Origin: Arthrobacter crystallopoietes | GTDB lineage: Bacteria > Actinomycetota > Actinomycetes > Actinomycetales > Micrococcaceae | Assembly: GCF_002849715.1 (NCBI RefSeq) | Contig: NZ_CP018863.1 | Location: 1 to 64,000 of the forward strand | Direction: 5' to 3' | DNA length: 64,000 nt | Part shown: in pieces, positions 1 through 64,000 of the stretch | How positions within the stretch are numbered: the first letter of the stretch is position 1 | Layout: every line of letters begins with the position of its first letter | The notes under the pieces: model-generated | Told to the model about the DNA's origin: nothing | The model's database searches: none | What the model saw: only the letters and a program-made list of their open reading frames with translations | Translations under genes and position numbers: made by a program

Positions 1-800
1 GCCTCCTCCCAGTTCGTCTCAGCGCTGCTGCTGGTCGGCGCCAAATTCCGTAACGGGCTGCACCTCGAACATTCCGGCCAGAGCGTCCCCAGCCTGGACC
101 ACGTTGCCATGACCGTGGCGGTACTGCGCAGCGTCGGGGTGGAGGTAGACGATTCCCGGCAGAACCACTGGTGGTCCGGCCCGGACCGGTCAAGGCCTTC
201 GACGTCACCGTCGAACAGGACCTTTCCAATGCCGGCCCCTTCCTCGCGGCAGCCCTGGCCACGAAGGGAACGGTTCGGATCCCAGGCTGGCCGGAGAAAA
301 CCACGCAGGTAGGTGACAAATGGCGCAGCATCCTGGCGCAACTCGGCGCCACTGTCAGCTACGAGAACGGCACCCTCACCGTAACCGGCGGGGCAGAGAT
401 CACCGGGGCGCAGCTCGCCGACACCAGCGAACTTGCCCCCACCACGGCGGCGCTCTGTGCCCTGGCCGGCAGCGAATCCAGGCTCACCGGAATTGCCCAC
501 TTGCGGGGACACGAAACAGACCGGCTGGCGGCTCTGGTCGCGGAAATCAATGCCTTGGGTGGCGACGCCGAAGAAACCGAAGACGGGTTGATCATCCGTC
601 CGAGGCCACTGCATGGCGGGGTCTTCCATTCATATGAGGACCACAGGATGGCCACCGCCGGAGCCATTATCGGGCTGGCAGTCGAGGGCGTGGAAGTCGA
701 AGACATCGGCACCACGGCCAAGACCATGCCCGAGTTCCCGCGGCTATGGCAGGACCTGTTCGAGACTTCCGTCCGCCAGTCCGAGGCGGGAGCGCTCTAA
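1..800 (+). pseudogene. aroA: 3-phosphoshikimate 1-carboxyvinyltransferase (EPSP synthase), 5'-truncated by the window and frameshifted
   Basis: AroA joins shikimate-3-phosphate and PEP in the shikimate pathway. Only the C-terminal part is in the window. Frame 1 reads [24 protein letters not shown] and MTVAVLR, all typical of AroA, up to NHW at about 171. The family sequence then continues in frame 3 as [27 protein letters not shown] and YEDHRMATAGAI, to the stop at 798-800. The switch at about 169-173 fits one missing base. No in-frame stop lies before it, so the rest of the gene looks well conserved. Because the gene is normally essential for aromatic amino acid synthesis, a sequence error is more likely than real decay. 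rsgA starts directly after the stop. Confidence 0.85.
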
Positions 801-801
801 G

Positions 802-1905
802 GTGGTGCGCGGCAACCGTACGTGGGACGAGTCCGATGTCCGCATCCGTCCCAACAAGCGCGGCTCGCGTCCGCGTACCAAGGAACGGCCTGCCCACGAA
901 GACGCCGTCATCGGGCGGATCATCACCGTGGACCGCGGCCGCTACACCGCGGTCGTCGATGAAGACACTGCCCGGGAACGGGTGGTTGTCGCCGCCCGTG
1001 CCCGGGAGCTTCGTCGCAGTCCGGTGGTGGCCGGCGACTTCGTAGCGCTCGTCGGTGACATTACCGGTGAGCCGGATACGTTGGCCCGGCTGGTCCGGAT
1101 TGAGGAACGCCGGACGCTGTTGCGCCGCAGCGCCGACGATACAGATCCCGTGGAGCGGGTAGTCGTCGCCAATGCAGACCAGCTGGTCATCGTCGTGGCC
1201 GCCGCAAACCCCGAGCCGCGCACCGGTTTCATCGACCGCGCCTTGGTAGCGGCGTACGACGCCGGTATCAGCCCGCTGCTGTGCGTCACCAAAGCGGACG
1301 TCAAGGATCCCGAAGAACTGCTCTCCAACTACCGGCACCTGGACCTGCCCGTGATCGTCAGCCGGACGGCCGGCACGGAGGGCTCCGGGGTGGATGCACG
1401 GTCCGCCGACGGGCTGTCTGCCCGTCTCGACCGTGACGCCGTAGCGGCGCTCCGTGGCTATCTGGATGGGATGGTCAGCGTCATGCTCGGCCATTCGGGC
1501 GTGGGCAAGTCCACCATGGTCAATGCCCTCACGGGGGCGGAGCGCGCCACGGGGGGAGTCAACGCGGTGACCGGGCGGGGCCGGCATACCTCCTCCTCGG
1601 CGCTGGCCCTGAAGCTGGCCGACGCTCCGGCTGGCAGCTGGATCATCGACACGCCCGGCATCCGTTCTTTTGGACTGGCCCACGTGGACCCGGACCGGAT
1701 CATTTCCGCTTTTCCCGATTTGGAGCCCGGGACGGCGGACTGCGAGCGGGGCTGCAAGCACGACGACCATGCCGTCAACTGCGGCGTGGACGCCTGGGTG
1801 GCCTCCGGGCAGGCCGGCGAATCCGGCCCGGCACGGCTGGCCTCGCTGCGCCGTTTGCTGGGAACGGAAGAACGCGCCCAGGCGAAGGAACTCGGGTTCC
1901 AGTAG
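802..1905 (+). CDS. rsgA: Ribosome small-subunit-dependent GTPase RsgA
   Basis: RsgA is a circularly permuted GTPase that checks late maturation of the 30S subunit. An N-terminal OB-fold region precedes the G domain. The P-loop GHSGVGKS is near residue 230, the G3 motif DTPGIRSF near 283, and a C-terminal zinc knuckle with CERGCKHDDHAVNC near 314-327. Length is 367 aa, normal for the family. The start is GTG at 802 (a second GTG at 805 is possible), because the conserved actinobacterial N-terminus RGNRTWDESDVRIRPNKRGS begins there. It follows the aroA stop by one base, so the two are probably cotranscribed. Confidence 0.93.
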   Translation: MVRGNRTWDESDVRIRPNKRGSRPRTKERPAHEDAVIGRIITVDRGRYTAVVDEDTARERVVVAARARELRRSPVVAGDFVALVGDITGEPDTLARLVRIEERRTLLRRSADDTDPVERVVVANADQLVIVVAAANPEPRTGFIDRALVAAYDAGISPLLCVTKADVKDPEELLSNYRHLDLPVIVSRTAGTEGSGVDARSADGLSARLDRDAVAALRGYLDGMVSVMLGHSGVGKSTMVNALTGAERATGGVNAVTGRGRHTSSSALALKLADAPAGSWIIDTPGIRSFGLAHVDPDRIISAFPDLEPGTADCERGCKHDDHAVNCGVDAWVASGQAGESGPARLASLRRLLGTEERAQAKELGFQ

Positions 1906-1973
1906 CACCGCCGTCGTCGGTCAGGGACTTCACATCCCGCATCCGGCCGCCAAATAAGGATAAGTTGAAGCCT

Positions 1974-2861
1974 ATGACCCGTGACGTTCAAAGCTATAAC
2001 GACGATCTGCGCCTGGCCCATGTGATGGCCGATTCCGTGGATTCGCAGACCATGGCCCGCTTCAAGGCGCTGGACCTGAAAATCGAGACCAAGCCGGATC
2101 TCACCCCTGTCACGGATGCGGACCGCGCCGCTGAAGAGGCCATCCGCGGCCAACTCTCCCGGGCCCGGCCGCGCGACGCGGTCCTCGGCGAGGAATACGG
2201 CAGCAGCGGCCACGGCTCCCGCCGCTGGATCATCGATCCCATCGACGGCACGAAGAACTTCGTCCGCGGGGTGCCGGTCTGGGCCACCTTGATCGCGCTG
2301 GTAGACGAAGACCGTCCCGTGGTCGGCCTGGTCAGCGCGCCGGCTCTGGGCAAGCGCTGGTGGGCCGCGACCGGAACCGGTGCCTACATGGGACGTTCGC
2401 TGTCCGCGGCCACCCGGCTCCGGGTATCCGATGTCAACCGGCTCGAGGACGCGTCCCTCTCCTATTCCAGCCTCACCGGCTGGCAGGAACGCGGCAACTT
2501 CCCGGAGTTCCTCGGCCTCACCGAATCCGTCTGGCGCACCCGTGCCTACGGGGACTTCTGGTCCTACTGCATGGTGGCCGAGGGCGCCGTCGACATTGCC
2601 TGCGAACCCGAACTCAACCTCTATGACATGGCGGCCCTCGTGCCGATCGTGACCGAGGCCGGCGGACGGTTCAGTTCGCTCGAGGGCGAGGACGGACCCT
2701 TCGGCGGCAACGCGTTGGCCACGAACGGCACGCTGCACGACGAGGTCCTCTACCGGCTCAATCCGCAGTTGCGCGGCCAGCGTCCGGCCGCACACCCGGA
2801 GGACGGGTCCCTGCCGGAAACCGCTCCGGAGGCCTCCATGGAGGCGGACGGCCTGCGCTGA
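1974..2861 (+). CDS. hisN: Histidinol-phosphatase, inositol monophosphatase family
   Basis: This Mg-dependent phosphatase would remove phosphate from histidinol phosphate in histidine synthesis, the usual role of this gene behind rsgA in actinobacteria. The metal-binding motif DPIDGTKN is near residue 88, preceded by GEEYG, and the second signature LYDMAALVPI lies near 216. Length is 295 aa. ATG at 1974 is preferred because the conserved N-terminus starts there; TTG at 1965 is closer to AAGGA at 1956-1960 and cannot be excluded. A strong terminator follows. Other IMPase-family substrates are possible, but the aroA-rsgA-hisN order supports HisN. Confidence 0.88.
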   Translation: MTRDVQSYNDDLRLAHVMADSVDSQTMARFKALDLKIETKPDLTPVTDADRAAEEAIRGQLSRARPRDAVLGEEYGSSGHGSRRWIIDPIDGTKNFVRGVPVWATLIALVDEDRPVVGLVSAPALGKRWWAATGTGAYMGRSLSAATRLRVSDVNRLEDASLSYSSLTGWQERGNFPEFLGLTESVWRTRAYGDFWSYCMVAEGAVDIACEPELNLYDMAALVPIVTEAGGRFSSLEGEDGPFGGNALATNGTLHDEVLYRLNPQLRGQRPAAHPEDGSLPETAPEASMEADGLR

Positions 2862-2887
2862 CGCTGTCTTTTGTGACGAATTACGAC

Positions 2888-2922
2888 GGCGGCCGTCCCC
2901 ATTCCGGGGATGGCCGCCTTTT
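2888..2922 (+). terminator. Rho-independent terminator after hisN
   Basis: A 13-bp stem, GGCGGCCGTCCCC paired with GGGGATGGCCGCC with one G-T pair, has an ATTC-type loop and is followed by TTTT. It ends the aroA-rsgA-hisN unit and insulates the riboswitch that follows. Confidence 0.85.
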
Positions 2923-2972
2923 CGTTCCCGTAACAAAGATGCGGCCCCTCCGGCCGGACAATAATCTCGATG

Positions 2973-3090
2973 GCAGGTCACGAGTGCCAGCGCTAAACCC
3001 CGGTTAGCTGGCCGGCAACCCTCCTCACGCGGCGGGGTGCCCCGGGTGACGACCTGGCCGTTCCTGACTGGTTCGGCAAGCGCGGATCCG
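2973..3090 (+). promoter_or_regulatory. SAM-IV riboswitch aptamer
   Basis: The sequence carries the landmark blocks of the actinobacterial SAM-IV class in order: GGTCACGAGTGCCAGC, CCCCGGTTAGCTGGCCGG, CAACCCTCC, GCGGCGGGGTGCCCCGGGTG, ACGACC (closing with GGTC) and GGCAAGCGCGGATC. The core and the 3' pseudoknot region are both recognisable. It sits in the leader of a class V aminotransferase, a known SAM-IV setting. The outer ends are approximate. Confidence 0.9.
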
Positions 3091-3110
3091 CTCTGCCATT
3101 GGCACGGGTC

Positions 3111-3125
3111 CCTCACCAGATGAGG
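3111..3125 (+). promoter_or_regulatory. RBS-sequestering hairpin, probable riboswitch expression platform
   Basis: CCTCA at 3111-3115 pairs with TGAGG at 3121-3125. The second arm is the ribosome binding site of the ATG at 3130. The hairpin directly follows the SAM-IV aptamer, so SAM binding probably hides the ribosome binding site. No T-tract terminator is seen, which favours control of translation. Confidence 0.65.
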
Positions 3126-3129
3126 TCAT

Positions 3130-4509
3130 ATGAGCACCACCGTTATCGACTCCGCCCTGTCCCCCGAACTGCTGGCTGCGGAACAACCGTTCCAGGAAGT
3201 TACCGGGGCAGAACTCGCCGCTCCCCTGCTGGACGGCGGCGCCATACGCTATGCCAATCTGGACTACGCCGCGTCGGCACCCGCGCTGGCTTCCGTCACC
3301 GCCTATCTGGAGCAGCTGCTCCCCTACTACGCGAGCGTCCACCGCGGTGCCGGCTACGCATCCCAGGTCTCCACCTCCGTCTACGAGCATTCACGCAACG
3401 TCCTGCGTTCTTTTGTCGGCGGGCGGACCGATGACCTTGTCATCTTCACCCGCAACACCACCGACTCCCTGAACCTGCTGGCCGGCTGCATTCCGGCCGG
3501 CGGCGAAGTGCTGTACCTGGACATCGAACACCACGCCAACCTGCTGCCCTGGCAGGCGGTACCGCACCGCAGCGTGGTGGCCCGGCCAAGTATTGCCGCC
3601 ACCCTCGAAGCCATCGAGGCCGAGTTGGCCGGTGGCCAGGTGGCTCTCGTTGCCATCACCGGCGCGTCGAACGTTACCGGCGAGATATTCCCGATCGCCG
3701 AAACCGCGCGGCTTGCCCACCGGTATGGGGCCCGGGTAGTGGTGGATGCGGCCCAGCTCGCCCCGCACCGGCGCCTCGACATTGCCCGGGACAACATTGA
3801 CTACGTAGTCCTCTCCGGGCACAAGCTCTATGCCCCGTTCGGCGCGGGAGCGATCATCGGGCGGGCCGACTGGCTCGATTCCGGCACACCGCATCTGGCT
3901 GGCGGCGGCGCGGTGAAACAGGTCCGGCTGGACGGCGTGGTCTGGACTACGGGGCCGGCCCGGCATGAGGCTGGCTCGCCCAATGTGCTCGGTGCGGCCA
4001 CCCTGGCCCGGGCCGCCGAGCACATCGCGCAACTGGATGAGGAAGCGTGGCAGCAGCATGAGTCCGTGCTGCGTGGGTATCTCATCGAGCGGCTGGAGGC
4101 GGTGGACTCGGTCACCGTGCACCGGATTTTCAGCGGCGAGGCCACCCCGCTGGATGCCATCGGCGTCGTTAATTTCTCGGTGGCTGGATACGACGCGGGC
4201 CTCGTCGCCGCGTATCTCTCGGCAGAACACGGCGTCGGCGTGCGGGACGGCAAGTTCTGCGCCCATCCCTTGCTCAACCGCCTCGGGCTGCCGTCCGGTG
4301 CGCTGCGTGCCAGCTTCGGGCTGGGGTCCCGCTTGGAAGACGCGGCCCGGCTCGCGGACGGAGTGGCAGCGCTGGTCCGCGACGGCCTGCGCCACGACTA
4401 TGTCGTCGAGAGCGGACGCTGGGTGCCAGCGGTGGAAACACGGGCCTTCCCCGAGTGGCACCCGGCGACGCCGGGAACCGCCGGGGCGGCGCCGTGCTCC
4501 TTGGGCTAG
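3130..4509 (+). CDS. Class V aminotransferase / cysteine desulfurase-like PLP enzyme
   Basis: This is a fold-type I PLP enzyme of the NifS/SufS/Csd group, 459 aa. The PLP lysine is expected in SGHKLYAPFGAG, at about Lys232. Also visible are the N-terminal DYAASAPAL and the cofactor-side motifs TRNTTDSLNLLAG, DIEHHANLLPW and VVDAAQLAPHR. The SAM-IV riboswitch just upstream ties it to sulfur or methionine metabolism, so release of sulfur from cysteine or a related amino acid is a reasonable inference. The exact substrate cannot be read from the sequence. The start ATG has its ribosome binding site inside the regulatory hairpin. Confidence 0.85.
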   Translation: MSTTVIDSALSPELLAAEQPFQEVTGAELAAPLLDGGAIRYANLDYAASAPALASVTAYLEQLLPYYASVHRGAGYASQVSTSVYEHSRNVLRSFVGGRTDDLVIFTRNTTDSLNLLAGCIPAGGEVLYLDIEHHANLLPWQAVPHRSVVARPSIAATLEAIEAELAGGQVALVAITGASNVTGEIFPIAETARLAHRYGARVVVDAAQLAPHRRLDIARDNIDYVVLSGHKLYAPFGAGAIIGRADWLDSGTPHLAGGGAVKQVRLDGVVWTTGPARHEAGSPNVLGAATLARAAEHIAQLDEEAWQQHESVLRGYLIERLEAVDSVTVHRIFSGEATPLDAIGVVNFSVAGYDAGLVAAYLSAEHGVGVRDGKFCAHPLLNRLGLPSGALRASFGLGSRLEDAARLADGVAALVRDGLRHDYVVESGRWVPAVETRAFPEWHPATPGTAGAAPCSLG

Positions 4510-4661
4510 GAACGTATCCCTGCACGCCGGATGGAGCATGATCTAATTGACCCGTCGTTTGCGAAGCCGCCTGTGCAGTGGGCACGGGCGGCTGGCGGCG
4601 TCAATGACAGGTCAAGGAGAGGCCCCAGCCAGAGGGCAGAGGGTGCACGAGGAGTGTGGCA

Positions 4662-5427
4662 GTGGTTCGCGGCGGACCCCGGATGGACGACGAACGGCGC
4701 CGGGAGTTCGGCAGCAGCTTCCAGCAGGGTGGCGCGCATTATGACCGGGTCCGTCCCGGCTACCCCGATGACGCCGTCGATTGGCTGGTGCCGCCGTCGG
4801 CACGGGACGCCGCGGGATGTAGGCGCCGGTACCGGAAAATATACGGCGGCGCTGCTGGCCCGCGGGCTGCGGGTGACCGCCGTGGATCCGTCGGCCGACA
4901 TGCTGGAGCAACTGGCAATCAACTACCCCGCAGCCCGGATCGTACTGGGGACGGCCGAACATACCGGCATCGACAATGACGCCGTCGATCTGGTGACCGT
5001 GGCACAGGCCTGGCACTGGGTGGATCAGGCGGCGGCGAGCGCGGAGGCTGCCCGGATCCTGAGGCCCGGAGGAACGCTGGGCTTGATCTGGAACCAGCTC
5101 GATGTCTCCATTCCCTGGGTCCACCGGCTCTCGAGGATCATGCATGCCGGTGACGTTTACAGGCCGGACTTCCGCCCCTTCATCGGTCCTGAATTTATCC
5201 GGCATGAGGGCCACGAAACCCATTGGGCCGATCCACTGACGCCCGCCGACTTGCTGGAACTGGTCAAGTCGCGCAGCTACTACCTGCGGGCGAGCGAACA
5301 GACGCGCACAAAAGTCCTGGCCAATCTGGACTGGTACCTGCATGAACATCTGGGCCATGACCGGGAAGAGGTCATCCAGCTCCCCTACCTGACCCTGACT
5401 TGGCGCGCGATGAAGGCGCACCGCTAA
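4662..5427 (+). pseudogene. Class I SAM-dependent methyltransferase, frameshifted
   Basis: The N-terminal part reads in frame 3: DDERRREFGSSFQQGGAHYD, RVRPGYPDDAVDWLVPP, ARDAA. The rest reads in frame 1 from DVGAGTGKYTAALLARG, the SAM-binding motif I, through AEHTG, AQAWHWVD, ILRPGGTLGLIWN to the stop. The switch is at about 4812-4815 in GCGGGATGTAG. Removing one G from the GGG run gives a continuous DAADVGAGTGK. The start is GTG 4662 with GGAG at about 4651-4654, or ATG 4683. The substrate is unknown. Two readings remain: a homopolymer sequence error or a real broken gene. Confidence 0.75.
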
Positions 5428-5491
5428 GTTCGAGGTCTTCTGCAGAAATTTTTTGCCGCGCCCTATTATTCCGGCGCCCCTTTGAGATAAA

Positions 5492-5508
5492 TTTAGGCAT
5501 GCCGGAAA
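5492..5508 (+). promoter_or_regulatory. Candidate metal-regulator operator in front of the ABC transporter
   Basis: TTTAGGCATGCCGGAAA is an imperfect palindrome around GGCATGCC, loosely like DtxR/IdeR-type boxes (TTAGG...CC.AA). A -10-like TATTAT lies upstream at 5464-5469, without a good -35. The DtxR/MntR-family gene at the end of this operon is the natural candidate regulator. The match is imperfect. Confidence 0.3.
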
Positions 5509-6418
5509 AAACTGGGGTCCATGCTGGCCGTCATCTTAATGAGCATGCTGACGGCCTGCGGTCCTGTGGGCAACGGTTCGGCTGCCGCCCCGAAGCCGTC
5601 CGACGAGCGCCCCATGGTGCTGACCACGTTCACGGTGCTTGCAGATCTGGTGCGTCAAGTGGCCGGTGAGCATGTGCGGGTGGAATCAATCACCAAGGTG
5701 GGCGCGGAGATCCACGGCTACCAGCCCACTCCTTCGGATCTGGTCGGCGCCCAGGATGCGGACCTGATTCTCGACAACGGGCTGGGCCTGGAGCGTTGGT
5801 TCGCCCGGTTTGTGACGGCGGTACCGGCCCCGCATGCAGTCCTGTCGGAAGGAATCGACCCCGTGGATATCCGCTCCGGGAACTACGAGGGCAAGCCCAA
5901 TCCGCATGCCTGGATGTCGCCGGAGGCCGCCAAGGTCTATGTCGACAACACCGTCGTCGCCCCTGAGCGAGCTGGATCCGGCGCATGCCGCGGACTTCCA
6001 TGCCAACGGCGAACACTACAAGGACCAACTGGACGGTGTCATGCAGGAACTGAAGGACGCCTTCCAGGACAGCGACGCCGTTGCCGCCCTGGTGACCTGC
6101 GAGGGCGCTTTCTCCTATCTAGCGAGGGACGCCGGTCTGAAGGAAGCTTTCCTGTGGCCGGTGAACTCCGACGCCGAAGGTACCCCCCGGCAGATCAAAG
6201 ACACCATCGCCTTTGTGCAGCAGAACCAGGTTCCGGCTGTGTTCTGCGAATCCACGGTAAATCCCGGCGCGATGGAACAGGTTGCCGCCGCGACCGGCGC
6301 CGAACTCGTCACCCCGCTCTACGTCGATTCGCTGTCCGGTCCCGACGGCCCGGTACCGAGCCATCTGGACCTTATCCGGCACGACATCGCCCTGATCAAA
6401 GAAGGACTCGCCTCATGA
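5499..6418 (+). pseudogene. Metal-binding lipoprotein of a Mn/Zn ABC transporter (ZnuA/TroA family), frameshifted
   Basis: This is the extracytoplasmic metal-binding component. Frame 1 from 5521 gives a lipoprotein signal with lipobox LTAC, then FTVLADLVRQVAGEHV, a metal-binding HGYQPTPSDL, DLILDNGLGLERW and PNPHAWMSP. At about 5961 the reading moves to frame 2 (LSELDPAHAADFHANGEHY, CEGAFSYLARDAGLKEAF, FCESTVNPGAMEQV), which fits one missing base. A second break probably lies at the start: ATG 5499 reads MPEK, and removing one A from the AAAAAA run near 5505-5510 would join it to GSMLAVILMSML. It overlaps the ATPase by ATGA at 6415-6418. All key motifs survive, so sequence error is plausible. 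Confidence 0.8.
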
Positions 6419-7195
6419 GTGTGCATGAACTTCCCACCGGCGCTGAGGCCATAACCGTGAGGTCGCTGCACGTGGCGTACAACGAGGTCATAGCCCTCGA
6501 CGGGCGTCACGCTGACCGTCCGGCCGCAGACTATTTGCGGGCTGATCGGCGTCAATGGGTCCGGCAAGTCCACGCTGTTCAAGTCCCTCATGGGCCTGGT
6601 CCAGCCGACCAACGGCAACGTACGGCTTTTCGGCGTCGAGCCCAAGGACGCACGGAAGCTCAACGTCGTCTCCTACGTTCCGCAGTCCGAGGATGTGGAC
6701 TGGACGTTTCCCGTGTCCGTCCGCGACGTCGTCATGATGGGCCGCTATGGCCGGCTGGGACCGGCCCGCCGCGCGCACCGTGCCGATCGGGAGGCCGTGG
6801 CGGCAGCACTGGAACGCGTGGGACTGTCGGAGCTCCAGCACCGGCAGATCGGCGAGCTCTCGGGTGGTCAGCGGAAGCGGGCCTTCGTGGCGCGGGGAAT
6901 CGCCCAAGATGCCGGGCTGCTGTTGCTCGATGAGCCGTTCGCCGGAGTGGACAAGGGCTCCGAGGGGGCCCTGATCAGCCTGTTCAAGGAACTGCGGAAC
7001 GAAGGCCGGACCGTGCTGGTCTCGACCCATGACCTGGCCGGCATCCCCCAGCTCTGCGACGAAGCCATCCTGCTCCACCAGCGGGTGCTTGCGCATGGCA
7101 AACCCGAAGCGGTCCTGACCAACGAGAACCTCGCACGGGCCTTCGGTACAGCCCTGGCCACCGCCCAGGAAGGAGCGCATCATGGACGTCATTAA
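6415..7195 (+). pseudogene. ATP-binding protein of the Mn/Zn ABC transporter, frameshifted near the N-terminus
   Basis: ATG 6415 starts in frame 1 (MSVHELPTGAEAITVRSLHV, AYNEVIALDG). From about 6502 the family sequence is in frame 2: VTLTVRPQTICGLIG, Walker A GVNGSGKST, YVPQSEDVDW, signature ELSGGQRKRAFVARG, Walker B LLLLDEPFAGVD and H-loop VSTHD. One extra base in GACGGGCGTCACG accounts for the break. Only about 30 codons precede it; without repair the Walker A region has no proper start. It is coupled to the binding protein by an ATGA overlap and overlaps the permease start by 14 bases. Confidence 0.8.
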
Positions 7196-8075
7196 TTGGG
7201 TGCTGGAGCCGCTGCAGTACGGCTTCTTGACCCGCGCGCTGCTGGTGACGCTGGCGGCGGCCGTGGTCTCAGCCGTACTGTCCTGCTGGCTGATCCTGAT
7301 GGGCTGGTCCCTCATGGGCGACGCGGTATCCCATGCAGTGCTGCCCGGCGTGGCGCTGGCGTACATTGTCGGCCTGCCGTTCTCGCTGGGCGCCTTCATC
7401 TTCGGTGCCGGTGCCGTAGCGCTGATCGGCGCCGTCCGGTCCACCACGAAACTCAAAGCTGACACGGCCATCGGCGTCGTTTTTACCGGCCTTTTTGCCC
7501 TCGGCCTGGCCATCATTTCCAAGACTCCGAGCCAAACGGATCTGCAACACATCCTGTTCGGCAACGTCCTCGGGGTAAATACCGCGGAACTGCTCCAGGT
7601 ACTTGTGCTGGGCGCGATCACACTGGCCGTGCTGCTCTACAAGCGGCGTGACCTGACGCTGCTGGCGTTCGACCGGATCCATGCCCACGCCATCGGGCTG
7701 AACACGCGCTGGCTTTCCGCCCTGATGCTGGGGCTGCTGGCCCTGACCGTTGTGGTGGGCCTGCAAGCGGTAGGCATTATCCTGATGGTGGCCATGCTGA
7801 TCACGCCCGGCGCCACGGCATTCCTGTTGACCCGCCGCTTCGACACCATGCTGCTGATCGCGGCGTCGATAACGGCATCGGCCGCGCTTGCCGGCATCTA
7901 CGCCAGCTACTACTTGGACATTTCCACCGGCGCCTCGGTGGTCCTGGCCCAGTCCGTGGTCTTCGTCGCCGTCTACCTGTTCTCCCGGCGCAACGGGGTA
8001 GTCTGGCAATGGCAGCGGCGGCGCAGCGCCAGGCGCCGGGTCTCCGAACAGCCGAGCATCCCCACGTCCGTCTAG
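7182..8075 (+). CDS. Permease of the Mn/Zn ABC transporter (ABC-3 family)
   Basis: A 297-aa membrane protein of the ZnuB/MntC type with about eight or nine hydrophobic segments. Recognisable family blocks are GWSLMGDAVSHAVLPGVALA near the N-terminus and LQAVGIILMVAMLITPGAT in the second half. It would form the metal channel with the ATPase and lipoprotein encoded upstream. ATG 7182 is preceded by AAGGAG. The frame is intact, unlike its two upstream partners. Manganese or iron rather than zinc is favoured because the next gene is a DtxR/MntR-type regulator. Confidence 0.88.
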   Translation: MDVINWVLEPLQYGFLTRALLVTLAAAVVSAVLSCWLILMGWSLMGDAVSHAVLPGVALAYIVGLPFSLGAFIFGAGAVALIGAVRSTTKLKADTAIGVVFTGLFALGLAIISKTPSQTDLQHILFGNVLGVNTAELLQVLVLGAITLAVLLYKRRDLTLLAFDRIHAHAIGLNTRWLSALMLGLLALTVVVGLQAVGIILMVAMLITPGATAFLLTRRFDTMLLIAASITASAALAGIYASYYLDISTGASVVLAQSVVFVAVYLFSRRNGVVWQWQRRRSARRRVSEQPSIPTSV

Positions 8076-8083
8076 AGAACAAG

Positions 8084-8815
8084 ATGCCTCCGAACAAGCA
8101 CAGTCCCGCCCTTAGCAGCGGCTCCGCCAGTGTCCAGGACTACGTCAAGGTGATCTACTCCTTCACCGAGTGGCAGGATGAGCCGATCAGCTCGTCCCAG
8201 CTGGCCAACAGGCTGGGCGTCGCCAACTCCTCCGTGTCTGAAATGGTGCGCAAGCTCGTCGAGCTTGGGCTCGCCATCCACGAACCGTACAGCGCCGTGG
8301 AGCTGAGTGACGAGGGCCGCCGGCTTGCTCTGGCCATGGTTCGCCGGCACCGGCTGCTGGAGACCTTCCTGGTCCAGGAACTCGACTATGCCTGGGACGA
8401 GGTCCACGACGAGGCCGAACTGCTCGAACACACCGTTTCGGACACTTTCATCGAACGGCTGTCCGCCAAGCTCGGCTATCCCGACCGGGACCCGCACGGC
8501 GATCCGATTCCGGATGCACACGGCGCCGTAAACATTCCGCAGGCACATCAACTCGCCAGCCTGGATGCGGGCCATACGGGCCGGATCACGCGCATCAGCG
8601 ACGCGAATCCCGAACTCCTGAGGTTCCTCAGCGCCGAGGACATCGGCTTGGATGACCACGTGGAGGTCATCGGCCACAAGCCTTTCGGCGGCCCCCTGGT
8701 AGTCCGCGTCGGTACCGCTGGGCGAAACCGGGAGCTGGATCTGGGTATTGAGGCGGCCTCGGCGCTGTGGGTCTTCAGTGACAAACCCCACGCTGGCTGC
8801 GCCCTCACCACATGA
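8084..8815 (+). CDS. mntR: DtxR/MntR-family metal-dependent transcriptional regulator
   Basis: 243 aa. The N-terminal winged helix (SSSQLANRLGVANSSVSEMV, about residues 35-55) is followed by a dimerisation/metal domain (RRHRLLETFLVQEL, HDEAELLEHTVSD) and a C-terminal FeoA/SH3-like domain. The first metal-site residue is Asp (VQDYVKVIY) where DtxR has Met. The DtxR metal Cys position appears to be acidic (EAELLEH). Both features favour manganese over iron. It starts 8 bases after the permease and its stop overlaps the next start (ATGA), so it probably controls its own transporter. Confidence 0.85.
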   Translation: MPPNKHSPALSSGSASVQDYVKVIYSFTEWQDEPISSSQLANRLGVANSSVSEMVRKLVELGLAIHEPYSAVELSDEGRRLALAMVRRHRLLETFLVQELDYAWDEVHDEAELLEHTVSDTFIERLSAKLGYPDRDPHGDPIPDAHGAVNIPQAHQLASLDAGHTGRITRISDANPELLRFLSAEDIGLDDHVEVIGHKPFGGPLVVRVGTAGRNRELDLGIEAASALWVFSDKPHAGCALTT

Positions 8816-9276
8816 GAACGACGCCGGCTGCGCACCTTGGGCGGCCGGAAAAACCTCCGCTGCCGCCCGCCACCGTCTGGACAGCTGTGGCCGTCGGCGG
8901 GCTGCTCGGCACCGAGGCGCGTTACGGCCTGGGGCTGCTCATTCCCGAAGCCACCGGCGTTCTTCCGTTGACCACGCTGGGGATCAATGTCGTAGGTAGC
9001 CTCCTGCTGGGGATAGTCACCGCCTTCTGGACGGAACGACCGGAGGCTCCGGCGTGGCTCCACGCCGGCCTTGGCCCCGGCCTCTTAGGTTCCTTCACGA
9101 CGTTTTCGGCCGTCACCATCGCCATCGAGCAGCTTGCCGCTGCCGGCCGCCATGAGGTTTGGCTCGCGTATCTGGTATTGTCCCTCGCCGCCGGGCTGGC
9201 CGCGGCCGTGGCCGGCTTGGTGCTCGGCCAAGTGCTCGTGAGGCGCACGGTCGGCTCAACGGCCGGACAGTCGTGA
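8812..9276 (+). CDS. crcB: Fluoride channel CrcB/Fluc, first subunit
   Basis: 154 aa, four hydrophobic segments. Fluc motifs are LLGTEARYGLG in the first segment, TLGINVVGSLLLG with the conserved Asn, and GLGPGLLGSFTTFS, which includes the pore-lining FTTF. CrcB exports fluoride passively as a dual-topology dimer; tandem unequal copies usually form a heterodimer. The N-terminus is about 20 residues longer than usual and Pro-rich. It is coupled to mntR and to the next crcB by 4-base overlaps. No fluoride riboswitch is visible upstream. Confidence 0.9.
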   Translation: MRTTPAAHLGRPEKPPLPPATVWTAVAVGGLLGTEARYGLGLLIPEATGVLPLTTLGINVVGSLLLGIVTAFWTERPEAPAWLHAGLGPGLLGSFTTFSAVTIAIEQLAAAGRHEVWLAYLVLSLAAGLAAAVAGLVLGQVLVRRTVGSTAGQS

Positions 9277-9659
9277 CCGCTCTGGCCGCGTTGCTGGTGG
9301 GTGTCTTCGGCATGGTAGGGGCGCTGGTGAGGTTCGCCGCGGATACCATGTTCAGCCGGGCCGGTGCCTCCAGGACCGCGCGCGCGGCCTGGCCCTGGTC
9401 AACCTTGCTGGTCAACGTAGCCGGCTCGTTCATCATCGGGCTGGGCTATTCATTGACCGTGCAGAGTTCGCTGACGGAGCCATGGAGTACGGCGCTGGCG
9501 ACGGGACTGGCTGGCGGCCTGACGACGTTCAGCTCCTGGACGGTTGCCACCGTCCGACTGTGGGCAGAACGGCGGCTTGTTGCCGCCGTCGTCAATCTTG
9601 CGGCCAATCTTGCGCTCGGCCTGGGAGCGGCAGCGCTGGGTCTGCTGCTGCTCGGATGA
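9273..9659 (+). CDS. crcB: Fluoride channel CrcB/Fluc, second subunit
   Basis: 128 aa, GTG start inside the stop of the first copy (GTGA). Four hydrophobic segments carry GMVGALVRF, LVNVAGSFIIG and GLAGGLTTFSSWT. It is more compact than the first copy and is the likely oppositely oriented partner in a Fluc heterodimer. Many Gram-positive bacteria carry such tandem pairs. Confidence 0.9.
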   Translation: MTALAALLVGVFGMVGALVRFAADTMFSRAGASRTARAAWPWSTLLVNVAGSFIIGLGYSLTVQSSLTEPWSTALATGLAGGLTTFSSWTVATVRLWAERRLVAAVVNLAANLALGLGAAALGLLLLG

Positions 9660-9733
9660 GAGCGCTGTCATCAGCACACTGATAATTTGGGTAAGCTCAA
9701 GTTTGTCCGCTTCAGGCTAGGGAAGGGCGCTTA

Positions 9734-10831
9734 ATGGCATCGCTGGGAATTGAGGAAGAGTACCTGCTGCTCAATCCGGCCACGGGATTGCCCGAGGCGG
9801 TCGCAGACAAGGTGGCCCAGAACCTGGAGTCCCTGCAGGTGGCCCGCGGGGATATCCAGCGGGAGCTGCTCAATTGCCAGATCGAAACCGCCACGGCCGT
9901 TTGCTCCACACTGACCGAGGCCGAGGAATCGTTGCTGAATTTCCGCCGCCAGCTGGACACCGCTGCACGGAAGGCGGGCGTCCGCGCGGCCGCGACCGGC
10001 ACGGCAGCACGGATCCACGAAGACTACCCGGAGGTGACGGACAAGCAGCGTTACCACGACTTAAAAGCCAGCGCCAAAGGGATTGTCGCCGACCAGTTCG
10101 TCAACGGCCAGCACGTACATGTTTCAGTCCCCGACAAGGAGTCGGGCGTGCAGGCCTTGAACCGGATCCGGCCCTGGTTGCCGGTCATCGTGGCGCTGAG
10201 CTCGAATTCGCCATTCTGGTTGGACCGCGACAGCGGGTTTGCCAGCTGGCGGATTGTGCACTACCGCCGTTGGCCAGTCCAAGGCTGTCCCCCGCTGTTC
10301 GCTGATGCTGCCGACTACGAGCGGCGGATCCAGCGGCTGGTGGACACCGGCGTTGTCATCGACCGGGGCGTCCTCACCTGGCTGGCGCGCCTGTCCGACC
10401 GCTACCCCACATTGGAAGTGCGCGCGGCCGATGTGCAGCTGGAAGCCCAGGACGCAGTCCTCATCGCCGCGCTGATCCGCGGACTGGTCGTCACAGCCCT
10501 CGCCGAAGCGGAGGCCGGCAAAGAGTTTCCCGACCTCGACGCCGAACTCCTCGATGCGGCAGTCTGGCAAGCCGGACGGCAAGGGCTGGCCGATAAGCTG
10601 ATCGACCCGTTCTCCGGACTCCTCCTGCCCGCCCGCGATGTGGTCAACTTGCTGGTTCGCCGCATCCGGCCAGCCCTTGAGGAAGCCGGCGACGCTGAGT
10701 GGGTAGACGCTTCCCTGGAACGCTTATGGACCGACGGCATCGGAGCGGAACGGCAACGGCGCGTCATGGCAGCTGGCGGAATGCCGGCGCTAATGGATCT
10801 CTACGCTGGCTCGCTGACCGCCGAGCCCTGA
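9734..10831 (+). CDS. Carboxylate-amine ligase, YbdK / glutamate-cysteine ligase 2 family
   Basis: 365 aa. The family signature SLGIEEEYLLLNP opens the protein. Later blocks include NCQIETATAVCSTL, GQHVHVSVPD, LSSNSPFW and SWRIVHYRRWP, matching the GCS2/YbdK fold with its acidic and His metal and ATP ligands. These enzymes show weak glutamate-cysteine ligase activity; the physiological product is often uncertain in actinobacteria. ATG 9734 has GGAAGGG at about 9720-9727. It stands alone and converges with the regulator on the other strand. Confidence 0.85.
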   Translation: MASLGIEEEYLLLNPATGLPEAVADKVAQNLESLQVARGDIQRELLNCQIETATAVCSTLTEAEESLLNFRRQLDTAARKAGVRAAATGTAARIHEDYPEVTDKQRYHDLKASAKGIVADQFVNGQHVHVSVPDKESGVQALNRIRPWLPVIVALSSNSPFWLDRDSGFASWRIVHYRRWPVQGCPPLFADAADYERRIQRLVDTGVVIDRGVLTWLARLSDRYPTLEVRAADVQLEAQDAVLIAALIRGLVVTALAEAEAGKEFPDLDAELLDAAVWQAGRQGLADKLIDPFSGLLLPARDVVNLLVRRIRPALEEAGDAEWVDASLERLWTDGIGAERQRRVMAAGGMPALMDLYAGSLTAEP

Positions 10832-10841
10832 GCGTCACGGG

Positions 10842-11591
10842 CTATCCGCGGCCTCCGCTCCGCCCCAGTTGCTGCTCGCCATCCGACCCTTCCAGGAGCG
10901 AACTGATCAAGTCCGAAATGATTGGCGAGGGGGCAACACCGAATTCCTGGCGCAGCCTGATCCGGAAGGACTGGTAAGCCCGCAGCGCTTCCGCATTGTT
11001 TCCCTCCGCCAGGTAGCACTGGAGCAGTAACCGTTGTGCACTCTCGCGTAGAGGCTCTATGGTCGTCGCAGCGCGCGCAGCTTCCATCGCCGGATCGATC
11101 CTTCCCAGCAGCAGAAACTGCTTGGCCAGCCGCTCAAGCACCGACAGGCGCAGGCGCTGCCACCTCTCCTGTTCGGAGATAACCCAGTCTTCGTACCAGC
11201 CCGGCAACAATTCGGCGTCCTGCACCGCCTCCAGCAGGCTCTGCTGGAGGCCGGGATTGGCATGTTCCTCCAGCCGGGCTGCCTGCACCTTGATCTCGCG
11301 GACATCAACGCTGACGTGCTCGTCCAAGTCCACCGGATCCTGCGTCGATGACAGGAGCTGAGGCAACGTCCGATTAACCAGGAAGACACTCTCCCGAAGA
11401 CTGCCCGCCGCCTGATGCTCCGAGCTGTCCGGCCACAGCAATCCGGCCAAAAAAGTTCGGGACTGCCTGCCATACAGAGCCAAGGCCGCAATAAGGCGTT
11501 GCTGGCGCAAAGCAACTTTCACAGGGTTACCCCCGCGATGCAGTTGCCAGCCCCCCACAAGTTGTAAATCCCAAGGTCGATCGGTAGCCAT
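10842..11591 (-). CDS. SARP-like transcriptional regulator (winged helix plus BTAD)
   Basis: About 249 aa from the preferred ATG at 11591 (an upstream start at 11723 is open but adds non-conserved residues). The N-terminal half resembles the OmpR-like winged helix of AfsR/SARP activators (LRQQRLIAALALYG, LAGLLWPDSSEHQAAGSLRE). The C-terminal half is a bacterial transcriptional activation domain with TPR-like helices (LLPGWYEDWVISEQERW, IEPLRESAQRLLLQCYLAEG, ALRAYQSFRIRLRQEFGV, PSPIISDLISSLL). No sensor or NB-ARC domain is attached. Targets are unknown; it diverges from the small gene at 11872. Confidence 0.75.
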   Translation of the reverse strand: MATDRPWDLQLVGGWQLHRGGNPVKVALRQQRLIAALALYGRQSRTFLAGLLWPDSSEHQAAGSLRESVFLVNRTLPQLLSSTQDPVDLDEHVSVDVREIKVQAARLEEHANPGLQQSLLEAVQDAELLPGWYEDWVISEQERWQRLRLSVLERLAKQFLLLGRIDPAMEAARAATTIEPLRESAQRLLLQCYLAEGNNAEALRAYQSFRIRLRQEFGVAPSPIISDLISSLLEGSDGEQQLGRSGGRG

Positions 11592-11871
11592 AGCCGCAGT
11601 GATCCCCACAGTAACTCCCCACAGAGCCAGCCGGACTCTCCGGCCCCGGCTCCCCTCGCGGGCCCCACCGCTTGGAATCTTCAGGATCGCTAATGCGCGC
11701 GGCAGTGTCAATGAATCGAGCAAACGGTCTCAGGAAAGCTCAAGGTCCAGGAGAAAGCTAAGACCCAGGGGATGGTCGTGGCTGCTGGCGCATCGGGCCC
11801 TACTGGGACGCCAGCAGAATTCTTCCAGTTTGTTCCGACTCCGCGCTGGTCGCGATGTTGGCCTATTGTTG

Positions 11872-12249
11872 ATGACGATGATTACCAGACGAGATGCAGC
11901 CCTAGCCCTTGACATTCCGCTCGAGATGGCCCGACGGCACGGCATACCTTCGCGGCTCTGCGAGGAGGACCTCGCCGAGATTGTAGCTAATCCGCCGCAG
12001 TGGCTCCTGCAGTCCCGAGCCAACCGCACAGGCAAGAGGCCGGTCTGGGTTGAATTGCGGTGTTATGTCTGCGGCTTTTCCGAGACAGCCCGGCCAAAGA
12101 AGTGGTGGCCTCAGTTCACTTATGTCATCTGCGAATTCCACGATCCACAAGAGCTGCCCGAACCCGGGGTCGGCATGCGCCGGAGCGAATTCGATGGTGT
12201 GGGCAGCCGCTTCATCGGCATAGTCGAGGATCCTGTAGAAGGTTCCTGA
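11872..12249 (+). CDS. Unknown small protein with zinc-ribbon-like cysteines
   Basis: 125 aa, ATG 11872 (or 11878). The N-terminus ITRRDAALALDIPLEMARRH looks like a helix-turn-helix-like segment. The middle has CYVCGFSETARPKKWW followed by YVICEFHDP, a C-x2-C plus C-x2-H arrangement that could hold zinc. The function is not known to me. A terminator shared with ssrA follows. The 280 bases between it and the SARP-like gene hold no other gene and must contain both promoters. Confidence 0.6.
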   Translation: MTMITRRDAALALDIPLEMARRHGIPSRLCEEDLAEIVANPPQWLLQSRANRTGKRPVWVELRCYVCGFSETARPKKWWPQFTYVICEFHDPQELPEPGVGMRRSEFDGVGSRFIGIVEDPVEGS

Positions 12250-12283
12250 CGCTGTCCCGCAGCCGTCAGCATGCTTAAGCGAC

Positions 12284-12318
12284 AAACAGGCCGGAAGCGT
12301 TATGCCTCCGGCCTGTTT
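12284..12318. terminator. Bidirectional terminator between the small gene and ssrA
   Basis: A perfect 12-bp stem, AAACAGGCCGGA paired with TCCGGCCTGTTT, gives a T-run on either strand (GTTTG on +, GTTTGTCG on -). It can end the gene at 11872 and the tmRNA arriving from the other strand. Confidence 0.85.
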
Positions 12319-12322
12319 GCGT

Positions 12323-12691
12323 TGGTGGAGATGGGGGGAATTGAACCCCCGTCCGATGTTGCGTTGCCAGGACTTCTCCGGGCGCAGTTTGCTTCGGGAT
12401 TTCTCGGCCCCAGCCATCATGCAAACAAGTGGCTGACCCGGGCCCAGCCGTCTAAAAGTCCCGGACACCCCAACGGCGAAAGTGTCCAGCAGTGGCCCTC
12501 TAAATGACGCCAGAAACCGGGGCGAGAGCGTACCCGGACTGACGGACTATGCCCGCTGCTTAGGCAGCGAGAGCGAAGTCGTGCTGTTTGGATTCAGCAG
12601 TTATTTTTTGCAGAGAGCGTTAACGAGATAGCCCTGCATCCTCGGCCCGCTTCCCCTGGCGCGACTAACATCGTCGAAACCTGTCATCCCC
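12323..12691 (-). ncRNA. ssrA: Transfer-messenger RNA
   Basis: On the minus strand it begins GGGGATGACAGGTTTCGACG and ends with the T-arm GGGGGTTCAATTCCCCC, then CATCTCCACCA. The ends pair as a 7-bp acceptor stem with one G-U pair, and the CCA is encoded. The tag reading frame is at 12598-12560: GCT GAA TCC ... GCT GCC TAA, encoding AESKQHDFALAA followed by stop, with the usual ALAA degradation tail. tmRNA rescues stalled ribosomes together with SmpB, whose gene lies about 315 bases upstream on the same strand. Confidence 0.96.
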
Positions 12692-13005
12692 ATATTGAGT
12701 TACCAAACCGGTGGTTCACACCGGACTATCTATTGTAACCACAACTTCTGCGAATGTATTCCCAGAGTCCCCTGATGTTTTATAGCCCTCGGGCACGGGC
12801 AGATTTACGCTCTATTTAGGCTGGCCGGCGAAACTGCGGACACCGCGCCGAGGCCGGGAGCTTCTCATGCTGGCCAAAGGCTGGTCGGCCAGGCTCGGCG
12901 GGGAAGGTAGCGCTGTGTAGCTCCAAGGCTGGCTATGCGGCGTTCCAGCGACGTCTGGGGCGAGTTGCTGAAGCGTCAGTCACCGAGATTCCCGATGAGC
13001 ACTGA
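12692..13005 (-). promoter_or_regulatory. Intergenic stretch between smpB and ssrA, with a weak ssrA promoter candidate
   Basis: No convincing gene is seen here. On the minus strand TACAAT (12737-12732) with a poor -35 about 17 bases upstream could start a precursor roughly 35 bases longer than mature tmRNA, trimmed by RNase P. The rest of the stretch shows no clear structure. The promoter call is weak. Confidence 0.3.
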
Positions 13006-13482
13006 TCAGGCAGAGCCGCGGTTGCGCTCACGCATGGCACGTAGCGCTTCACGCTTGTCCTGCTGTTCACGCAACGTCTGACGCTTGTCGTAGTCCTTCT
13101 TGCCGCGGGCAATTGCGATTTCGACCTTCGCCCGGCCGTCGTTGAAGTAAAGCTGAAGCGGAACAATCGTGAAGCCGGATTCGCGGATCTTGTGTGAGAT
13201 CTTGTTCAGCTCTTCGCGGTGCAGCAAGAGTTTCCGGCGCCGCCGGGCGGAGTGATTTGTCCAACTGCCGTTGAGATACTCCGGGATATAGACGGCTTCC
13301 AGATACAGCTCATCGTTGTAGAAAACGCAGAAACCGTCCACTAGGGACGCCCTGCCCTCGCGCAGCGATTTGACCTCGGTTCCCATGAGCGCCATGCCAG
13401 CCTCAAAGGTATCCATAATGTGGTAGTCATGCCGGGCCTTGCGATTGGTGGCCACTACCTTCCGGCCACTTTCCCTGGGCAC
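13006..13482 (-). CDS. smpB: SsrA-binding protein SmpB
   Basis: 158 aa, full length. Family blocks are KVVATNRKARHDYHI, GTEVKSLREGRASLVD and LLLHREELNKI, plus the basic C-terminal tail GKKDYDKRQTLREQQDKR, which becomes helical in the decoding site. SmpB carries tmRNA to stalled ribosomes. It is the last protein gene of the ftsE-ftsX-hydrolase-smpB run and lies just upstream of ssrA. Confidence 0.96.
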   Translation of the reverse strand: MPRESGRKVVATNRKARHDYHIMDTFEAGMALMGTEVKSLREGRASLVDGFCVFYNDELYLEAVYIPEYLNGSWTNHSARRRRKLLLHREELNKISHKIRESGFTIVPLQLYFNDGRAKVEIAIARGKKDYDKRQTLREQQDKREALRAMRERNRGSA

Positions 13483-13559
13483 GGGGCGACTCCTTCTGGT
13501 TCAAATCCTCTTAGGTGAAAACATCCAGTATACCGGCGCGGAACAAGTCTCCCCGCTGG

Positions 13560-15035
13560 CTACAGCAGGCCCATAGGGTTGACCAGCGAGCCGTTCAGGA
13601 TAGTTTCAAAGTGCAGATGGCATCCGGTCGAGTTGCCGGTTGTTCCAACGTAACCGATAACATCCCCTTGGCTGACCCTCTGGCCAACGGACACGGCGGA
13701 CCGCGTCAGGTGGAAGTAGTTCGTGGCCAAGGCACTGCCGGACACCACGCCGTGGCTGATCACTACCATGTTTCCGGCGGCACCGCCCCACCCGGACGTC
13801 CAAACTTCGCCACTGGCAGGCGCGCGCACCGGCGTGCCGCAGGCTGACCCATAGTCCAGTCCGGTGTGCATGTAACCGCCGGAACCGCCAAAATCGATTG
13901 TGCCGGCGGGGGTTGCCCTCCACCCGTATCCGGAGGTCACCGGGCCGGACACCGGAGAGGCCAGACCGAACGAGGACGACTCACTCGGCGCGGCGGGCGG
14001 TGGTTCGACCGTGGGAACAATCTGCGGGACCGGCTGGTTGGCTGCCGCGGCAGCCGCCTTGGCGGCCTTGATCCGCGCCTGTTCCTTCTCCCAGGCAGCT
14101 TGGGCCGCCTTGCGCTCGGCCTCTTCCTTCTTGCGGCGTTCTTCGGCTTCGCGCCGCAGCCTTTCCTGCCGTTCGGCGATATCGGCCTGCACCTGCTGGT
14201 GCTGTTTCTCGACCTCAGCCAGCTGCTGCTGGATCTTCGGTTTCTGGGCCTGCAGTTTATCCGAAAGGGCGGAGGTATCCGCGATCAGCGTGTCCACCTT
14301 CTCCTTCTCGGCTGCGGCCTCATCCCGGGCAGTCTGCTCGGCAGCCAATGCCTCTTCGGCCTGCCGCTTGAGGTCCCGGATTTCTTCCTCGACCGCCTCG
14401 AGCCGGGCCTTCGAGTTCACGTTCGTAGCGTTCTGTTGGGAAAGCTTGTTCAAGGCGGCGTTCTGGCTGCGCAAGGCCTGGTCTGCCAAGCCGATGGTGT
14501 CGGCCAGGCCAGAGTCACCCTCCGAGCCAAAGAACAGCGTCAGGTTAGACGGGACGCCGCCTTGCTTGTAGGCCTGGGTGGCGATCTGCCCTATGATCTC
14601 CCGGGTTTCAGCGAGCTCTTCCTTGTCATCATCGAGCTGCTGATTGATGTTGTCCTTGGTCTGCAACGCCATGTCAACGCGCTGCGCCAGAGCCGCGACC
14701 TTGTTCGCCGCTTCCTCGACCCGTCCCTGCGCCTCTGCCAGTTTCTGCTGGGCCGCGGGCAACTGGCTCTGGTACTCCTTAAGCTGCTTTACCGTCTCTA
14801 TGATGTCGGCGTCCAGGAATTCCAGTGAATGCTCAACTTCGGCCATTTCCTGCTCGAGCGCTTCTTTGCGATCGTCCAGCTGATCCGCCTGTACGGGACC
14901 TGCGGTACCGAGGGAAAACGCCAGGAAGGCGGCCAGCGCGGCGCTGATAATCCCCTGCGGCAGACACGACTTCCTACCCGCGTGTAAACGGTTCACTGTC
15001 CGGTTCCCCAACCTGTTGTTCTGCTCAGTAGACAT
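13560..15035 (-). CDS. Secreted M23 (LytM) murein hydrolase with coiled coil, FtsEX partner
   Basis: 491 aa. The N-terminal signal peptide (GIISAALAAFLAFSLGTAG, cleavage near VQA-DQ) precedes a long coiled coil (about residues 52-330, heptad-rich Glu/Lys/Ala), a short Pro-rich linker and a C-terminal LytM domain. The zinc and catalytic motifs are intact: HTGLDYG (H-x3-D) and CHLHFET (HxH). It follows ftsX by 4 bases. By analogy with EnvC and PcsB it is the peptidoglycan hydrolase or activator driven by FtsEX during division. Confidence 0.88.
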   Translation of the reverse strand: MSTEQNNRLGNRTVNRLHAGRKSCLPQGIISAALAAFLAFSLGTAGPVQADQLDDRKEALEQEMAEVEHSLEFLDADIIETVKQLKEYQSQLPAAQQKLAEAQGRVEEAANKVAALAQRVDMALQTKDNINQQLDDDKEELAETREIIGQIATQAYKQGGVPSNLTLFFGSEGDSGLADTIGLADQALRSQNAALNKLSQQNATNVNSKARLEAVEEEIRDLKRQAEEALAAEQTARDEAAAEKEKVDTLIADTSALSDKLQAQKPKIQQQLAEVEKQHQQVQADIAERQERLRREAEERRKKEEAERKAAQAAWEKEQARIKAAKAAAAAANQPVPQIVPTVEPPPAAPSESSSFGLASPVSGPVTSGYGWRATPAGTIDFGGSGGYMHTGLDYGSACGTPVRAPASGEVWTSGWGGAAGNMVVISHGVVSGSALATNYFHLTRSAVSVGQRVSQGDVIGYVGTTGNSTGCHLHFETILNGSLVNPMGLL

Positions 15036-15039
15036 GATT

Positions 15040-15954
15040 CTAGACCTTCAAATAGCGTCGGAGGGTAAGAAGAGAGGAAATTCCTGCCAGCACGGTACCG
15101 AGCAGGATCAGCGCAGGTGCGATCAGGAGCACCGATCCCTCCGATATGAAGGCCGTATCCGGATATTGCTGTGCCAGCCAGTCGCCGATAAAGAACCGCG
15201 CCACTGCCCACAACGTGACCGAAGCCAACAGCGCGCCGATGACAGCGGCAATGACGCCTTCCAGCACAAACGGCAACTGGATCACCGCCTTCGAAGCTCC
15301 TACCAGACGCATGATGCCCGTCTCACGACGTCGGCTGAAGGCCGAGAGACGGATGGTCGTCGCGATCAGCAGGATCGCGCACACAATCATGATGGCGGCG
15401 ATACTGACCGCCACGAGGGAGGCTATGTTCATCACGCTGAAGACCCGCTCCAGGATCTCCCGCTGGTCCACAACAACTTCGACGCCGGGCAACGAGGAGA
15501 AGATCTCGTTGATAACCTCGTACTTTTCCGGGTCCACGAGGCTGACACGGAAGGACTCCGGCAGCTGATCCGCCGTTACGGAATCCACAATCGGCGAGTT
15601 AGCGAACTGGTCGCGGAAGTGTCCCAACGCGTCCTCTTGCGACTCGTATAGGTAGGTGTCCACGTACTGCGCGACAGCAGGCGACTCAAGCGTGTTTTTG
15701 ATTTCCGCCCGCTGTTCGTCGGTTACTGGCCCGGAGGCACAGCTTGCCGCCGTCGACGTATCGACGCAGAGGAAGACGGCGACCTGGACCTTGTCGTACC
15801 AGTAGCCCTTCATCTGGTTGATCTGCAACTGGAGCATACCGGCAGCCCCGACGAACGTCAGCGAGATGAACGTGACCAGGATGACGGAGACGACCATGGA
15901 AAGATTGCGGCGCAATCCGGAACCGATTTCACCAAGAATGAATGCGAGCCTCAT
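15040..15954 (-). CDS. ftsX: Cell division protein FtsX
   Basis: 304 aa with four membrane segments: one near residues 20-45 and three in the C-terminal 130 residues. A large extracellular domain with two cysteines ([15 protein letters not shown]) lies between the first and second segments. FtsX links the FtsE ATPase to external hydrolases. The C-terminal FtsX domain blocks ([35 protein letters not shown]) are clear. It overlaps ftsE by 4 bases. Confidence 0.95.
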
Positions 15955-16652
15955 TTGTTATCACCCTGGGCGCCAACGTAGATGCCTTCGGCCTCATCGC
16001 GGACCAGTACGCCGTCGACCAGTTCGATCACTCGCTTGCGCATGTCGTTCACGATCACATTGTCATGCGTCGCCATGACGACGGTGGTGCCGTTTTGATT
16101 GATCCGGTCCAGGACCTTCATGATGCCCATCGAGGTGGTGGGATCAAGGTTTCCGGTCGGCTCGTCGGCCAGCAGGATACCGGGCTTATTCACGATGGCC
16201 CGGGCGATAGCCACTCGTTGCTGTTCGCCGCCGGAGAGCTCATGAGGCATGCGGTGGTCCTTGCCTTCCAGGCCGACCGTCTTGAGTACTTCGGGAACCG
16301 TCTCGCGGATCATCGCCCGGCTCTTGCCGATTACCTGCATGGCGAAGGCCACGTTGCCGGCAACGGTTTTATTCGGCAGCAGCCGGAAATCCTGGAAGAC
16401 AACGCCGATACCGCGACGCAGCTTGGGCACCCGCCAGCTTGGAATGTTGGCGACGTTCTGGCCGGCCACGTAAACGGAGCCACGGGTAGCCCGGTCCTCC
16501 TTGAGGACCAGCCGGATGAAGGTGGACTTCCCTGATCCCGAAGCTCCAACCAGGAACGCGAAATCCCCGCGGTCCACTTCAAGGCTGACCTTGTCCAGAG
16601 CGGGTCGCGTGTTCTGGTCGTAAATCTTAGTGACGTTGTCGAATCTAATCAT
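15951..16652 (-). CDS. ftsE: Cell division ATP-binding protein FtsE
   Basis: 233 aa ABC ATPase with Walker [10 protein letters not shown] (about residues 36-44), FtsE-type [14 protein letters not shown], signature [15 protein letters not shown], Walker [13 protein letters not shown] and switch ATHD. It pairs with FtsX at the septum. It is the first gene of the ftsE-ftsX-hydrolase-smpB operon. Confidence 0.96.
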
Positions 16653-17011
16653 GACTACTTCGTGCCCAAATACAGCTGCCGACGGCTCGGGCCTATGGTT
16701 GAAGGAAAAATCATCGGCGTACTGACTATATGCAGTACGCCTTGGAATTTACCTGCAGGCCCCTAGCGGGCGTGTCGTTCAGGCAAGGCCCGTGGCAGGA
16801 AGCCGTGGTCGGCAATGCACCCATCTGCGTGGCATTCTTCCTCGTGACAGCAGGCACGGAATCAACGCCGGCGGCAACGGCGCAGGCGTTCGCTTGCCTC
16901 ACAATTGTATAGTGATTCATCTCACCCCGCGTCCCTGGCATCGGCCAGAAACGCCGGTTGAGCCCAGCGTGCGACTGGATTCCTGGCCGGCTCCGCCGGC
17001 CCAGCAGGGCC
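16653..17011 (-). promoter_or_regulatory. Intergenic stretch between prfB and ftsE with a candidate ftsE promoter
   Basis: No gene is supported here. On the minus strand TATACAAT (16911-16904) is a good -10 candidate and would give a leader of about 245 bases before ftsE; no clear -35 is seen. The same place reads TCAC-N9-GTGA on the plus strand, a small inverted repeat. A separate hairpin is at 16716-16741. Confidence 0.3.
16716..16741 (-). terminator. Hairpin with T-run, possible prfB terminator or ftsE leader structure
   Basis: A perfect 9-bp inverted repeat GGCGTACTG / CAGTACGCC has an 8-base loop. On the minus strand it is followed six bases later by TTTTT. It lies about 270 bases past the prfB stop and about 65 bases before ftsE, so if the promoter at 16904 is real it would act as an attenuator. 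Confidence 0.45.
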
Positions 17012-18127
17012 CTATTCCGCGGAGTTGCGGGTGTTCGCACGCCAGCGGATACCGGCGTCGATAAAATCATCGATCTCCCCGTCGAATACGGCAGACGTAT
17101 TACCGACCTCGTGTTCGGTACGCAGGTCTTTGACCATCTGGTAAGGATTCAGTACGTAGGAACGCATCTGGTCACCCCAGGATGCCTTGACATCCCCGGC
17201 GAGGGCTTTCTTCTCCGCGTTTTCCTGCTCTTTTTTCAGCAGCAGCAGCCGGGATTGCAACACGCGAAGCGCGGCGGCGCGGTTCTGAATCTGCGATTTC
17301 TCGTTCTGCATCGAAACCACGATGCCGGTGGGAAGGTGCGTCAGCCGCACGGCTGAGTCCGTGGTGTTCACCGACTGTCCTCCCGGTCCGGAAGAACGGA
17401 AAACGTCGACCTTGATCTCGTTGTCCGGAATATCAATGGAATCCGTCTGCTCGATCAGCGGGATCACCTCCACCGCGGCAAAGGACGTCTGGCGCCGGCC
17501 TTGGTTATCGAAAGGACTGATCCGTACCAGGCGATGGGTACCGGCCTCGACCGATAACGTACCGAAGGCGTAAGGTGCCTTGACTTCGAAGGTCGCCGAT
17601 TTCAGCCCTGCTTCTTCGGCATAGGACGTGTCCAGTACTGTCGTGGGGTACCCGTGGCGCTCCGCCCAGCGCAGGTACAGACGCATGAGCATTTCCGCGA
17701 AATCGGCTGCGTCAACGCCGCCGGCGCCAGCGCGGATCGTGACAACAGCTTCCCGCTCGTCGTACTCGCCCGAGAGCAAGGTGACGACTTCGAGCTGGGC
17801 GAGCGCTTTCTTCAATGCCGCCAGCTCGCTGGCTGCCTCCGCCATCGAGTCGGCGTCATCCTCACCCTGGCCCAGCTCAACGAGCACCTCCAGATCGTCG
17901 ATCCGCGCCTCAAGTTTTTCCAGCCGTTCAAGATCGGACTGGCGGTGCGAGAGCTTTGACGTGATCTGCTGTGCTGCGGCGGGATCGTCCCAGAGATCGG
18001 GCACGCCGGCCTGCTCGCTCAGCTCTGCGATGTCCTTGCGGATGGTTTCGACATCGGTCACTGCCTCGATGGAGTCATAGGTGGCGCGCAGGGCGCGGAT
18101 TTCTGCGGGAAAGTCGATCTCAGCCAT
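17012..18127 (-). CDS. prfB: Peptide chain release factor 2
   Basis: 371 aa. RF2 recognition motif SPF ([19 protein letters not shown]) and catalytic GGQ ([17 protein letters not shown]) are both present, followed by the RF conserved [14 protein letters not shown]. It terminates at UAA and UGA codons. The reading frame is continuous from ATG 18127: the programmed +1 frameshift of many RF2 genes is absent, as usual in actinobacteria. It stands directly upstream of ftsE, a conserved order. Confidence 0.96.
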
Positions 18128-18207
18128 GGTTCTCCAAGCCTACGCCATGCCGGGAACGCCGATGCGCTGCCCGCGGCTTGGCATCCATCTAGCGCTGGCA
18201 CCTTCTA

Positions 18208-18453
18208 TCAGCGCCGCAGCTCCGAACGGGCATCGCTGGACACGGTGATCGGCACACCAGCCGGAACCAGGAAGTTCACGATGGGAGGATGCACCACGGC
18301 GGAGAGGACAACGTGGGCTGTGCGGCTTTCCGGCGAACCGGTGCCGGGGCTGATGGACAGGCCTTCGAACCGGCCCGCTGCGCCGGTATCCGCAAGATGG
18401 CGTTGAACGGCGCTGCGGACGGTACCGTCGCTCAAGGTTGGAACGGGCGCACC
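18208..18453 (-). pseudogene. C-terminal fragment of the second TadE-like gene
   Basis: The minus frame reads GAPVPTLSDGTVRSAVQRHL, RFEGLSISPGTGS, HVVLSAVVHPPIVNF, LVPAGVPITVSSDARSELRR and stop. This matches the expected C-terminal half of a TadE-like pseudopilin (hydrophobic strand, FLVP, VSSDA). The open frame continues upstream only as antisense of tadE. The matching N-terminal half lies on the plus strand at 18852-19049. It was left behind by the inversion of the segment to its right. Confidence 0.65.
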
Positions 18454-19043
18454 GTTTGATATGCGCCGCTTGATAACGCTGCTGCGCGCTCCGGCCGGTC
18501 TTCGCTCCGAGCGTGGCTCAGCGGCTGTGGATTTCGTGCTGGTCGGCGGCGTCCTGACGCTGATCTTCGTTTCGATCATGCAGTTGGCCCTTGTTCTGCA
18601 TGTGCGGAACACCTTGATCGATGCCGCCGGTTCCGGGGCCCGCTACGGTGCCTTGGCAGATCGCGGGCCGGAAGACGCCCGGGGCCGCACGGTATCCCTG
18701 ATCACCGGCTCCCTGAACGCTGCCTATGCCACGGACGTACACGTGGAGGAGATCCAACGCGGGGGAATCAGGACACTTCGGGTGACGGTAAACGCTCCGT
18801 TGCCAGCGGTCGGACTGGTGGGTCCTGCAGGCGGATTGGAGGTGGAGGGCCATGCGGCACTGTCCCGATAGCAAATACCGCCCGTCAAGGTGGCCCGACA
18901 AACTTCGCCGGCGTCTGACAGCGGCGGCAGGTCCTGACGATCCTGCGGAGCGGGGCAGTGCTGTTGTGGAGTTCGTCTTCCTTGGCGCGCTGCTGCTCGT
19001 ACCGGTGGTCTACTTCGTCATCGCAGTGGCTCAGGTTCAGGCT
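18454..19043. other. Inverted segment inside the tad locus (inferred)
   Basis: All other tad genes run on the minus strand; this piece of about 590 bases, carrying tadE and half of a second TadE-like gene, runs on the plus strand. Turning it back restores the usual order pilin-tadE-tadE2 on one strand. With breaks at about 18453 and 19043 the two halves of the second gene join in frame. No long inverted repeats are visible at the ends, only about one to two matching bases. Exact ends are uncertain by several bases. Confidence 0.65.
18461..18871 (+). CDS. tadE: TadE-like pilus assembly protein
   Basis: 136 aa. After a basic N-terminus (MRRLITLLRAPAG) comes the pseudopilin motif ERGSAAVDF and a hydrophobic helix (LVGGVLTLIFVSIMQLALVL), then HVRNTLIDAAGSGARYGAL and a C-terminal beta-rich part ending in GHAALSR. 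This matches actinobacterial TadE proteins, which follow the pilin-like gene in Tad/Flp operons. Here it points away from tadABC because of the inversion, so it has lost its normal promoter connection. The gene itself is intact. Confidence 0.75.
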   Translation: MRRLITLLRAPAGLRSERGSAAVDFVLVGGVLTLIFVSIMQLALVLHVRNTLIDAAGSGARYGALADRGPEDARGRTVSLITGSLNAAYATDVHVEEIQRGGIRTLRVTVNAPLPAVGLVGPAGGLEVEGHAALSR

Positions 19044-19049
19044 GGCTGA
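18852..19049 (+). pseudogene. N-terminal fragment of the second TadE-like gene
   Basis: 65 codons: a basic stretch, then ERGSAVVEF and the hydrophobic helix VFLGALLLVPVVYFVIAVAQ, then VQAG and a stop. TadE-like proteins of this type continue for about 80-100 more residues. The missing part is on the minus strand at 18453-18208. The stop TGA at 19047-19049 lies in the flank at the inversion junction. The start overlaps the end of tadE by 20 bases. Confidence 0.7.
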
Positions 19050-19272
19050 CGCGTCCCATGGCATCGTTGAAAAGTCCTTCGAGCGCGGGCTTGGCAATGG
19101 CGAGGATCCCGGCCACCAGCACCGCGGACATTAGGGTGATCATGACCCACCCGGGCACATCGCCACGCTCGGGGTCCTCGCCGGACACAACCGTCCGGAA
19201 CCGACCGGCGAGCTGTGCCAGCATTATCGACAGCAGTACAGCTGCTTTCAGAGTGAAGGAATACTTGTTCAT
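19018..19272 (-). CDS. Small pilin-like membrane protein of the Tad locus, C-terminus altered
   Basis: 84 aa with one strong hydrophobic helix after PERGDVPGW (VMITLMSAVLVAGILAIAKP), the arrangement of small Flp/DUF4244-like pilins that follow tadC in actinobacteria. Residues up to about GRVS look native. The last eight (QPEPEPLR) are encoded antisense to the TadE-like fragment, so they are probably a by-product of the inversion junction at about 19043. It is the likely major or minor pilin of this apparatus; I cannot tell which. Confidence 0.65.
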   Translation of the reverse strand: MNKYSFTLKAAVLLSIMLAQLAGRFRTVVSGEDPERGDVPGWVMITLMSAVLVAGILAIAKPALEGLFNDAMGRVSQPEPEPLR

Positions 19273-19324
19273 TTTCCGCCTTCTTTACCTTTGATCCGTT
19301 GTTGGAATTCTCATTGCGGCACCT

Positions 19325-20266
19325 TCACCAGCGCAGATTGATCAGGGCCAGTCCCGGATATACAGCGAACAACACGGTGAGGGGCAAAACACCGAACACG
19401 AGCGGAACCATCATGGCAATTTCCTTTTTGCCTGCCGATTCCATGAGGCTGCGTTTGGCCATATCCCTGACGTCCTGTGCCTGTGCCCGAAGCACATCCG
19501 CCAGCGGCGTACCCCTTTCGACTGCCACAGTGATGCCGTCGACGAACCTCACCAAGGCCTGCAGCCTGCTCCGGCGCGAAAAGTCCTGTAGCGCCGCCAG
19601 CAGTGGAGTCCCCGATCGGGTATCTGTCAGGACGGTAGCGAATTCATCGGCAAGTTCGCCGTGAGCGCTGCGGCAGATTCGTTCCAGCGCACCGGTGGTG
19701 CTCTCCCCCGCGCTGACGGCGAGCGCCATCAGTTCCGCCAAACTGGGAAATTCGGCCAGCATCTTGGTTTCCCGGCGCTGTATCTGCACAGTCAGCATGT
19801 AGTCGCGCAGCAAGAATCCGCCCGCAGCGAGGCCGATTGTGAGAATGATGCCCGTTATGGGGTCAAGCCCTCCCCCTGCCGCGGATACCAGAGCCAGCAG
19901 AATTCCGACGGCAAGTCCCAGGACCGCCCACAGCAGTTGTTCCGCCCTGAAATCGACGGCGGTCTGGCGGCGGCCGGCCTGGGCCAGGCGCTTGGACAAC
20001 ACCGTCGTTCCCAAGTTGAATCTGCCCAGCCAGGAAACGGCGTCGAGAAGGACCGGACGGATAATGCGTTCCAAGGGGCCGAACGGAGTCACGTTGACAG
20101 GTCCCGCAGCCAGCAGCCTGGACTGGACGTCGACCGATTTCAGCTGAGGTGCGATCCTGTCGACGAACCGCGTCCTGCGCATAGAGGGCAGTCGCACCAG
20201 GACCAGCCACAACCCGGCGCCCAGCCCTGTCCCTGCGAGGACGCCCATGGTCATCAACTGCGTCAT
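19325..20266 (-). CDS. tadC: Tad pilus inner-membrane platform protein TadC
   Basis: 313 aa, T2SSF-domain protein. Hydrophobic segments lie at the N-terminus, in the middle (LLWAVLGLAVGILLALV, IILTIGLAAGGFLL) and at the C-terminus (MMVPLVFGVLPLTVLFAVYP). The cytoplasmic T2SSF core contains EFPSLAELMALAVSAGES, ALERICR and TPLADVLRAQAQDVRD. It forms the assembly platform with TadB and is coupled to tadB by a 4-base overlap. Confidence 0.9.
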   Translation of the reverse strand: MTQLMTMGVLAGTGLGAGLWLVLVRLPSMRRTRFVDRIAPQLKSVDVQSRLLAAGPVNVTPFGPLERIIRPVLLDAVSWLGRFNLGTTVLSKRLAQAGRRQTAVDFRAEQLLWAVLGLAVGILLALVSAAGGGLDPITGIILTIGLAAGGFLLRDYMLTVQIQRRETKMLAEFPSLAELMALAVSAGESTTGALERICRSAHGELADEFATVLTDTRSGTPLLAALQDFSRRSRLQALVRFVDGITVAVERGTPLADVLRAQAQDVRDMAKRSLMESAGKKEIAMMVPLVFGVLPLTVLFAVYPGLALINLRW

Positions 20267-21126
20267 TGCATCACCCGTTCGTCTTCAGGTAAGGCACCGA
20301 TGCGGAGCATGAGACGGTAACAGACCAGAGACACGACCAGACCGCCGAGCAGTACCATGGCCCCGGCCGTCGAGTTATAGGCGGCGACGGCCTCGGGCCG
20401 CGTAGCCAGCAGCATCAAGATGATCCATGGTGCGGCGACCGCAAGCCTCGCGGCGCTGACTGTCCACGATTGGCGGGCCTCCAGTTCGCTCCTGGTGCGC
20501 GCACTGTCGCGAAGAAAATCCGCCAAGGTACCCAGCAGCCTGCCCAAGTCGGAACCGCCTACCTCCCTCGTCATTCTGAGCGCTTCGATGATCCGGTCCG
20601 CTACGGGATCCGCCAGCCGGTCCTTCAGCCGTTCCAACGACTGGTCGAAGCGCCCACCGGCACGGTAATCAGCCCCAAAATCGACGAATGCCGGACGCAG
20701 CTCCACCGGCCCCCGGATTCCCAGCTGCACCAAGGCCTCCGGCAATGAGAGGCCAGCACGAATGGCGGAACGAAGGTGATCGACTACATCCGGCCAAATT
20801 TCACGCATCGCCGCCACGCGGCGCCTTGCGCGCCACCGCACCAGCACCAACGGCAGCCATCCGCCAAAGAGCGCGAAACAGCCGGCGATCGGTGGCGATT
20901 GCGTAATCACCAGGATCAGTAAAAAGGTAAAGACGGCTGTTCCGGCACAACTGGCGATGAGGCCGTTGACAGAAACTTTCTCAATTCCCGATTGATTGAT
21001 GATCTCCTGCAAGCGAGTGAACCGTGGGTTGCGGGGGCTCTTGGGAGGCGGCTCCGGCAACTCCCAGCAGGACCACCAGATTAGGAACAGTCCGAACCCG
21101 CCCACAAGGCCAGCGGCAGCAGTCAT
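20263..21126 (-). CDS. tadB: Tad pilus inner-membrane platform protein TadB
   Basis: 287 aa, T2SSF-domain protein with an N-terminal hydrophobic segment, a central helix (CAGTAVFTFLLILVITQSPP) and C-terminal segments (AAPWIILMLLATRP, GAMVLLGGLVVSLVCY). The T2SSF core is visible in HLRSAIRAGLSLPEALVQLG and MTREVGGSDLGRLLGTLADF. It overlaps tadA and tadC by 4 bases on either side, a tightly coupled operon. Confidence 0.9.
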   Translation of the reverse strand: MTAAAGLVGGFGLFLIWWSCWELPEPPPKSPRNPRFTRLQEIINQSGIEKVSVNGLIASCAGTAVFTFLLILVITQSPPIAGCFALFGGWLPLVLVRWRARRRVAAMREIWPDVVDHLRSAIRAGLSLPEALVQLGIRGPVELRPAFVDFGADYRAGGRFDQSLERLKDRLADPVADRIIEALRMTREVGGSDLGRLLGTLADFLRDSARTRSELEARQSWTVSAARLAVAAPWIILMLLATRPEAVAAYNSTAGAMVLLGGLVVSLVCYRLMLRIGALPEDERVMQ

Positions 21127-22349
21127 GACATGCCGCCGAGCAACTGCATGACGTTGTACCCGGCACGGGCAAATTTCTCGTCTCCCGGACTGGCCGAACT
21201 GCTGGCCAGCAGATCTCCGTTCTGCCGGCTGAAAAGAGTTGATGTCTCGATAATGCCGTTTTCAACTCGGCGTCCTAGCGAGACTATTTCGGCAACCTGC
21301 CGCAGACCGGAGGCGCTGCGCGTACAGTGCACGACCAGATCAATACAGGAAGCCACCGTCGGCAGGACGAAGGCACTGGAGATATTCTCGCCAGCCAGCA
21401 GGGGCAGCGTGCACACCTTCGTGATGGCATCATGGGCACTGTTCGCGTGGATGGTGCACATCCCTGGCAGGCCGCTATTGAGGGCAATGAGCATGTCCAG
21501 GCTTTCGGCTTCGCGGACTTCGCCGACGATCAGGCGGTCCGGCCGCATGCGCAGGGCTTCCTTGACCAGGCGCCGCAGGGGGATTTCGCCCTCGCCCTCC
21601 AGATTCGGCTGGCGACACTGCAGGCCCACCACGTCGCGTAAGGGCAGTTGAAGCTCGAAAATTTCCTCGACCGTCACCACGCGCTCGCGGCTGCCGATGC
21701 TCGCCGCAAGGCAATTAAGCATCGTCGTCTTACCCGCTTGCGTTGCTCCGGAGACCAGGATGTTCAGCCCGCTGGCTACCGCGGCGGAAAGGAACCGCGC
21801 GGCCTCGGGCGAAAGCGAGCCCAGTTCCACCAAATGGTCCAGTTTCGATGCACGGGCAATGAACTTACGGATGTTGACGGCCCAGTGCCGCCTGGTGATA
21901 TCAGGAATGACCACGTGCAGACGGGAGCCATCGGGCAAGGCCGCATCGACGAAAGGTGAGGACAGGTCCAACCGACGGCCCGAGGACTTGAGCATCCTTT
22001 CCACCAGGTCCCGTACCTGCTGCTGGCTCAGCGTGACCGAAGTAAGCTCGGATTCTCCGCCGCGTGCAACATATACCTCGGCCGGGGAATTGATCCAGAT
22101 TTCCTCAACCGAGGGATCATCAAGTAACGGCTGCAGTGCGCCGAATCCTGCGACCGCATCGAACACGTACTTCCTGGCAAAGTCAAGGTGCCCCAGCGGA
22201 GGCAGCGTCCCCAGCAGGGACCGCTCGTCATAATCATTGACGGCGGCCTCCACCAGTCGGCGAACTTCCCCGCCCTGGTGCGCCGGGTCGATGCCCCTGC
22301 GGCGGATGAGCTCGCGCACCTCATCTTCGACAATGCGGACAGCATCCAT
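21123..22349 (-). CDS. tadA: Tad pilus secretion ATPase TadA/CpaF
   Basis: 408 aa. Hexameric type II/IV secretion ATPase. It has the N-terminal domain with LLDDPSVEEIWINSP, Walker A GATQAGKTT (about residues 199-207), Asp box VTVEEIFEL, Walker B RPDRLIVGEV and His box GMCTIHANSAHDA. The start is ATG 22349; a much longer open frame upstream is antisense to the exporter gene and was not used. The Walker A is slightly unusual (GATQAGKT rather than GGTGAGKT) but keeps the Lys. No cpaE or ssd is adjacent; a CpaE-like gene lies at 48.1 kb. Confidence 0.92.
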   Translation of the reverse strand: MDAVRIVEDEVRELIRRRGIDPAHQGGEVRRLVEAAVNDYDERSLLGTLPPLGHLDFARKYVFDAVAGFGALQPLLDDPSVEEIWINSPAEVYVARGGESELTSVTLSQQQVRDLVERMLKSSGRRLDLSSPFVDAALPDGSRLHVVIPDITRRHWAVNIRKFIARASKLDHLVELGSLSPEAARFLSAAVASGLNILVSGATQAGKTTMLNCLAASIGSRERVVTVEEIFELQLPLRDVVGLQCRQPNLEGEGEIPLRRLVKEALRMRPDRLIVGEVREAESLDMLIALNSGLPGMCTIHANSAHDAITKVCTLPLLAGENISSAFVLPTVASCIDLVVHCTRSASGLRQVAEIVSLGRRVENGIIETSTLFSRQNGDLLASSSASPGDEKFARAGYNVMQLLGGMS

Positions 22350-22508
22350 CCGTATCCCCCTGGCGCACAGCGCCGTCCTGACGTCGAAACTTTTTGAGAC
22401 TGGATCCGCCGTCGGTGTACGTTTTCTCTCCCGAGAGTAGGTGAAACGTTTGCAGCAAGCTAGGTCTGTGACGCGGCTTGTGGATAAACAACTAGTCTTA
22501 GTGCCAGT

Positions 22509-24332
22509 ATGAATAGCATTCTGAAGGTCCTCGGGCCGTTGTTGAAAACGCTGCCCGAAGGCAGCCGCCGATTCCTGACCGGCTACGCCGTTGCTTCCGC
22601 CGCCCTCGCGCTGCTGGACATCGTGGCCCTGGGACTGGTGGCCGCGCTGCTCCCAGGGCTGGTCAGCGGGCAGCCGATGGTTTGGCCGGTTCTGGGCGAC
22701 ATCACGGAAAAGGGCCTGGTTCTGCCGCTGCTGATCTTCATCTGCCTGCTGATTGTCCTCAAGGGCATCCTCGCGGTGATGCTGCTGCGATTCGCCACCA
22801 AGCGCTTCGCCCGCCACGAGGTTGCCATCGGCGACCGGCTCTTCGCTGCCTATCTTGCCTCGCCCTGGGAGAAACGGCTGGGCCGCAATTCCGCTGAAAT
22901 CGTCCGGTCGGTTGACGTGGGCGTGGGCATCACGGTCTCGGGTGTGTTGATGCCGGCGATGACCCTCTTCGGCGAGCTGGGCACGATGGTGGCGGTCGTC
23001 GTCGTACTTTTCATCGCCCAGCCACTGATCGCCATTGTCACCATGCTGTATCTGGGCCTCGTGGCGCTGCTGCTGGCCAAGGTGATTTCGCCCAGGGCGG
23101 TGGCGATCGGACGTCAGAACCGCGAGTGGTCCAACCGGACGGCCAAAACACTCTACGAGGCGCTGGGGGCGCTGAAAGAAATCACGCTCGCGGACCGCGG
23201 ACCGGAGGTGCAGGAGCAGGTCCACGGCACCCGGACCAAGTCCGCCCTGGCCCGGGCCGGCGCCATCCAGATATCGCAGATTCCGCGCTATGTTCTGGAG
23301 ACCGCCCTGGTGGTCGGCTTCGCCCTGGTCGGCGGTGTTGGCCTGCTTGTCGGCGGTCCCGCCGGCGCCGTGAGCGCCATCGGGCTGTTCGCCATCGCGG
23401 GATTCCGGCTGATCCCCTCGCTGACCCGGATGCAGGCCGTGCAGTCCTCGGTCAACACCAGCGCGTCCTTTGCCCGCCAGGTCATTGAAGACATTCGCGA
23501 AGGCGACGAGGAAATGGCGCGCCAAAGCAAGGAACGGCCGCAGCACGACCTCGCCGACGCGCCGGCGGATATTGTGCTCCAGGACGTCTCTTTCAGCTAT
23601 CCCGGTGCCCAGGCTCCTGCGCTGGATAGGATAAGCATCCGCATTCCCGCCGGCAGCCATGTGGCCTTCGTAGGGTCTTCCGGTGCCGGGAAATCCACCA
23701 TGGTGGATATTCTGCTCGGGCTGCTGGAACCGACCGCGGGCCACATCGAAGTGGGCGGCGAGCGGCTCGAATTCGTGCTGACTTCCTGGCGCAAGCGGAT
23801 CGGCTATGTGCCGCAGGAAGTGTCCCTCTTCGATGCCTCCGTTGCCCAGAACGTGGCACTGGCCTGGGACGAATCCAAAGTTGATCGGGAACGGGTGGAA
23901 ACGGCGCTGCGCCGGGCACAGCTGCTTGACACGTTGCTGGCCCGCGACGGCGGCATCGATGCCGTGGTCGGCGAACGCGGCATGGCCCTTTCCGGCGGCC
24001 AGCGGCAGCGGCTAGGCATCGCCCGAGCGCTTTACGACAACCCGCAGGTGCTCGTGATGGACGAGGCCACGTCGGCGTTGGATACCGCCACGGAGGCCGC
24101 GGTGACTAAGGCGATCAATGAGCTCCATGGCAACGTCACGGTCATCACCGTTGCCCACCGGCTGGCCACCATCCGACATGCCGACATCGTTTTCTTCATG
24201 CGTGACGGCGAGGTGGCGGCCTACGGAACCTTTGACGACGTCGTCGCTCGGGTCCCGGATTTCGCCGAGCAGGCGGCACTGGCGGGCCTCACACCACAGG
24301 AACTGGCGGCCGACGAACGTTCTGAGGCCTAA
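22509..24332 (+). CDS. ABC exporter (fused membrane and ATPase), PglK-like flippase candidate
   Basis: 607 aa. The N-terminal six-helix membrane domain spans about residues 20-320. The C-terminal ATPase has Walker A GSSGAGKST (about residue 390), Q-loop GYVPQEVSLFD, signature ALSGGQRQRLGIARAL, Walker B QVLVMDEATSALD and switch TVAHR. Its layout and the neighbouring glycosyltransferases suggest flipping of a lipid-linked glycan, as PglK does, though drug or lipid export cannot be excluded. It diverges from tadA across about 160 bases and converges with the next gene with a 4-base overlap. Confidence 0.8.
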   Translation: MNSILKVLGPLLKTLPEGSRRFLTGYAVASAALALLDIVALGLVAALLPGLVSGQPMVWPVLGDITEKGLVLPLLIFICLLIVLKGILAVMLLRFATKRFARHEVAIGDRLFAAYLASPWEKRLGRNSAEIVRSVDVGVGITVSGVLMPAMTLFGELGTMVAVVVVLFIAQPLIAIVTMLYLGLVALLLAKVISPRAVAIGRQNREWSNRTAKTLYEALGALKEITLADRGPEVQEQVHGTRTKSALARAGAIQISQIPRYVLETALVVGFALVGGVGLLVGGPAGAVSAIGLFAIAGFRLIPSLTRMQAVQSSVNTSASFARQVIEDIREGDEEMARQSKERPQHDLADAPADIVLQDVSFSYPGAQAPALDRISIRIPAGSHVAFVGSSGAGKSTMVDILLGLLEPTAGHIEVGGERLEFVLTSWRKRIGYVPQEVSLFDASVAQNVALAWDESKVDRERVETALRRAQLLDTLLARDGGIDAVVGERGMALSGGQRQRLGIARALYDNPQVLVMDEATSALDTATEAAVTKAINELHGNVTVITVAHRLATIRHADIVFFMRDGEVAAYGTFDDVVARVPDFAEQAALAGLTPQELAADERSEA

Positions 24333-25372
24333 CGGCCGGCCATAACGTCGCGGTACATCCCAACGAGTTGCCGCACCGATTGTTCCGGTGAGTGGTACGT
24401 GTTGATCCAACCAGGGCCATCCAGCGCACGGGAGACCGCAGGCGGGTCTGCGAGCGCGGTCAGCACCTGCGCGGCGAGGCCATCGATCGTGTCGGCCTGG
24501 AGCACGGGCGACGGTCCGGGATAGTAGCCGGGGCCGAGTTGCATGACCACAGGGGCACCGATGGCTACGGCCTGCAGTTCGCTCATGGCCAGGATTCCGG
24601 CGCTCTGGCCGACCACGGCGTGCGCACCGGCCAGCCAGCGCAGGTAGTCCGGCTTGGCCATCTTCGGCACCAACTGAACGCCCATAGCAGCAGCCTTTCC
24701 TGCCTCGGCGCCCCAGTCCAGTCCCATAACTTCCGTTCCAGGTACGACGACGGCCGGCAGTGAGCGGGCGAGTTGCAGTTGCGCTTGGCCGCCTTTGGAA
24801 CCGTCCCAACGGGAGGCGAAAACCACGCGCGGCCGGTCTACTGGTGCCCAAGGGGGAAGCTCCTCCACATCCACCGGGTTCGGCAGGTACCGGGCACCGG
24901 GATGCGCAGCCTGGGCATGCTCGGCCAGATCGGGCGTGGAGTAAAGGACAGCGGCGGCATGGTCCGCGCCCCACTGGATAGCGGGCCTGCGGGCCGGATC
25001 ATAATACTGCGTGCGGATGTCGGTGCCGTGGAAATGCAGTACAAAGGGCTTGTACGGTCGGGAGCGCACCACGCCTACGCGGGAGCCGGAGTGGACATGG
25101 AGCAGATCGGCGCGCAGAATCCCCGCCGCCCTGCCCGCTTGCCAGGAAAGGCCCGCCATCAACCGCCTGCTTTTCCCTGCTGCGCCGACGGGCATGCCGG
25201 AATCCGCGGGCGGCGTCCGGTTGAACTGCCGCCAGGGATGCCCGTCCTTCCTGCCGTACTTGACCAGGGTGCGGCCGACGTCGGCGGCATCGTACAGATG
25301 CAGGACCTTCGCTTCAGCCTCCGGACGGGAGCCGGAGGCGGCCACCCGGGGAGCTGTTTGTGAACCGGGCAC
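24329..25372 (-). CDS. Glycosyltransferase, GT4-like (GT-B fold)
   Basis: 347 aa. The N-terminal half has LHVHSGSRVGVV and VLHFHGTDIRTQYYD, typical acceptor-domain segments. Then come YLPNPVDVEELPP, VVFASRWDGSKGG and a donor-site SELQAVAIGAPVVMQLGPG with the family Glu. Sugar and acceptor cannot be read. It is the last gene of a minus-strand run of five glycan genes starting at 28706. Confidence 0.75.
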   Translation of the reverse strand: MPGSQTAPRVAASGSRPEAEAKVLHLYDAADVGRTLVKYGRKDGHPWRQFNRTPPADSGMPVGAAGKSRRLMAGLSWQAGRAAGILRADLLHVHSGSRVGVVRSRPYKPFVLHFHGTDIRTQYYDPARRPAIQWGADHAAAVLYSTPDLAEHAQAAHPGARYLPNPVDVEELPPWAPVDRPRVVFASRWDGSKGGQAQLQLARSLPAVVVPGTEVMGLDWGAEAGKAAAMGVQLVPKMAKPDYLRWLAGAHAVVGQSAGILAMSELQAVAIGAPVVMQLGPGYYPGPSPVLQADTIDGLAAQVLTALADPPAVSRALDGPGWINTYHSPEQSVRQLVGMYRDVMAGR

Positions 25373-25375
25373 TGC

Positions 25376-26515
25376 TCAGGCCTCCGCCGGTTCCAGGAGG
25401 GCGGCGACCGCCCGTTCCCAGGCCTTGTTCTGGTGCTCGGAGGACAACTCGTCGGCGGCCTTGTCCGCGTTGGCCTTCCACCGATCGATCCGCTCTCGGG
25501 TCAGCGACTGCAGTACCGCCCGCAGGCCTTCCGCGGTGAAGTCCTCGGTCACCGCGCCGAGGCCGTGCCGTTCGAGCAGCGTCTGCATCGCCGGCGACGG
25601 ACCGATGATGAGGGCCGTCCGGGCTTGGACGGCCTCGAAGAACTTGTTCGGCAGGGCCTGGGCCAGATTGAAGTTGGTCGGCGGAATGACCGAGATGGAC
25701 ACGTCGTACTCGCTGATGGTCTTGACGAGTTCGGTGTACGGCACCGGATCGCGGAACCGGACATTGGGCAGCGGCTCCGCCTGGCTGCGCAACTGGTCCA
25801 CATACTCGGGCTCGTTGGGCATGACGATCAGGTCCAGTTCCAGATCCTCAGGCACCCCGTCCATGGCCGCGATGATATCCTCGATCCGGCGGTAGCGCTG
25901 TCCGGCCGAACTGTAGATGAGGCGGATTTTCTCCCCGGTCGGACGCGGTTCCAGCTCGGCGTAGGGTGCCGCATTAGTGACCACATCGACGTCGATCCCG
26001 AAGTCCTTCTGGTACTGCTCGGCGATACCCTCCGAAACCGTGGTCACGGAGCTGACCGCGGGCAGGTACGTTCGGCACAGCCAGCGGACGTACGGGGCCA
26101 CCAGGACCCGCCACGCAGGTTTGTTGAAGTGCTCCTTCGGGGCGAATTCATGCAGGTCCGCATGCACGCCGCGCACGGGTTCCAAGCTCAGCGCCAGCGG
26201 GACGGTGTTCGCATCGTTGGCCAGGACAGCGTCGAAGTGCTGCCCGCGCAGCATCCGCGAGGCCTCCGCAACCGCGGCGATGTTCCAGTACACCTGGCGG
26301 TATCGCCGCGCGGCCAGCCGCTTCGGATCCCGCGGCCAGCTGGGCAGCACCCGGTCCAGTTCGAAGTGTCCGGCCACACCGTCAGGTGCGGGGCCGAAGC
26401 CGCAGGTGAGGACCTGGTACTTGTCCCGGAACAGGTTGATCTGCTTCAGCACGCGCGGATCGCTGCGAAGGGGCGAGAGGGAGAGGATCAGCAGTCTGCT
26501 GGCAGAGCGGTTCAT
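25376..26515 (-). CDS. Glycosyltransferase, GT4-like, paralogue of the gene at 30055
   Basis: 379 aa. It opens with LILSLSPLRSDPRVLKQI and has HADLHEFAPKEHFNKPAWR, TTVSEGIAEQYQKDFGI, IRLIYSSAGQRYRRIEDII and ALPNKFFEAVQARTALIIGP, GT-B donor-domain segments. The gene at 30055-31197 encodes the same pattern (SFSDIEADSRVLRQV, DMHEWAPEERAHV, LPNKFFDFVQARLALVFSP), so the two arose by duplication. It is 4 bases upstream of the next gene and overlaps the GT2 gene before it by 4 bases. Confidence 0.78.
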   Translation of the reverse strand: MNRSASRLLILSLSPLRSDPRVLKQINLFRDKYQVLTCGFGPAPDGVAGHFELDRVLPSWPRDPKRLAARRYRQVYWNIAAVAEASRMLRGQHFDAVLANDANTVPLALSLEPVRGVHADLHEFAPKEHFNKPAWRVLVAPYVRWLCRTYLPAVSSVTTVSEGIAEQYQKDFGIDVDVVTNAAPYAELEPRPTGEKIRLIYSSAGQRYRRIEDIIAAMDGVPEDLELDLIVMPNEPEYVDQLRSQAEPLPNVRFRDPVPYTELVKTISEYDVSISVIPPTNFNLAQALPNKFFEAVQARTALIIGPSPAMQTLLERHGLGAVTEDFTAEGLRAVLQSLTRERIDRWKANADKAADELSSEHQNKAWERAVAALLEPAEA

Positions 26516-27675
26516 GCAGCATCCTTTCGATGTTGCGGGCTGGGCCGGTGCCGCCGGGCAGCCGGCGGCAGGGCGGAAAGTACGGTGTCGGTGACGGCGG
26601 CCAGCAGCGAGTTCAGATTGCTCCGCAGCGGTGCCTCGACGCGGAAATTATCCTGCCGGCGGAGCGTCAGGCTGCGCCGTAGCGCGCTGGCGGCATCCCG
26701 CCGTCGTAATGATTCCTGGACGGCTTCGGCGCTGGCGGCGTCGCGCAGTTCCAGCAGCAGCCGTTCATCAGGGGCGCTGAGCACCTTGGGCGCGGCCGGA
26801 GCCAACCCGGTCACCAGTTCAATGACGCGGCTTAGCTCCCGCCGGTCGGCTGCCGGCCAGCTGAAGTCCGGCCCCCGCCGTACTGCGGCACTGATGACAT
26901 GGCCGCGCAGGATTTTGACCGCGACGGCGGTGCGCTCCCGCTCGGGCAGCGCGGCGAACCACATTCCCGCGACCAGCAAACGCACATCGCGGAACTGCTC
27001 CGCCAAGGGCAGCACGGCCGCGGTCACCCGTTCCACTGCGTCGTTCCCGACGACGTAGGCCGGCCCCTGCGCCGGATAGGCAATCCGTTCGCCCGAGAAC
27101 CACAACTTGAGCCCGAATTCCAGGTCCTCACCGGTCCGCAGTTCGGGGGTCAGAGCCAGACCGTGTTTGGAGAGCAGGTCCCGGCGGAACAGCCCCAGCG
27201 GAGCGGTCCGGTAAGCCAGGCGGTCCCGCACAGGATTCACCAGCATCCCGCGGAACACCCGTGCCCGCGGGGTCAGGATCCGCCGTCCGCCTTGGAGCCG
27301 CATCGGTGCCATAACGACGGCGGCGCCGGCATCTTCCGCGGCAGCCTGCCAGGCGTCCACAGCCCCGGTCTCCAGCGTGTCGTCGGAGCCCATGATCCCT
27401 ACGAATCGGGCTACTGCGTGTTCGAGCCCGTAGTTGAATGGTCCGGCCGGCGAACGGATTCCGTCCGCCAGGGCCAGGACCCGGACCTGTTCGGCGGGCA
27501 GCCCGGCGAGCATGGCGCGGATGGGCGCGGGCTCAAGGTTGTGGCACACAACGGTGGCCAGAACGCGGCCCGGAGCCGCCGCGGCGAGGACGGATTCCAC
27601 GGCACGGCGAATCGGGCGATCCGCGCTGTGGACGGCAATGATCAGCTCGGCCGCCGGTGCCTGCCGGTCAGTCAT
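26512..27675 (-). CDS. Glycosyltransferase family 2 protein
   Basis: 387 aa from ATG 27675. GT-A signature: AAELIIAVHSADRPIRRAVE at the N-terminus, FVGIMGSDDTLETGAVDAW with the metal-binding DD-type motif near residue 100, and TGEDLEFGLKLWFSGERIAY. It overlaps the DUF2304-like gene by 8 bases and the next glycosyltransferase by 4 bases, so it is translated as part of the cluster. Donor and acceptor are unknown. Confidence 0.78.
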   Translation of the reverse strand: MTDRQAPAAELIIAVHSADRPIRRAVESVLAAAAPGRVLATVVCHNLEPAPIRAMLAGLPAEQVRVLALADGIRSPAGPFNYGLEHAVARFVGIMGSDDTLETGAVDAWQAAAEDAGAAVVMAPMRLQGGRRILTPRARVFRGMLVNPVRDRLAYRTAPLGLFRRDLLSKHGLALTPELRTGEDLEFGLKLWFSGERIAYPAQGPAYVVGNDAVERVTAAVLPLAEQFRDVRLLVAGMWFAALPERERTAVAVKILRGHVISAAVRRGPDFSWPAADRRELSRVIELVTGLAPAAPKVLSAPDERLLLELRDAASAEAVQESLRRRDAASALRRSLTLRRQDNFRVEAPLRSNLNSLLAAVTDTVLSALPPAARRHRPSPQHRKDAA

Positions 27676-28036
27676 TCCCGCGGCCTTCCCCGGCTGCGGC
27701 GTCCGGACGCGGCGCCTCGTCCAGTGCAATCCGACGGGCCAGCTTAGTGATCCGGGCTTCCAGCTGGCGCGTGCGGTGGTAGGAGCTGGCCATAAAAATC
27801 AGGAAACACACAATCAGCCCGTAGAGCACCAGGTCCGTACCACGGCCGATGCCCAGGAGATTGGCCACGCGCGTGAGCAGTCCGGGGAAGAATACTGACA
27901 AGGCGGCAACACCGGCGAAAAGTACCAGCAGAATGCGCCGTACGGCCTGGTGCCGGGCATTGCCGGCGCCCCGCATCAGGGCCAGTGCGCCGATGATGAC
28001 GGCCAGGACCAGGACAATTTGGACAACTATGATCAT
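27668..28036 (-). CDS. Small DUF2304-like membrane protein
   Basis: 122 aa with three hydrophobic segments (IIVVQIVLVLAVIIGALALM, RILLVLFAGVAALSVFFPG, DLVLYGLIVCFLIFMAS) and a charged tail with a short coiled coil (RTRQLEARITKLARRIAL). Proteins of this type sit directly behind dolichol-phosphate-mannose-synthase-like GT2 genes, as here (4 bases downstream), and probably anchor or assist the glycosyltransferase at the membrane. Confidence 0.75.
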   Translation of the reverse strand: MIIVVQIVLVLAVIIGALALMRGAGNARHQAVRRILLVLFAGVAALSVFFPGLLTRVANLLGIGRGTDLVLYGLIVCFLIFMASSYHRTRQLEARITKLARRIALDEAPRPDAAAGEGRGND

Positions 28037-28040
28037 TGGT

Positions 28041-28706
28041 TCACCTGAAGAAGAGATCCGCGAGGATGTTGACGCCGTTCAGCAGCGACTGCCCTTTGGC
28101 CTTGGAGTATTCCGTATAGACGATCTTTACCGGGTGCTCTACCAGGACCGGTTTCAGGTCGGCCATCTGCTGGATCAGTTCGGAGGCGTGCGCCATCCGG
28201 TTCTGCGTCAGCTGGATCTTCGCCGCGATCGGAGCCGAGATCGCCCGGAGCCCGTTGTGCGCGTCAGTGAGCCGCAGCCCGGTGGAGAAACGCGACTGCA
28301 GTGCCGCCGTGCGCAGTACCAGCCGCTTCAGCCGGGAGACGTCGGCAGTTCCTTCGAGGAACCGCGATCCGAGCACGACTTCGGCTTCGCCCGAACGGAT
28401 CCGTGAGAGCATGGCGGCAGCATCTTCAACCCGGTGCTGGCCGTCGGCGTCGAAGGTGACAATGGCGTCCAGCTGCGGGTCCTGGAGGGCGAATTCGATC
28501 CCGGTCTGCAGGGCCGCTCCCTGTCCCAGATTGACCGGATGTTCAACAACGACGGCCCCGGCGGAGCGTGCGATGGCGGCCGAGCCGTCCGAGCTCCCGT
28601 CATCGACACAGACCACGTACGGAAATTCTTCGAGCAGTCCGGAAACTACCGAACCGACGACGGTAGCCTCGTTATACATCGGCACGACTACCCAGCAACG
28701 ACTCAC
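28041..28706 (-). CDS. GT2 polyprenyl-phosphate glycosyltransferase (DPM1-like)
   Basis: 221 aa from GTG 28706, with GGCAGG just before it. The GT-A fold shows VVVPMYNEATVVGSV, VCVDDGSSDGSA, HPVNLGQGAALQTGI and TFDADGQHRVED. It has no long membrane anchor of its own; the neighbouring DUF2304-like protein may supply it. It probably loads a sugar onto polyprenyl phosphate for the surface glycan; the sugar is unknown. An open frame extends far upstream but is not conserved in type. Confidence 0.82.
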   Translation of the reverse strand: MSRCWVVVPMYNEATVVGSVVSGLLEEFPYVVCVDDGSSDGSAAIARSAGAVVVEHPVNLGQGAALQTGIEFALQDPQLDAIVTFDADGQHRVEDAAAMLSRIRSGEAEVVLGSRFLEGTADVSRLKRLVLRTAALQSRFSTGLRLTDAHNGLRAISAPIAAKIQLTQNRMAHASELIQQMADLKPVLVEHPVKIVYTEYSKAKGQSLLNGVNILADLFFR

Positions 28707-28758
28707 CTGCCTAGTATTCCACAACAGGCATAGGACGGCGCGCAGCCCCAGCAGCCGC

Positions 28759-29874
28759 TCAACCGAGCTCGCGCACCTGCTTGTAATGGGCGTCCAGTTC
28801 TTTGCTGCTGCCGGCCAGACTGCGATGTTCGACGACGAAATTCCGGGCCGCGCGGCGCATGCCAAGATACTCGCCGCTGCCGAGCTGGAGCAACTGCAGC
28901 AGCCGGCTTTGGAGCTGGGAGAAGTCCGCTTCGCTGGCGAGCAGGCCGGTGGTGCCGTCGTCGAGCATTTCCGGAATCCCGCCGCTGCGGTACGCAAGCA
29001 CCGGCGTTCCGCAAGCCTGTGCCTCCAGCAGCACCAGGCCGGCCGCCTCGCGCGCTCCGCCGGCCTCCTGGCTGGGCGCCACCAGAATATGCGCCTGCTG
29101 CATCCAGCCGCGGATGGCTTCCCTGTCCATTCGGCCGAGGAAATCAATGTGCGGGTGGCTGGCGGCCTGTTCCTCGACGGCATCCCGCAAGGGTCCGTCC
29201 CCGATCACGACCAGCCGGTGATGAGCCTTCCGCCAGACGGCGAGCGAGGCATCGATCAAATCCCTGATGCCCTTCTGGGTGTTCAAGGTCCCCACGAAGA
29301 GCACCACCGGAACGCCCTCGCTGTCATGGCTGCCCGGGGCAAAGTAGTCCGTATCGACGCCCTGGTAGTGCACCTCGATTTTGTCCGCGTCCAGCCCGAG
29401 CGCCGTGGCACGGCCCGCCAAATAGTTGCTGACGGCCAGGATCCGTTTGCTCTGGGAGGCGGCTGCCAGCACATTGCGGTGGTGCCACTTGGCCATGAAC
29501 GTATCTGCCCGGTTCCCCAGCGAGACCACATCGGAACCGTGCAGGGTAGTCACCAGCGGAGTGCCCTGGCGGGATGCCTGCACGGCCGGCTGCGACCAGG
29601 TACCGAAGTGCTGGTGGATCAGATCCGGTTTGAAGCGCCGGATGGCCAGGGTCATGGCGGGCATGAACGCGGGCATGACCAATTCACGACGGCGGAAACC
29701 CAGCAGCTGGCCGGGCACAAAATCCGTTACAGGGACGGTAACGGACCGGTCGGTGATCTCGGCGACCAGGGTAAAGAGGTGGAAATCGTGGCTGGCCTTG
29801 AGCTGCTCGGCGTGGGCCGTGGCGAAGTACGTCGGCGGTACGCGCAAGGTGCTCTTGGTAATCGCGATCTTCAC
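28759..29874 (-). CDS. Glycosyltransferase, GT4 family
   Basis: 371 aa. GT-B fold with LIHQHFGTWSQPAVQ, TTLHGSDVVSLGNRADTF, VSNYLAGRATALGL, FVGTLNTQKGIRDLIDA, LVVIGDGPLRDAVEE, FLGRMDREAIRGWMQ and the donor signature EAGGAREAAGLVLLEAQACG with the two catalytic-site Glu residues. It faces the plus-strand glycosyltransferase at 30055 across about 180 bases that must hold divergent promoters. Confidence 0.85.
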   Translation of the reverse strand: MKIAITKSTLRVPPTYFATAHAEQLKASHDFHLFTLVAEITDRSVTVPVTDFVPGQLLGFRRRELVMPAFMPAMTLAIRRFKPDLIHQHFGTWSQPAVQASRQGTPLVTTLHGSDVVSLGNRADTFMAKWHHRNVLAAASQSKRILAVSNYLAGRATALGLDADKIEVHYQGVDTDYFAPGSHDSEGVPVVLFVGTLNTQKGIRDLIDASLAVWRKAHHRLVVIGDGPLRDAVEEQAASHPHIDFLGRMDREAIRGWMQQAHILVAPSQEAGGAREAAGLVLLEAQACGTPVLAYRSGGIPEMLDDGTTGLLASEADFSQLQSRLLQLLQLGSGEYLGMRRAARNFVVEHRSLAGSSKELDAHYKQVRELG

Positions 29875-30054
29875 GTGGCTTCCTGACCCGGCTGTTGGCT
29901 GGTGCGGCGGCCGTGGCCGCGTCTGTCACAGCCATAGTAGCCCGGCAACACGGACCGGCTGCAGACCCGGCGGCAGGTAGGCTGGTCACGGTCCGGACAC
30001 GGTCCGGGCAGGCACCGGGCCCACGCGTGCCGCTTCCCAGCACTGAGGTAAGGA

Positions 30055-31197
30055 ATGACGGTGCCCAAACAGATACTTTGTATCTCCTTCTCCGACATCG
30101 AGGCCGATTCACGAGTCTTGCGCCAAGTGACCTTGCTCGCGGAGGCCGGTGAGGTGACCACGCTCTCCTACGGCAACCGACCGCCCGGCTCCACCACTCA
30201 CTTGGAAATCGATTCCGCCCTGCCCTCCCTGCCGCAGACTCTGTCCGGCGTTCTGCGGCTGGGACTCCGCAGGCACGCTTCGGTGGAGCTGGCCGCCCCT
30301 GCGGTCAAACAGGCGCTCGCCCTCGTCCGCGGCCGGAGCTTTGACCTGATCGTGGCCAACGAGGCCCGCGCCCTGCCCCTGGCCCATGCCATTGCCGGCG
30401 CCACCCCGGTATGGGGCGACATGCACGAGTGGGCCCCGGAAGAGCGCGCTCATGTGCTGCCGTGGCGGTTGCTCGTCAAGCCCTACATGTGGGCAATCTG
30501 TGCCAAATACCTACCACGGACGACGGCGGTGACGGCCGTTAATGCTTCGATCGCCGCCTTATATTCGGAACAGTTCGGGATCGATACCGAGGTGGTCCGC
30601 AACGCCGGCCCGTACCGGGACTTGGTGCCGTCGGAGCCCGTCGCCGGCAAGATCCGCTTGGTCCACTCCGGCGCAGCAATTCCGGGCCGGAACCTGGAGG
30701 GCACCATCGAAGCCTTCCGGGCCCTGGACGATCGCTTCAGCTTGGATCTGTATCTGGTCAAGGCGCGCGACGGCGGACGCTACTGGCAGCAGCTCAAGGA
30801 GCTGGCGGCAGGAGACCGCCGCATCACCTTCCACGACGCCGTTGCCCCCGACGAGCTGCCGGCCACGCTGAATAAGTACGACGTCGGCGTCTTCAGCCTC
30901 CCCCCGCGCACCACCAACCACAGGCTCATGCTCCCGAACAAGTTCTTCGACTTCGTCCAGGCCCGCCTGGCCCTGGTGTTCAGTCCCTCCCCCGAAACCG
31001 CCAGGCTGATGCGCCAGTACGATCTGGGTGCCGTGACCGAGGACTTCAGCACGCAATCCCTGTCCCGCACGCTCGCTGCGCTCACCGGCGAGGAAGTGGA
31101 ACGTTACAAGGCGAATGTGCACCGTGCCGCGCAGGCCCTGAGTTCTGCCGAGGACGAGGCGGTCACCCGCGGTCTGCTGACCCGCCTACTGGGCTGA
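30055..31197 (+). CDS. Glycosyltransferase, GT4-like, paralogue of the gene at 25376
   Basis: 380 aa, ATG 30055 preceded by GAGGTAAGG. Blocks ISFSDIEADSRVLRQV, DMHEWAPEERAHVLPWR, AVTAVNASIAALYSEQFGID and LPNKFFDFVQARLALVFSP align with the protein encoded at 25376-26515. It is the only plus-strand glycosyltransferase in this cluster and converges with the next one, sharing a strong hairpin at its end. Confidence 0.78.
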   Translation: MTVPKQILCISFSDIEADSRVLRQVTLLAEAGEVTTLSYGNRPPGSTTHLEIDSALPSLPQTLSGVLRLGLRRHASVELAAPAVKQALALVRGRSFDLIVANEARALPLAHAIAGATPVWGDMHEWAPEERAHVLPWRLLVKPYMWAICAKYLPRTTAVTAVNASIAALYSEQFGIDTEVVRNAGPYRDLVPSEPVAGKIRLVHSGAAIPGRNLEGTIEAFRALDDRFSLDLYLVKARDGGRYWQQLKELAAGDRRITFHDAVAPDELPATLNKYDVGVFSLPPRTTNHRLMLPNKFFDFVQARLALVFSPSPETARLMRQYDLGAVTEDFSTQSLSRTLAALTGEEVERYKANVHRAAQALSSAEDEAVTRGLLTRLLG

Positions 31198-31198
31198 C

Positions 31199-31228
31199 GG
31201 TTCTGCCCGGGCACGCCCGGTCAGAACC
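31199..31228. terminator. Hairpin between convergent glycosyltransferase genes
   Basis: GGTTCTGCCCGGGC pairs with GCCCGGTCAGAACC (14 bp, one mismatch, loop AC). It begins right after the plus-strand stop and overlaps the last codons of the minus-strand gene. No long T-run follows, so it may slow transcription in both directions rather than be a textbook terminator. Confidence 0.55.
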
Positions 31229-32429
31229 GGTCCCGTCCGGCGGCGGAGGCAACAGCATCAGCCGCGCGGTGCCCGACACTGCGCAATGAGTAGTTCTGCT
31301 CTACCCAGCGCGACAGCCGGCTGCGTTCGTCCTGGTCCGCGGGCTGCTCCAACACTTCGCTCATGGCAACTGCCACGGCTCCTGCGTCCCAGTCGACGCT
31401 GTGTCCCAGCGAATTTTCCGCCACGATCGCGCGCAGCGGGCCTACGCCGGAGTAGATGACCGGAGCCCCGCAGGCCAGGCTGGCGAAGGCCTTGGTGGCG
31501 AACGCGAAGTCATAGCCCCGTGCGGGCCGGACTGAGGCCAGCCCGGCTGCTGCCTGGCTCATCGCTGCAGCTATCTCCTCGCCGCCGGCCACACCCATGA
31601 AGCGGATGCGGTTCCCGGCCGGAGCTGCCCTGCGTTTGAGCTCTTCAAGCTCCACGCCCTGCCCGTACATCAGCAGGCGGGCTTCCGGATGGCTGTCCAG
31701 AATCTTCAGGAAGCCGTCCACGAAAACGCCGGCGCCCTGGATCTCGGACATGGTGCCCGCGTAAACGAAGTTTGCCGGACCGGCCATCACTGCCTGCCGG
31801 TCCGTGGCCTGCAGTGCAAAGGTATCGGTGTCGATTCCCGTGCCGACTTCGGTCACGGCGGCACGGCCGTCCGTCAGTTCCCGAACGGCATCGCTGACGC
31901 CGGACGAAACGCTGAGCACTCCCGCTGCCCCGGAAAGCACCCATTTCTCCACGGCACGCAGTACTTTGACGACCACCGGGTTCACGCCGATTCCCGCGGC
32001 CGCATTCGAACTGACGTCGGCGGCAAAATAAATGTACGGCCTGCGCCGCAGCCACGAGGCCACGCGGACCACCACGCCAGTGGTGGGAGGCGGCTCCACC
32101 AGCACGGCGTCAAAGTTCCCTGCCGCCAGCAGGCGGAAAAACAGCGGCAGATCAAAACTGGCGTACTGCACGTAGCCTCGGACCGCACCGGTTTTATCCC
32201 GCAGCACCGGCCAGCGTCTCAGCCGCGCCTCGCGTGCTCCAGGGGTACCCGCCGCACGTCCGGCCGCAGCAGCACTGGGGGCGGAGCTGCTGGAATTCCC
32301 CGGGGTCCGGGTGGTCAGTACGGTGACATCATGCCCGCCTTCGACCAGTGCCCGGACGGTAGCAGCAAGCCGGTAAGCTGCCGCCCCCGCCTCCGGGGCA
32401 TAGATGCGGGTAGCGACCAGAATACGCAC
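31221..32429 (-). CDS. Glycosyltransferase, GT4 family
   Basis: 402 aa. It opens with ILVATRIYAPEAGAAAYRLA, the usual start of WbuB-like transferases, followed by EGGHDVTVLTTRTP, PYIYFAADVSSNAA, VLSVSSGVSDAVRELT, VYAGTMSEIQGAGVFVDGF and FAFATKAFASLACGAPVIYS. It is 6 bases downstream of the Gfo/Idh-family oxidoreductase gene, so it is the natural candidate to use the sugar nucleotide made by the four enzyme genes that follow. Confidence 0.8.
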   Translation of the reverse strand: MRILVATRIYAPEAGAAAYRLAATVRALVEGGHDVTVLTTRTPGNSSSSAPSAAAAGRAAGTPGAREARLRRWPVLRDKTGAVRGYVQYASFDLPLFFRLLAAGNFDAVLVEPPPTTGVVVRVASWLRRRPYIYFAADVSSNAAAGIGVNPVVVKVLRAVEKWVLSGAAGVLSVSSGVSDAVRELTDGRAAVTEVGTGIDTDTFALQATDRQAVMAGPANFVYAGTMSEIQGAGVFVDGFLKILDSHPEARLLMYGQGVELEELKRRAAPAGNRIRFMGVAGGEEIAAAMSQAAAGLASVRPARGYDFAFATKAFASLACGAPVIYSGVGPLRAIVAENSLGHSVDWDAGAVAVAMSEVLEQPADQDERSRLSRWVEQNYSLRSVGHRAADAVASAAGRDRF

Positions 32430-32435
32430 GCCCGG

Positions 32436-33461
32436 TCAGTCCTGCAGTCGGATGGTCCTGGCCTCGCGGCTGGAGTCCACCATGGCTTCGGCGACGCGCA
32501 GGGTGTTCAGGCCCTCGCGCATGGTGACGATCTGCGCGGCCGATGTTTCCGGGGCCGTCGCGGATTCCCCGCGGGCGGCCAGCACCGCGTCGCGGAAGGC
32601 TTCGTGTTCGACCTTCAGGGGCTCCCGTTTGGGGATGGCCAGGCGGGTGACATTGCCTTCGGAGACGCCGCGGAAGTTGGCCACTGAGTCCCACTGCGTG
32701 CTGATCGTGCCGTTTTCATAGAAGGTCAGGTCAGCGGTGAGAGTATCGGCGAGGAAGGATCCGCGCTCACCGGTGACAACCGTGACGCGTTCCTTCATGG
32801 GCGACAGCCAGTTGACCAGATGGCTGGTGATAATGCCGTTGGCCAGCTGTCCGGTGGCCGCGACCATGTCCTCATGCTCGCGCCCGGACCGCGTGGTCGC
32901 GCGGGCACTGACTGACTGGTAATCGCTCTGTGCCAGCCAGGCCGTCAGATCGATATCGTGCGTGCCCAGATCCTTGATCACTCCAACATCGGCAATCCGC
33001 GCCGGAAACGGACCCTGCCGGCGGGTGGCAATCTGGTAGACAGTGCCCAGGTCGCCGTTTTCCAGCCGCGCCCGCAGCGACTGCAGGGCGGGGTTGTAAC
33101 GTTCGATATGTCCGACGGCACCGACCAGGCCTTTGGCTTCGAAGGCCTCGGCCAAACGCAGACCGCCGTCGACGGTGGCGGCGATCGGCTTCTCGATCAG
33201 GGTGTGGATGCCCGCCTCGGCCAGGGCCAGGCCGACTTCTTCATGCAGCCCCGTAGGTACCGCGCAGACCACCATGTCCAGCCCGTGCGCGATGAGTTCT
33301 TCGACGGTGTTCCGGAGCGGCACGTCCGAAGCCACTCCGTGCGGGTCGCCATAGGCATCCGCCACGGCAACCAGTTCGACCCCGTCGGTTTCGCCCAGTA
33401 CGCGGGCATGGTGGCGCCCCATCATGCCCAGTCCGATTAGTCCGGCACGCAGTTTGGCCAT
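32436..33461 (-). CDS. Gfo/Idh/MocA-family oxidoreductase, WbpB-like sugar-nucleotide 3-dehydrogenase
   Basis: 341 aa. Rossmann fold with GLIGLGMMGRHHARVL, then CAVPTGLHEEVGLALAEAG and the conserved IEKPIAATVDGG, where the Lys of EKP is the family catalytic residue; GAVGHIERYNPAL and GTHDIDLTAWL follow. Next to an aminotransferase, a hexapeptide acetyltransferase and a UDP-sugar dehydrogenase it fits WbpB, which oxidises C3 of UDP-GlcNAc-uronate. It is 3 bases after the aminotransferase gene. Confidence 0.82.
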   Translation of the reverse strand: MAKLRAGLIGLGMMGRHHARVLGETDGVELVAVADAYGDPHGVASDVPLRNTVEELIAHGLDMVVCAVPTGLHEEVGLALAEAGIHTLIEKPIAATVDGGLRLAEAFEAKGLVGAVGHIERYNPALQSLRARLENGDLGTVYQIATRRQGPFPARIADVGVIKDLGTHDIDLTAWLAQSDYQSVSARATTRSGREHEDMVAATGQLANGIITSHLVNWLSPMKERVTVVTGERGSFLADTLTADLTFYENGTISTQWDSVANFRGVSEGNVTRLAIPKREPLKVEHEAFRDAVLAARGESATAPETSAAQIVTMREGLNTLRVAEAMVDSSREARTIRLQD

Positions 33462-33464
33462 CGC

Positions 33465-34559
33465 TTACGCACCTGCCTTGGCCAGGGCGTTGACCGCGGT
33501 GACGATGCGGTCCAGATCTTCCGCGTCCAGTGAAGGGTGGACCGGCAGCGAGAGCACTTCGCGTGAGGCCTGCTCGGTGTGCGGCAGGTCCGCGTCGCGG
33601 TTGAATGACGGCAGCCGGTGGTTCGGGATGGGGTAATAGACGCCGGAACCGATGTTGTATTCCTCCTTCAGCGCGGCCGCAAAACGGTCCCGCTCCCCGG
33701 CCGGCACCCGGACGGTGTACTGGTGGTAGACGTGCTCTGCGCCGTCGGCCACCGCCGGCGTGCCCACTCCGTCCAGGTTGCCGGTGAGGAACGCGGCGTT
33801 GGCCTGGCGGCGTTCGGTCCAGGCGACTATCTTCCTCAGCTGCACCCGCCCGATAGCGGCGTGCAGATTGGTCATCCGTGCGTTGAAGCCGACGAGTTCG
33901 TTCTCGTACTGGCGTTCCATGCCTTGGTTCCGCAGCAGCCGTAGCCGCCGCGCGACGTCGTCGTCAGCGGTGGAGACCATCCCGCCTTCGCCTGAAGTCA
34001 TGTTTTTCGTCGGGTACAGGCTGAACATGGCAAACGTGCCGAAGGTGCCGACCTTCTTCCCGTGCAGGGCGCCGCCGTGGGCCTGGGCCGCGTCCTCGAA
34101 CAACGCAAGCCCACGGGAGCTGGCCAATGCGCCGAGGTCATCCATGTTGGCCGGATGCCCGTACAGGTGGACGGGCATGATGGCCTTGGTCCGCTCGGTC
34201 AGGACCCCTTCGGCAGCCGCCGCGGACAGGCAGTAATGGTCAGGTTCGATATCGGCGAAAACCGGAGTTGCCCCGGTCAACGCAACGGAATTTGCCGTGG
34301 CGGCGAAGGTGAAGGACGGCACGATGACCTCGTCGCCCGGGCCGATGCCGGCCGCCAGCAGCCCCAGATGCAGCCCCGAGGTACCGGAGTTCACCGCGAC
34401 TGCGGCGCGGCCGTCCAGCAGGACCGAAGAAAACTCCTCTTCGAAAGAGGCAACCTCAGCGCCCTGCGCCAGCATGCCGGAGACCAGCACCGCGTCGACG
34501 GCCGCCCGTTCTTCCTCCCCGACGATCGGTTTGGCGGCCGGAATAAAGTCCTTGCTCAA
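33465..34559 (-). CDS. DegT/DnrJ/EryC1/StrS aminotransferase, WbpE-like
   Basis: 364 aa PLP enzyme. AKPIVGEEERAAVDAVLVSG at the N-terminus, VNSGTSGLHLGLLAAGIGPG, EVIVPSFTFAATANSVALTG, PVHLYGHPANMD, EDAAQAHGGALHGKKVGT and the PLP lysine in SLYPTKNMTSGEGG are all clear. In this setting it would transfer an amino group to C3 of the oxidised UDP-sugar. It abuts the acetyltransferase gene without a gap. Confidence 0.88.
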   Translation of the reverse strand: MSKDFIPAAKPIVGEEERAAVDAVLVSGMLAQGAEVASFEEEFSSVLLDGRAAVAVNSGTSGLHLGLLAAGIGPGDEVIVPSFTFAATANSVALTGATPVFADIEPDHYCLSAAAAEGVLTERTKAIMPVHLYGHPANMDDLGALASSRGLALFEDAAQAHGGALHGKKVGTFGTFAMFSLYPTKNMTSGEGGMVSTADDDVARRLRLLRNQGMERQYENELVGFNARMTNLHAAIGRVQLRKIVAWTERRQANAAFLTGNLDGVGTPAVADGAEHVYHQYTVRVPAGERDRFAAALKEEYNIGSGVYYPIPNHRLPSFNRDADLPHTEQASREVLSLPVHPSLDAEDLDRIVTAVNALAKAGA

Positions 34560-35198
34560 TTAGCTCTCCTCGTTTGCCGGGGCCGCGTGGGCGCCGGCGG
34601 ATCCGGTTTCCCGCAGCGTTCCGCCCTCTTCGATGTAGGTTGCCCCGGTCTCGGGACAGACCCACGAAAGCGGATCGCCGCCGTCGTTCCGCCGCAGCGG
34701 GTGGCCTGCCCGGCCCACCCAGCCGATCCGCTTGGCCGGAACGCCGGCCATCAGTGCGAACGCCGGGACGTCCTTGGTCACCACGGCGCCAGCCGCGACG
34801 GTGGCCCATTGCCCGATGGTCACCGGCGCAACACAGACCGCGCGGGCACCGATCGAGGCGCCGTCTTCGATGGTCACTCCCACGGGAGTCCAGTCATCGG
34901 CACTCTTCAGGGAACCGTCCGGGCCCACCGAACGGGGGTAGGTGTCATTGGTGAGCACCACGGCCGGGCCGATGAAGACCCCGCGGCCCAGCCGCGCCGG
35001 TTCGTAGACCAGGGCGTAGTTCTGGATCTTGGTGTTGTCACCGATCTCCACGCCGGTGCCGATATAGGCGCCCCGGCCCACGATGCAATCCGTCCCCAGC
35101 ACCGCGTCCTCGCGGACCTGGGCCAGATGCCAGACCTTGGTTCCGTCGCCCAGCCGCGCGCGGTCCGAGACGTCCGCCGTCTCAGCGATGAAGCTCAC
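34560..35198 (-). CDS. Hexapeptide-repeat N-acetyltransferase, WbpD-like
   Basis: 212 aa. A left-handed beta-helix of hexapeptide repeats (VGRGAYIGTGVEIGDNTKIQ, LGRGVFIGPAVVLTND, IEDGASIGARAVCVAP, IGQWATVAAGAVVTKDV), then PAFALMAGVPAKRIGWVGRA. The C-terminal tail with CPETGATY is longer than in many relatives. WbpD acetylates the 3-amino group of the UDP-uronic acid. It is the second gene of the four-enzyme unit. Confidence 0.85.
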   Translation of the reverse strand: MSFIAETADVSDRARLGDGTKVWHLAQVREDAVLGTDCIVGRGAYIGTGVEIGDNTKIQNYALVYEPARLGRGVFIGPAVVLTNDTYPRSVGPDGSLKSADDWTPVGVTIEDGASIGARAVCVAPVTIGQWATVAAGAVVTKDVPAFALMAGVPAKRIGWVGRAGHPLRRNDGGDPLSWVCPETGATYIEEGGTLRETGSAGAHAAPANEES

Positions 35199-35257
35199 AG
35201 GTGATTCCTTCCCTGGCGGTGCCGGCCGCCGTCGTTATCTTGACCGTGCGCAACCGC

Positions 35258-36547
35258 TCAGGCCTTGCCGATCACGCGGTAGGTCACGCCGGGCCACTGC
35301 TCGCCGGAGCTGATGCGCCGGCCGTCGATGAAAACCTTGACACCGGGCAGGTCCGCCGGTCCGAGATCCCGGTATTCGGCGTGGTTGGCCTGCACCACGG
35401 CAGCGTCGGCCGGCTCGCCCAATTGGTAAGGCGCAAAGCCCAGCTGCGCCAGTTCCTCGTCGCGGTAGAGCGGGTCGTGGACCAGCGCTTTGCCTCCGCG
35501 GGCCGTAATCGCCTCCACCGCACCGAACACGCCGGAGAACGCCGTTTCCTTCACCCCGCCCCGGTAGGCAGCACCAAGTACGACGACGCGCGCGCCGGCC
35601 AGATCGCCGAAGGCACCCTCCAGAAGCCCGATGGTGTAATCGGGCATCCCGGCATTCGCCTCGCGGGCGGCCCGGACCACGGTGGCCTCCGGATCATTCC
35701 ACAAATACAGCCGCGGATACACGGGAATGCAGTGCCCGCCCACCGCAATGCCGGGCTGGTGGATATGGCTGTATGGCTGCGAGTTCGAGGCCTCAATCAC
35801 CTGATAGATGTCGATCCCGGCCGTGGCCGCGTAGCGCGCAAACTGGTTGGCCAGCCCGATGTTGACATCGCGGTACGTCGTCTCGGCCAGCTTTGCCAGC
35901 TCGGAGGCCTCGGCGGAGCCCAAATCCCAGACGCCGTTGGGCCGGGCCAGATCCGGACGCTCGTCGAAGTCCAGCACGGCTTCGTAGAACTCGGTGGCCT
36001 TGGCAGCACCGGTTTCGGACAGGGCACCGATCAGCTTGGGGTACTTGCGCAGATCCTCAAACACCCGGCCGGTCAGCACCCGTTCCGGGGAGAAGACCAG
36101 ATGGAAGTCCGTGCCCTCGCTCAGCCCGGACCCCTCCTCCAGCATCGGCTTCCACCGGTTGCGGGTGGTGCCGACCGGCAGCGTGGTTTCGTAGGAGACC
36201 AGCGTGCCGGGCCGCAAATGCCGCGCCAGCTCGACCGTCGCGGCATCCATCCAGCCGAAGTCAGGGCGGGCCTGGTCGTCAACGAACAAAGGAACCACCA
36301 AGACGACGGCGTCTGCCTCCGGTACCGCCTCGGCATAGCTGGTGGTGGCCCGCAGCCGGCCGGAAGGAACCAGCTCGGCAAGCTTTTCCTGCAGGTGCGC
36401 CTCGCCCGGAAACGGCTCCTGTCCGGCATTGATCTGCGCCACCACGTCGGCATTGACGTCCACGCCGAGAACCTCGTGCCCCTTGGATGCGAACTGGACA
36501 GCCAGCGGCAGACCGATCTTTCCCAAAGCTATGACAGCTATCTTCAC
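35258..36547 (-). CDS. UDP-sugar 6-dehydrogenase, WbpA-like
   Basis: 429 aa. NAD-binding start IAVIALGKIGLPLAVQFA, SPERVLTG, LAETTYRDVNIGLANQFARY and the catalytic Cys in GGHCIPVYP. It has the three-domain layout of UDP-GlcNAc/ManNAc dehydrogenases and would make the 6-carboxylate (uronic acid) in two NAD-dependent steps. It heads the minus-strand enzyme run with a 59-base gap to the next gene. UDP-glucose as substrate is less likely given the neighbours. Confidence 0.88.
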   Translation of the reverse strand: MKIAVIALGKIGLPLAVQFASKGHEVLGVDVNADVVAQINAGQEPFPGEAHLQEKLAELVPSGRLRATTSYAEAVPEADAVVLVVPLFVDDQARPDFGWMDAATVELARHLRPGTLVSYETTLPVGTTRNRWKPMLEEGSGLSEGTDFHLVFSPERVLTGRVFEDLRKYPKLIGALSETGAAKATEFYEAVLDFDERPDLARPNGVWDLGSAEASELAKLAETTYRDVNIGLANQFARYAATAGIDIYQVIEASNSQPYSHIHQPGIAVGGHCIPVYPRLYLWNDPEATVVRAAREANAGMPDYTIGLLEGAFGDLAGARVVVLGAAYRGGVKETAFSGVFGAVEAITARGGKALVHDPLYRDEELAQLGFAPYQLGEPADAAVVQANHAEYRDLGPADLPGVKVFIDGRRISSGEQWPGVTYRVIGKA

Positions 36548-36735
36548 CAGAGGGGAACCTTTTCTTATCTCTTGAATCTCCCGCCGTACGGCGGCCCACG
36601 TCCAAGCGTATCGCTACTTGGCCCGGCGCTTCGGATTGAACGTTGGTTATCCACAGGCGGTGCAACACTCAAGCACAAGCCCGGCCCCGCCGCCTATGGT
36701 GCTGTGAACGTCACGCCAGCCGTCAAGGAAAGCCG

Positions 36736-39700
36736 ATGCCCCTGCACCTCACGCTTGCCGCCGCAGAAGGTCTGTCTGAATCCGCTGCCCGCTGGATTGC
36801 CGACCATCGCGAAATCGTCGTCGAAAACAGCGGAACCTCGTCAGGGAGCGTCTTGGCGAAGTGGCTGCAGGATCAGCTTGGAAGTAGACAGCTGGTGCTG
36901 AGCGTTGGCGGCGAGCCGTTGGAATGCCTGACACCCCATAGCTTCCCACTGGTAAACGGTGCCGTTGTGGTCTGCAGCGGCGCGGTCGCGTTCCGGGCAC
37001 GGCATCGGTTGTCCGCTTCCGACGCCCGCGGTGCAAGCGCCTCAGGTGCCGCGCCTGGCCTCACGTTGGCAGTGACAGGCGGGCCGGACTCCGGCCGCAT
37101 ATTTGAACTTCCGCGAGGAAACCATTCAATCGGCAGGGACGGCTGCACCGTTGGCATCGATGACCCGGCGTTGTCGCGAAAGCATGCATTGCTCAGCATC
37201 ACCGAGCGTGAGATCCGCATCTCCGATCTCGGGTCGGCCAACGGCATCGAGGTAGATGGAAACGCGAGGAAATCTTGCACGCTGACGTCCGCGATGCGTA
37301 TCGCGGCGGGTAACAGCAGGCTCTCCTTGTGGGTCGGCAGCGAACCGCCCGAAGCACTCACCCCTGACGAGGACCTCACAGCACCGGTGCCGGTTAGTGC
37401 ACGTGCGCCTGAGGGCCGAGGAAAAATGACTCTCCTGCTGGCAGGCCTCCCGCTGGTAGCAGGTGTAGCCCTGGCCGTACTGACGGGGATGTGGTTCTTC
37501 CTCGCGTTCAGCGGCTTGTCCCTGCTAACGGCGGCCATTCCCTATGCTGCAGGAAAATCACAGCGCAAACGCTTCAAGGCGGCCGTGGACCGCGCCGTTG
37601 CACACGATGCCGCGCGGCGCTTTCTGAGCGCACCGGATCCGGCGAGATTGTTGTACGGCTTGCTCCTCGACGAGCCCCTGCCCGTCTCGCCGGCGAGGCC
37701 GGAGCACCTGTGGCTTCGGCTCGGGACAGCAGAAGACGCGCCGAAAATCGAATTTCCTGCCGGGGCGGACGGCCGAGAGCTGCCAGCCCTGGCTGGGATG
37801 CCGGTGGCATTGGATCTGCTGGCGGAGCGCAACATCGCCTTCACGGGCAGCAATCGCGCGCTGCACCGGATGCTCAATTCCTGCTTGCTGCAGCTGGGTG
37901 CCCGGGCTCTTCGTGCCCGGTTTCGGGTGATCTGTTTCGGCGATCCACAGTCACTTCCGGCAGCGGCACGGTTCCTCCCGAACACAACGCTCTGCAGCCG
38001 TCCGGATGCGCTTGCCGAACTACTGGGTTCCGCTCCGGAAGGAGCCGTCGTCCTGATCGCCGGCTGGCCCGATGAAGCCGCAACTGTTCTGGAGGGACTT
38101 GAAAACCGGCCAGCAGTCCTCTGGTTCGCAGGCGGAGCCGATGCCGGCCTACGGATCGAACTGTCGTTCCAACAGGGCTTGCTGCATGAGACCGCAGACC
38201 ATCATGGTTTCTTGCCGGATCTCGTCTCAGACCAGACACTCGAGCGGTTCGCCCGCTTGTCTGCGGCTGCCGTACCGCCCGGCATCGACGCGGCGCTGGT
38301 CGGGCTTCCGGACACGTGTGCATTGGAGTCCCTTCTACCGCAGACTTCCGCTGGGCCACGATGGATGGCCAACGCAGCGGAACACGGACTGCAGGCCGTA
38401 CTGGGCGTCGGCGAGTACGGACCGCTGGAATTTGACCTGACCGTTGACGGTCCTCATCTGCTCGTCGCCGGCACCACCGGATCAGGGAAATCCGAACTGC
38501 TCCGGTCTCTGGTTCTCGGTCTGGCGCACGGGCACCCGCCGCAGAAGGTGCAATTCCTCCTGGTGGATTTCAAAGGCGGGGCAGGGCTCGGGCTTCTGGC
38601 GGACTTACCGCACAGCATCGGCCTCCTGACAGATCTATCGGCGGAGAACGTCAACCGCGCCCTCATCTGGCTGCGCGCAGAGGTCCAGCGGCGTGAAAGG
38701 GAATTGACTGGCTTGGGGGCAACCGACATCAGCGAATGCCGGCCCAGCGTACTGCCGCGGCTCGTCGTCGTCATTGATGAATTCCGGATGCTGGCCGACG
38801 AAGTGCCTCGGGCGGTTCCGGAGCTGATGCGAATAGCAGCGTTGGGAAGATCGCTCGGCGTCCACCTGGTGATGGCAACACAGCGGCCGCAGGGTGCCAT
38901 CACCTCCGATATCCGCGCAAACGTCACGACGGCGATCGCTTTGCGCGTGCAGACAGCGCTGGAGTCTTCCGATGTGATCGACTCATCCGCCGCGGCCGCC
39001 ATCGATGTCGGTTCACCGGGACGAGCCTTTCTAAGGACCGGTTCAGGAGTACCGTACGAATTCCAGTCAGCATCAGCGACGATTCGCAGCATCGGCAACA
39101 ACTTTTTGGCGATGCGCCTTGAGGACTGGCTTGAGCGGGGAAACGGTCTGCCTGTAGAGGCTGGTGAAGGTGGCCCAACCTGCCGGCAGACGTGGTCCCC
39201 TGCCCTTGACCCTGCCAAGGCTCTGGTCGAGGATCTGCGCGATGCCGCGGCCGCGGCGCAGCTGCCCGGACCCCTCCGCCAGCTGACGCCCCCGTTGCCG
39301 GATGTCATCGTTCCGGAGGATCTCGTTACCGGAAATGCCGGGCCAGGCGACGTCGATCTGGGCTTGCTGGATTTGCCGGAGGAACAGTGTCAGCGCGTCC
39401 TCCGGTGGCACCCCGAGAAGGACGGACACCTGGCTATTGTCGGGGTGGACGGCAGCGGAGCCCGGGAGCTCGTCTGTGCTCTGTCCGCGTCGCTACTCTC
39501 CCATGATCCGGAACGCCATTGCTACGTACTTGACGGGGACGGCTCGTTGGTTGCATCGGCAAGTGCCGGACGGACGGGGGCGTACGCTGGCCCGCAAGAT
39601 GTCGAACGTGCCGCACGCCTCCTGCGCAAGCTCTCAGATGTGGTCGCCGACCGCTTGGGCCGCCTATCGGCTACTGCACGCACCGGGTCTCAACCCGTCC

Positions 39701-40665
39701 CGATTCCTCTGGTGGTCCTTGTCACCGGGTGGGGTCGTTGGGCCTCTGCCTTTCGTAACAGCCGCCTGGCCTGGGCAGAGGAGTGTGTACAGGACATTGC
39801 CAGGGACGGCGGCAGGACATCCGTCATCCTAGTGATGTCCGGAGAACGGGAGCTCGTGACCGGCAGGTATTTCGGGTTGCTGGGCAACAAGCTCTTCCTT
39901 CCCGCCGGCAGCAGCCCGGAGAACCTCATGGCGTGGCCGAAACTCCCGCCGATGGAATTCCTTGCAGGGCGCGCCATGGTCCAAGGACGGATCGGCGCTA
40001 AATCCGCGGCCGTTGCCCAGTTGCTGGCCGCCGGCGTCCGCCTTCCTCCATTACCGCCTCGAAGCCGTCCATTCAGGGTCGAGCCGCTGCCTGCGTATAT
40101 CGGCCTCTCTGGCCTGCCGGAAGCCAAGCAGCCCGATGACAAGCATCTTGTCATCGGCGTTGAAGGCGATGAACTGGAAGCATCGTTCGTGAAGATAGTC
40201 CCCGGAGAGGCATTGCTGGTCCTCGGCCGGGCCGGTAGCGGCAAATCCAACCTCCTCCAGGTTCTGAATCGCCAGTCCGCCGGGCAGGTCCGGTGCCATC
40301 GGCCGCCTGCCGGAATTGAGCCGGAGCGGTTCTGGGAGGAGCTGGCTATCGGGGAACCCGGTGCCTTGCTGCTCGTCGATAACGCCCATAGGTTTGGCCC
40401 GGCGGCACAGCGGCGCCTCGCTGAGCTGGTCGCGGCCGGCGCTGCTGCGGTTATGACCGCCGTTCCCGGCCCGGCATTGTTGCAGCAGATTCCGCTGGCC
40501 TCCGCGGCGCGGTTCACCGGAACAGGCATGGTGCTTTCGCCGCAATCGCCAAGCGACGGTGATTTTTTCGGGATGCGGCTTGACCAGTCACAGTCCCCGC
40601 CCGGGCGGGCCTGGTCTATCAGGCCTGGCCGGAACGTGGCGCTGCAAATAGCCTTCGCGGATTGA
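36736..40665 (+). CDS. FHA-domain FtsK/SpoIIIE-type ATPase, EssC/EccC-like (type VII secretion)
   Basis: 1309 aa from ATG 36736 (AAGGAA upstream). An N-terminal ubiquitin-like region is followed by an FHA domain (about residues 110-210, with IGRDGCTVGIDDPALSRKHA and SDLGSANGIEV), two membrane helices (about 233-275) and three P-loop domains. The first has GTTGSGKSELLRSL and Walker B VVVIDEF. The second is degenerate (GVDGSGARELV, no P-loop Lys). The third has GRAGSGKSNLLQV and LLLVDNAH. The layout is that of type VII secretion motor ATPases. No WXG100 substrate or other Ecc/Ess partner is seen nearby. Confidence 0.85.
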   Translation: MPLHLTLAAAEGLSESAARWIADHREIVVENSGTSSGSVLAKWLQDQLGSRQLVLSVGGEPLECLTPHSFPLVNGAVVVCSGAVAFRARHRLSASDARGASASGAAPGLTLAVTGGPDSGRIFELPRGNHSIGRDGCTVGIDDPALSRKHALLSITEREIRISDLGSANGIEVDGNARKSCTLTSAMRIAAGNSRLSLWVGSEPPEALTPDEDLTAPVPVSARAPEGRGKMTLLLAGLPLVAGVALAVLTGMWFFLAFSGLSLLTAAIPYAAGKSQRKRFKAAVDRAVAHDAARRFLSAPDPARLLYGLLLDEPLPVSPARPEHLWLRLGTAEDAPKIEFPAGADGRELPALAGMPVALDLLAERNIAFTGSNRALHRMLNSCLLQLGARALRARFRVICFGDPQSLPAAARFLPNTTLCSRPDALAELLGSAPEGAVVLIAGWPDEAATVLEGLENRPAVLWFAGGADAGLRIELSFQQGLLHETADHHGFLPDLVSDQTLERFARLSAAAVPPGIDAALVGLPDTCALESLLPQTSAGPRWMANAAEHGLQAVLGVGEYGPLEFDLTVDGPHLLVAGTTGSGKSELLRSLVLGLAHGHPPQKVQFLLVDFKGGAGLGLLADLPHSIGLLTDLSAENVNRALIWLRAEVQRRERELTGLGATDISECRPSVLPRLVVVIDEFRMLADEVPRAVPELMRIAALGRSLGVHLVMATQRPQGAITSDIRANVTTAIALRVQTALESSDVIDSSAAAAIDVGSPGRAFLRTGSGVPYEFQSASATIRSIGNNFLAMRLEDWLERGNGLPVEAGEGGPTCRQTWSPALDPAKALVEDLRDAAAAAQLPGPLRQLTPPLPDVIVPEDLVTGNAGPGDVDLGLLDLPEEQCQRVLRWHPEKDGHLAIVGVDGSGARELVCALSASLLSHDPERHCYVLDGDGSLVASASAGRTGAYAGPQDVERAARLLRKLSDVVADRLGRLSATARTGSQPVPIPLVVLVTGWGRWASAFRNSRLAWAEECVQDIARDGGRTSVILVMSGERELVTGRYFGLLGNKLFLPAGSSPENLMAWPKLPPMEFLAGRAMVQGRIGAKSAAVAQLLAAGVRLPPLPPRSRPFRVEPLPAYIGLSGLPEAKQPDDKHLVIGVEGDELEASFVKIVPGEALLVLGRAGSGKSNLLQVLNRQSAGQVRCHRPPAGIEPERFWEELAIGEPGALLLVDNAHRFGPAAQRRLAELVAAGAAAVMTAVPGPALLQQIPLASAARFTGTGMVLSPQSPSDGDFFGMRLDQSQSPPGRAWSIRPGRNVALQIAFAD

Positions 40666-40677
40666 GGCAGGGCCCAG

Positions 40678-41100
40678 CTACAGGGCCGTCGGTGCGGCGC
40701 CTCTGGTCAGGAATTCCGTCACGGGTCGCGTAAATATCAGCAGCATCACCACGGCGGCCGGCAACAGCAGCGCGAGCCCGGGGGCGACCAGACCTCCGGA
40801 GAGGGTCGGCACCGCGATGACAATGATAAACAGCTGCCATACCAGGGCTGCCGCTCTCGTCCATCGGTAGCCGCGAAAAAGAAAATGGCCTACGGCCAGA
40901 AGCCATCCGGCTAGGAGTACCAACAGCACTAATTGGAACACGGCTCCGCCGAAAGAGGTCGGCGTTTGCGTTAGCAAGCCGTAGACGAACCATCCAGCGA
41001 CCGCCAAAAGTGCCAGTGCCTCCAGGACGACAATTCCAGCTATGACGATGATCGCAATCGGACGCTTGGCAGGTGCTGAAGGGGCCGGAGGTATTGACAC
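40678..41100 (-). CDS. Small integral membrane protein, unknown function
   Basis: 140 aa, GTG start with GGTAGGG upstream. A Pro-rich N-terminus (PPAPSAPAKR) is followed by four hydrophobic segments (IAIIVIAGIVVLEALALLAV, FQLVLLVLLAGWLLAVGHF, ALVWQLFIIVIAVPTL, LALLLPAAVVMLLIF). I do not recognise a functional motif. It converges with the EssC-like gene, ending 13 bases from it. Confidence 0.65.
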   Translation of the reverse strand: MSIPPAPSAPAKRPIAIIVIAGIVVLEALALLAVAGWFVYGLLTQTPTSFGGAVFQLVLLVLLAGWLLAVGHFLFRGYRWTRAAALVWQLFIIVIAVPTLSGGLVAPGLALLLPAAVVMLLIFTRPVTEFLTRGAAPTAL

Positions 41101-41266
41101 ATAGGCACCCTACCTTAGATAGTCGGTACTCAGCCGGTTGCCATAATCAGAGTAAAAGCGGCATCGTATCAAGCCTGTGATGAATGACTCACGTTTCTGA
41201 ACGATTAAGTCAGCAGAACCCCTTGTTTACACGGATTTAACGTGAAACTCTTGATCTGAAGCGAAC

Positions 41267-41293
41267 GGGGGCCATCAGAGCCCCCTTTACTAT
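41267..41293 (+). promoter_or_regulatory. Hairpin and -10-like box upstream of whiB1
   Basis: GGGGGC (41267-41272) pairs with GCCCCC (41280-41285) and is followed by TTTA. TACTAT at 41288-41293 resembles a -10 hexamer, without a clear -35. The hairpin could be a terminator or attenuator for a transcript starting further upstream in the 250-base gap, or the TACTAT could be the whiB1 promoter. No other gene is seen in 41101-41363. Confidence 0.4.
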
Positions 41294-41302
41294 GAGTCCG
41301 TT

Positions 41303-41318
41303 CGTGAACGTTTTCACA
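41303..41318 (+). promoter_or_regulatory. CRP/FNR-family binding site upstream of whiB1
   Basis: CGTGAACGTTTTCACA matches the TGTGA-N6-TCACA consensus in nine of ten half-site positions. In Mycobacterium tuberculosis whiB1 is under direct control of the CRP homologue Rv3676, so a site here is expected if the circuit is conserved. It lies 45 bases before the ATG and just downstream of TACTAT, a position that would favour repression if that is the promoter. Confidence 0.6.
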
Positions 41319-41363
41319 AGAGAATTCCATCGGACCCCATTTTAAAAGGAGTATGTGATCAGC

Positions 41364-41612
41364 ATGGATTGGCGTAGCCGCGCGGCGTGCCTCGACAAGG
41401 ACCCGGAGCTGTTTTTCCCCGTGGGAAACACCGGTCCCGCACTGCTCCAGATCGAGGAAGCAAAGAGCGTTTGCCGGCGCTGCCCAGTGATCGACACTTG
41501 CCTCCAGTGGGCGCTTGAGTCCGGTCAGGATGCCGGCGTCTGGGGCGGCATGAGTGAAGACGAGCGCCGTGCTCTCAAGCGCCGGGCCGCACGGGCCCGC
41601 CGCGCTTCCTGA
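41364..41612 (+). CDS. whiB1: WhiB1-type iron-sulfur transcription factor
   Basis: 82 aa. The four [4Fe-4S] cysteines fall at 9, 37, 40 and 46 (AACLDKD, VCRRCPVIDTC), the spacing of mycobacterial WhiB1. The beta-turn motif GVWGGMSEDERR and basic tail KRRAARARR follow. ATG 41364 is chosen because it gives this numbering; GTG 41355 is closer to AAAAGGAG and is the alternative. WhiB1 binds the primary sigma factor and responds to nitric oxide. A CRP-like site and a hairpin lie upstream, and a pdtaS-type kinase gene converges on it. Confidence 0.93.
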   Translation: MDWRSRAACLDKDPELFFPVGNTGPALLQIEEAKSVCRRCPVIDTCLQWALESGQDAGVWGGMSEDERRALKRRAARARRAS

Positions 41613-41628
41613 ATCGCAGTGCCTAGGT

Positions 41629-41661
41629 AAGAGGCCGTCACCGAAAAGGTGGCGGCCTCTT
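41629..41661. terminator. Bidirectional terminator between whiB1 and pdtaS
   Basis: AAGAGGCCGTCACC pairs with GGTGGCGGCCTCTT (one G-T pair, loop GAAAA). The ends give a short T-run on either strand. It lies between the convergent whiB1 and histidine kinase genes. Confidence 0.85.
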
Positions 41662-41673
41662 CCATGCCTGGAC

Positions 41674-43152
41674 TCAACGGGGAATCGTAGGGTCAAGGAT
41701 CAACTCGATATTGACGCACGTTCCACCGCCCTCCCTCGGGCTCCACTCAATGGTCCCGCCCAGCTCACTGGTAACCAGTGTCCGCACAATCTGCAGACCG
41801 AGGCCGTCGCTCTTGGCCTCTTCGGGCAACCCGACGCCATCATCGGCGATGGTGACTTTGAGGAGTTCCGTCTCCGCCTCGCTTGGCTCCCGGTCAGCCG
41901 TTAGCCACACCGTCCCCGTCCGGCCGTCCAAGCCATGTTCGACGGCGTTTGTCACCAACTCGTTGATGACCAGCGCGAGCGGCGTTGCAAATTCACTCGG
42001 CAGTTCGCCAAAATCGCCACTGCGTTCCGTGCTGACCGTCTGGGTAGGCGAGGCCACCTCCGCCGAAAGCCGGAACTGCCGCCCGATTAGCTCGTCGAAA
42101 TCCACATTCTGCGCTAACCCCTGCGACAATGTCTCATGCACCAGCGCGATAGTGGAAACACGGCGCATGGCTTGCTCCAGCCCCTGTTTCCCTTCCTCAC
42201 TGACCATCCGCCGTGATTGCATCCTGAGCAGTGCAGCCACGGTCTGCAGGTTGTTCTTGACACGGTGGTGGATTTCCCGGATCGTCGCATCCTTGGAAAC
42301 CAGCTCCATTTCCCTTCGCCGCAGCTCCGAGACATCCCGGCAAAGCACCAGCGCGCCGAAGCGCTCCTGTTCATTGCGCAAAGGAATGGCCCGAAGGGTC
42401 AGGGTTACGCCGCGTGATTCGATTTCAGTCCGCCACGGCATCCGTCCTGTGACGACCAGCGGAAGCGTTTCGTCGACCATCCGGCGGTCTTTGAGAAGCC
42501 CCGTCGTGATCTCAGCCAGCGAACGGCCTTCCAAGGATTCCACATCGCCTAGCCTTCGGAAGGCTGAGACGCCGTTCGGGCTGGCGTATTCAACGACTCC
42601 CTCGGCGTCCATGCGAATGAGTCCATCACCGACACGGGGAGCACCTCGGCGGGACCCCGTGGGTGAAGCGAAATCGGGCCACAGGCCGAGTGTGCACATG
42701 TGCAGCAGATCGTAAGCGCACTGCCGATAGGTCAGTTCCAGCCTGGACGGCATCCGGGAGCTCGACAGATCCATATGGGAAGTGACTATAGCCAACGTCC
42801 TGCCATTACGTACCATAGGTACCGCTTCGACGCGCATGGCCATCTCGGTGGTCCAGTTGGTCTCGCCAGAACGCTCAATGACCTGCGATTCACGAGCAGC
42901 GTCTACCAGAGGTTTCAGATCCGCGCGGATGCGCTCACCCACGAAGTCGCTGTGGAAGACGGTGTGCGTTGTTGACGGCCGGACGTGCGCCAATGCCACA
43001 TAGCCGCCGTCGGGAGTTGGAAACCACAACGCCAGATCGGCGAACGCCAGATCGGCGATTAGCTGCCAATCCCCCACCAACAGGTGGAGCCATTCTGCGT
43101 CCCCCGGCCCAAAATCCGCATAATCCTTTATCGGGTCCGTAAAGATGGCCAA
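41674..43152 (-). CDS. pdtaS: Sensor histidine kinase, PdtaS type
   Basis: 492 aa, cytosolic. An N-terminal GAF-like domain (about residues 1-150) is followed by a PAS domain (about 170-280) and a HisKA_2 dimerisation helix with the phospho-acceptor in EIHHRVKNNLQTVAALLRMQ (His near 294). The HATPase domain has INELVTNAVEHGL, VTIADDGVGLPEE and SDGLGLQIVRTL. PdtaS signals to the RNA-binding ANTAR regulator PdtaR; no pdtaR is in this window. The whiB1-pdtaS neighbourhood is conserved with mycobacteria. Confidence 0.88.
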   Translation of the reverse strand: MAIFTDPIKDYADFGPGDAEWLHLLVGDWQLIADLAFADLALWFPTPDGGYVALAHVRPSTTHTVFHSDFVGERIRADLKPLVDAARESQVIERSGETNWTTEMAMRVEAVPMVRNGRTLAIVTSHMDLSSSRMPSRLELTYRQCAYDLLHMCTLGLWPDFASPTGSRRGAPRVGDGLIRMDAEGVVEYASPNGVSAFRRLGDVESLEGRSLAEITTGLLKDRRMVDETLPLVVTGRMPWRTEIESRGVTLTLRAIPLRNEQERFGALVLCRDVSELRRREMELVSKDATIREIHHRVKNNLQTVAALLRMQSRRMVSEEGKQGLEQAMRRVSTIALVHETLSQGLAQNVDFDELIGRQFRLSAEVASPTQTVSTERSGDFGELPSEFATPLALVINELVTNAVEHGLDGRTGTVWLTADREPSEAETELLKVTIADDGVGLPEEAKSDGLGLQIVRTLVTSELGGTIEWSPREGGGTCVNIELILDPTIPR

Positions 43153-43153
43153 A

Positions 43154-46100
43154 TTAGCTCCGTACAGTCGAACGCATCAGTCGCAGGGCAACTGATAGGG
43201 AGGCCATGTCGTCATGCTCCAGCTGGTTGATTTCCTCGAACATCTTCCTTGCTCGTTCAATGCTCTCGGAATTAGCTTTTACCCACTGCTGCATGCGGAC
43301 ATCGGGATCAAGATCCGCTTCTGTGCTGTTCATGACGGCAAGCGTCATATCCGTGATGGTGGAATAGAGATCATCACGCATCGCGGCACGTGCCAGTGCC
43401 TGCCACCGGTCTTCGCGCGGCAGTTTGGTAATGCGGTTTAGCAGGGCGTCGACTTCGAACCTGTCGTACACCGTGTAGTAGATTTGGGCGACGGTATCGA
43501 CCGGCTCCTCAACGCGCACTGCAATCCGTGCTACATCGAGCAATCCAAAGCTTTCGAATTGTTCGGCCCACTGATGGGCAATCGTCTCCGGGAGTCCCCA
43601 CTGCTCGCCCTGCTGCCGCCACTCCTGCACCCGCTCCAGGTCATTGCCGCGCAGGTACTTAACCAGCTTGGTCCGAAGCGGATCAACCAGCGGCTTAAGG
43701 GCCGCGATGCCTTCGCCGACCGGAGTGGCGCTGTCGGTATGGTTGACGTACCAACGCACTGCCCGGTCGAGCAGCCTGCGTATGTCGAGATGGATGGTCG
43801 CCCAGACCTCGGTCGGGAAATTGGCTGGCAGCTGGTTGAGCTGAGCTACCTGCTCGTCCAGTTCGTATATCTCGCGAAGCGTGACGAACGCTTTGGCGAC
43901 GGCAGCTTCGTCAACGGATGTCTCTTCCATCACCCGGAAGGCAAAAGTGATGCCGCCCATGTTGATCATGTCGTTGGCGATCACCGTAGCGATGATTTCA
44001 CGCCGCAATGGATGCAAGGCCAGGTCCGACCCGAACCGCTCGACCAGCGGGATCGGGAAGTAGCCGCGAAGAACTTTGTCGAAGTACGGATCGTCGGCGA
44101 GATTGCTAAGAGTCAGCGCGCGGGTCAACTCGATTTTGGCGTAGGCGGCGAGTACCGACAATTCAGGCGATGTCAGGCCCGTGCCTTTGTCGATGCGCTC
44201 GTGCAGTTCGCTGGTGGTCGGCAGTGCCTCGAGCTCACGATTAAGGTCGGCTGTCTTTTCCAGCCAATCCATCAGCCGTTCATAACTCGGGCTCCACTCG
44301 ACCACACGTTGACGGTCGTTGAGCAGCAAGACATTCTGGTCGATGTTGTCCTCAAGCACGAGCCGGCCGACCTCGTCGGTCATGGACTGGAGAAGTTGCG
44401 TGCGCTCTTTGGCCGGCAGCTTGCCAGCTGCCACCAACTGGTCGACGAAGACCTTAATGTTGACTTCATGGTCCGAGCAGTCCACACCGGCGGAATTATC
44501 GATGGCATCCGTATTCAGGATGACTCCGTTGAGAGCAGCCTCGATACGACCCCGCTGGGTCATACCAAGATTGCCGCCCTCGCCAATGACCTTGGCACGC
44601 AGATCTTTTCCGTTGACCCGGATGTTGTCGTTGGCCTTGTCTCCGACCTCCGCATTGGACTCCGTGGATGCCTTGACGTAGGTACCGATGCCGCCGTTAT
44701 AGAGCAGGTCCACGGGGGACTGCAAAATAGCGCGCAGCAGTTCCGGCGGACTGATCGCGGTCACACTCTCATCCAGTCCTAGAGCCTGACGGACTTCCGG
44801 AGAAAGCTCAATCGACTTGATGGATCGGGAATATACGCCTCCTCCCGCGCTGATCAGTGACGTATCGTAGTCTGCCCAAGACGACCGGGGCAGTTCGAAC
44901 AGACGCTTACGCTCGGTGTAGGAGGATGCCGGGTCGGGATTGGGATCCAGGAAAATGTGGCGGTGGTCGAAAGCTGCCACGAGGCGAATGTGCTTCGAGA
45001 GCAACATGCCGTTGCCGAAGACGTCGCCGCTCATATCCCCAACACCGGCAACCGTGAAGTCCTCCTGCTGGGTATCGATGCCTAGCTCGCTGAAGTGGCG
45101 CTTTACCGATTCCCATGCACCGCGAGCGGTAATCCCCATGGCCTTGTGGTCGTAACCGACGGAGCCACCGGAGGCGAATGCGTCCCCCAGCCAGTGCCCG
45201 TACTCTGCGGATATTTCGTTGGCGATGTCGGAGAAGCTCGCCGTGCCTTTGTCTGCCGCAACAACCAGATACGTGTCATCCCCGTCCAGGCGGACGACGC
45301 GTTCGGGCGGGACAACCTGCTGGCCGGCAGGCGTCCGGACAAGATTGTCGGTGATATCAAGCAGACCGCGGATGAATGTGCGGTAGCTCGACTGGCCTTC
45401 TGCCATCCAGGCAGCTCGGTCATTTGCCGGGTCAGGTAGCTGCTTGGCATAGAAGCCGCCCTTGGCACCGGTCGGGACGATGACGGCATTCTTGACCGTT
45501 TGCGCTTTGACCAATCCGAGGATTTCCGTGCGGAAGTCTTCCCTGCGATCGGACCACCGAAGCCCGCCACGTGCGACCTCGCCGAAGCGCAGGTGCACCC
45601 CTTCGACCTGTGGCGAGTAGACCCAGATCTCAAATTTCGGCCGCGGGAACGGTGCTCCTTCGATGGCCTCCGGACGCAGTTTGAAGCTCAAGTAGGGCTT
45701 GTTCTGGAAGTAATTGGTCCGCAACGTGGCCTCAATGACATTAGCCAGCGTCCGAAGCACGCGATCCGCGTCCAGAGTCGGAACAGCCTGAAGCCCGTCG
45801 GCTAGGCTCGCGCGCGCCTGCTCGAGGGCAGCTGCCCGGGAATTCTCGTTCAGGTCGGGATCGAACCGAACCTTGAACAACGAGATCAACGCATGGGCTA
45901 CCGCCGGGTTTGCAAGCAACGTATCGGCGGTAAAACTATACGAACCTGCATAGCCCAACTGCCGCACGTAACGGGCGTAGCTGCGCAGCATCGAGACCTC
46001 TCGCCAAGGCACCCGCTCCTGCACGACCAACCGGTCGAACCGGTCGGATTCGCTCCGTCCTGTGACAACGGCGCCAAATGCGTCCTGCACGAGTCCGCCT

Positions 46101-47986
46101 GTGGCGAGCGGGTCCACTTCGGAGGGATACTTCAGCCCCAAATCGTAAAGGAAGAAATCCTCGCCGTCGGCCGTGATAATTTCGAATGGCCGTTCATCCA
46201 GGACCTCCAAACCGAGGTTTTGAAAGACGGGCAGAATCTGGCTCAGTGACTGCGGTTCCGGCAAATAGAGTTTGAGCCGGGCGTCCTCGACCTTCGTCTG
46301 CACATCCGCAGGAATGTACACGTGCATGATCGGGCTGACATCGGCCTTTTCGCTATAGCTCTCGAAGCGCGCGATGTCCTCGAGTGCATCTTCGACCTCA
46401 TAATCGACCCGGTAACTGGCAGGAAACGCTTCGGCCCACTTCGCCGAAAGCTTCTCGGCGTCCTCACCGTCAAACTTCGTCCGTACAATCTGGTCAATAC
46501 CTTCGGACCATGACCGTGCCGCGGCCGCCAGCCGCCTCTCAAGGTCTGCGACATCGATCTGCGGCACTTCCGCACCATGCCTGAGCCTGATGCGGAAGAA
46601 CAACCGTGCCAAGGAAGACTCAGTCATCCGAGCCTCGTAGTCAATGGCCTTCGCTTCGAAGGTCTTGCGCAGCTCGTCTTGCATCCGCAGTCTCACCGCC
46701 GTGGTGTAACGGTCACGGGGCAGGTAGACGAGTGCCGAAACGAATCTCCCGTACACATCCTGGCGGAGAAAGAGCCGCGTCCTCCGGCGCTCCTGGAGCC
46801 GCAGGATACCCATGGCGATATCCGCCAGTTCCTGGATGCCCATCTGGAATATCTCATCCCTGGGGTACGACTCAAGAATGGAAAGCAGGTCCTTGCCCGA
46901 ATGGGAGTCGGGCGCAAAACCGGAATGCTTGAGGACTGCGTCGACCTTTTCGCGCACAATGGGAACGCTGCGTACAGAACGGTTGTAAGCGCTGCTGGCG
47001 AAGAGGCCGATGAATCTGCGCTCACCGTTGACGTTGCCCTGAGCATCAAAGCTCTTGACTCCGATGTAGTCCAGGTAAGCCGCCCGGTGAACCGTGGAAC
47101 GGGAATTCGCCTTGGTAATAACCAACGCGCGCTTCTCGCGGGCGCGGGCGCGGCCTTCCTCAGTCAGATGCTGGACATGCCGGTCCTCCGGCAGCTCACG
47201 CATGATGCCGAGCCCAGTGCCCTCGCGCAGCAACAGCACGTCCTCCCCCGCCTGATTGGCAAGGTCATATTCCCGGTATCCCAGAAAAGTGAAGTTTCCG
47301 TTGTCCAGCCATTCCAGGAGCTCCTTGGCCTCGTCAAGGTCCGGTATCTCCGCGGCGCCGGCAACAGAGTCCAACGATGCGGCAATCTGCCTGACCCGGC
47401 TGCGCATGGAAGACCAGTCCTCAACAGCGACGCGAACGTCACCTAGCACCTTGCGGATTCCCTCAATGACCTGCTGTGCCTTTTCGTCGCCGGAGATACG
47501 TACCGTCTCCACTGAAATCCAAGACTCTATGTGCGACGCTTTGTCACCCGAGGCGATGAACTCTGCGAGATTCGGCAGCGCGGCCGTGTCGCCGCTGGAG
47601 GCACCCAGGTGAGCCGGTACGCGTTTCAGCTCTACGAGATCGTGGCTGGTCCGGTCACGTATGGCAATAAAAGTGGGATGCATGAGCATCCGGATAGCCA
47701 GGTCTTGGCGCACAATTTCCGCTGTCACTGAATCGACCAGGAACGGCATGTCGTCCGTCGCTATCATGATGACGCTGGAATTACGTTCATTGCGAATGCC
47801 GATGACTGCTTGCCCGCTGGGCCGGCTCAGGGCGAGCTCTCGATGCGCCATGGCCCGGGCCTCCAAAGTGTCGCCGCTATAGCTTGCAGCATCTTCGGCA
47901 GCCAGGTGCTCGTAATAGTTCCCGAGGAAGTCCCCGGGATGCTTGCCCGAAGTGGAAAGATCCGTAGCACTGGATCCTGACGACAT
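43154..47986 (-). CDS. gdh: NAD-specific glutamate dehydrogenase, giant form (GDH-180 type)
   Basis: 1610 aa. This class has long N-terminal regulatory regions before a catalytic domain. Seen here: an N-terminal part with DDMPFLVDSVTAEIVRQDLA, a middle region with GVKSFDAQGNVNGERRFIGL, and the catalytic core with EVARGGLRWSDRREDFRTEI, VPTGAKGGFYAKQLP, ADKGTASFSDIANEI, TVAGVGDMSGDVFGNGMLLS and AFDHRHIFLDPNPD. It deaminates glutamate to 2-oxoglutarate with NAD. ATG 47986 has CGGAGGCG about nine bases upstream; an ATG-less extension to 48013 is less likely. It follows pdtaS upstream by one base. Confidence 0.93.
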   Translation of the reverse strand: MSSGSSATDLSTSGKHPGDFLGNYYEHLAAEDAASYSGDTLEARAMAHRELALSRPSGQAVIGIRNERNSSVIMIATDDMPFLVDSVTAEIVRQDLAIRMLMHPTFIAIRDRTSHDLVELKRVPAHLGASSGDTAALPNLAEFIASGDKASHIESWISVETVRISGDEKAQQVIEGIRKVLGDVRVAVEDWSSMRSRVRQIAASLDSVAGAAEIPDLDEAKELLEWLDNGNFTFLGYREYDLANQAGEDVLLLREGTGLGIMRELPEDRHVQHLTEEGRARAREKRALVITKANSRSTVHRAAYLDYIGVKSFDAQGNVNGERRFIGLFASSAYNRSVRSVPIVREKVDAVLKHSGFAPDSHSGKDLLSILESYPRDEIFQMGIQELADIAMGILRLQERRRTRLFLRQDVYGRFVSALVYLPRDRYTTAVRLRMQDELRKTFEAKAIDYEARMTESSLARLFFRIRLRHGAEVPQIDVADLERRLAAAARSWSEGIDQIVRTKFDGEDAEKLSAKWAEAFPASYRVDYEVEDALEDIARFESYSEKADVSPIMHVYIPADVQTKVEDARLKLYLPEPQSLSQILPVFQNLGLEVLDERPFEIITADGEDFFLYDLGLKYPSEVDPLATGGLVQDAFGAVVTGRSESDRFDRLVVQERVPWREVSMLRSYARYVRQLGYAGSYSFTADTLLANPAVAHALISLFKVRFDPDLNENSRAAALEQARASLADGLQAVPTLDADRVLRTLANVIEATLRTNYFQNKPYLSFKLRPEAIEGAPFPRPKFEIWVYSPQVEGVHLRFGEVARGGLRWSDRREDFRTEILGLVKAQTVKNAVIVPTGAKGGFYAKQLPDPANDRAAWMAEGQSSYRTFIRGLLDITDNLVRTPAGQQVVPPERVVRLDGDDTYLVVAADKGTASFSDIANEISAEYGHWLGDAFASGGSVGYDHKAMGITARGAWESVKRHFSELGIDTQQEDFTVAGVGDMSGDVFGNGMLLSKHIRLVAAFDHRHIFLDPNPDPASSYTERKRLFELPRSSWADYDTSLISAGGGVYSRSIKSIELSPEVRQALGLDESVTAISPPELLRAILQSPVDLLYNGGIGTYVKASTESNAEVGDKANDNIRVNGKDLRAKVIGEGGNLGMTQRGRIEAALNGVILNTDAIDNSAGVDCSDHEVNIKVFVDQLVAAGKLPAKERTQLLQSMTDEVGRLVLEDNIDQNVLLLNDRQRVVEWSPSYERLMDWLEKTADLNRELEALPTTSELHERIDKGTGLTSPELSVLAAYAKIELTRALTLSNLADDPYFDKVLRGYFPIPLVERFGSDLALHPLRREIIATVIANDMINMGGITFAFRVMEETSVDEAAVAKAFVTLREIYELDEQVAQLNQLPANFPTEVWATIHLDIRRLLDRAVRWYVNHTDSATPVGEGIAALKPLVDPLRTKLVKYLRGNDLERVQEWRQQGEQWGLPETIAHQWAEQFESFGLLDVARIAVRVEEPVDTVAQIYYTVYDRFEVDALLNRITKLPREDRWQALARAAMRDDLYSTITDMTLAVMNSTEADLDPDVRMQQWVKANSESIERARKMFEEINQLEHDDMASLSVALRLMRSTVRS

Positions 47987-48063
47987 GAAAAACGCCTCCG
48001 ATAGGTGGTCCAAGGCCGCCCCATTGCGGCCACACCTGCAAGCCTAACGCCAGCCGACCAAAA

Positions 48064-49353
48064 CTACACTTTGAGGCGCCTGCGTCTGCGCGAACCGTTG
48101 CGGCGGACAGGAAGATCGCGACCAGCCAGCAGTGCGATAGCGTGGCGCAGGGGTGAATCCGGGGCGCTTTCGAGAAGTACGGAGCCACTGAGCAGTGCCG
48201 TGTCCGCGACATCGAAGTCGGCCGGCAGGAATGACTGCACCTCTTTGACGGGCCCGAACCGCTCCCAGGAGTGCCGGAGCTGGTCAACGGGCGCCGATCC
48301 GATCGATGATGCGCGCACCTTGTTTAGGACAACACGGGGCGCGGCGCTGGGAACAGCCTGTTCAATTTCTGCAAGCGCCCGGACCAGCCGGGGGACTCCA
48401 ATGGCATCGGCAGCTCCGACTGCAAAGACAGTATCCGCCAATTCGAGGCAACGAAGGGTCGTGCCGTTGCGGCGTGGAGCCATCGTGTCAAAGCTGAGTT
48501 CTTCGTCGGCCTCGAGGCAGAAACCGCAATCGATGATGGTGTAGTCCGCGAGAGATCTGGCCAGACCCACTACCGTGGCCATGGCCCCAGGCCGCAGTTC
48601 CGGCCACCGCTCGGCCCTTGTGATGCCTGTCAGCACTTGGAGGTGCGCCCCCTGTACCGCTACCTTGACGCTTACCCGCGCCAGGGCCGGTCCATCCAGG
48701 ATGCCCTGATCTGCCAGTCTGCAGGCCTGGGCCAGTGCGGCGGATTCGTCCATCAGGCCGAGAAACGCCGCTACGCTCGCAGAATAGGTGTCGGCATCGA
48801 TCAGTATCGTCGTCTTGCCTGCTGCCGCATATTCTGCCGCCAGATTCACCGCTACGGTCGTTCGGCCGGGCGCACCTGCTGGTCCCCAGACAGCGATTAC
48901 CTGACCCCCGGCTGACAGATCGGCAGGTTGGTCGTCCGGGATCGCGACCGGCATCAGGGCATGGGCCGGGTCTGCATAACCTGCCGCCATCTGGGTGCCT
49001 GAAACTGGAAGGTTCGCGACGGCTTCGGTGACCAGGTCGGCCAGTTGCAAAGGCTCCATCAAAACCGGTCCGTGGGCAATTCCCAGTGCATCGAATCGCC
49101 GGCGCTCCCCTTCATCATCCGTGAGCACGACGACGGCAACCTGTGAGGTGTGAAGCCGCTCCAGGACACCGATGCCTAGCTCGGACGTGTCCCCGGCAAC
49201 GATTGCGGCTCGGGCGAGCCCGGTCTGGCACGCAGCAATCAGCTCAGCGAGTGCACTGCATCTGCGTACGACCGTAACCGGACCATGCAGTCGTTCCAGC
49301 CCGCCGACGAAGTCAGTAAACGTATCGCCGTATGTAATAACAGGGACGCTCAT
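48064..49353 (-). CDS. CpaE/MinD-like P-loop ATPase
   Basis: 429 aa. An N-terminal receiver-like or pseudo-receiver domain (about residues 1-115) is followed by a ParA/MinD-type ATPase with Walker A variant GPAGAPGRTTVAVNLA (about residue 156), switch DADTYSASVAAFLGL and YTIIDCGF. The C-terminal tail is very basic (RRNGSRRRRRLKV). CpaE-like proteins localise Tad pili. The tad genes are 26 kb away, so a role in that apparatus or in a separate envelope system are both open. It overlaps the SAF-domain gene by 4 bases. Confidence 0.75.
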   Translation of the reverse strand: MSVPVITYGDTFTDFVGGLERLHGPVTVVRRCSALAELIAACQTGLARAAIVAGDTSELGIGVLERLHTSQVAVVVLTDDEGERRRFDALGIAHGPVLMEPLQLADLVTEAVANLPVSGTQMAAGYADPAHALMPVAIPDDQPADLSAGGQVIAVWGPAGAPGRTTVAVNLAAEYAAAGKTTILIDADTYSASVAAFLGLMDESAALAQACRLADQGILDGPALARVSVKVAVQGAHLQVLTGITRAERWPELRPGAMATVVGLARSLADYTIIDCGFCLEADEELSFDTMAPRRNGTTLRCLELADTVFAVGAADAIGVPRLVRALAEIEQAVPSAAPRVVLNKVRASSIGSAPVDQLRHSWERFGPVKEVQSFLPADFDVADTALLSGSVLLESAPDSPLRHAIALLAGRDLPVRRNGSRRRRRLKV

Positions 49354-49997
49354 GAACCGCTGCCCGGGTTCAGGACCACGTTGATCCGTGCGCCGTTAGA
49401 CAGGGCATTAAGCAAGCCCGGCATTTTTTCATCTGTGACCAATACATGCAGTTGCTCTATTTGCGCCGATCCCAGCGCGGGTCCTGTCTCTGAAAGCTGG
49501 GAAATTTCGGCGCTTTCCAACAGCCGTTCGGGTGGGCTGAAGCCGTTTCGGCCGTCAGGCATGGCGACCCAAACGTCTACCCTGGCCCCCGCGCCAGCAC
49601 CCTCGGGAAGCGCACTGTCGATGGTCAGCGCAACCGGCTTCCGGTCCAAAGCGTCGGCTTTACCCACGCTGGCCCCTGGGATGAGCTCTCCCTTGCGTAT
49701 GAAAGTTGTCGCGACCGCATTTTCAGGAATGCCGGTTTCCGCACTGAGATAAGTGTTCTGGACGTCGCCTAGTCTGACGTTCACGATGGAGAGTTCGTCC
49801 GAGGTTATTTGCTGGCCAACACTGATGTCGTCCCTCGCCGCGAACATTTCAACCGTCTTATCCGCGTTCCCCAGCAACGCGGTCACGGAGGCAACTGAAA
49901 CCAGAACCAGCAGGATACCGATGAGCAGCCGCGGGTCCTTCCACGATGGCTTCTTCAATCGCGCTGCGGGAGCAGCAAGGTCGGTAACAGCGCTCAA
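49350..49997 (-). CDS. SAF-domain membrane protein, CpaB/RcpC-like
   Basis: 215 aa. A basic N-terminus and one membrane helix (LLIGILLVLVSVASVTALLG, about residues 25-45) precede a SAF domain (MFAARDDISVGQQITSDEL, NTYLSAETGIPENAVATTFI, KGELIPGASV) and a C-terminal beta-rich region. SAF proteins of the CpaB/FlgA type thread through or bind peptidoglycan in Tad pilus assembly. It is translated with the CpaE-like ATPase. The 220 bases upstream carry the direct-repeat array shared with the BldC-like gene. Confidence 0.72.
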   Translation of the reverse strand: MSAVTDLAAPAARLKKPSWKDPRLLIGILLVLVSVASVTALLGNADKTVEMFAARDDISVGQQITSDELSIVNVRLGDVQNTYLSAETGIPENAVATTFIRKGELIPGASVGKADALDRKPVALTIDSALPEGAGAGARVDVWVAMPDGRNGFSPPERLLESAEISQLSETGPALGSAQIEQLHVLVTDEKMPGLLNALSNGARINVVLNPGSGS

Positions 49998-50154
49998 GGT
50001 ACTCCCCCTGTTGGAATAGCAGATGCACCGAAGACAAATCCTCTGATCTGCTGAGACATTCGGCTGACATCGCGGGCTCCGACCATTCTTATGGAGACGG
50101 CTTGAAAAACAAACCTACAGATTGCTGATGCCATGAATTGTGGATAACAAAGTT

Positions 50155-50218
50155 TCATTTTGCATCAGTCCACAGCATCGAGAGCCGCATCGCGTCAAAC
50201 TGCATCAACCGATGTCAT
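50155..50218. repeat. Direct-repeat array upstream of the BldC-like gene (probable operator)
   Basis: Copies of a GCATCAAAC-like unit: TCAT 50155 and TCAG 50165 (10 bases apart), GCATC 50175, GCATC 50187, GCGTCAAAC 50192, GCATCAACC 50202 and TGTCAT near 50213. The last three TCA cores (50195, 50205, 50215) have an exact 10-base period. A -10-like CATAAT at 50216-50221 overlaps the final unit. The same unit recurs in two arrays at 51128-51238. Autoregulation by the BldC-like protein is inferred. Confidence 0.6.
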
Positions 50219-50264
50219 AATGAACTTGACCCCTGCACAAAGAACTGCCGTTGAGGAGGACCTG

Positions 50265-50483
50265 ATGCCTCGCTTTCTGACTCTGACTGATGTCGCCGAA
50301 ATACTGCAGATATCATCTTCCCAGGCCTACGCACTAGTGCGCAGCGGTGAGTTGCCGGCCATCCAGATTGGCGGCCGCGGCCAGTGGCGTGTGGAACAGT
50401 TGATGCTGGACCAGTACATCGACGATAAGTACGCCGAGACTCGTCGTCTGGTCGAAGAGGCCAAATCAGGAAAGACCAGCTAG
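50265..50483 (+). CDS. BldC-like MerR-type DNA-binding protein
   Basis: 72 aa. The sequence LTLTDVAEILQISSSQAYAL, VRSGELPAIQIGGRGQWRVE and LMLDQYIDDKYAETRR is a lone MerR-type winged helix without an effector domain, as in BldC and excisionase-like proteins. ATG 50265 is chosen because GAGGAGG ends six bases upstream; an ATG at 50220 would add 15 residues. BldC proteins bind DNA head to tail on direct repeats, and such repeats lie just upstream and in front of the LysM gene. It faces the SAF-domain gene. Confidence 0.85.
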   Translation: MPRFLTLTDVAEILQISSSQAYALVRSGELPAIQIGGRGQWRVEQLMLDQYIDDKYAETRRLVEEAKSGKTS

Positions 50484-50542
50484 GAACTCCTGCCTTCGCG
50501 CTGAACGGGAGCCGAATCGAGGGCTGCGAATCAGGCAGGGTT

Positions 50543-51109
50543 TCAATCCCCTGCGCGGACCGAGGCCAGGGCTCCAATCGCTGTAAATGGGACAGCATAC
50601 ACAGTCCGCACGTTACTGGCTCTCCGCGCCTCGCCTGAAGGAACAGCCGCAAGCTCCAAAAAATCGCTGCCGACGCGGTCGATCATGCCATTGACAGTCC
50701 TGCCCGCCGAGCCGGATGCCAGGTGAAGTACGACGTCGGCCCGGTCCCGCGCCAGCGCGCGCAGCGCCGAGCCCATACCGAGCCGCTTCGCCACGGATGA
50801 CTTCTCAACTGACGAGCTACGGCTTAGCCCTTCCAGTAACTGGATTGCCGGTAGCGGCACGAGAACGCTTCTGGCTCGTTCGTTAAGGACCAACCAACTG
50901 GACCCGACGTGTGCCAAGGCCCCAGTGAACTGCAGCCCTCCGGATACTGTCAGCCGGATCCCCGAACCGATTTGCCCCCGCAACCGGTCCCCCAGCGACG
51001 TTTCGGCGTGGTTCATCCGCGCAAGCTCGTTGGCTTCGGATTCAAGCCCCCGCTGGCCCGCGGCGTGCAGTTGCGCTTCCATATCCGCAAACAACGAGTC
51101 CCATCGCAC
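50543..51109 (-). CDS. Unknown conserved-looking protein, possible small beta-barrel fold
   Basis: 188 aa, cytosolic, no signal peptide. The N-terminal part is helical (SLFADMEAQLHAAGQRGLES, EANELARMNHAETSLGDRL). The middle has GIRLTVSGGLQFTGALAHVG and SSWLVLNERARSVLVPL, a beta pattern reminiscent of small barrel (Sm-like) folds. A second beta part ends with TVYAVPFTAIGALASVR. I do not know its function. It is divergent from the LysM gene and both share the repeat arrays at 51128-51238. Confidence 0.65.
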   Translation of the reverse strand: MRWDSLFADMEAQLHAAGQRGLESEANELARMNHAETSLGDRLRGQIGSGIRLTVSGGLQFTGALAHVGSSWLVLNERARSVLVPLPAIQLLEGLSRSSSVEKSSVAKRLGMGSALRALARDRADVVLHLASGSAGRTVNGMIDRVGSDFLELAAVPSGEARRASNVRTVYAVPFTAIGALASVRAGD

Positions 51110-51127
51110 TGCTCCAGCCTAGAAGCA

Positions 51128-51156
51128 GCATCAAAGAGGGTCAAACTGCGCCAAGG
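51128..51156. repeat. Direct-repeat array, three 10-base units
   Basis: GCATCAAAG (51128), GGGTCAAAC (51138) and GCGCCAAGG (51148) follow each other with an exact 10-base period. They lie directly upstream of the minus-strand unknown gene starting at 51109 and match the units in front of the BldC-like gene. Confidence 0.55.
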
Positions 51157-51183
51157 GGTTTACACCGCCGCGTGCTGATGCCA

Positions 51184-51238
51184 TCATCAGGAGTCAAACA
51201 ACCTCAATTGCATCAAACGGCATCAAACAATATCAAAT
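51184..51238. repeat. Direct-repeat array, six units, upstream of the LysM gene
   Basis: TCA cores are at 51184, 51194, 51204, 51213, 51223 and 51233, so steps are 10, 10, 9, 10 and 10 bases. The clearest units are two back-to-back GCATCAAAC copies starting at 51210 and 51220. The array ends 26 bases before the LysM start codon, placing it over the likely promoter. Confidence 0.6.
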
Positions 51239-51264
51239 AGAACATCCTCTGCGTGGAGCGTGAC

Positions 51265-51999
51265 ATGAAGAAGATAGGAACAGACACAGTCATCACCGTG
51301 ATGATTCCGCTCTGCGGTGCCGTACTGCTGTGGGCAGGAGGCCGCATCAGCATCAACGACGAGGGAACATGGCGTCCCCTGCTCTTGCACACTTATTCGG
51401 AATTGCTTGCTTCCAGCGCGGCTCTGGTTGGCTTGGCGATTGTCGGTTGGTGGCTGGTTGGCATCGTCTGCGCTGTCGTCGGTGCGGTGCTTCAGAGTGC
51501 CGGACATACCAGGCTCGCGGCTGCGTCCTTTGCCTGTAGCCCCGCATTCATGAAACGGCTCGCCACTGCCGTTTTCGGTCTGAATCTCCTAGCCGTACCC
51601 GTGGTGGCCAATGCCGCGCCCCCAGTATCCGGAAGGGACAACGTATCCCAGTCAGCGTCGCTCCAGAGCAGTTCGGTTTCCCCATACTTCAGCCTGGCCC
51701 TGGCCTCGTCAGGTGAATCCCAATCGGTCAGCCCTTGGTGGAAGCCTGCTGCACCGCCGGCATCGCCGGGTCTCATTGCCAGGCCGATTAGCCAGACGGA
51801 CGAGGAAAGCATCTTCGTCACAGTGGGTGCTGGAGACACGCTGTGGGATATCGCTGCCAAGGATCTGGGCAAGCGTGCCACAGACACGGAGATAGCGGCG
51901 CATTGGCCTAAATGGTATTCCGCCAACAAGGATGTCATCGGACCGGACCCTGCCGTACTTCTGCCCGGACAAGTCCTTCAAGCCCCCGCAAACCGTTGA
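51265..51999 (+). CDS. LysM-domain membrane protein
   Basis: 244 aa from ATG 51265 (GGAG six bases upstream; GTG 51253 is the alternative). Two or three N-terminal membrane segments (TVITVMIPLCGAVLLWAGG, ASSAALVGLAIVGWWLVG, VVGAVLQSAGHT) and another near LATAVFGLNLLAVPVV are followed by a Ser/Pro-rich linker and a C-terminal LysM-like motif (VGAGDTLWDIAAKDL, IAAHWPKWYSANKDVI, LLPGQVLQAP). LysM binds GlcNAc polymers such as peptidoglycan. It is probably controlled by the BldC-like protein through the repeat array just upstream. Confidence 0.75.
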   Translation: MKKIGTDTVITVMIPLCGAVLLWAGGRISINDEGTWRPLLLHTYSELLASSAALVGLAIVGWWLVGIVCAVVGAVLQSAGHTRLAAASFACSPAFMKRLATAVFGLNLLAVPVVANAAPPVSGRDNVSQSASLQSSSVSPYFSLALASSGESQSVSPWWKPAAPPASPGLIARPISQTDEESIFVTVGAGDTLWDIAAKDLGKRATDTEIAAHWPKWYSANKDVIGPDPAVLLPGQVLQAPANR

Positions 52000-52037
52000 A
52001 CTCGCAATCGCACCGTCAGATGAGGAAAGGCCATGCC

Positions 52038-52652
52038 ATGAACAACGTCACCCCCTTGCGACAGGATAAGCCGGAACACGCGGACCGGGAGCTAACCGAG
52101 GTACAGGCGCTTGCGCCTGCCAGCGGAGCGCCCAGGCCACTCACGGTCCGGCCGGTCAGGTCGCCGGATCCTGAGGATTACTTCGCACCAGTTGTCCGGC
52201 TGCAGCCACGCACTCCTTCAAAGACCCCCGACAAGGCAGGGGATCGGGCGCCGGGCGGGCCAGCAGGGGAGCAAACCCGCGGGATGGATGCCCAGGAACT
52301 GCGGCAGGTAACTGCTACCGCGAGATCCGTGGCGCAGGCCGCGATGGAAGCAATCGGTGGCACCCGCCCCGTCCAGCAGCTGGCTCGCTGGCTTGATCCC
52401 GTCTGCTATGAAAAAGTCGCCCGGCGTGCAGGTCTGGTCAGGGAACGGCAGGAGCGCCGCGCTGCTGCCGGGCAAACCGTCCTGCGGCTCCACCGCAGTG
52501 CCACCATCCGTTCCTCCCGGGTGTGCCAGGTCTCGGACAGCGCCTATGAAGCATCGCTGGTGATCGCTGAAGCGTCCAGAGTCCGCGCCGTGGCGCTGCG
52601 CCTTGAATTCAGGCGCGGGCTCTGGAAAGTCGCCGCATTGGAAATCGGGTGA
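52038..52652 (+). CDS. Rv3235-like family protein
   Basis: 204 aa from ATG 52038 with GAGGAAAGG upstream. The first 85 residues are low-complexity and Pro-rich, probably disordered (PRPLTVRPVRSPDPEDYFAP). The C-terminal part (ARSVAQAAMEAIGGTRPVQQ, LARWLDPVCYEKVARRAGLV, EASRVRAVALRLEFRRGLW) matches the small actinobacterial family found close to secA in mycobacteria. Its function is not established. It follows the LysM gene by 38 bases and converges with secA. Confidence 0.72.
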   Translation: MNNVTPLRQDKPEHADRELTEVQALAPASGAPRPLTVRPVRSPDPEDYFAPVVRLQPRTPSKTPDKAGDRAPGGPAGEQTRGMDAQELRQVTATARSVAQAAMEAIGGTRPVQQLARWLDPVCYEKVARRAGLVRERQERRAAAGQTVLRLHRSATIRSSRVCQVSDSAYEASLVIAEASRVRAVALRLEFRRGLWKVAALEIG

Positions 52653-52670
52653 CAACGGGTCGGGAGCGGT

Positions 52671-55412
52671 TTACTTCCGGCGACGTTTGGCGTCCTTTGC
52701 CGCCTTTCCGCCGTCGGAAGCTTGAGTCTGGTTCCCAGGCTTGCCCGAGTTCTGCCGCTCGACCCGGGTCACTGCTTCGCCGGTAACGGTGGGAGCCGTG
52801 AACTGCAGCGACGCCGGCCGCTGAGGTGCCTCCAGGCCTGCCGCGGTTATCTCCGGTGCCCGAACTGCGCTGCGGCCATCCGTTACACCGGGAAGACCTG
52901 TCGGAGCAGGTTCTTTGACCTTGACTTCAAGGTTGAACAGATACCCAATGCTCTCTTCGCGGATGGCTTCCATCATCGCCTGGAACATGATGAAACCCTC
53001 ACGCTGGTATTCCACCAGAGGATCGCGCTGTGCCATCGCACGCAGGCCGATTCCTTCCTTGAGATAGTCCATCTCATAGAGGTGTTCCTGCCACTTCCTG
53101 CCGATCACGGAAAGCACAACCCGGCGCTCCAGCTCGCGCATGGTTGCGGATCCGAGAGCCTCTTCACGCTGAGCGTATGCGACCTTGGCATCCGATACGA
53201 TTTCTTCGCGGAGGAATTCCGCCGTGATTTTGGACTTGCCGCCAGCTTCCTCGACGACCTCGTCGATGGTCAATTGGATGGGGTACAGCTGCTTAAGGTT
53301 CGTCCAAAGCTGCTCGTAGTCCCAGTCATCGCCGTGACCTTCCTGCGTTGCCTCATCCACCATGGCCGTGATGACGTCTTCGAGGAAGAAAGCGACCTTC
53401 TCATGCAGGTCATCGCCTTCGAGAATCCGGCGCCTGTCACCGTAGATCGCCTCGCGCTGGCGGTTCAACACGTCGTCGTACTTCAACACGTTCTTGCGTT
53501 GTTCGGCGTTGCGTCCCTCGACCTGGCCCTGGGCATTTTCGATTGCCTTGGAGACCATCTTGGATTCCAACGCAACGTCATCAGGCATACGGGACGAGTT
53601 CATAATGCGTTCAGCTGCACCTGAGTTGAACAGCCGCATGAGGTCATCCGTCAGCGAGAGGTAGAAGCGCGACTCACCGGGATCGCCCTGGCGGCCGGAA
53701 CGTCCCCGCAACTGGTTGTCGATGCGGCGCGATTCGTGGCGCTCGGTACCGAGCACGTAGAGTCCGCCTAGCTCCTTTACTTCGTCATGTTCTGCCTTCA
53801 CGGCCTTCTGCGCCGCTTCAAACGCCGCAGGCCAGGCCGCTTCGTACTCTTCGGGGTTTTCCGCGGGATCGAGTCCGCGCTTCTCCATTTCGGCCACCGC
53901 GTTGAACTCAGCGTTGCCGCCAAGCATGATGTCTGTACCGCGGCCGGCCATGTTCGTCGCTACCGTGACCGCACCCTTGCGCCCGGCCTGAGCAACGATG
54001 GCAGCTTCACGCGCATGGTTCTTGGCGTTCAGCACCTCATGGCGTACCCCCTGTTTCGCCAGCTGCTTGGACAGGTACTCGCTCTTTTCGACGCTGGTGG
54101 TACCGACCAGGACCGGCTGTCCTTTTTCATGGCGCTCAGCGATGTCCTTGACGACGGCGTCGAACTTGGCCAGTTCGTTCTTGTAGATCAGATCCGCTTG
54201 ATCAACGCGGGCCATCGGCTTGTTGGTAGGAATCGGAACGACGCCGAGCTTGTAGGTGCTCATGAATTCAGCGGCCTCGGTTTCGGCCGTACCCGTCATA
54301 CCCGACAGCTTTTCGTAAAGCCGGAAGTAATTCTGCAGCGTTACCGTGGCCATCGTCTGGTTCTCGGCCTTGATCTCCACACCCTCTTTGGCCTCAATGG
54401 CCTGGTGCATACCCTCGTTATAGCGGCGGCCGGCGAGAATTCGGCCCGTGTGTTCGTCGACAATGAGGACTTCGCCGTTGAGGATGACGTAGTCCTTGTC
54501 GCGCTTGAACAGTTCCTTGGCCTTGATGGCGTTGTTGAGGAATCCGATCAGCGGAGTATTGGCCGACTCGTAGAGGTTGTCGATGCCGAGGTAGTCCTCG
54601 ACCTTTTCGATGCCGGATTCCAGCACGCCGACTGTGCGCTTCTTTTCATCGACTTCGTAGTCGTCCTCAACGTTCAGTCGCTTCACCACGCGGGCGAACT
54701 CCGTGTACCAGCGGTTCACGTCACCCGACGCCTGCCCGGAAATGATCAGAGGGGTACGCGCCTCGTCGATCAGGATCGAGTCCACTTCGTCGACGACAGC
54801 GAAATGGTGCCCGCGCTGAACCAGTTCGTCCTTGCTCCAGGCCATGTTGTCGCGGAGGTAGTCGAAGCCGAACTCGTTGTTGGTTCCGTAGGTGATGTCG
54901 GCGTTGTACTGTTCGCGGCGGACAGACGGGTTCTGGTTGGACAGGATGCAGCCGCTGGTCAGGCCGAGGAAGCGATAGACACGGCCCATCAGGTCGGACT
55001 GGTATTCGGCCAGATAGTCGTTGACCGTGATGACGTGGACGCCCTGTCCGGTCAAGGCATTCAGGTAGGCAGGAGCTGTCGCGACCAAGGTCTTGCCTTC
55101 ACCGGTTTTCATCTCGGCGATATTGCCCAGATGAAGCGCAGCGCCGCCCATGAGCTGGACATCGAAGTGGCGCAGGCCCAATGTACGGCTGGACGCTTCC
55201 CTAACGGCGGCAAACGCTTCGGGCAAGAGATCATCGAGATGCTCGCCGTCCTGGTAGCGCTGTTTCAAAGTGTCAGTCTCGCCGCGAAGCTCAGCATCCG
55301 AGAGGGCTTTGAAGTCCTCTTCGAGAATGTTGATCGCGTCAGCATAGTTGCGAAGCCTCTTCAGCGTCTTTTTGTCGCCGGTTCTTAGGACTCGCTCGAG
55401 AATCGATGGCAC
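52671..55412 (-). CDS. secA: Preprotein translocase ATPase SecA
   Basis: 913 aa. The motor pushing preproteins through SecYEG. GTG 55412 is the start, giving [20 protein letters not shown] with GGGAG seven bases upstream. Walker [21 protein letters not shown] is near residue 105, Walker [20 protein letters not shown] near 207, then [49 protein letters not shown]. The C-terminus is a basic linker (KRRRK) without the cysteine zinc domain of proteobacterial SecA, as usual for actinobacterial SecA1. Confidence 0.97.
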
Positions 55413-55456
55413 TACATTGCTCCCAGTCGTTTGCACAGAATTCTGGCTTCATCAGT

Positions 55457-56728
55457 CTACGGGAGAGACGTATCAACCTCTGCTTTGGTTCCCGCAGGGC
55501 GGACAAGCGAACTTCGGCGGTGCCCTGCCAGCAGATTTTTAAGCGGCCCGGCCAAGTCCCCGCGGTCCTCGACCCGGACGCCCTCCAGACCGAGCCAGCG
55601 CGACATCAGCTCCAGTTCGGCGGCAAGTTCGACAGCGGTGTCCGCAGGTGCATCGGCCTCGCTGAAGGCGCCCTTGACCAGGAGCAGGCCGGCTGAGCGG
55701 TCCGCCTTGAGGTCCACCCTGGCACACAAGGACTCCCGCAGCAGGAACGGCAGGACGTAGTACCCGTAGCGCCGCTGCGCGGCAGGGGTATAGATTTCGA
55801 TGCGGTAGTGGAAGTGGAATAGACGTTCCAGCCGGCGCCGCTCGAAGACCAGCGAATCGAAAGGCCCGAGCAATGCGCGGCCTCTCGCCGCGCGAGGGCG
55901 GAGCGCCTCGGTGTGCAGATAGTGCGGTCCCTGCCACCCCTCGACAGAAACTTCTTCCACCCTGCCTTCGGCCAGGAGCTGCCGCAGGGCCGCCGCAGCC
56001 GGCTGAAGCGGAATCCGGAAATAGTCCGCGAAACATTTGAGCGTACCAATGCCATGGGCTGTTGCGGCGGCATCTATCAACCGAACCATCGCGTCGTGTT
56101 TCTCCGGTCGCAAGGAGGGATCGACGCCCTTGGGCATCACTTTCCCGGTCAATGCATAGAGCCGCTCGAACTGGGCGTTCCGGCCAGCAGCGCTGATGTC
56201 GCCGCGTTCAAACAGGTCTTCAAGCACGCGTTTGGCCGCGTTCCAGTTCCACCCCCACTGGGTTGTGGAGCGGATTTCGGCATGACCAATCCGTTCGGCA
56301 ACGGCCCGGGCGCTCAGGGGACGCGACGAAGCGAGAGCCTGCATGATCCGCGCCGACAGGTCATCCCGGGTATCCGGGTCCATCGCAGACGCGCCCACCC
56401 ATTTTCTTTTCTGCCACACGCGCAGGTCGTTGAAGTGGTCCGGCCGGATGTAGCTGGCTTCGTGTGCCCAGTACTCAACCATGCGTCTCGGAGCCTTGCC
56501 GGCAAAGCGATGCAGGATTTCGACGTCGTAATTACCCAGACGGGAAAACAACGGCAGGTAATGGGCCCGGGTCAGCACGTTCACCGAATCGATCTGCAGC
56601 AGTTGCAGCCGGTCAAAGGTACGGCCCACCGCTCTTGCCGAAACAAGACCGGTGGGCCGCTCCCTGTGTAGGGACTGTGCAGCGAGCGCGATGCGCCGGG
56701 CCTGGCGGAGACTTAGGGGTGCAGACAT
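55457..56728 (-). CDS. Winged-helix DNA glycosylase, AlkX/YcaQ family
   Basis: 423 aa, HTH_42 family. Three winged-helix-like segments make up the protein. The catalytic-loop region LQLLQIDSVNVLTRAHYLPL shows QxD (Gln-Ile-Asp), the AlkX/YcaQ type, not the QxQ of AlkZ. MVEYWAHEASYI, STTQWGWNWNAAKRVLEDLF, PFDSLVFERRRLERLFHFHY and GYYVLPFLL are the other family blocks. Members remove interstrand crosslinks and bulky alkylated bases. It lies between secA and hpf on the same strand, probably its own unit. Confidence 0.85.
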   Translation of the reverse strand: MSAPLSLRQARRIALAAQSLHRERPTGLVSARAVGRTFDRLQLLQIDSVNVLTRAHYLPLFSRLGNYDVEILHRFAGKAPRRMVEYWAHEASYIRPDHFNDLRVWQKRKWVGASAMDPDTRDDLSARIMQALASSRPLSARAVAERIGHAEIRSTTQWGWNWNAAKRVLEDLFERGDISAAGRNAQFERLYALTGKVMPKGVDPSLRPEKHDAMVRLIDAAATAHGIGTLKCFADYFRIPLQPAAAALRQLLAEGRVEEVSVEGWQGPHYLHTEALRPRAARGRALLGPFDSLVFERRRLERLFHFHYRIEIYTPAAQRRYGYYVLPFLLRESLCARVDLKADRSAGLLLVKGAFSEADAPADTAVELAAELELMSRWLGLEGVRVEDRGDLAGPLKNLLAGHRRSSLVRPAGTKAEVDTSLP

Positions 56729-56768
56729 CCACCTATCCTAGGCACCGGATTGCGCTTGCCTTTAGGTT

Positions 56769-57494
56769 CTAAGCGTTTGCTCCTTCTGCTGCGCGGTACG
56801 CCAGAAGCTCTTCCTTCGCGGTGGATTCCTCTTTACAATCGGCATCCAGTGAAATCACTCCATAGGTCCAGCCGCGGCGCCGGTAGACCACACTCGGGGA
56901 GTTCGTTGCCGAATCGATGAACAAGTAAAAGTCGTGTCCGACGAGTTCCATGTTGTCGACAGCATCGTCGAGCGTCATCGGCGGAGCCGGAAAGACCTTC
57001 CGGCGGATCAGGACCGGCGAATCGCCGGCCGGAATGTCATTCTCTATTTCATATTCGTCCGTTGTTTGCGCTGACGGAGTGGAGCCGTTCAGGCTGGCCT
57101 CCGATGTCTCGACATGCAGCGGCTTGGTGGTGCTTGCAGGTTCGAGCGACGCGGTAGCTTCATGGACGCCCTTGGGGTTGTGGCGTCCATGGTGGACCTT
57201 GCGGCGGTCACGGGCCCGGCGAAGGCGTTCCATGAGCTTGCCGTAGGCCAGATCGAAGGCGGCAAATTTGTCAGCTGCGGTGGCTTCCGCACGGACAACG
57301 GGGCCACGGCCGAGTACTGTGAGCTCGACGGTCATGGAGCTGTCCGCCTGACGAGCGTTGATTTCCTTCGTAATCTTGGCATCCAGCCGCTGAACCTTGT
57401 CGCCCAGCTGCTCTATTTTGGAGATCTTCTCTTCGGCGTATTCCCGGAACCGGTCGGAGACCGAGAGGTTGCGGCCGTTGATATTGAATTCCAT
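56769..57494 (-). CDS. hpf: Ribosome hibernation promoting factor, long form
   Basis: 241 aa from ATG 57494, preceded by GGAGGG. The N-terminal HPF/YfiA domain (MEFNINGRNLSVSDRFREY to LMERLRRARDRRK) is followed by a linker of about 65 residues and the C-terminal dimerisation domain (PVLIRRKVFPAPPMTLDDAV, MELVGHDFYLFIDSATN, VVYRRRGWTYGVI). The long form pairs 70S ribosomes into 100S dimers in stationary phase. A hairpin in its leader may control it. It follows the conserved secA-hpf-comF-lpqB order. Confidence 0.94.
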   Translation of the reverse strand: MEFNINGRNLSVSDRFREYAEEKISKIEQLGDKVQRLDAKITKEINARQADSSMTVELTVLGRGPVVRAEATAADKFAAFDLAYGKLMERLRRARDRRKVHHGRHNPKGVHEATASLEPASTTKPLHVETSEASLNGSTPSAQTTDEYEIENDIPAGDSPVLIRRKVFPAPPMTLDDAVDNMELVGHDFYLFIDSATNSPSVVYRRRGWTYGVISLDADCKEESTAKEELLAYRAAEGANA

Positions 57495-57526
57495 GGTGCC
57501 CTCCATAACTGCTTTAGATGACACAA

Positions 57527-57561
57527 CAGCGACTGAAGAAAATTTCTCCTCCCAGTCGCTG
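57527..57561 (-). promoter_or_regulatory. Hairpin in the hpf leader (raiA-hairpin-like candidate)
   Basis: CAGCGACTG and CAGTCGCTG form a perfect 9-bp stem around a 17-base loop containing GGGAGGAG. It ends 32 bases before the hpf start codon. Actinobacterial hpf/raiA leaders are reported to carry a conserved raiA-hairpin motif; whether this is one needs a covariance model. The loop GGGAGGAG resembles a ribosome binding site and may be part of the switch. Confidence 0.45.
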
Positions 57562-57742
57562 AAGACGGGCCCTCGTCCCTTTTTGCGGAGCCCATACTTC
57601 ACGTTAAGGCAACGTCATCCTTTATTCACCCCCTCCCCCGCGGAATTTTCCCAAAAGGCCGCAGATTGTTGGCTCTTGCCCTGTAATTACGCGGATCCGC
57701 GCCATTAAGCCTGCGGCTGATTCCGGTTTGTGTCGCGATGCT

Positions 57743-58555
57743 TCAGGCCGTTCCGGAGGGCGCGGATGTCGCCGCCACAACCACGCCTGCATCGACCACT
57801 GCGCCCGCCTCGCGCAGGACTCTCGTCAACTCGGCCAGGGTTGCTCCGGTGGTGAGCACGTCATCGACCAGAATGCAGTGCCGGTTCTGCAGGGACGCGG
57901 TGTAGCGCTGCTTGATCCTCATCGATGAGGCGACGTTGCTGCGTCGGCCGGATTTGCCCAGCGACTTCTGCGAAGCTGCCGGAAGGATACCTTTCACCAT
58001 GCCGGCCATACCGGGCCGGACACAGGCCGCGCGCAGCACGGACACTTCAGCCGGCAGGAGTTTCTGCCGTTCCAGCCGGCGCAGCAGTAAGTCCAGCGGT
58101 TCGTAGCCACGCCTTCTGCGCGAACTGGCGCGGGAGGGTACCGGAACCAGAAAAACCCCTGGACGGCCGCCGTCGATGTGCGCCGCGGCGTGGACAGCGG
58201 CTGCGAGCGCAGGGGCCAGCGCGTGCAAAAGGTCCGTCCGGCCTTGGTTTTTGTAGGCCAGGATCGCCTGGGAAAGCTCATGCCGGTAACGGCCGGCAGC
58301 CATAACCGGCAGAACCTCGATCAGGTCCGTCCCGACAAAGGGCAACGACTCGGCTCCGTCCTCGGCACGGTAGGGCCGTACGGTCGCCCTGCGCAGCCTG
58401 CTCCGGCAAGGCGGACACAGTGTGTGGTCCTCGGCCCCGCAGCTGACGCAATCGGTAGGCAGCACAAGGTGGCCGAACTCCGCGGCCCACCGCAGCACCC
58501 GCTGCACTGCGGAGTGGAAGTACAGGGCATCAAACAGGGCGGCGGGGAACCACAT
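57743..58555 (-). CDS. ComF-family phosphoribosyltransferase-like protein
   Basis: 270 aa from ATG 58555 (GTG 58573 is an alternative). An N-terminal zinc-finger part with CVSCG and CPPC precedes YKNQGRTDLLHALAPALA, VPVPSRASSRRRRGYEPLDL and the PRPP motif ILVDDVLTTGATLAELTRVL near residue 225. ComF acts in DNA uptake in competent bacteria; in actinobacteria its role is unclear. It sits between lpqB and hpf as in mycobacteria. Confidence 0.88.
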   Translation of the reverse strand: MWFPAALFDALYFHSAVQRVLRWAAEFGHLVLPTDCVSCGAEDHTLCPPCRSRLRRATVRPYRAEDGAESLPFVGTDLIEVLPVMAAGRYRHELSQAILAYKNQGRTDLLHALAPALAAAVHAAAHIDGGRPGVFLVPVPSRASSRRRRGYEPLDLLLRRLERQKLLPAEVSVLRAACVRPGMAGMVKGILPAASQKSLGKSGRRSNVASSMRIKQRYTASLQNRHCILVDDVLTTGATLAELTRVLREAGAVVDAGVVVAATSAPSGTA

Positions 58556-58670
58556 GCTTCCACCCTCGCCCACCCATGACGGGCCGGCAACGCCGGTGAG
58601 CCGCTTGTGGACAACGAGCCGACTCTACGGAACGTACAAGCTTTTCGTGCTTATCGGACTGCGTGTCCCG

Positions 58671-60401
58671 TTATCCCGGGAAAGACGGATCGATCACCAG
58701 GGGCGGCGGCTGGGGCGCCCAGCTGTTGCCGACCCGGATATACAACGCTTCCTCCGTCTGGGCATAAACGTCCTGGTCTCCGTTGCCGGCACTGATGTCC
58801 AGCATTCCGGTCAGTGGCGCCATCCGCTGCGAACCGCCGTCGAGCCTTAATATTTCCGTTTCCACCGGTTCGTCGGCCGATGACTGCATGACGATCACCG
58901 TTGATTCGTTGGCCCACACCCCTGAATCCGCGGGAACGGAAGCATCCAGCTCGATCGGCGTGCTGATACTGCGCGGCTGTCCGTTCTGGTCGCGGACCAC
59001 GCCGGCAATGTAGACCTTCGATTCGTCACCTTCCCGGGCGATGACCAGGGCGCGGGCCCCTTCCCGGGAGATCCTCAGTTCCTCGATGGTCCGTTCCGAG
59101 AACCATTGCGCGGTGATGTCGACCCGCGTCCGCGCCTCATCGGGGGCGATGGCGTAAACCGCTCCGCTCTGGTCGCCGGCGGCAGTCCAGGTCCAGCCGA
59201 ACGGATCGACACTGGGGGCAGTCAGCTGTGTTCCGGCAACCGCCTGATGCGCTGTCTTGTCCGGGCCAATAACGTACATCCGGTTGCGCTCCGCGTTCAG
59301 GAACCCAAAGTGCTCCTGGTCAAGGGACATCGCCGGATCACGCGGATTGAGGTCCGAGACAGCGGGCAGATTCTGCGGTTCGACCGGACGCGAACCTTCG
59401 TAGAACGTCAGCTCGTTGTCCAGCACCCCGATCTGGAGGCTGCCGACCGCGGGATTGGTCACGGCGGCCTGGAAGGCAGGATCCGGGGACGGCCCCAGGT
59501 CAACCTCGCGCTGGTCCACGGTCATGTGCACCGTGCTGACCGTGTTCAGCCCGCCCAGTGTCAGCTCCAGCTGCTGCTGCATCTGCTGTCGGCGCAGGAA
59601 CGTGGTGCCGGTCAGGACTTCGGCCGACAGGTCAACCGTGGCCGCCCCGCTTTCCACCGGCACCGAGCGCCTGACCAGCGTGGACCCTTCCGGGAAGGCA
59701 CTGATCACCGCACCGCTGAGATACGGGGCAGGCCCTTCCAGGAGCGAGGAGACAATCGCCGCCGATACCCCCTGACGGCTGGCGTACCAGCGCACATCGG
59801 GGACCGCATAGGTGTACGTGGCGTCGTAGAAGTAGAGGTTATAGGCGGAGAACAGCGTCTGGAAGTCGACATTGGAGACCATGGTGCCGTCCGGGATCTC
59901 GGAGATCCGCCATTGGCCGTCCACTTCGGTCAGCACCACCGGCACCGACTCCGTGGCGCCTTCCTCCGCGGGCTCGCGAATCCCGTGTTCGTCGATGACC
60001 GAGGCGACTTCGAGCTGCACCACGAATTCGGTGTCCGTAGGAGAGCCCACGATGTTCACCGAATTCCGGTAGACAACCGTGCGCTCCACCGGCTGCCATT
60101 CGCCCGCCAGCGACGGTGCCAGGAATTCACGCGCCGTGCGGTAATCGTCCTGGGCCGCGGTTCCCGCGAGCAGGAAGCCGTCGACTATGGCCTTAGGGTC
60201 CGCACCGGGGACAGGTCCCGGCGGAGTGAACGTGTACTCGGCCGCCTGGGTCTGGGGCTCTTCGCCCTGGCTGGTTCCTACCGGTCCCGACATGGGAATC
60301 GAGGAGCAGGCGCTGAGCATGACCAAAGCGGCAAGAAGTACGACGGCGGCGCGCAGCAGTGCACCAGGCCCGCCTTTGCGCTCACCCAACGTCCGTTGCA
60401 T
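58671..60401 (-). CDS. lpqB: Lipoprotein LpqB, MtrAB accessory factor
   Basis: 576 aa from ATG 60401 with GGAGGGGGAG upstream. A lipoprotein signal (LLRAAVVLLAALVMLSACSS, lipidated Cys32) leads into a GerMN-type domain (LEGPAPYLSGAVISAFPEGS, VDLSAEVLTG) and a C-terminal beta-propeller-like half. LpqB interacts with the MtrB sensor and modulates MtrA phosphorylation. Its start overlaps the mtrB end by 20 bases. Confidence 0.92.
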   Translation of the reverse strand: MQRTLGERKGGPGALLRAAVVLLAALVMLSACSSIPMSGPVGTSQGEEPQTQAAEYTFTPPGPVPGADPKAIVDGFLLAGTAAQDDYRTAREFLAPSLAGEWQPVERTVVYRNSVNIVGSPTDTEFVVQLEVASVIDEHGIREPAEEGATESVPVVLTEVDGQWRISEIPDGTMVSNVDFQTLFSAYNLYFYDATYTYAVPDVRWYASRQGVSAAIVSSLLEGPAPYLSGAVISAFPEGSTLVRRSVPVESGAATVDLSAEVLTGTTFLRRQQMQQQLELTLGGLNTVSTVHMTVDQREVDLGPSPDPAFQAAVTNPAVGSLQIGVLDNELTFYEGSRPVEPQNLPAVSDLNPRDPAMSLDQEHFGFLNAERNRMYVIGPDKTAHQAVAGTQLTAPSVDPFGWTWTAAGDQSGAVYAIAPDEARTRVDITAQWFSERTIEELRISREGARALVIAREGDESKVYIAGVVRDQNGQPRSISTPIELDASVPADSGVWANESTVIVMQSSADEPVETEILRLDGGSQRMAPLTGMLDISAGNGDQDVYAQTEEALYIRVGNSWAPQPPPLVIDPSFPG

Positions 60402-62085
60402 GGTGCTCCCCCTCCATCGTGACCTGCACATCCTGCCGTTCCGGTGCGGAGATTTCCGCGGGCCCGCCGTGGGCCTCGGCCGGCGGCAGCGGCAGCGGCG
60501 ACCGCGTCAGCACCGTGTCCCGGCGCCGTGGCAACGTCAGCCGGAAGCAGGATCCCTTTCCGGGTTGGCCCCAGGCCTGCAGCCAGCCGCCATGCAGCCT
60601 GGCGTCCTCGGTCGCGATGGACAGCCCGAGCCCGCTGCCGCCGGTGGTCCGTGCCCGGGCCGGATCCGCCCGCCAGAACCTGTCGAAAACCCGGGATGCT
60701 TCCAGCGGGGTCATGCCGATGCCGTGGTCGCGCACTTCAACGGCAACGGCGTCCTCGGAGGAAGCAACAATCACTTCCACCGGCTGCCCCTCGCCGTGCT
60801 CCAGGGCGTTGACGATCAGGTTGCGCAGGATGCGGTCGATGCGGCGTGGATCCATCTCCACCACGCAACTGGTTTCGGCGGAGACAAGCTCAAGTTCCGA
60901 ACCGGAGTTCTCCGCCAACGGCTGCGCCCCCTCCATGGCGTGGCGGACGACGTCGAAAATTTCGGTTGGCTCCGCTTCCAGCACCGCCACGCCGGCATCG
61001 AAACGGGAGATCTCCAGCAGGTCAGCCAGGAGCGCCTGGAACCGCTCCACCTGGTGGTAGAGCAGTTCGGCAGATCGGGAATTGATCGCATCGAAGTCCG
61101 AACGGGCATCGTAGAGGACCTCGGCTGCCATCCGTACAGTAGTCAGCGGGGTGCGCAGTTCGTGGGAGACATCGGAAACGAACCGCTGCTGCATCTCCGA
61201 CAGCGTGGCGAGCTGGGTGATTTGTTCCTGCAGGCTGGCCGCCATGCGGTTGAAGGACTCGCCGAGCCGCGCCAGTTCGTCCTCGCCGCGGACCTCCACC
61301 CGTTCCTGCAGCTGACCCGCCGCCAGCTTCTCGGCGGCGATGGCGGTCTGGCTCACGGGATGCACCACGGCGCGCGTCAGCAGCCAAACGATCCCGCCGG
61401 TGAGGATCAGCAGCAGGCCTCCCCCGATCCAGAGGATGCCGTGGATGAAGTCCAGGGTCTGCTGGACCGCGGAGAGGTCGTAGATCAGATAGAGCGCGTA
61501 GGTATTGCCCGGCGGCAGCGACACCTGCGTGCCGAACGCGATTGCAGGCACATCATGGTCTCCACGCGGCAGCGCCATGGGTTGGCGGTACTGGCCCGTG
61601 CCGCTGGCGACTGCCTGGCTGAGCCCTTCAGGAATAATGCTCGCGGTAATGCTGGTGTTTGACCGGCTGGCCACGTAGAGGTTCTGCGCGTCCTTCATGG
61701 GAGTCAGCAGGTAGTAGCGCGGAGTGCCCCCGCCGGTGCCCTCGAGCAGCTTCAGGGTGTCCGCCACCATGCTGGTGACGGTGGCCCGGTCGCTGGCTGC
61801 GGAGCCCTCGAAAATGCTCTTGGCCCGGTTCAGTTCCTGCCGGGACTCCGCCTCCGCCTGTTGCAGCCGGTCCTGGTACAGGCCCGAGGCTATCTGGCTC
61901 GAGAGGAATGCGCCTACGCCAAGAAACGCAAAGGCGGTCAGCAGGACGGTTGCCGTGACTGTACGGAACTGCAGCGAGCGCCGCCATCTGGCCGCTATCT
62001 TGTCGCGGCCAGCCAGAACGGCGCGCCAGAACGGGGCGGCTGCCGCCTTCAGCCCCGATAACCACCGCGTGAGCGCGGGATTCAA
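60382..62085 (-). CDS. mtrB: Sensor histidine kinase MtrB
   Basis: 567 aa. Two membrane helices (about residues 43-63 and 210-232) flank an extracellular sensor domain. A HAMP domain (VVHPVSQTAIAAEKLAAGQL), HisKA with phospho-acceptor FVSDVSHELRTPL (His near 308) and HATPase with LRNLIVNALEHGEG, VRDHGIGMTPLEAS and GGSGLGLSIATEDA follow. MtrB signals to MtrA and governs cell wall metabolism and division. It abuts mtrA. Confidence 0.96.
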   Translation of the reverse strand: MNPALTRWLSGLKAAAAPFWRAVLAGRDKIAARWRRSLQFRTVTATVLLTAFAFLGVGAFLSSQIASGLYQDRLQQAEAESRQELNRAKSIFEGSAASDRATVTSMVADTLKLLEGTGGGTPRYYLLTPMKDAQNLYVASRSNTSITASIIPEGLSQAVASGTGQYRQPMALPRGDHDVPAIAFGTQVSLPPGNTYALYLIYDLSAVQQTLDFIHGILWIGGGLLLILTGGIVWLLTRAVVHPVSQTAIAAEKLAAGQLQERVEVRGEDELARLGESFNRMAASLQEQITQLATLSEMQQRFVSDVSHELRTPLTTVRMAAEVLYDARSDFDAINSRSAELLYHQVERFQALLADLLEISRFDAGVAVLEAEPTEIFDVVRHAMEGAQPLAENSGSELELVSAETSCVVEMDPRRIDRILRNLIVNALEHGEGQPVEVIVASSEDAVAVEVRDHGIGMTPLEASRVFDRFWRADPARARTTGGSGLGLSIATEDARLHGGWLQAWGQPGKGSCFRLTLPRRRDTVLTRSPLPLPPAEAHGGPAEISAPERQDVQVTMEGEHHATDVG

Positions 62086-62763
62086 CTAACTTTGGCCAGC
62101 CTTGTATCCCACGCCGCGGACGGTCAGGACCACCTCGGGCGCTTCCGGATCCCGTTCGATCTTGGAACGCAGCCGCTGGACATGGACGTTGACCAACCGG
62201 GTGTCTGCGGCATGGCGGTAGCCCCAGACCTGTTCCAGGAGAAGTTCGCGGCTAAATACCTGCCAGGGTTTACGGGCCAGCGCAACAAGCAGGTCGAATT
62301 CCAGCGGCGTCAGCGAGATCTTTTCGTCGCCGCGGTGCACCACATGGCCTGCCACATCGATAACGACGTCGGCAATCCGCAGGGTTTCCGGGGCACGTTG
62401 GTCTCCGGGCCGCAAGCGGGCACGCACGCGGGCCACGAGTTCGGCAGGTTTAAAGGGCTTGGGCACATAGTCGTCGGCACCGGATTCCAGTCCGCGGACC
62501 ACGTCCGACGTATCGGACTTTGCCGTCAGCATGACAATAGGCACATCGGACTCGCCGCGGATCTGACGGCAGACTTCAATGCCGTCCATACCGGGCAGCA
62601 TCAGGTCCAGGAGCACAAGGTCCGGCTTGGAGCTGCGGAAAACCTCCACCGCCTGGCTTCCGTCCGCGCAGAACACCGGATCGAATCCGTCGTTGCGCAG
62701 GACAATGCCGATCATTTCGGACAAAGCCTCATCATCGTCTACGACAAGTATGCGTGCCTTCAT
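62086..62763 (-). CDS. mtrA: Response regulator MtrA (OmpR family)
   Basis: 225 aa from ATG 62763 (GGAGAT upstream). The receiver domain has the acidic pocket VVDDDEALSEM, phospho-acceptor Asp53 in LVLLDLMLPGMDG, LTAKSD and PKPFKPAELVARVRARL. The winged helix has LTPLEFDLLVALARKPWQVF, VWGYRHAADTRLVNVHVQRL and LTVRGVGYKAG. It is one of the essential core regulators of actinobacteria. The 240 bases upstream separate it from a divergent gene and hold both promoters. Confidence 0.97.
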   Translation of the reverse strand: MKARILVVDDDEALSEMIGIVLRNDGFDPVFCADGSQAVEVFRSSKPDLVLLDLMLPGMDGIEVCRQIRGESDVPIVMLTAKSDTSDVVRGLESGADDYVPKPFKPAELVARVRARLRPGDQRAPETLRIADVVIDVAGHVVHRGDEKISLTPLEFDLLVALARKPWQVFSRELLLEQVWGYRHAADTRLVNVHVQRLRSKIERDPEAPEVVLTVRGVGYKAGQS

Positions 62764-63006
62764 ATCTCCATATTCCCCTATTGGCCCTTGCAATGTCGCG
62801 TTGGGCACAGTGCGGTACAGCGCTATATTCCTTCCCGGTGACCCTTCGGCCGAGTGCTGAGTGAAGTTGGGAGACGGAAACTATAGGCTGTTGTGAGGCT
62901 AGCACTTCGTACGGCCGGTAAGCCTGCCGGCCGACACGCCACGACGGCGGCACCTCGGCTCTCGCCGTGCGTTCCGGGTGCTCAACGATCAACAAGGGGG
63001 AACTCC

Positions 63007-64000
63007 ATGGCTCAGGGATCAGACGGCGGCGCGCAGCAGCCGGAGCAGCCGGCTCCCGGTCAGCCCCAGCAGCCCGGCTCCTGGGGACAGGGCCAGCCCG
63101 GCAGGCCCGCGCAAGGTCAGCAGCCACAGTGGGGCCAGCAACCGCAGTGGGGCCAGCAGAGTCCTTACGGTCCGGGCGGTCCGCCGCCTTACGGACAGCC
63201 CGCCGGTTGGCAGACTCCGCCGAACCCGTATGGCGGCTACAACGGCTACGTGGCTCCGCCGAAGCCCGGGGTCATCCCGCTCCGGCCCCTCGGCGTGGGC
63301 GAGATCCTGGACGGTGCCTTCCAGGCGGCCCGCAAGAACGCGGCTGCTGTCTTCGGCACCGCCGTCCTGTTCCAGATCGGCATCAGCATCCTGGCCTGGA
63401 TCGCCGGCAGCCTGATCATTTCCCTGCTGGGCGGGCTCCAGGTCATGACCAATGAAGAGCTATCGGACGAATCGGCCATCGCGCTGGTGCTCTCCCTGGC
63501 GACCTCCTCGCTGGTGCTGGGGCTGCTCTCCAGCGTCGGCATCCTGCTGCTGCAAGGCCTGCTGGCCATTCCGACGGCCCGCGCTACGGTCAACCAGAAA
63601 ACGAGCTTCGGCCTGATGTGGTCCCTGGCGCGCGGCCGGATCTGGGCCCTCATCGGCATGGGCCTGTTGTATCTGGTCCTGACCGTGGTGGCGCTGGTGG
63701 CCGTCATTGCCGGCTCGTTCTTCCTGGCCGACCAGCTCGGGGTGACCTCGGTATGGATCATCGTCGGGATCATTCTGGCGCTGACGTTCCTGAGTATCTG
63801 GATCGGCGTCAAGCTGATGCTGGCGCCCGCCGTCGTCGTTATGGAGCGCAAAGGCATCTTCGGCGCTTTCGTCCGGTCCTGGCAGCTGACCAACCGCAGC
63901 TGGTGGCGGACCTTCGGCATCGTGCTGCTGTGCACCATCATCGTCGGCGTCATCACCTCGATCATCAGCATGCCCGTCTCCATCCTGATCGGCATCGCCG
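63007..64000 (+). CDS. Pro/Gln/Gly-rich membrane protein (incomplete at window end)
   Basis: At least 331 codons without a stop; the gene runs past the window. ATG 63007 has AAGGGGGAA upstream. The first 85 residues are a Pro/Gln/Gly-rich tail with repeated QWGQQ units. Then comes PKPGVIPLRPLGVGEILDGA, the entry motif of the glycerophosphodiester phosphodiesterase-like membrane domain family, followed by at least five hydrophobic segments. Such proteins often sit next to mtrA in Micrococcaceae. The function is unknown. Confidence 0.8.
   Translation, partial: MAQGSDGGAQQPEQPAPGQPQQPGSWGQGQPGRPAQGQQPQWGQQPQWGQQSPYGPGGPPPYGQPAGWQTPPNPYGGYNGYVAPPKPGVIPLRPLGVGEILDGAFQAARKNAAAVFGTAVLFQIGISILAWIAGSLIISLLGGLQVMTNEELSDESAIALVLSLATSSLVLGLLSSVGILLLQGLLAIPTARATVNQKTSFGLMWSLARGRIWALIGMGLLYLVLTVVALVAVIAGSFFLADQLGVTSVWIIVGIILALTFLSIWIGVKLMLAPAVVVMERKGIFGAFVRSWQLTNRSWWRTFGIVLLCTIIVGVITSIISMPVSILIGIA

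Follow-up and report, generated by a model that had tools for sequence, protein, structure and literature searches.

A reversed tadE block at a Tad pilus locus in the Arthrobacter crystallopoietes assembly: recent inversion with deletion or assembly error

In three relatives of Arthrobacter crystallopoietes (G007, G003, and G004), the genes of a Tad/Flp pilus locus lie on one strand in the order tadC, a pilin-like gene, tadE, a second TadE-like gene (tadE2), and a TadG-like gene with a PF13400 domain, followed by prfB. This arrangement was compared across 88 related loci drawn from eight of nine same-genus relatives (G001 was left out) and 80 of 195 named loci; about 85 of them are distinct because three pairs come from the same genome. 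All six genes were found in the same order and on the same strand at 81 loci. At the remaining seven, one or two genes had no match in the stretch compared, and the order and strand were kept. At most of the 88 loci, prfB is the immediate neighbour of the tad set.

The locus described here belongs to A. crystallopoietes DSM 20117 (NZ_CP018863.1), whose genome is given as 5.03270 Mb with two plasmids in a table of PMC8171050. The source genome (G000) consists of 5,032,705 bases in three contigs (C1-C3). The window, the whole stretch of DNA that was analysed, is the first 64 kb of C1. The nearest named relatives at the locus are Arthrobacter sp. VKM Ac-2550 and SF27, and the DNA of G007 is ~93% identical to that of the source genome. 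The features of the window are as follows; the inverted block and both junctions were placed by comparison with G007, G003, and G004.

1..19415, no strand: part of the contig repeated at its other end, an untrimmed circular overlap matching C1:4742670-4762081
17012..18127, minus strand: open reading frame which we take to be prfB, the next gene, in its normal place
18208..18454, minus strand: last 81 codons (3' end) of a TadG-like gene that lacks its N-terminal half, including the PF13400 domain
18455..18455, no strand: left junction, with an additional T and no bases in common; at this point, ~560 bp present in the ancestral order has been lost
18456..19041, no strand: inverted block holding tadE and the 5' part of tadE2
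18461..18871, plus strand: tadE, an intact frame of 136 amino acids, opposite in strand to the other operon genes, named from PF07811 (E 3.8e-10, over the cut-off) and from the order in relatives
18852..19049, plus strand: N-terminal 65 codons of tadE2, cut off at the right junction; 59 of 63 residues match P0003
19018..19272, minus strand: pilin-like gene, an open reading frame of 84 codons
19039..19041, no strand: right junction, with AGG common to both partners
19325..20266, minus strand: tadC (T2SSF), PF00482 over the cut-off
20263..21126, minus strand: tadB (T2SSF), PF00482 over the cut-off
21321..22145, minus strand: tadA ATPase domain (T2SSE), PF00437 over the cut-off

Two records met in the comparison carry questionable names. 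A contig labelled Vibrio cholerae strain 35D (L060, WNZI01000073.1) has an Arthrobacter-like tadE (68% identity) in the Arthrobacter gene order, and that record is probably mislabelled or contaminated. Separately, G005 (C247, 25,388 bases; L038) is only 68-80% identical to the window. Proteins from this 25,388-base contig bear the labels Arthrobacter or Crystallibacter crystallopoietes (one BAB-32), and the strain behind it looks, by this level of identity, like another species.

Reversed and missing DNA at the locus

The ATPase and the two T2SSF membrane proteins of the pilus locus are present in the window (PF00437 at 21321-22145; PF00482 in both T2SSF genes). The TadE-like and TadG-like minor pilins are not all intact: tadE is whole but reversed, tadE2 is down to 65 codons, and PF13400 has no match at the locus. 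The reading frame at 19018-19272 gave no Pfam match over the cut-off and is called pilin-like from its place and size. It has gained six codons over its G007 counterpart, as the original stop was on the far side of the break. A sequence-only reading of this DNA had placed tadE and the 65-codon N-terminus of a TadE-like gene on the strand opposite to the T2SSF and pilin-like genes, and the open reading frames together with PF07811 bear this out. The breaks that it proposed, 18454 and 19043, agree to within ~5 nt with the alignment to G007.

In that alignment, window positions 18456-19047 match G007 in reverse over 592 bp (90.5% identity, no gaps), and positions 12980-18454 and 19039-64000 match it in the forward direction. 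Across 464 kb of C1 and the matching part of G007, the flipped tad block is the sole segment to align in reverse over 100 bp or more at 75% identity or higher; there are 26 forward stretches over 1 kb, some of them paralogous. The tadE gene was reversed at none of the 88 related loci tested. Among the loci compared, the flip is found in the window alone, and none of the relatives has the split arrangement that the sequence-only reading had considered.

The flip is accompanied by a loss of DNA. Between the two left-hand pieces, G007 has 558 further bases (L033 1568-2125), a figure set by the alignment; assigning the final six aligned bases to the pilin side would raise it to as much as 564. In G007, this stretch covers roughly 100 codons at the end of tadE2 and 88 at the start of tadG. 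When the G007 region was searched against the whole source assembly, its other parts were found and the 558-bp stretch was absent.

The 81 codons on the minus strand (18453-18208) had been taken for the C-terminus of tadE2. Instead, they match the C-terminus of the TadG-like (PF13400) gene that precedes prfB, with 73-77 of 81 residues in common with the seven best TadG-like relatives. PF13400 matches the locus in G007, G003, and G004 (the full protein in G007), and there is no match at the locus in G000. The best full-length relative of the 65-codon piece is P0003, the closest intact form among the 120 of 184 matches that were listed, where clusters at 90% identity may hide a closer one. In G007, the counterparts of the 65-codon and 81-codon pieces are two genes in different frames. 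A single TadE-like gene split over both strands is thereby ruled out, as the 81-codon piece is the tadG C-terminus; two genes have been truncated. The in-frame join of the two supposed halves is without meaning because the pieces come from two genes, in different frames and ~560 bp apart. Likewise, turning the block back does not restore an order of pilin, tadE, and tadE2, since both truncated genes would stay truncated and ~560 bp would still be gone. What stands of the earlier proposal is an inversion relative to other genomes, which the reversed alignment to G007 confirms; a reversible flip is not supported, given the lost DNA. As read from these alignments, the change is an inversion with deletion that truncates both tadE2 and tadG.

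Junctions and the proposed pilus switch

The ancestral boundary between the pilin-like gene and tadE was used at both ends of the flipped block. The junctions are near-blunt, with 3 nt (AGG) shared on the right and one extra T on the left. The genome carries one Ku gene, which makes end joining plausible. In the junction flanks, the longest exact inverted match is 7 nt, a length that 350 of 500 random pairs match or exceed, and the best ungapped inverted score was matched or exceeded by 227 of 300 random pairs. A separate inverted-repeat scan gave no convincing pair. The remark in the sequence-only reading that long inverted repeats are absent from the flanks is therefore upheld, and a switch working through inverted repeats is ruled out. 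The resolvase and tyrosine recombinase families PF00239 and PF00589 have nine and seven matches in the genome, respectively, and none in the window.

These results bear directly on the suggestion that the block is a reversible phase-variation switch turning the Tad pilus on and off. Such a switch would fit a two-sided flip with one start at a gene boundary, and the nearness of the contig end to a two-orientation site could reflect mixed cells. However, the inverted matches at the flanks are no better than those of random pairs, the window lacks a match to either recombinase family, none of the 88 related loci is inverted, and a flip back restores nothing because ~560 bp are lost. Both assembled copies of the block, in the window and at the contig's tail, have the same orientation. 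A phase-variation switch is very unlikely. There is a related possibility that the culture mixes complete colinear cells with flipped, shortened ones made repeatedly, which would amount to irreversibly switching off one Tad pilus among several, the mixture breaking the assembly nearby; this, too, is very unlikely.

The pieces themselves show no sign of decay, which speaks against an old decaying pseudogene. For tadE, dN/dS was 0.07-0.11 between the window and relatives and 0.08-0.10 among relatives. The tadG piece gave 0.08-0.15 and 0.09-0.11 in the same two comparisons. For the short tadE2 piece, it was 0.18-0.46 between the window and relatives and 0.34 among relatives, with 1.17 for one very close pair that differs by 4 changes. 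A promoter scan of 18000-19500 found no plus-strand site ahead of tadE and a single weak minus-strand site, inside the pilin-like gene, a result that is not decisive.

A one-off event or an error at the contig ends

Did the flip take place in the cell or in the assembly? The evidence is conflicting, and the inversion is either a recent one-off event or an assembly error at about even odds. That the sequenced strain truly underwent a single inversion with deletion is given a probability of about 0.5. Under this model, the DNA would have broken at the boundary between the pilin-like gene and tadE, within tadE2, and within tadG; the fragment carrying tadE and the first part of tadE2 would have rejoined backwards, and the ~560 bp between tadE2 and tadG would have been lost. 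We infer that the cause was either end joining of double-strand breaks or template switching during replication, and that the effect was the loss of the Tad locus in the window. The alternative is an artefact of the assembly or the library, in which a chimeric long read from the tip of a linear contig was used at both ends and its false inversion and deletion survived polishing. The chance of such an artefact is substantial and falls a little short of even.

Both models turn on the ends of C1. This contig is 4,762,081 bases long, and its last 19.4 kb repeats window positions 1-19415; the two copies differ by 17 one-base indels and by no substitution. Untrimmed circular overlaps are a typical leftover of long-read assemblies. 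A second tad copy by gene duplication is ruled out, as the repeat extends to the very end of the contig and represents the circular overlap. One side effect is that genes in the untrimmed 19.4-kb overlap are counted twice in the record. Measured against G007, the start copy is the worse of the two at seven of seven differences between 170 and 6502; between 14318 and 18639, the tail copy is worse at ten of ten. In other words, the one-base indel errors of each copy cluster towards its own tip, so the flip sits in the good part of the start copy. C3 likewise has an untrimmed overlap of 17.9 kb (C3:1-17935 and 226832-244759) with 15 one-base indels near the tips, no substitutions, and no inversion; a plasmid search with its first 6 kb gave no match. 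C2 (25,865 bases; L130, L188) consists of about four head-to-tail copies of a 6.5-kb unit, ~99% alike, and is probably a small plasmid assembled as a multimer.

The two copies favour the view that the reads truly had the flipped order. Both carry the flip, and the window copy of the block is free of indels against G007, while the tail copy has lost one base inside the block (18639). In the window copy, the flip sits ~18 kb in from the start of the contig; this copy is poor at 170-6502 alone and correct at all ten of its differences from the tail copy beyond 14 kb, a pattern that counts against an artefact. The same is true of the C3 overlap, which came through without an inversion. A real event is further consistent with the flip being the sole reversed segment in 464 kb and with junctions that resemble end joining in a genome with Ku. 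On the other hand, the right junction lies 374 bp short of where the overlap stops, in a region prone to assembly errors; by chance, a site would come within 374 bp of an overlap boundary ~3 times in 10,000 (an estimate from 4 x 374 bp over 4.74 Mb). The ends of the assembly are neither trimmed nor polished, and it includes the multimeric C2. One faulty read at both contig ends would account for the flip in both copies and, if polished on the inner side only, for the error pattern as well. The broken genes without decay and the absence of the flip from all 88 related loci tested also point towards an artefact. So does a protein database search in which, among the matches listed, the truncated tadE2 protein came from a single contig of 4,762,081 bases and no second assembly with the flip was found.

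Other Tad sets and comparison with known systems

In a second tad set of the source genome, TadE and TadG domains lie at C1:293 kb, the ATPase gene at 297 kb, and a pair of T2SSF genes at 298-300 kb. A third Tad-like set with TadE, one T2SSF gene, and an ATPase (T2SSE) is located at G000:C1:550121-553232. Matches to TadE and T2SSF occur at three places in G007, G003, and G004, and matches to PF13400 at two; the TadE and T2SSF matches of the third set are also seen in these genomes. If the flip is real, the Tad locus in the window is probably dead because it has lost parts of tadE2 and tadG and its tadE no longer lies on the operon strand. The other tad-like sets may keep a Tad pilus available. 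One Tad pilus locus would then have been lost by a single breakage, and adhesion work on the sequenced strain would be unrepresentative of its relatives. If the flip is an artefact, the record needs correction for its untrimmed ends, multimeric small contig, and false inversion. In either case, the evidence gives no support to a pilus switch.

The locus resembles invertons in that a short DNA block is reversed at a surface-structure locus. It differs from them in having no inverted repeats, no nearby recombinase match, DNA loss, and no second state seen. It also resembles inversions with flanking deletion made by end joining or template switching, which share a short reversed block, loss of adjoining DNA, and near-blunt junctions with 0-3 shared bases. 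No feature was found that sets the window event, known here from the assembly record alone, apart from this class; microinversions or template switching are the subject of papers on apes and Drosophila. Compared with the Tad/Flp loci of Arthrobacter relatives (G007, G003, G004, and the named loci), the window shares tadA, tadB, tadC, the pilin-like gene, tadE, and prfB next door, and it differs in that tadE and the start of tadE2 are reversed and tadE2 and tadG are truncated.
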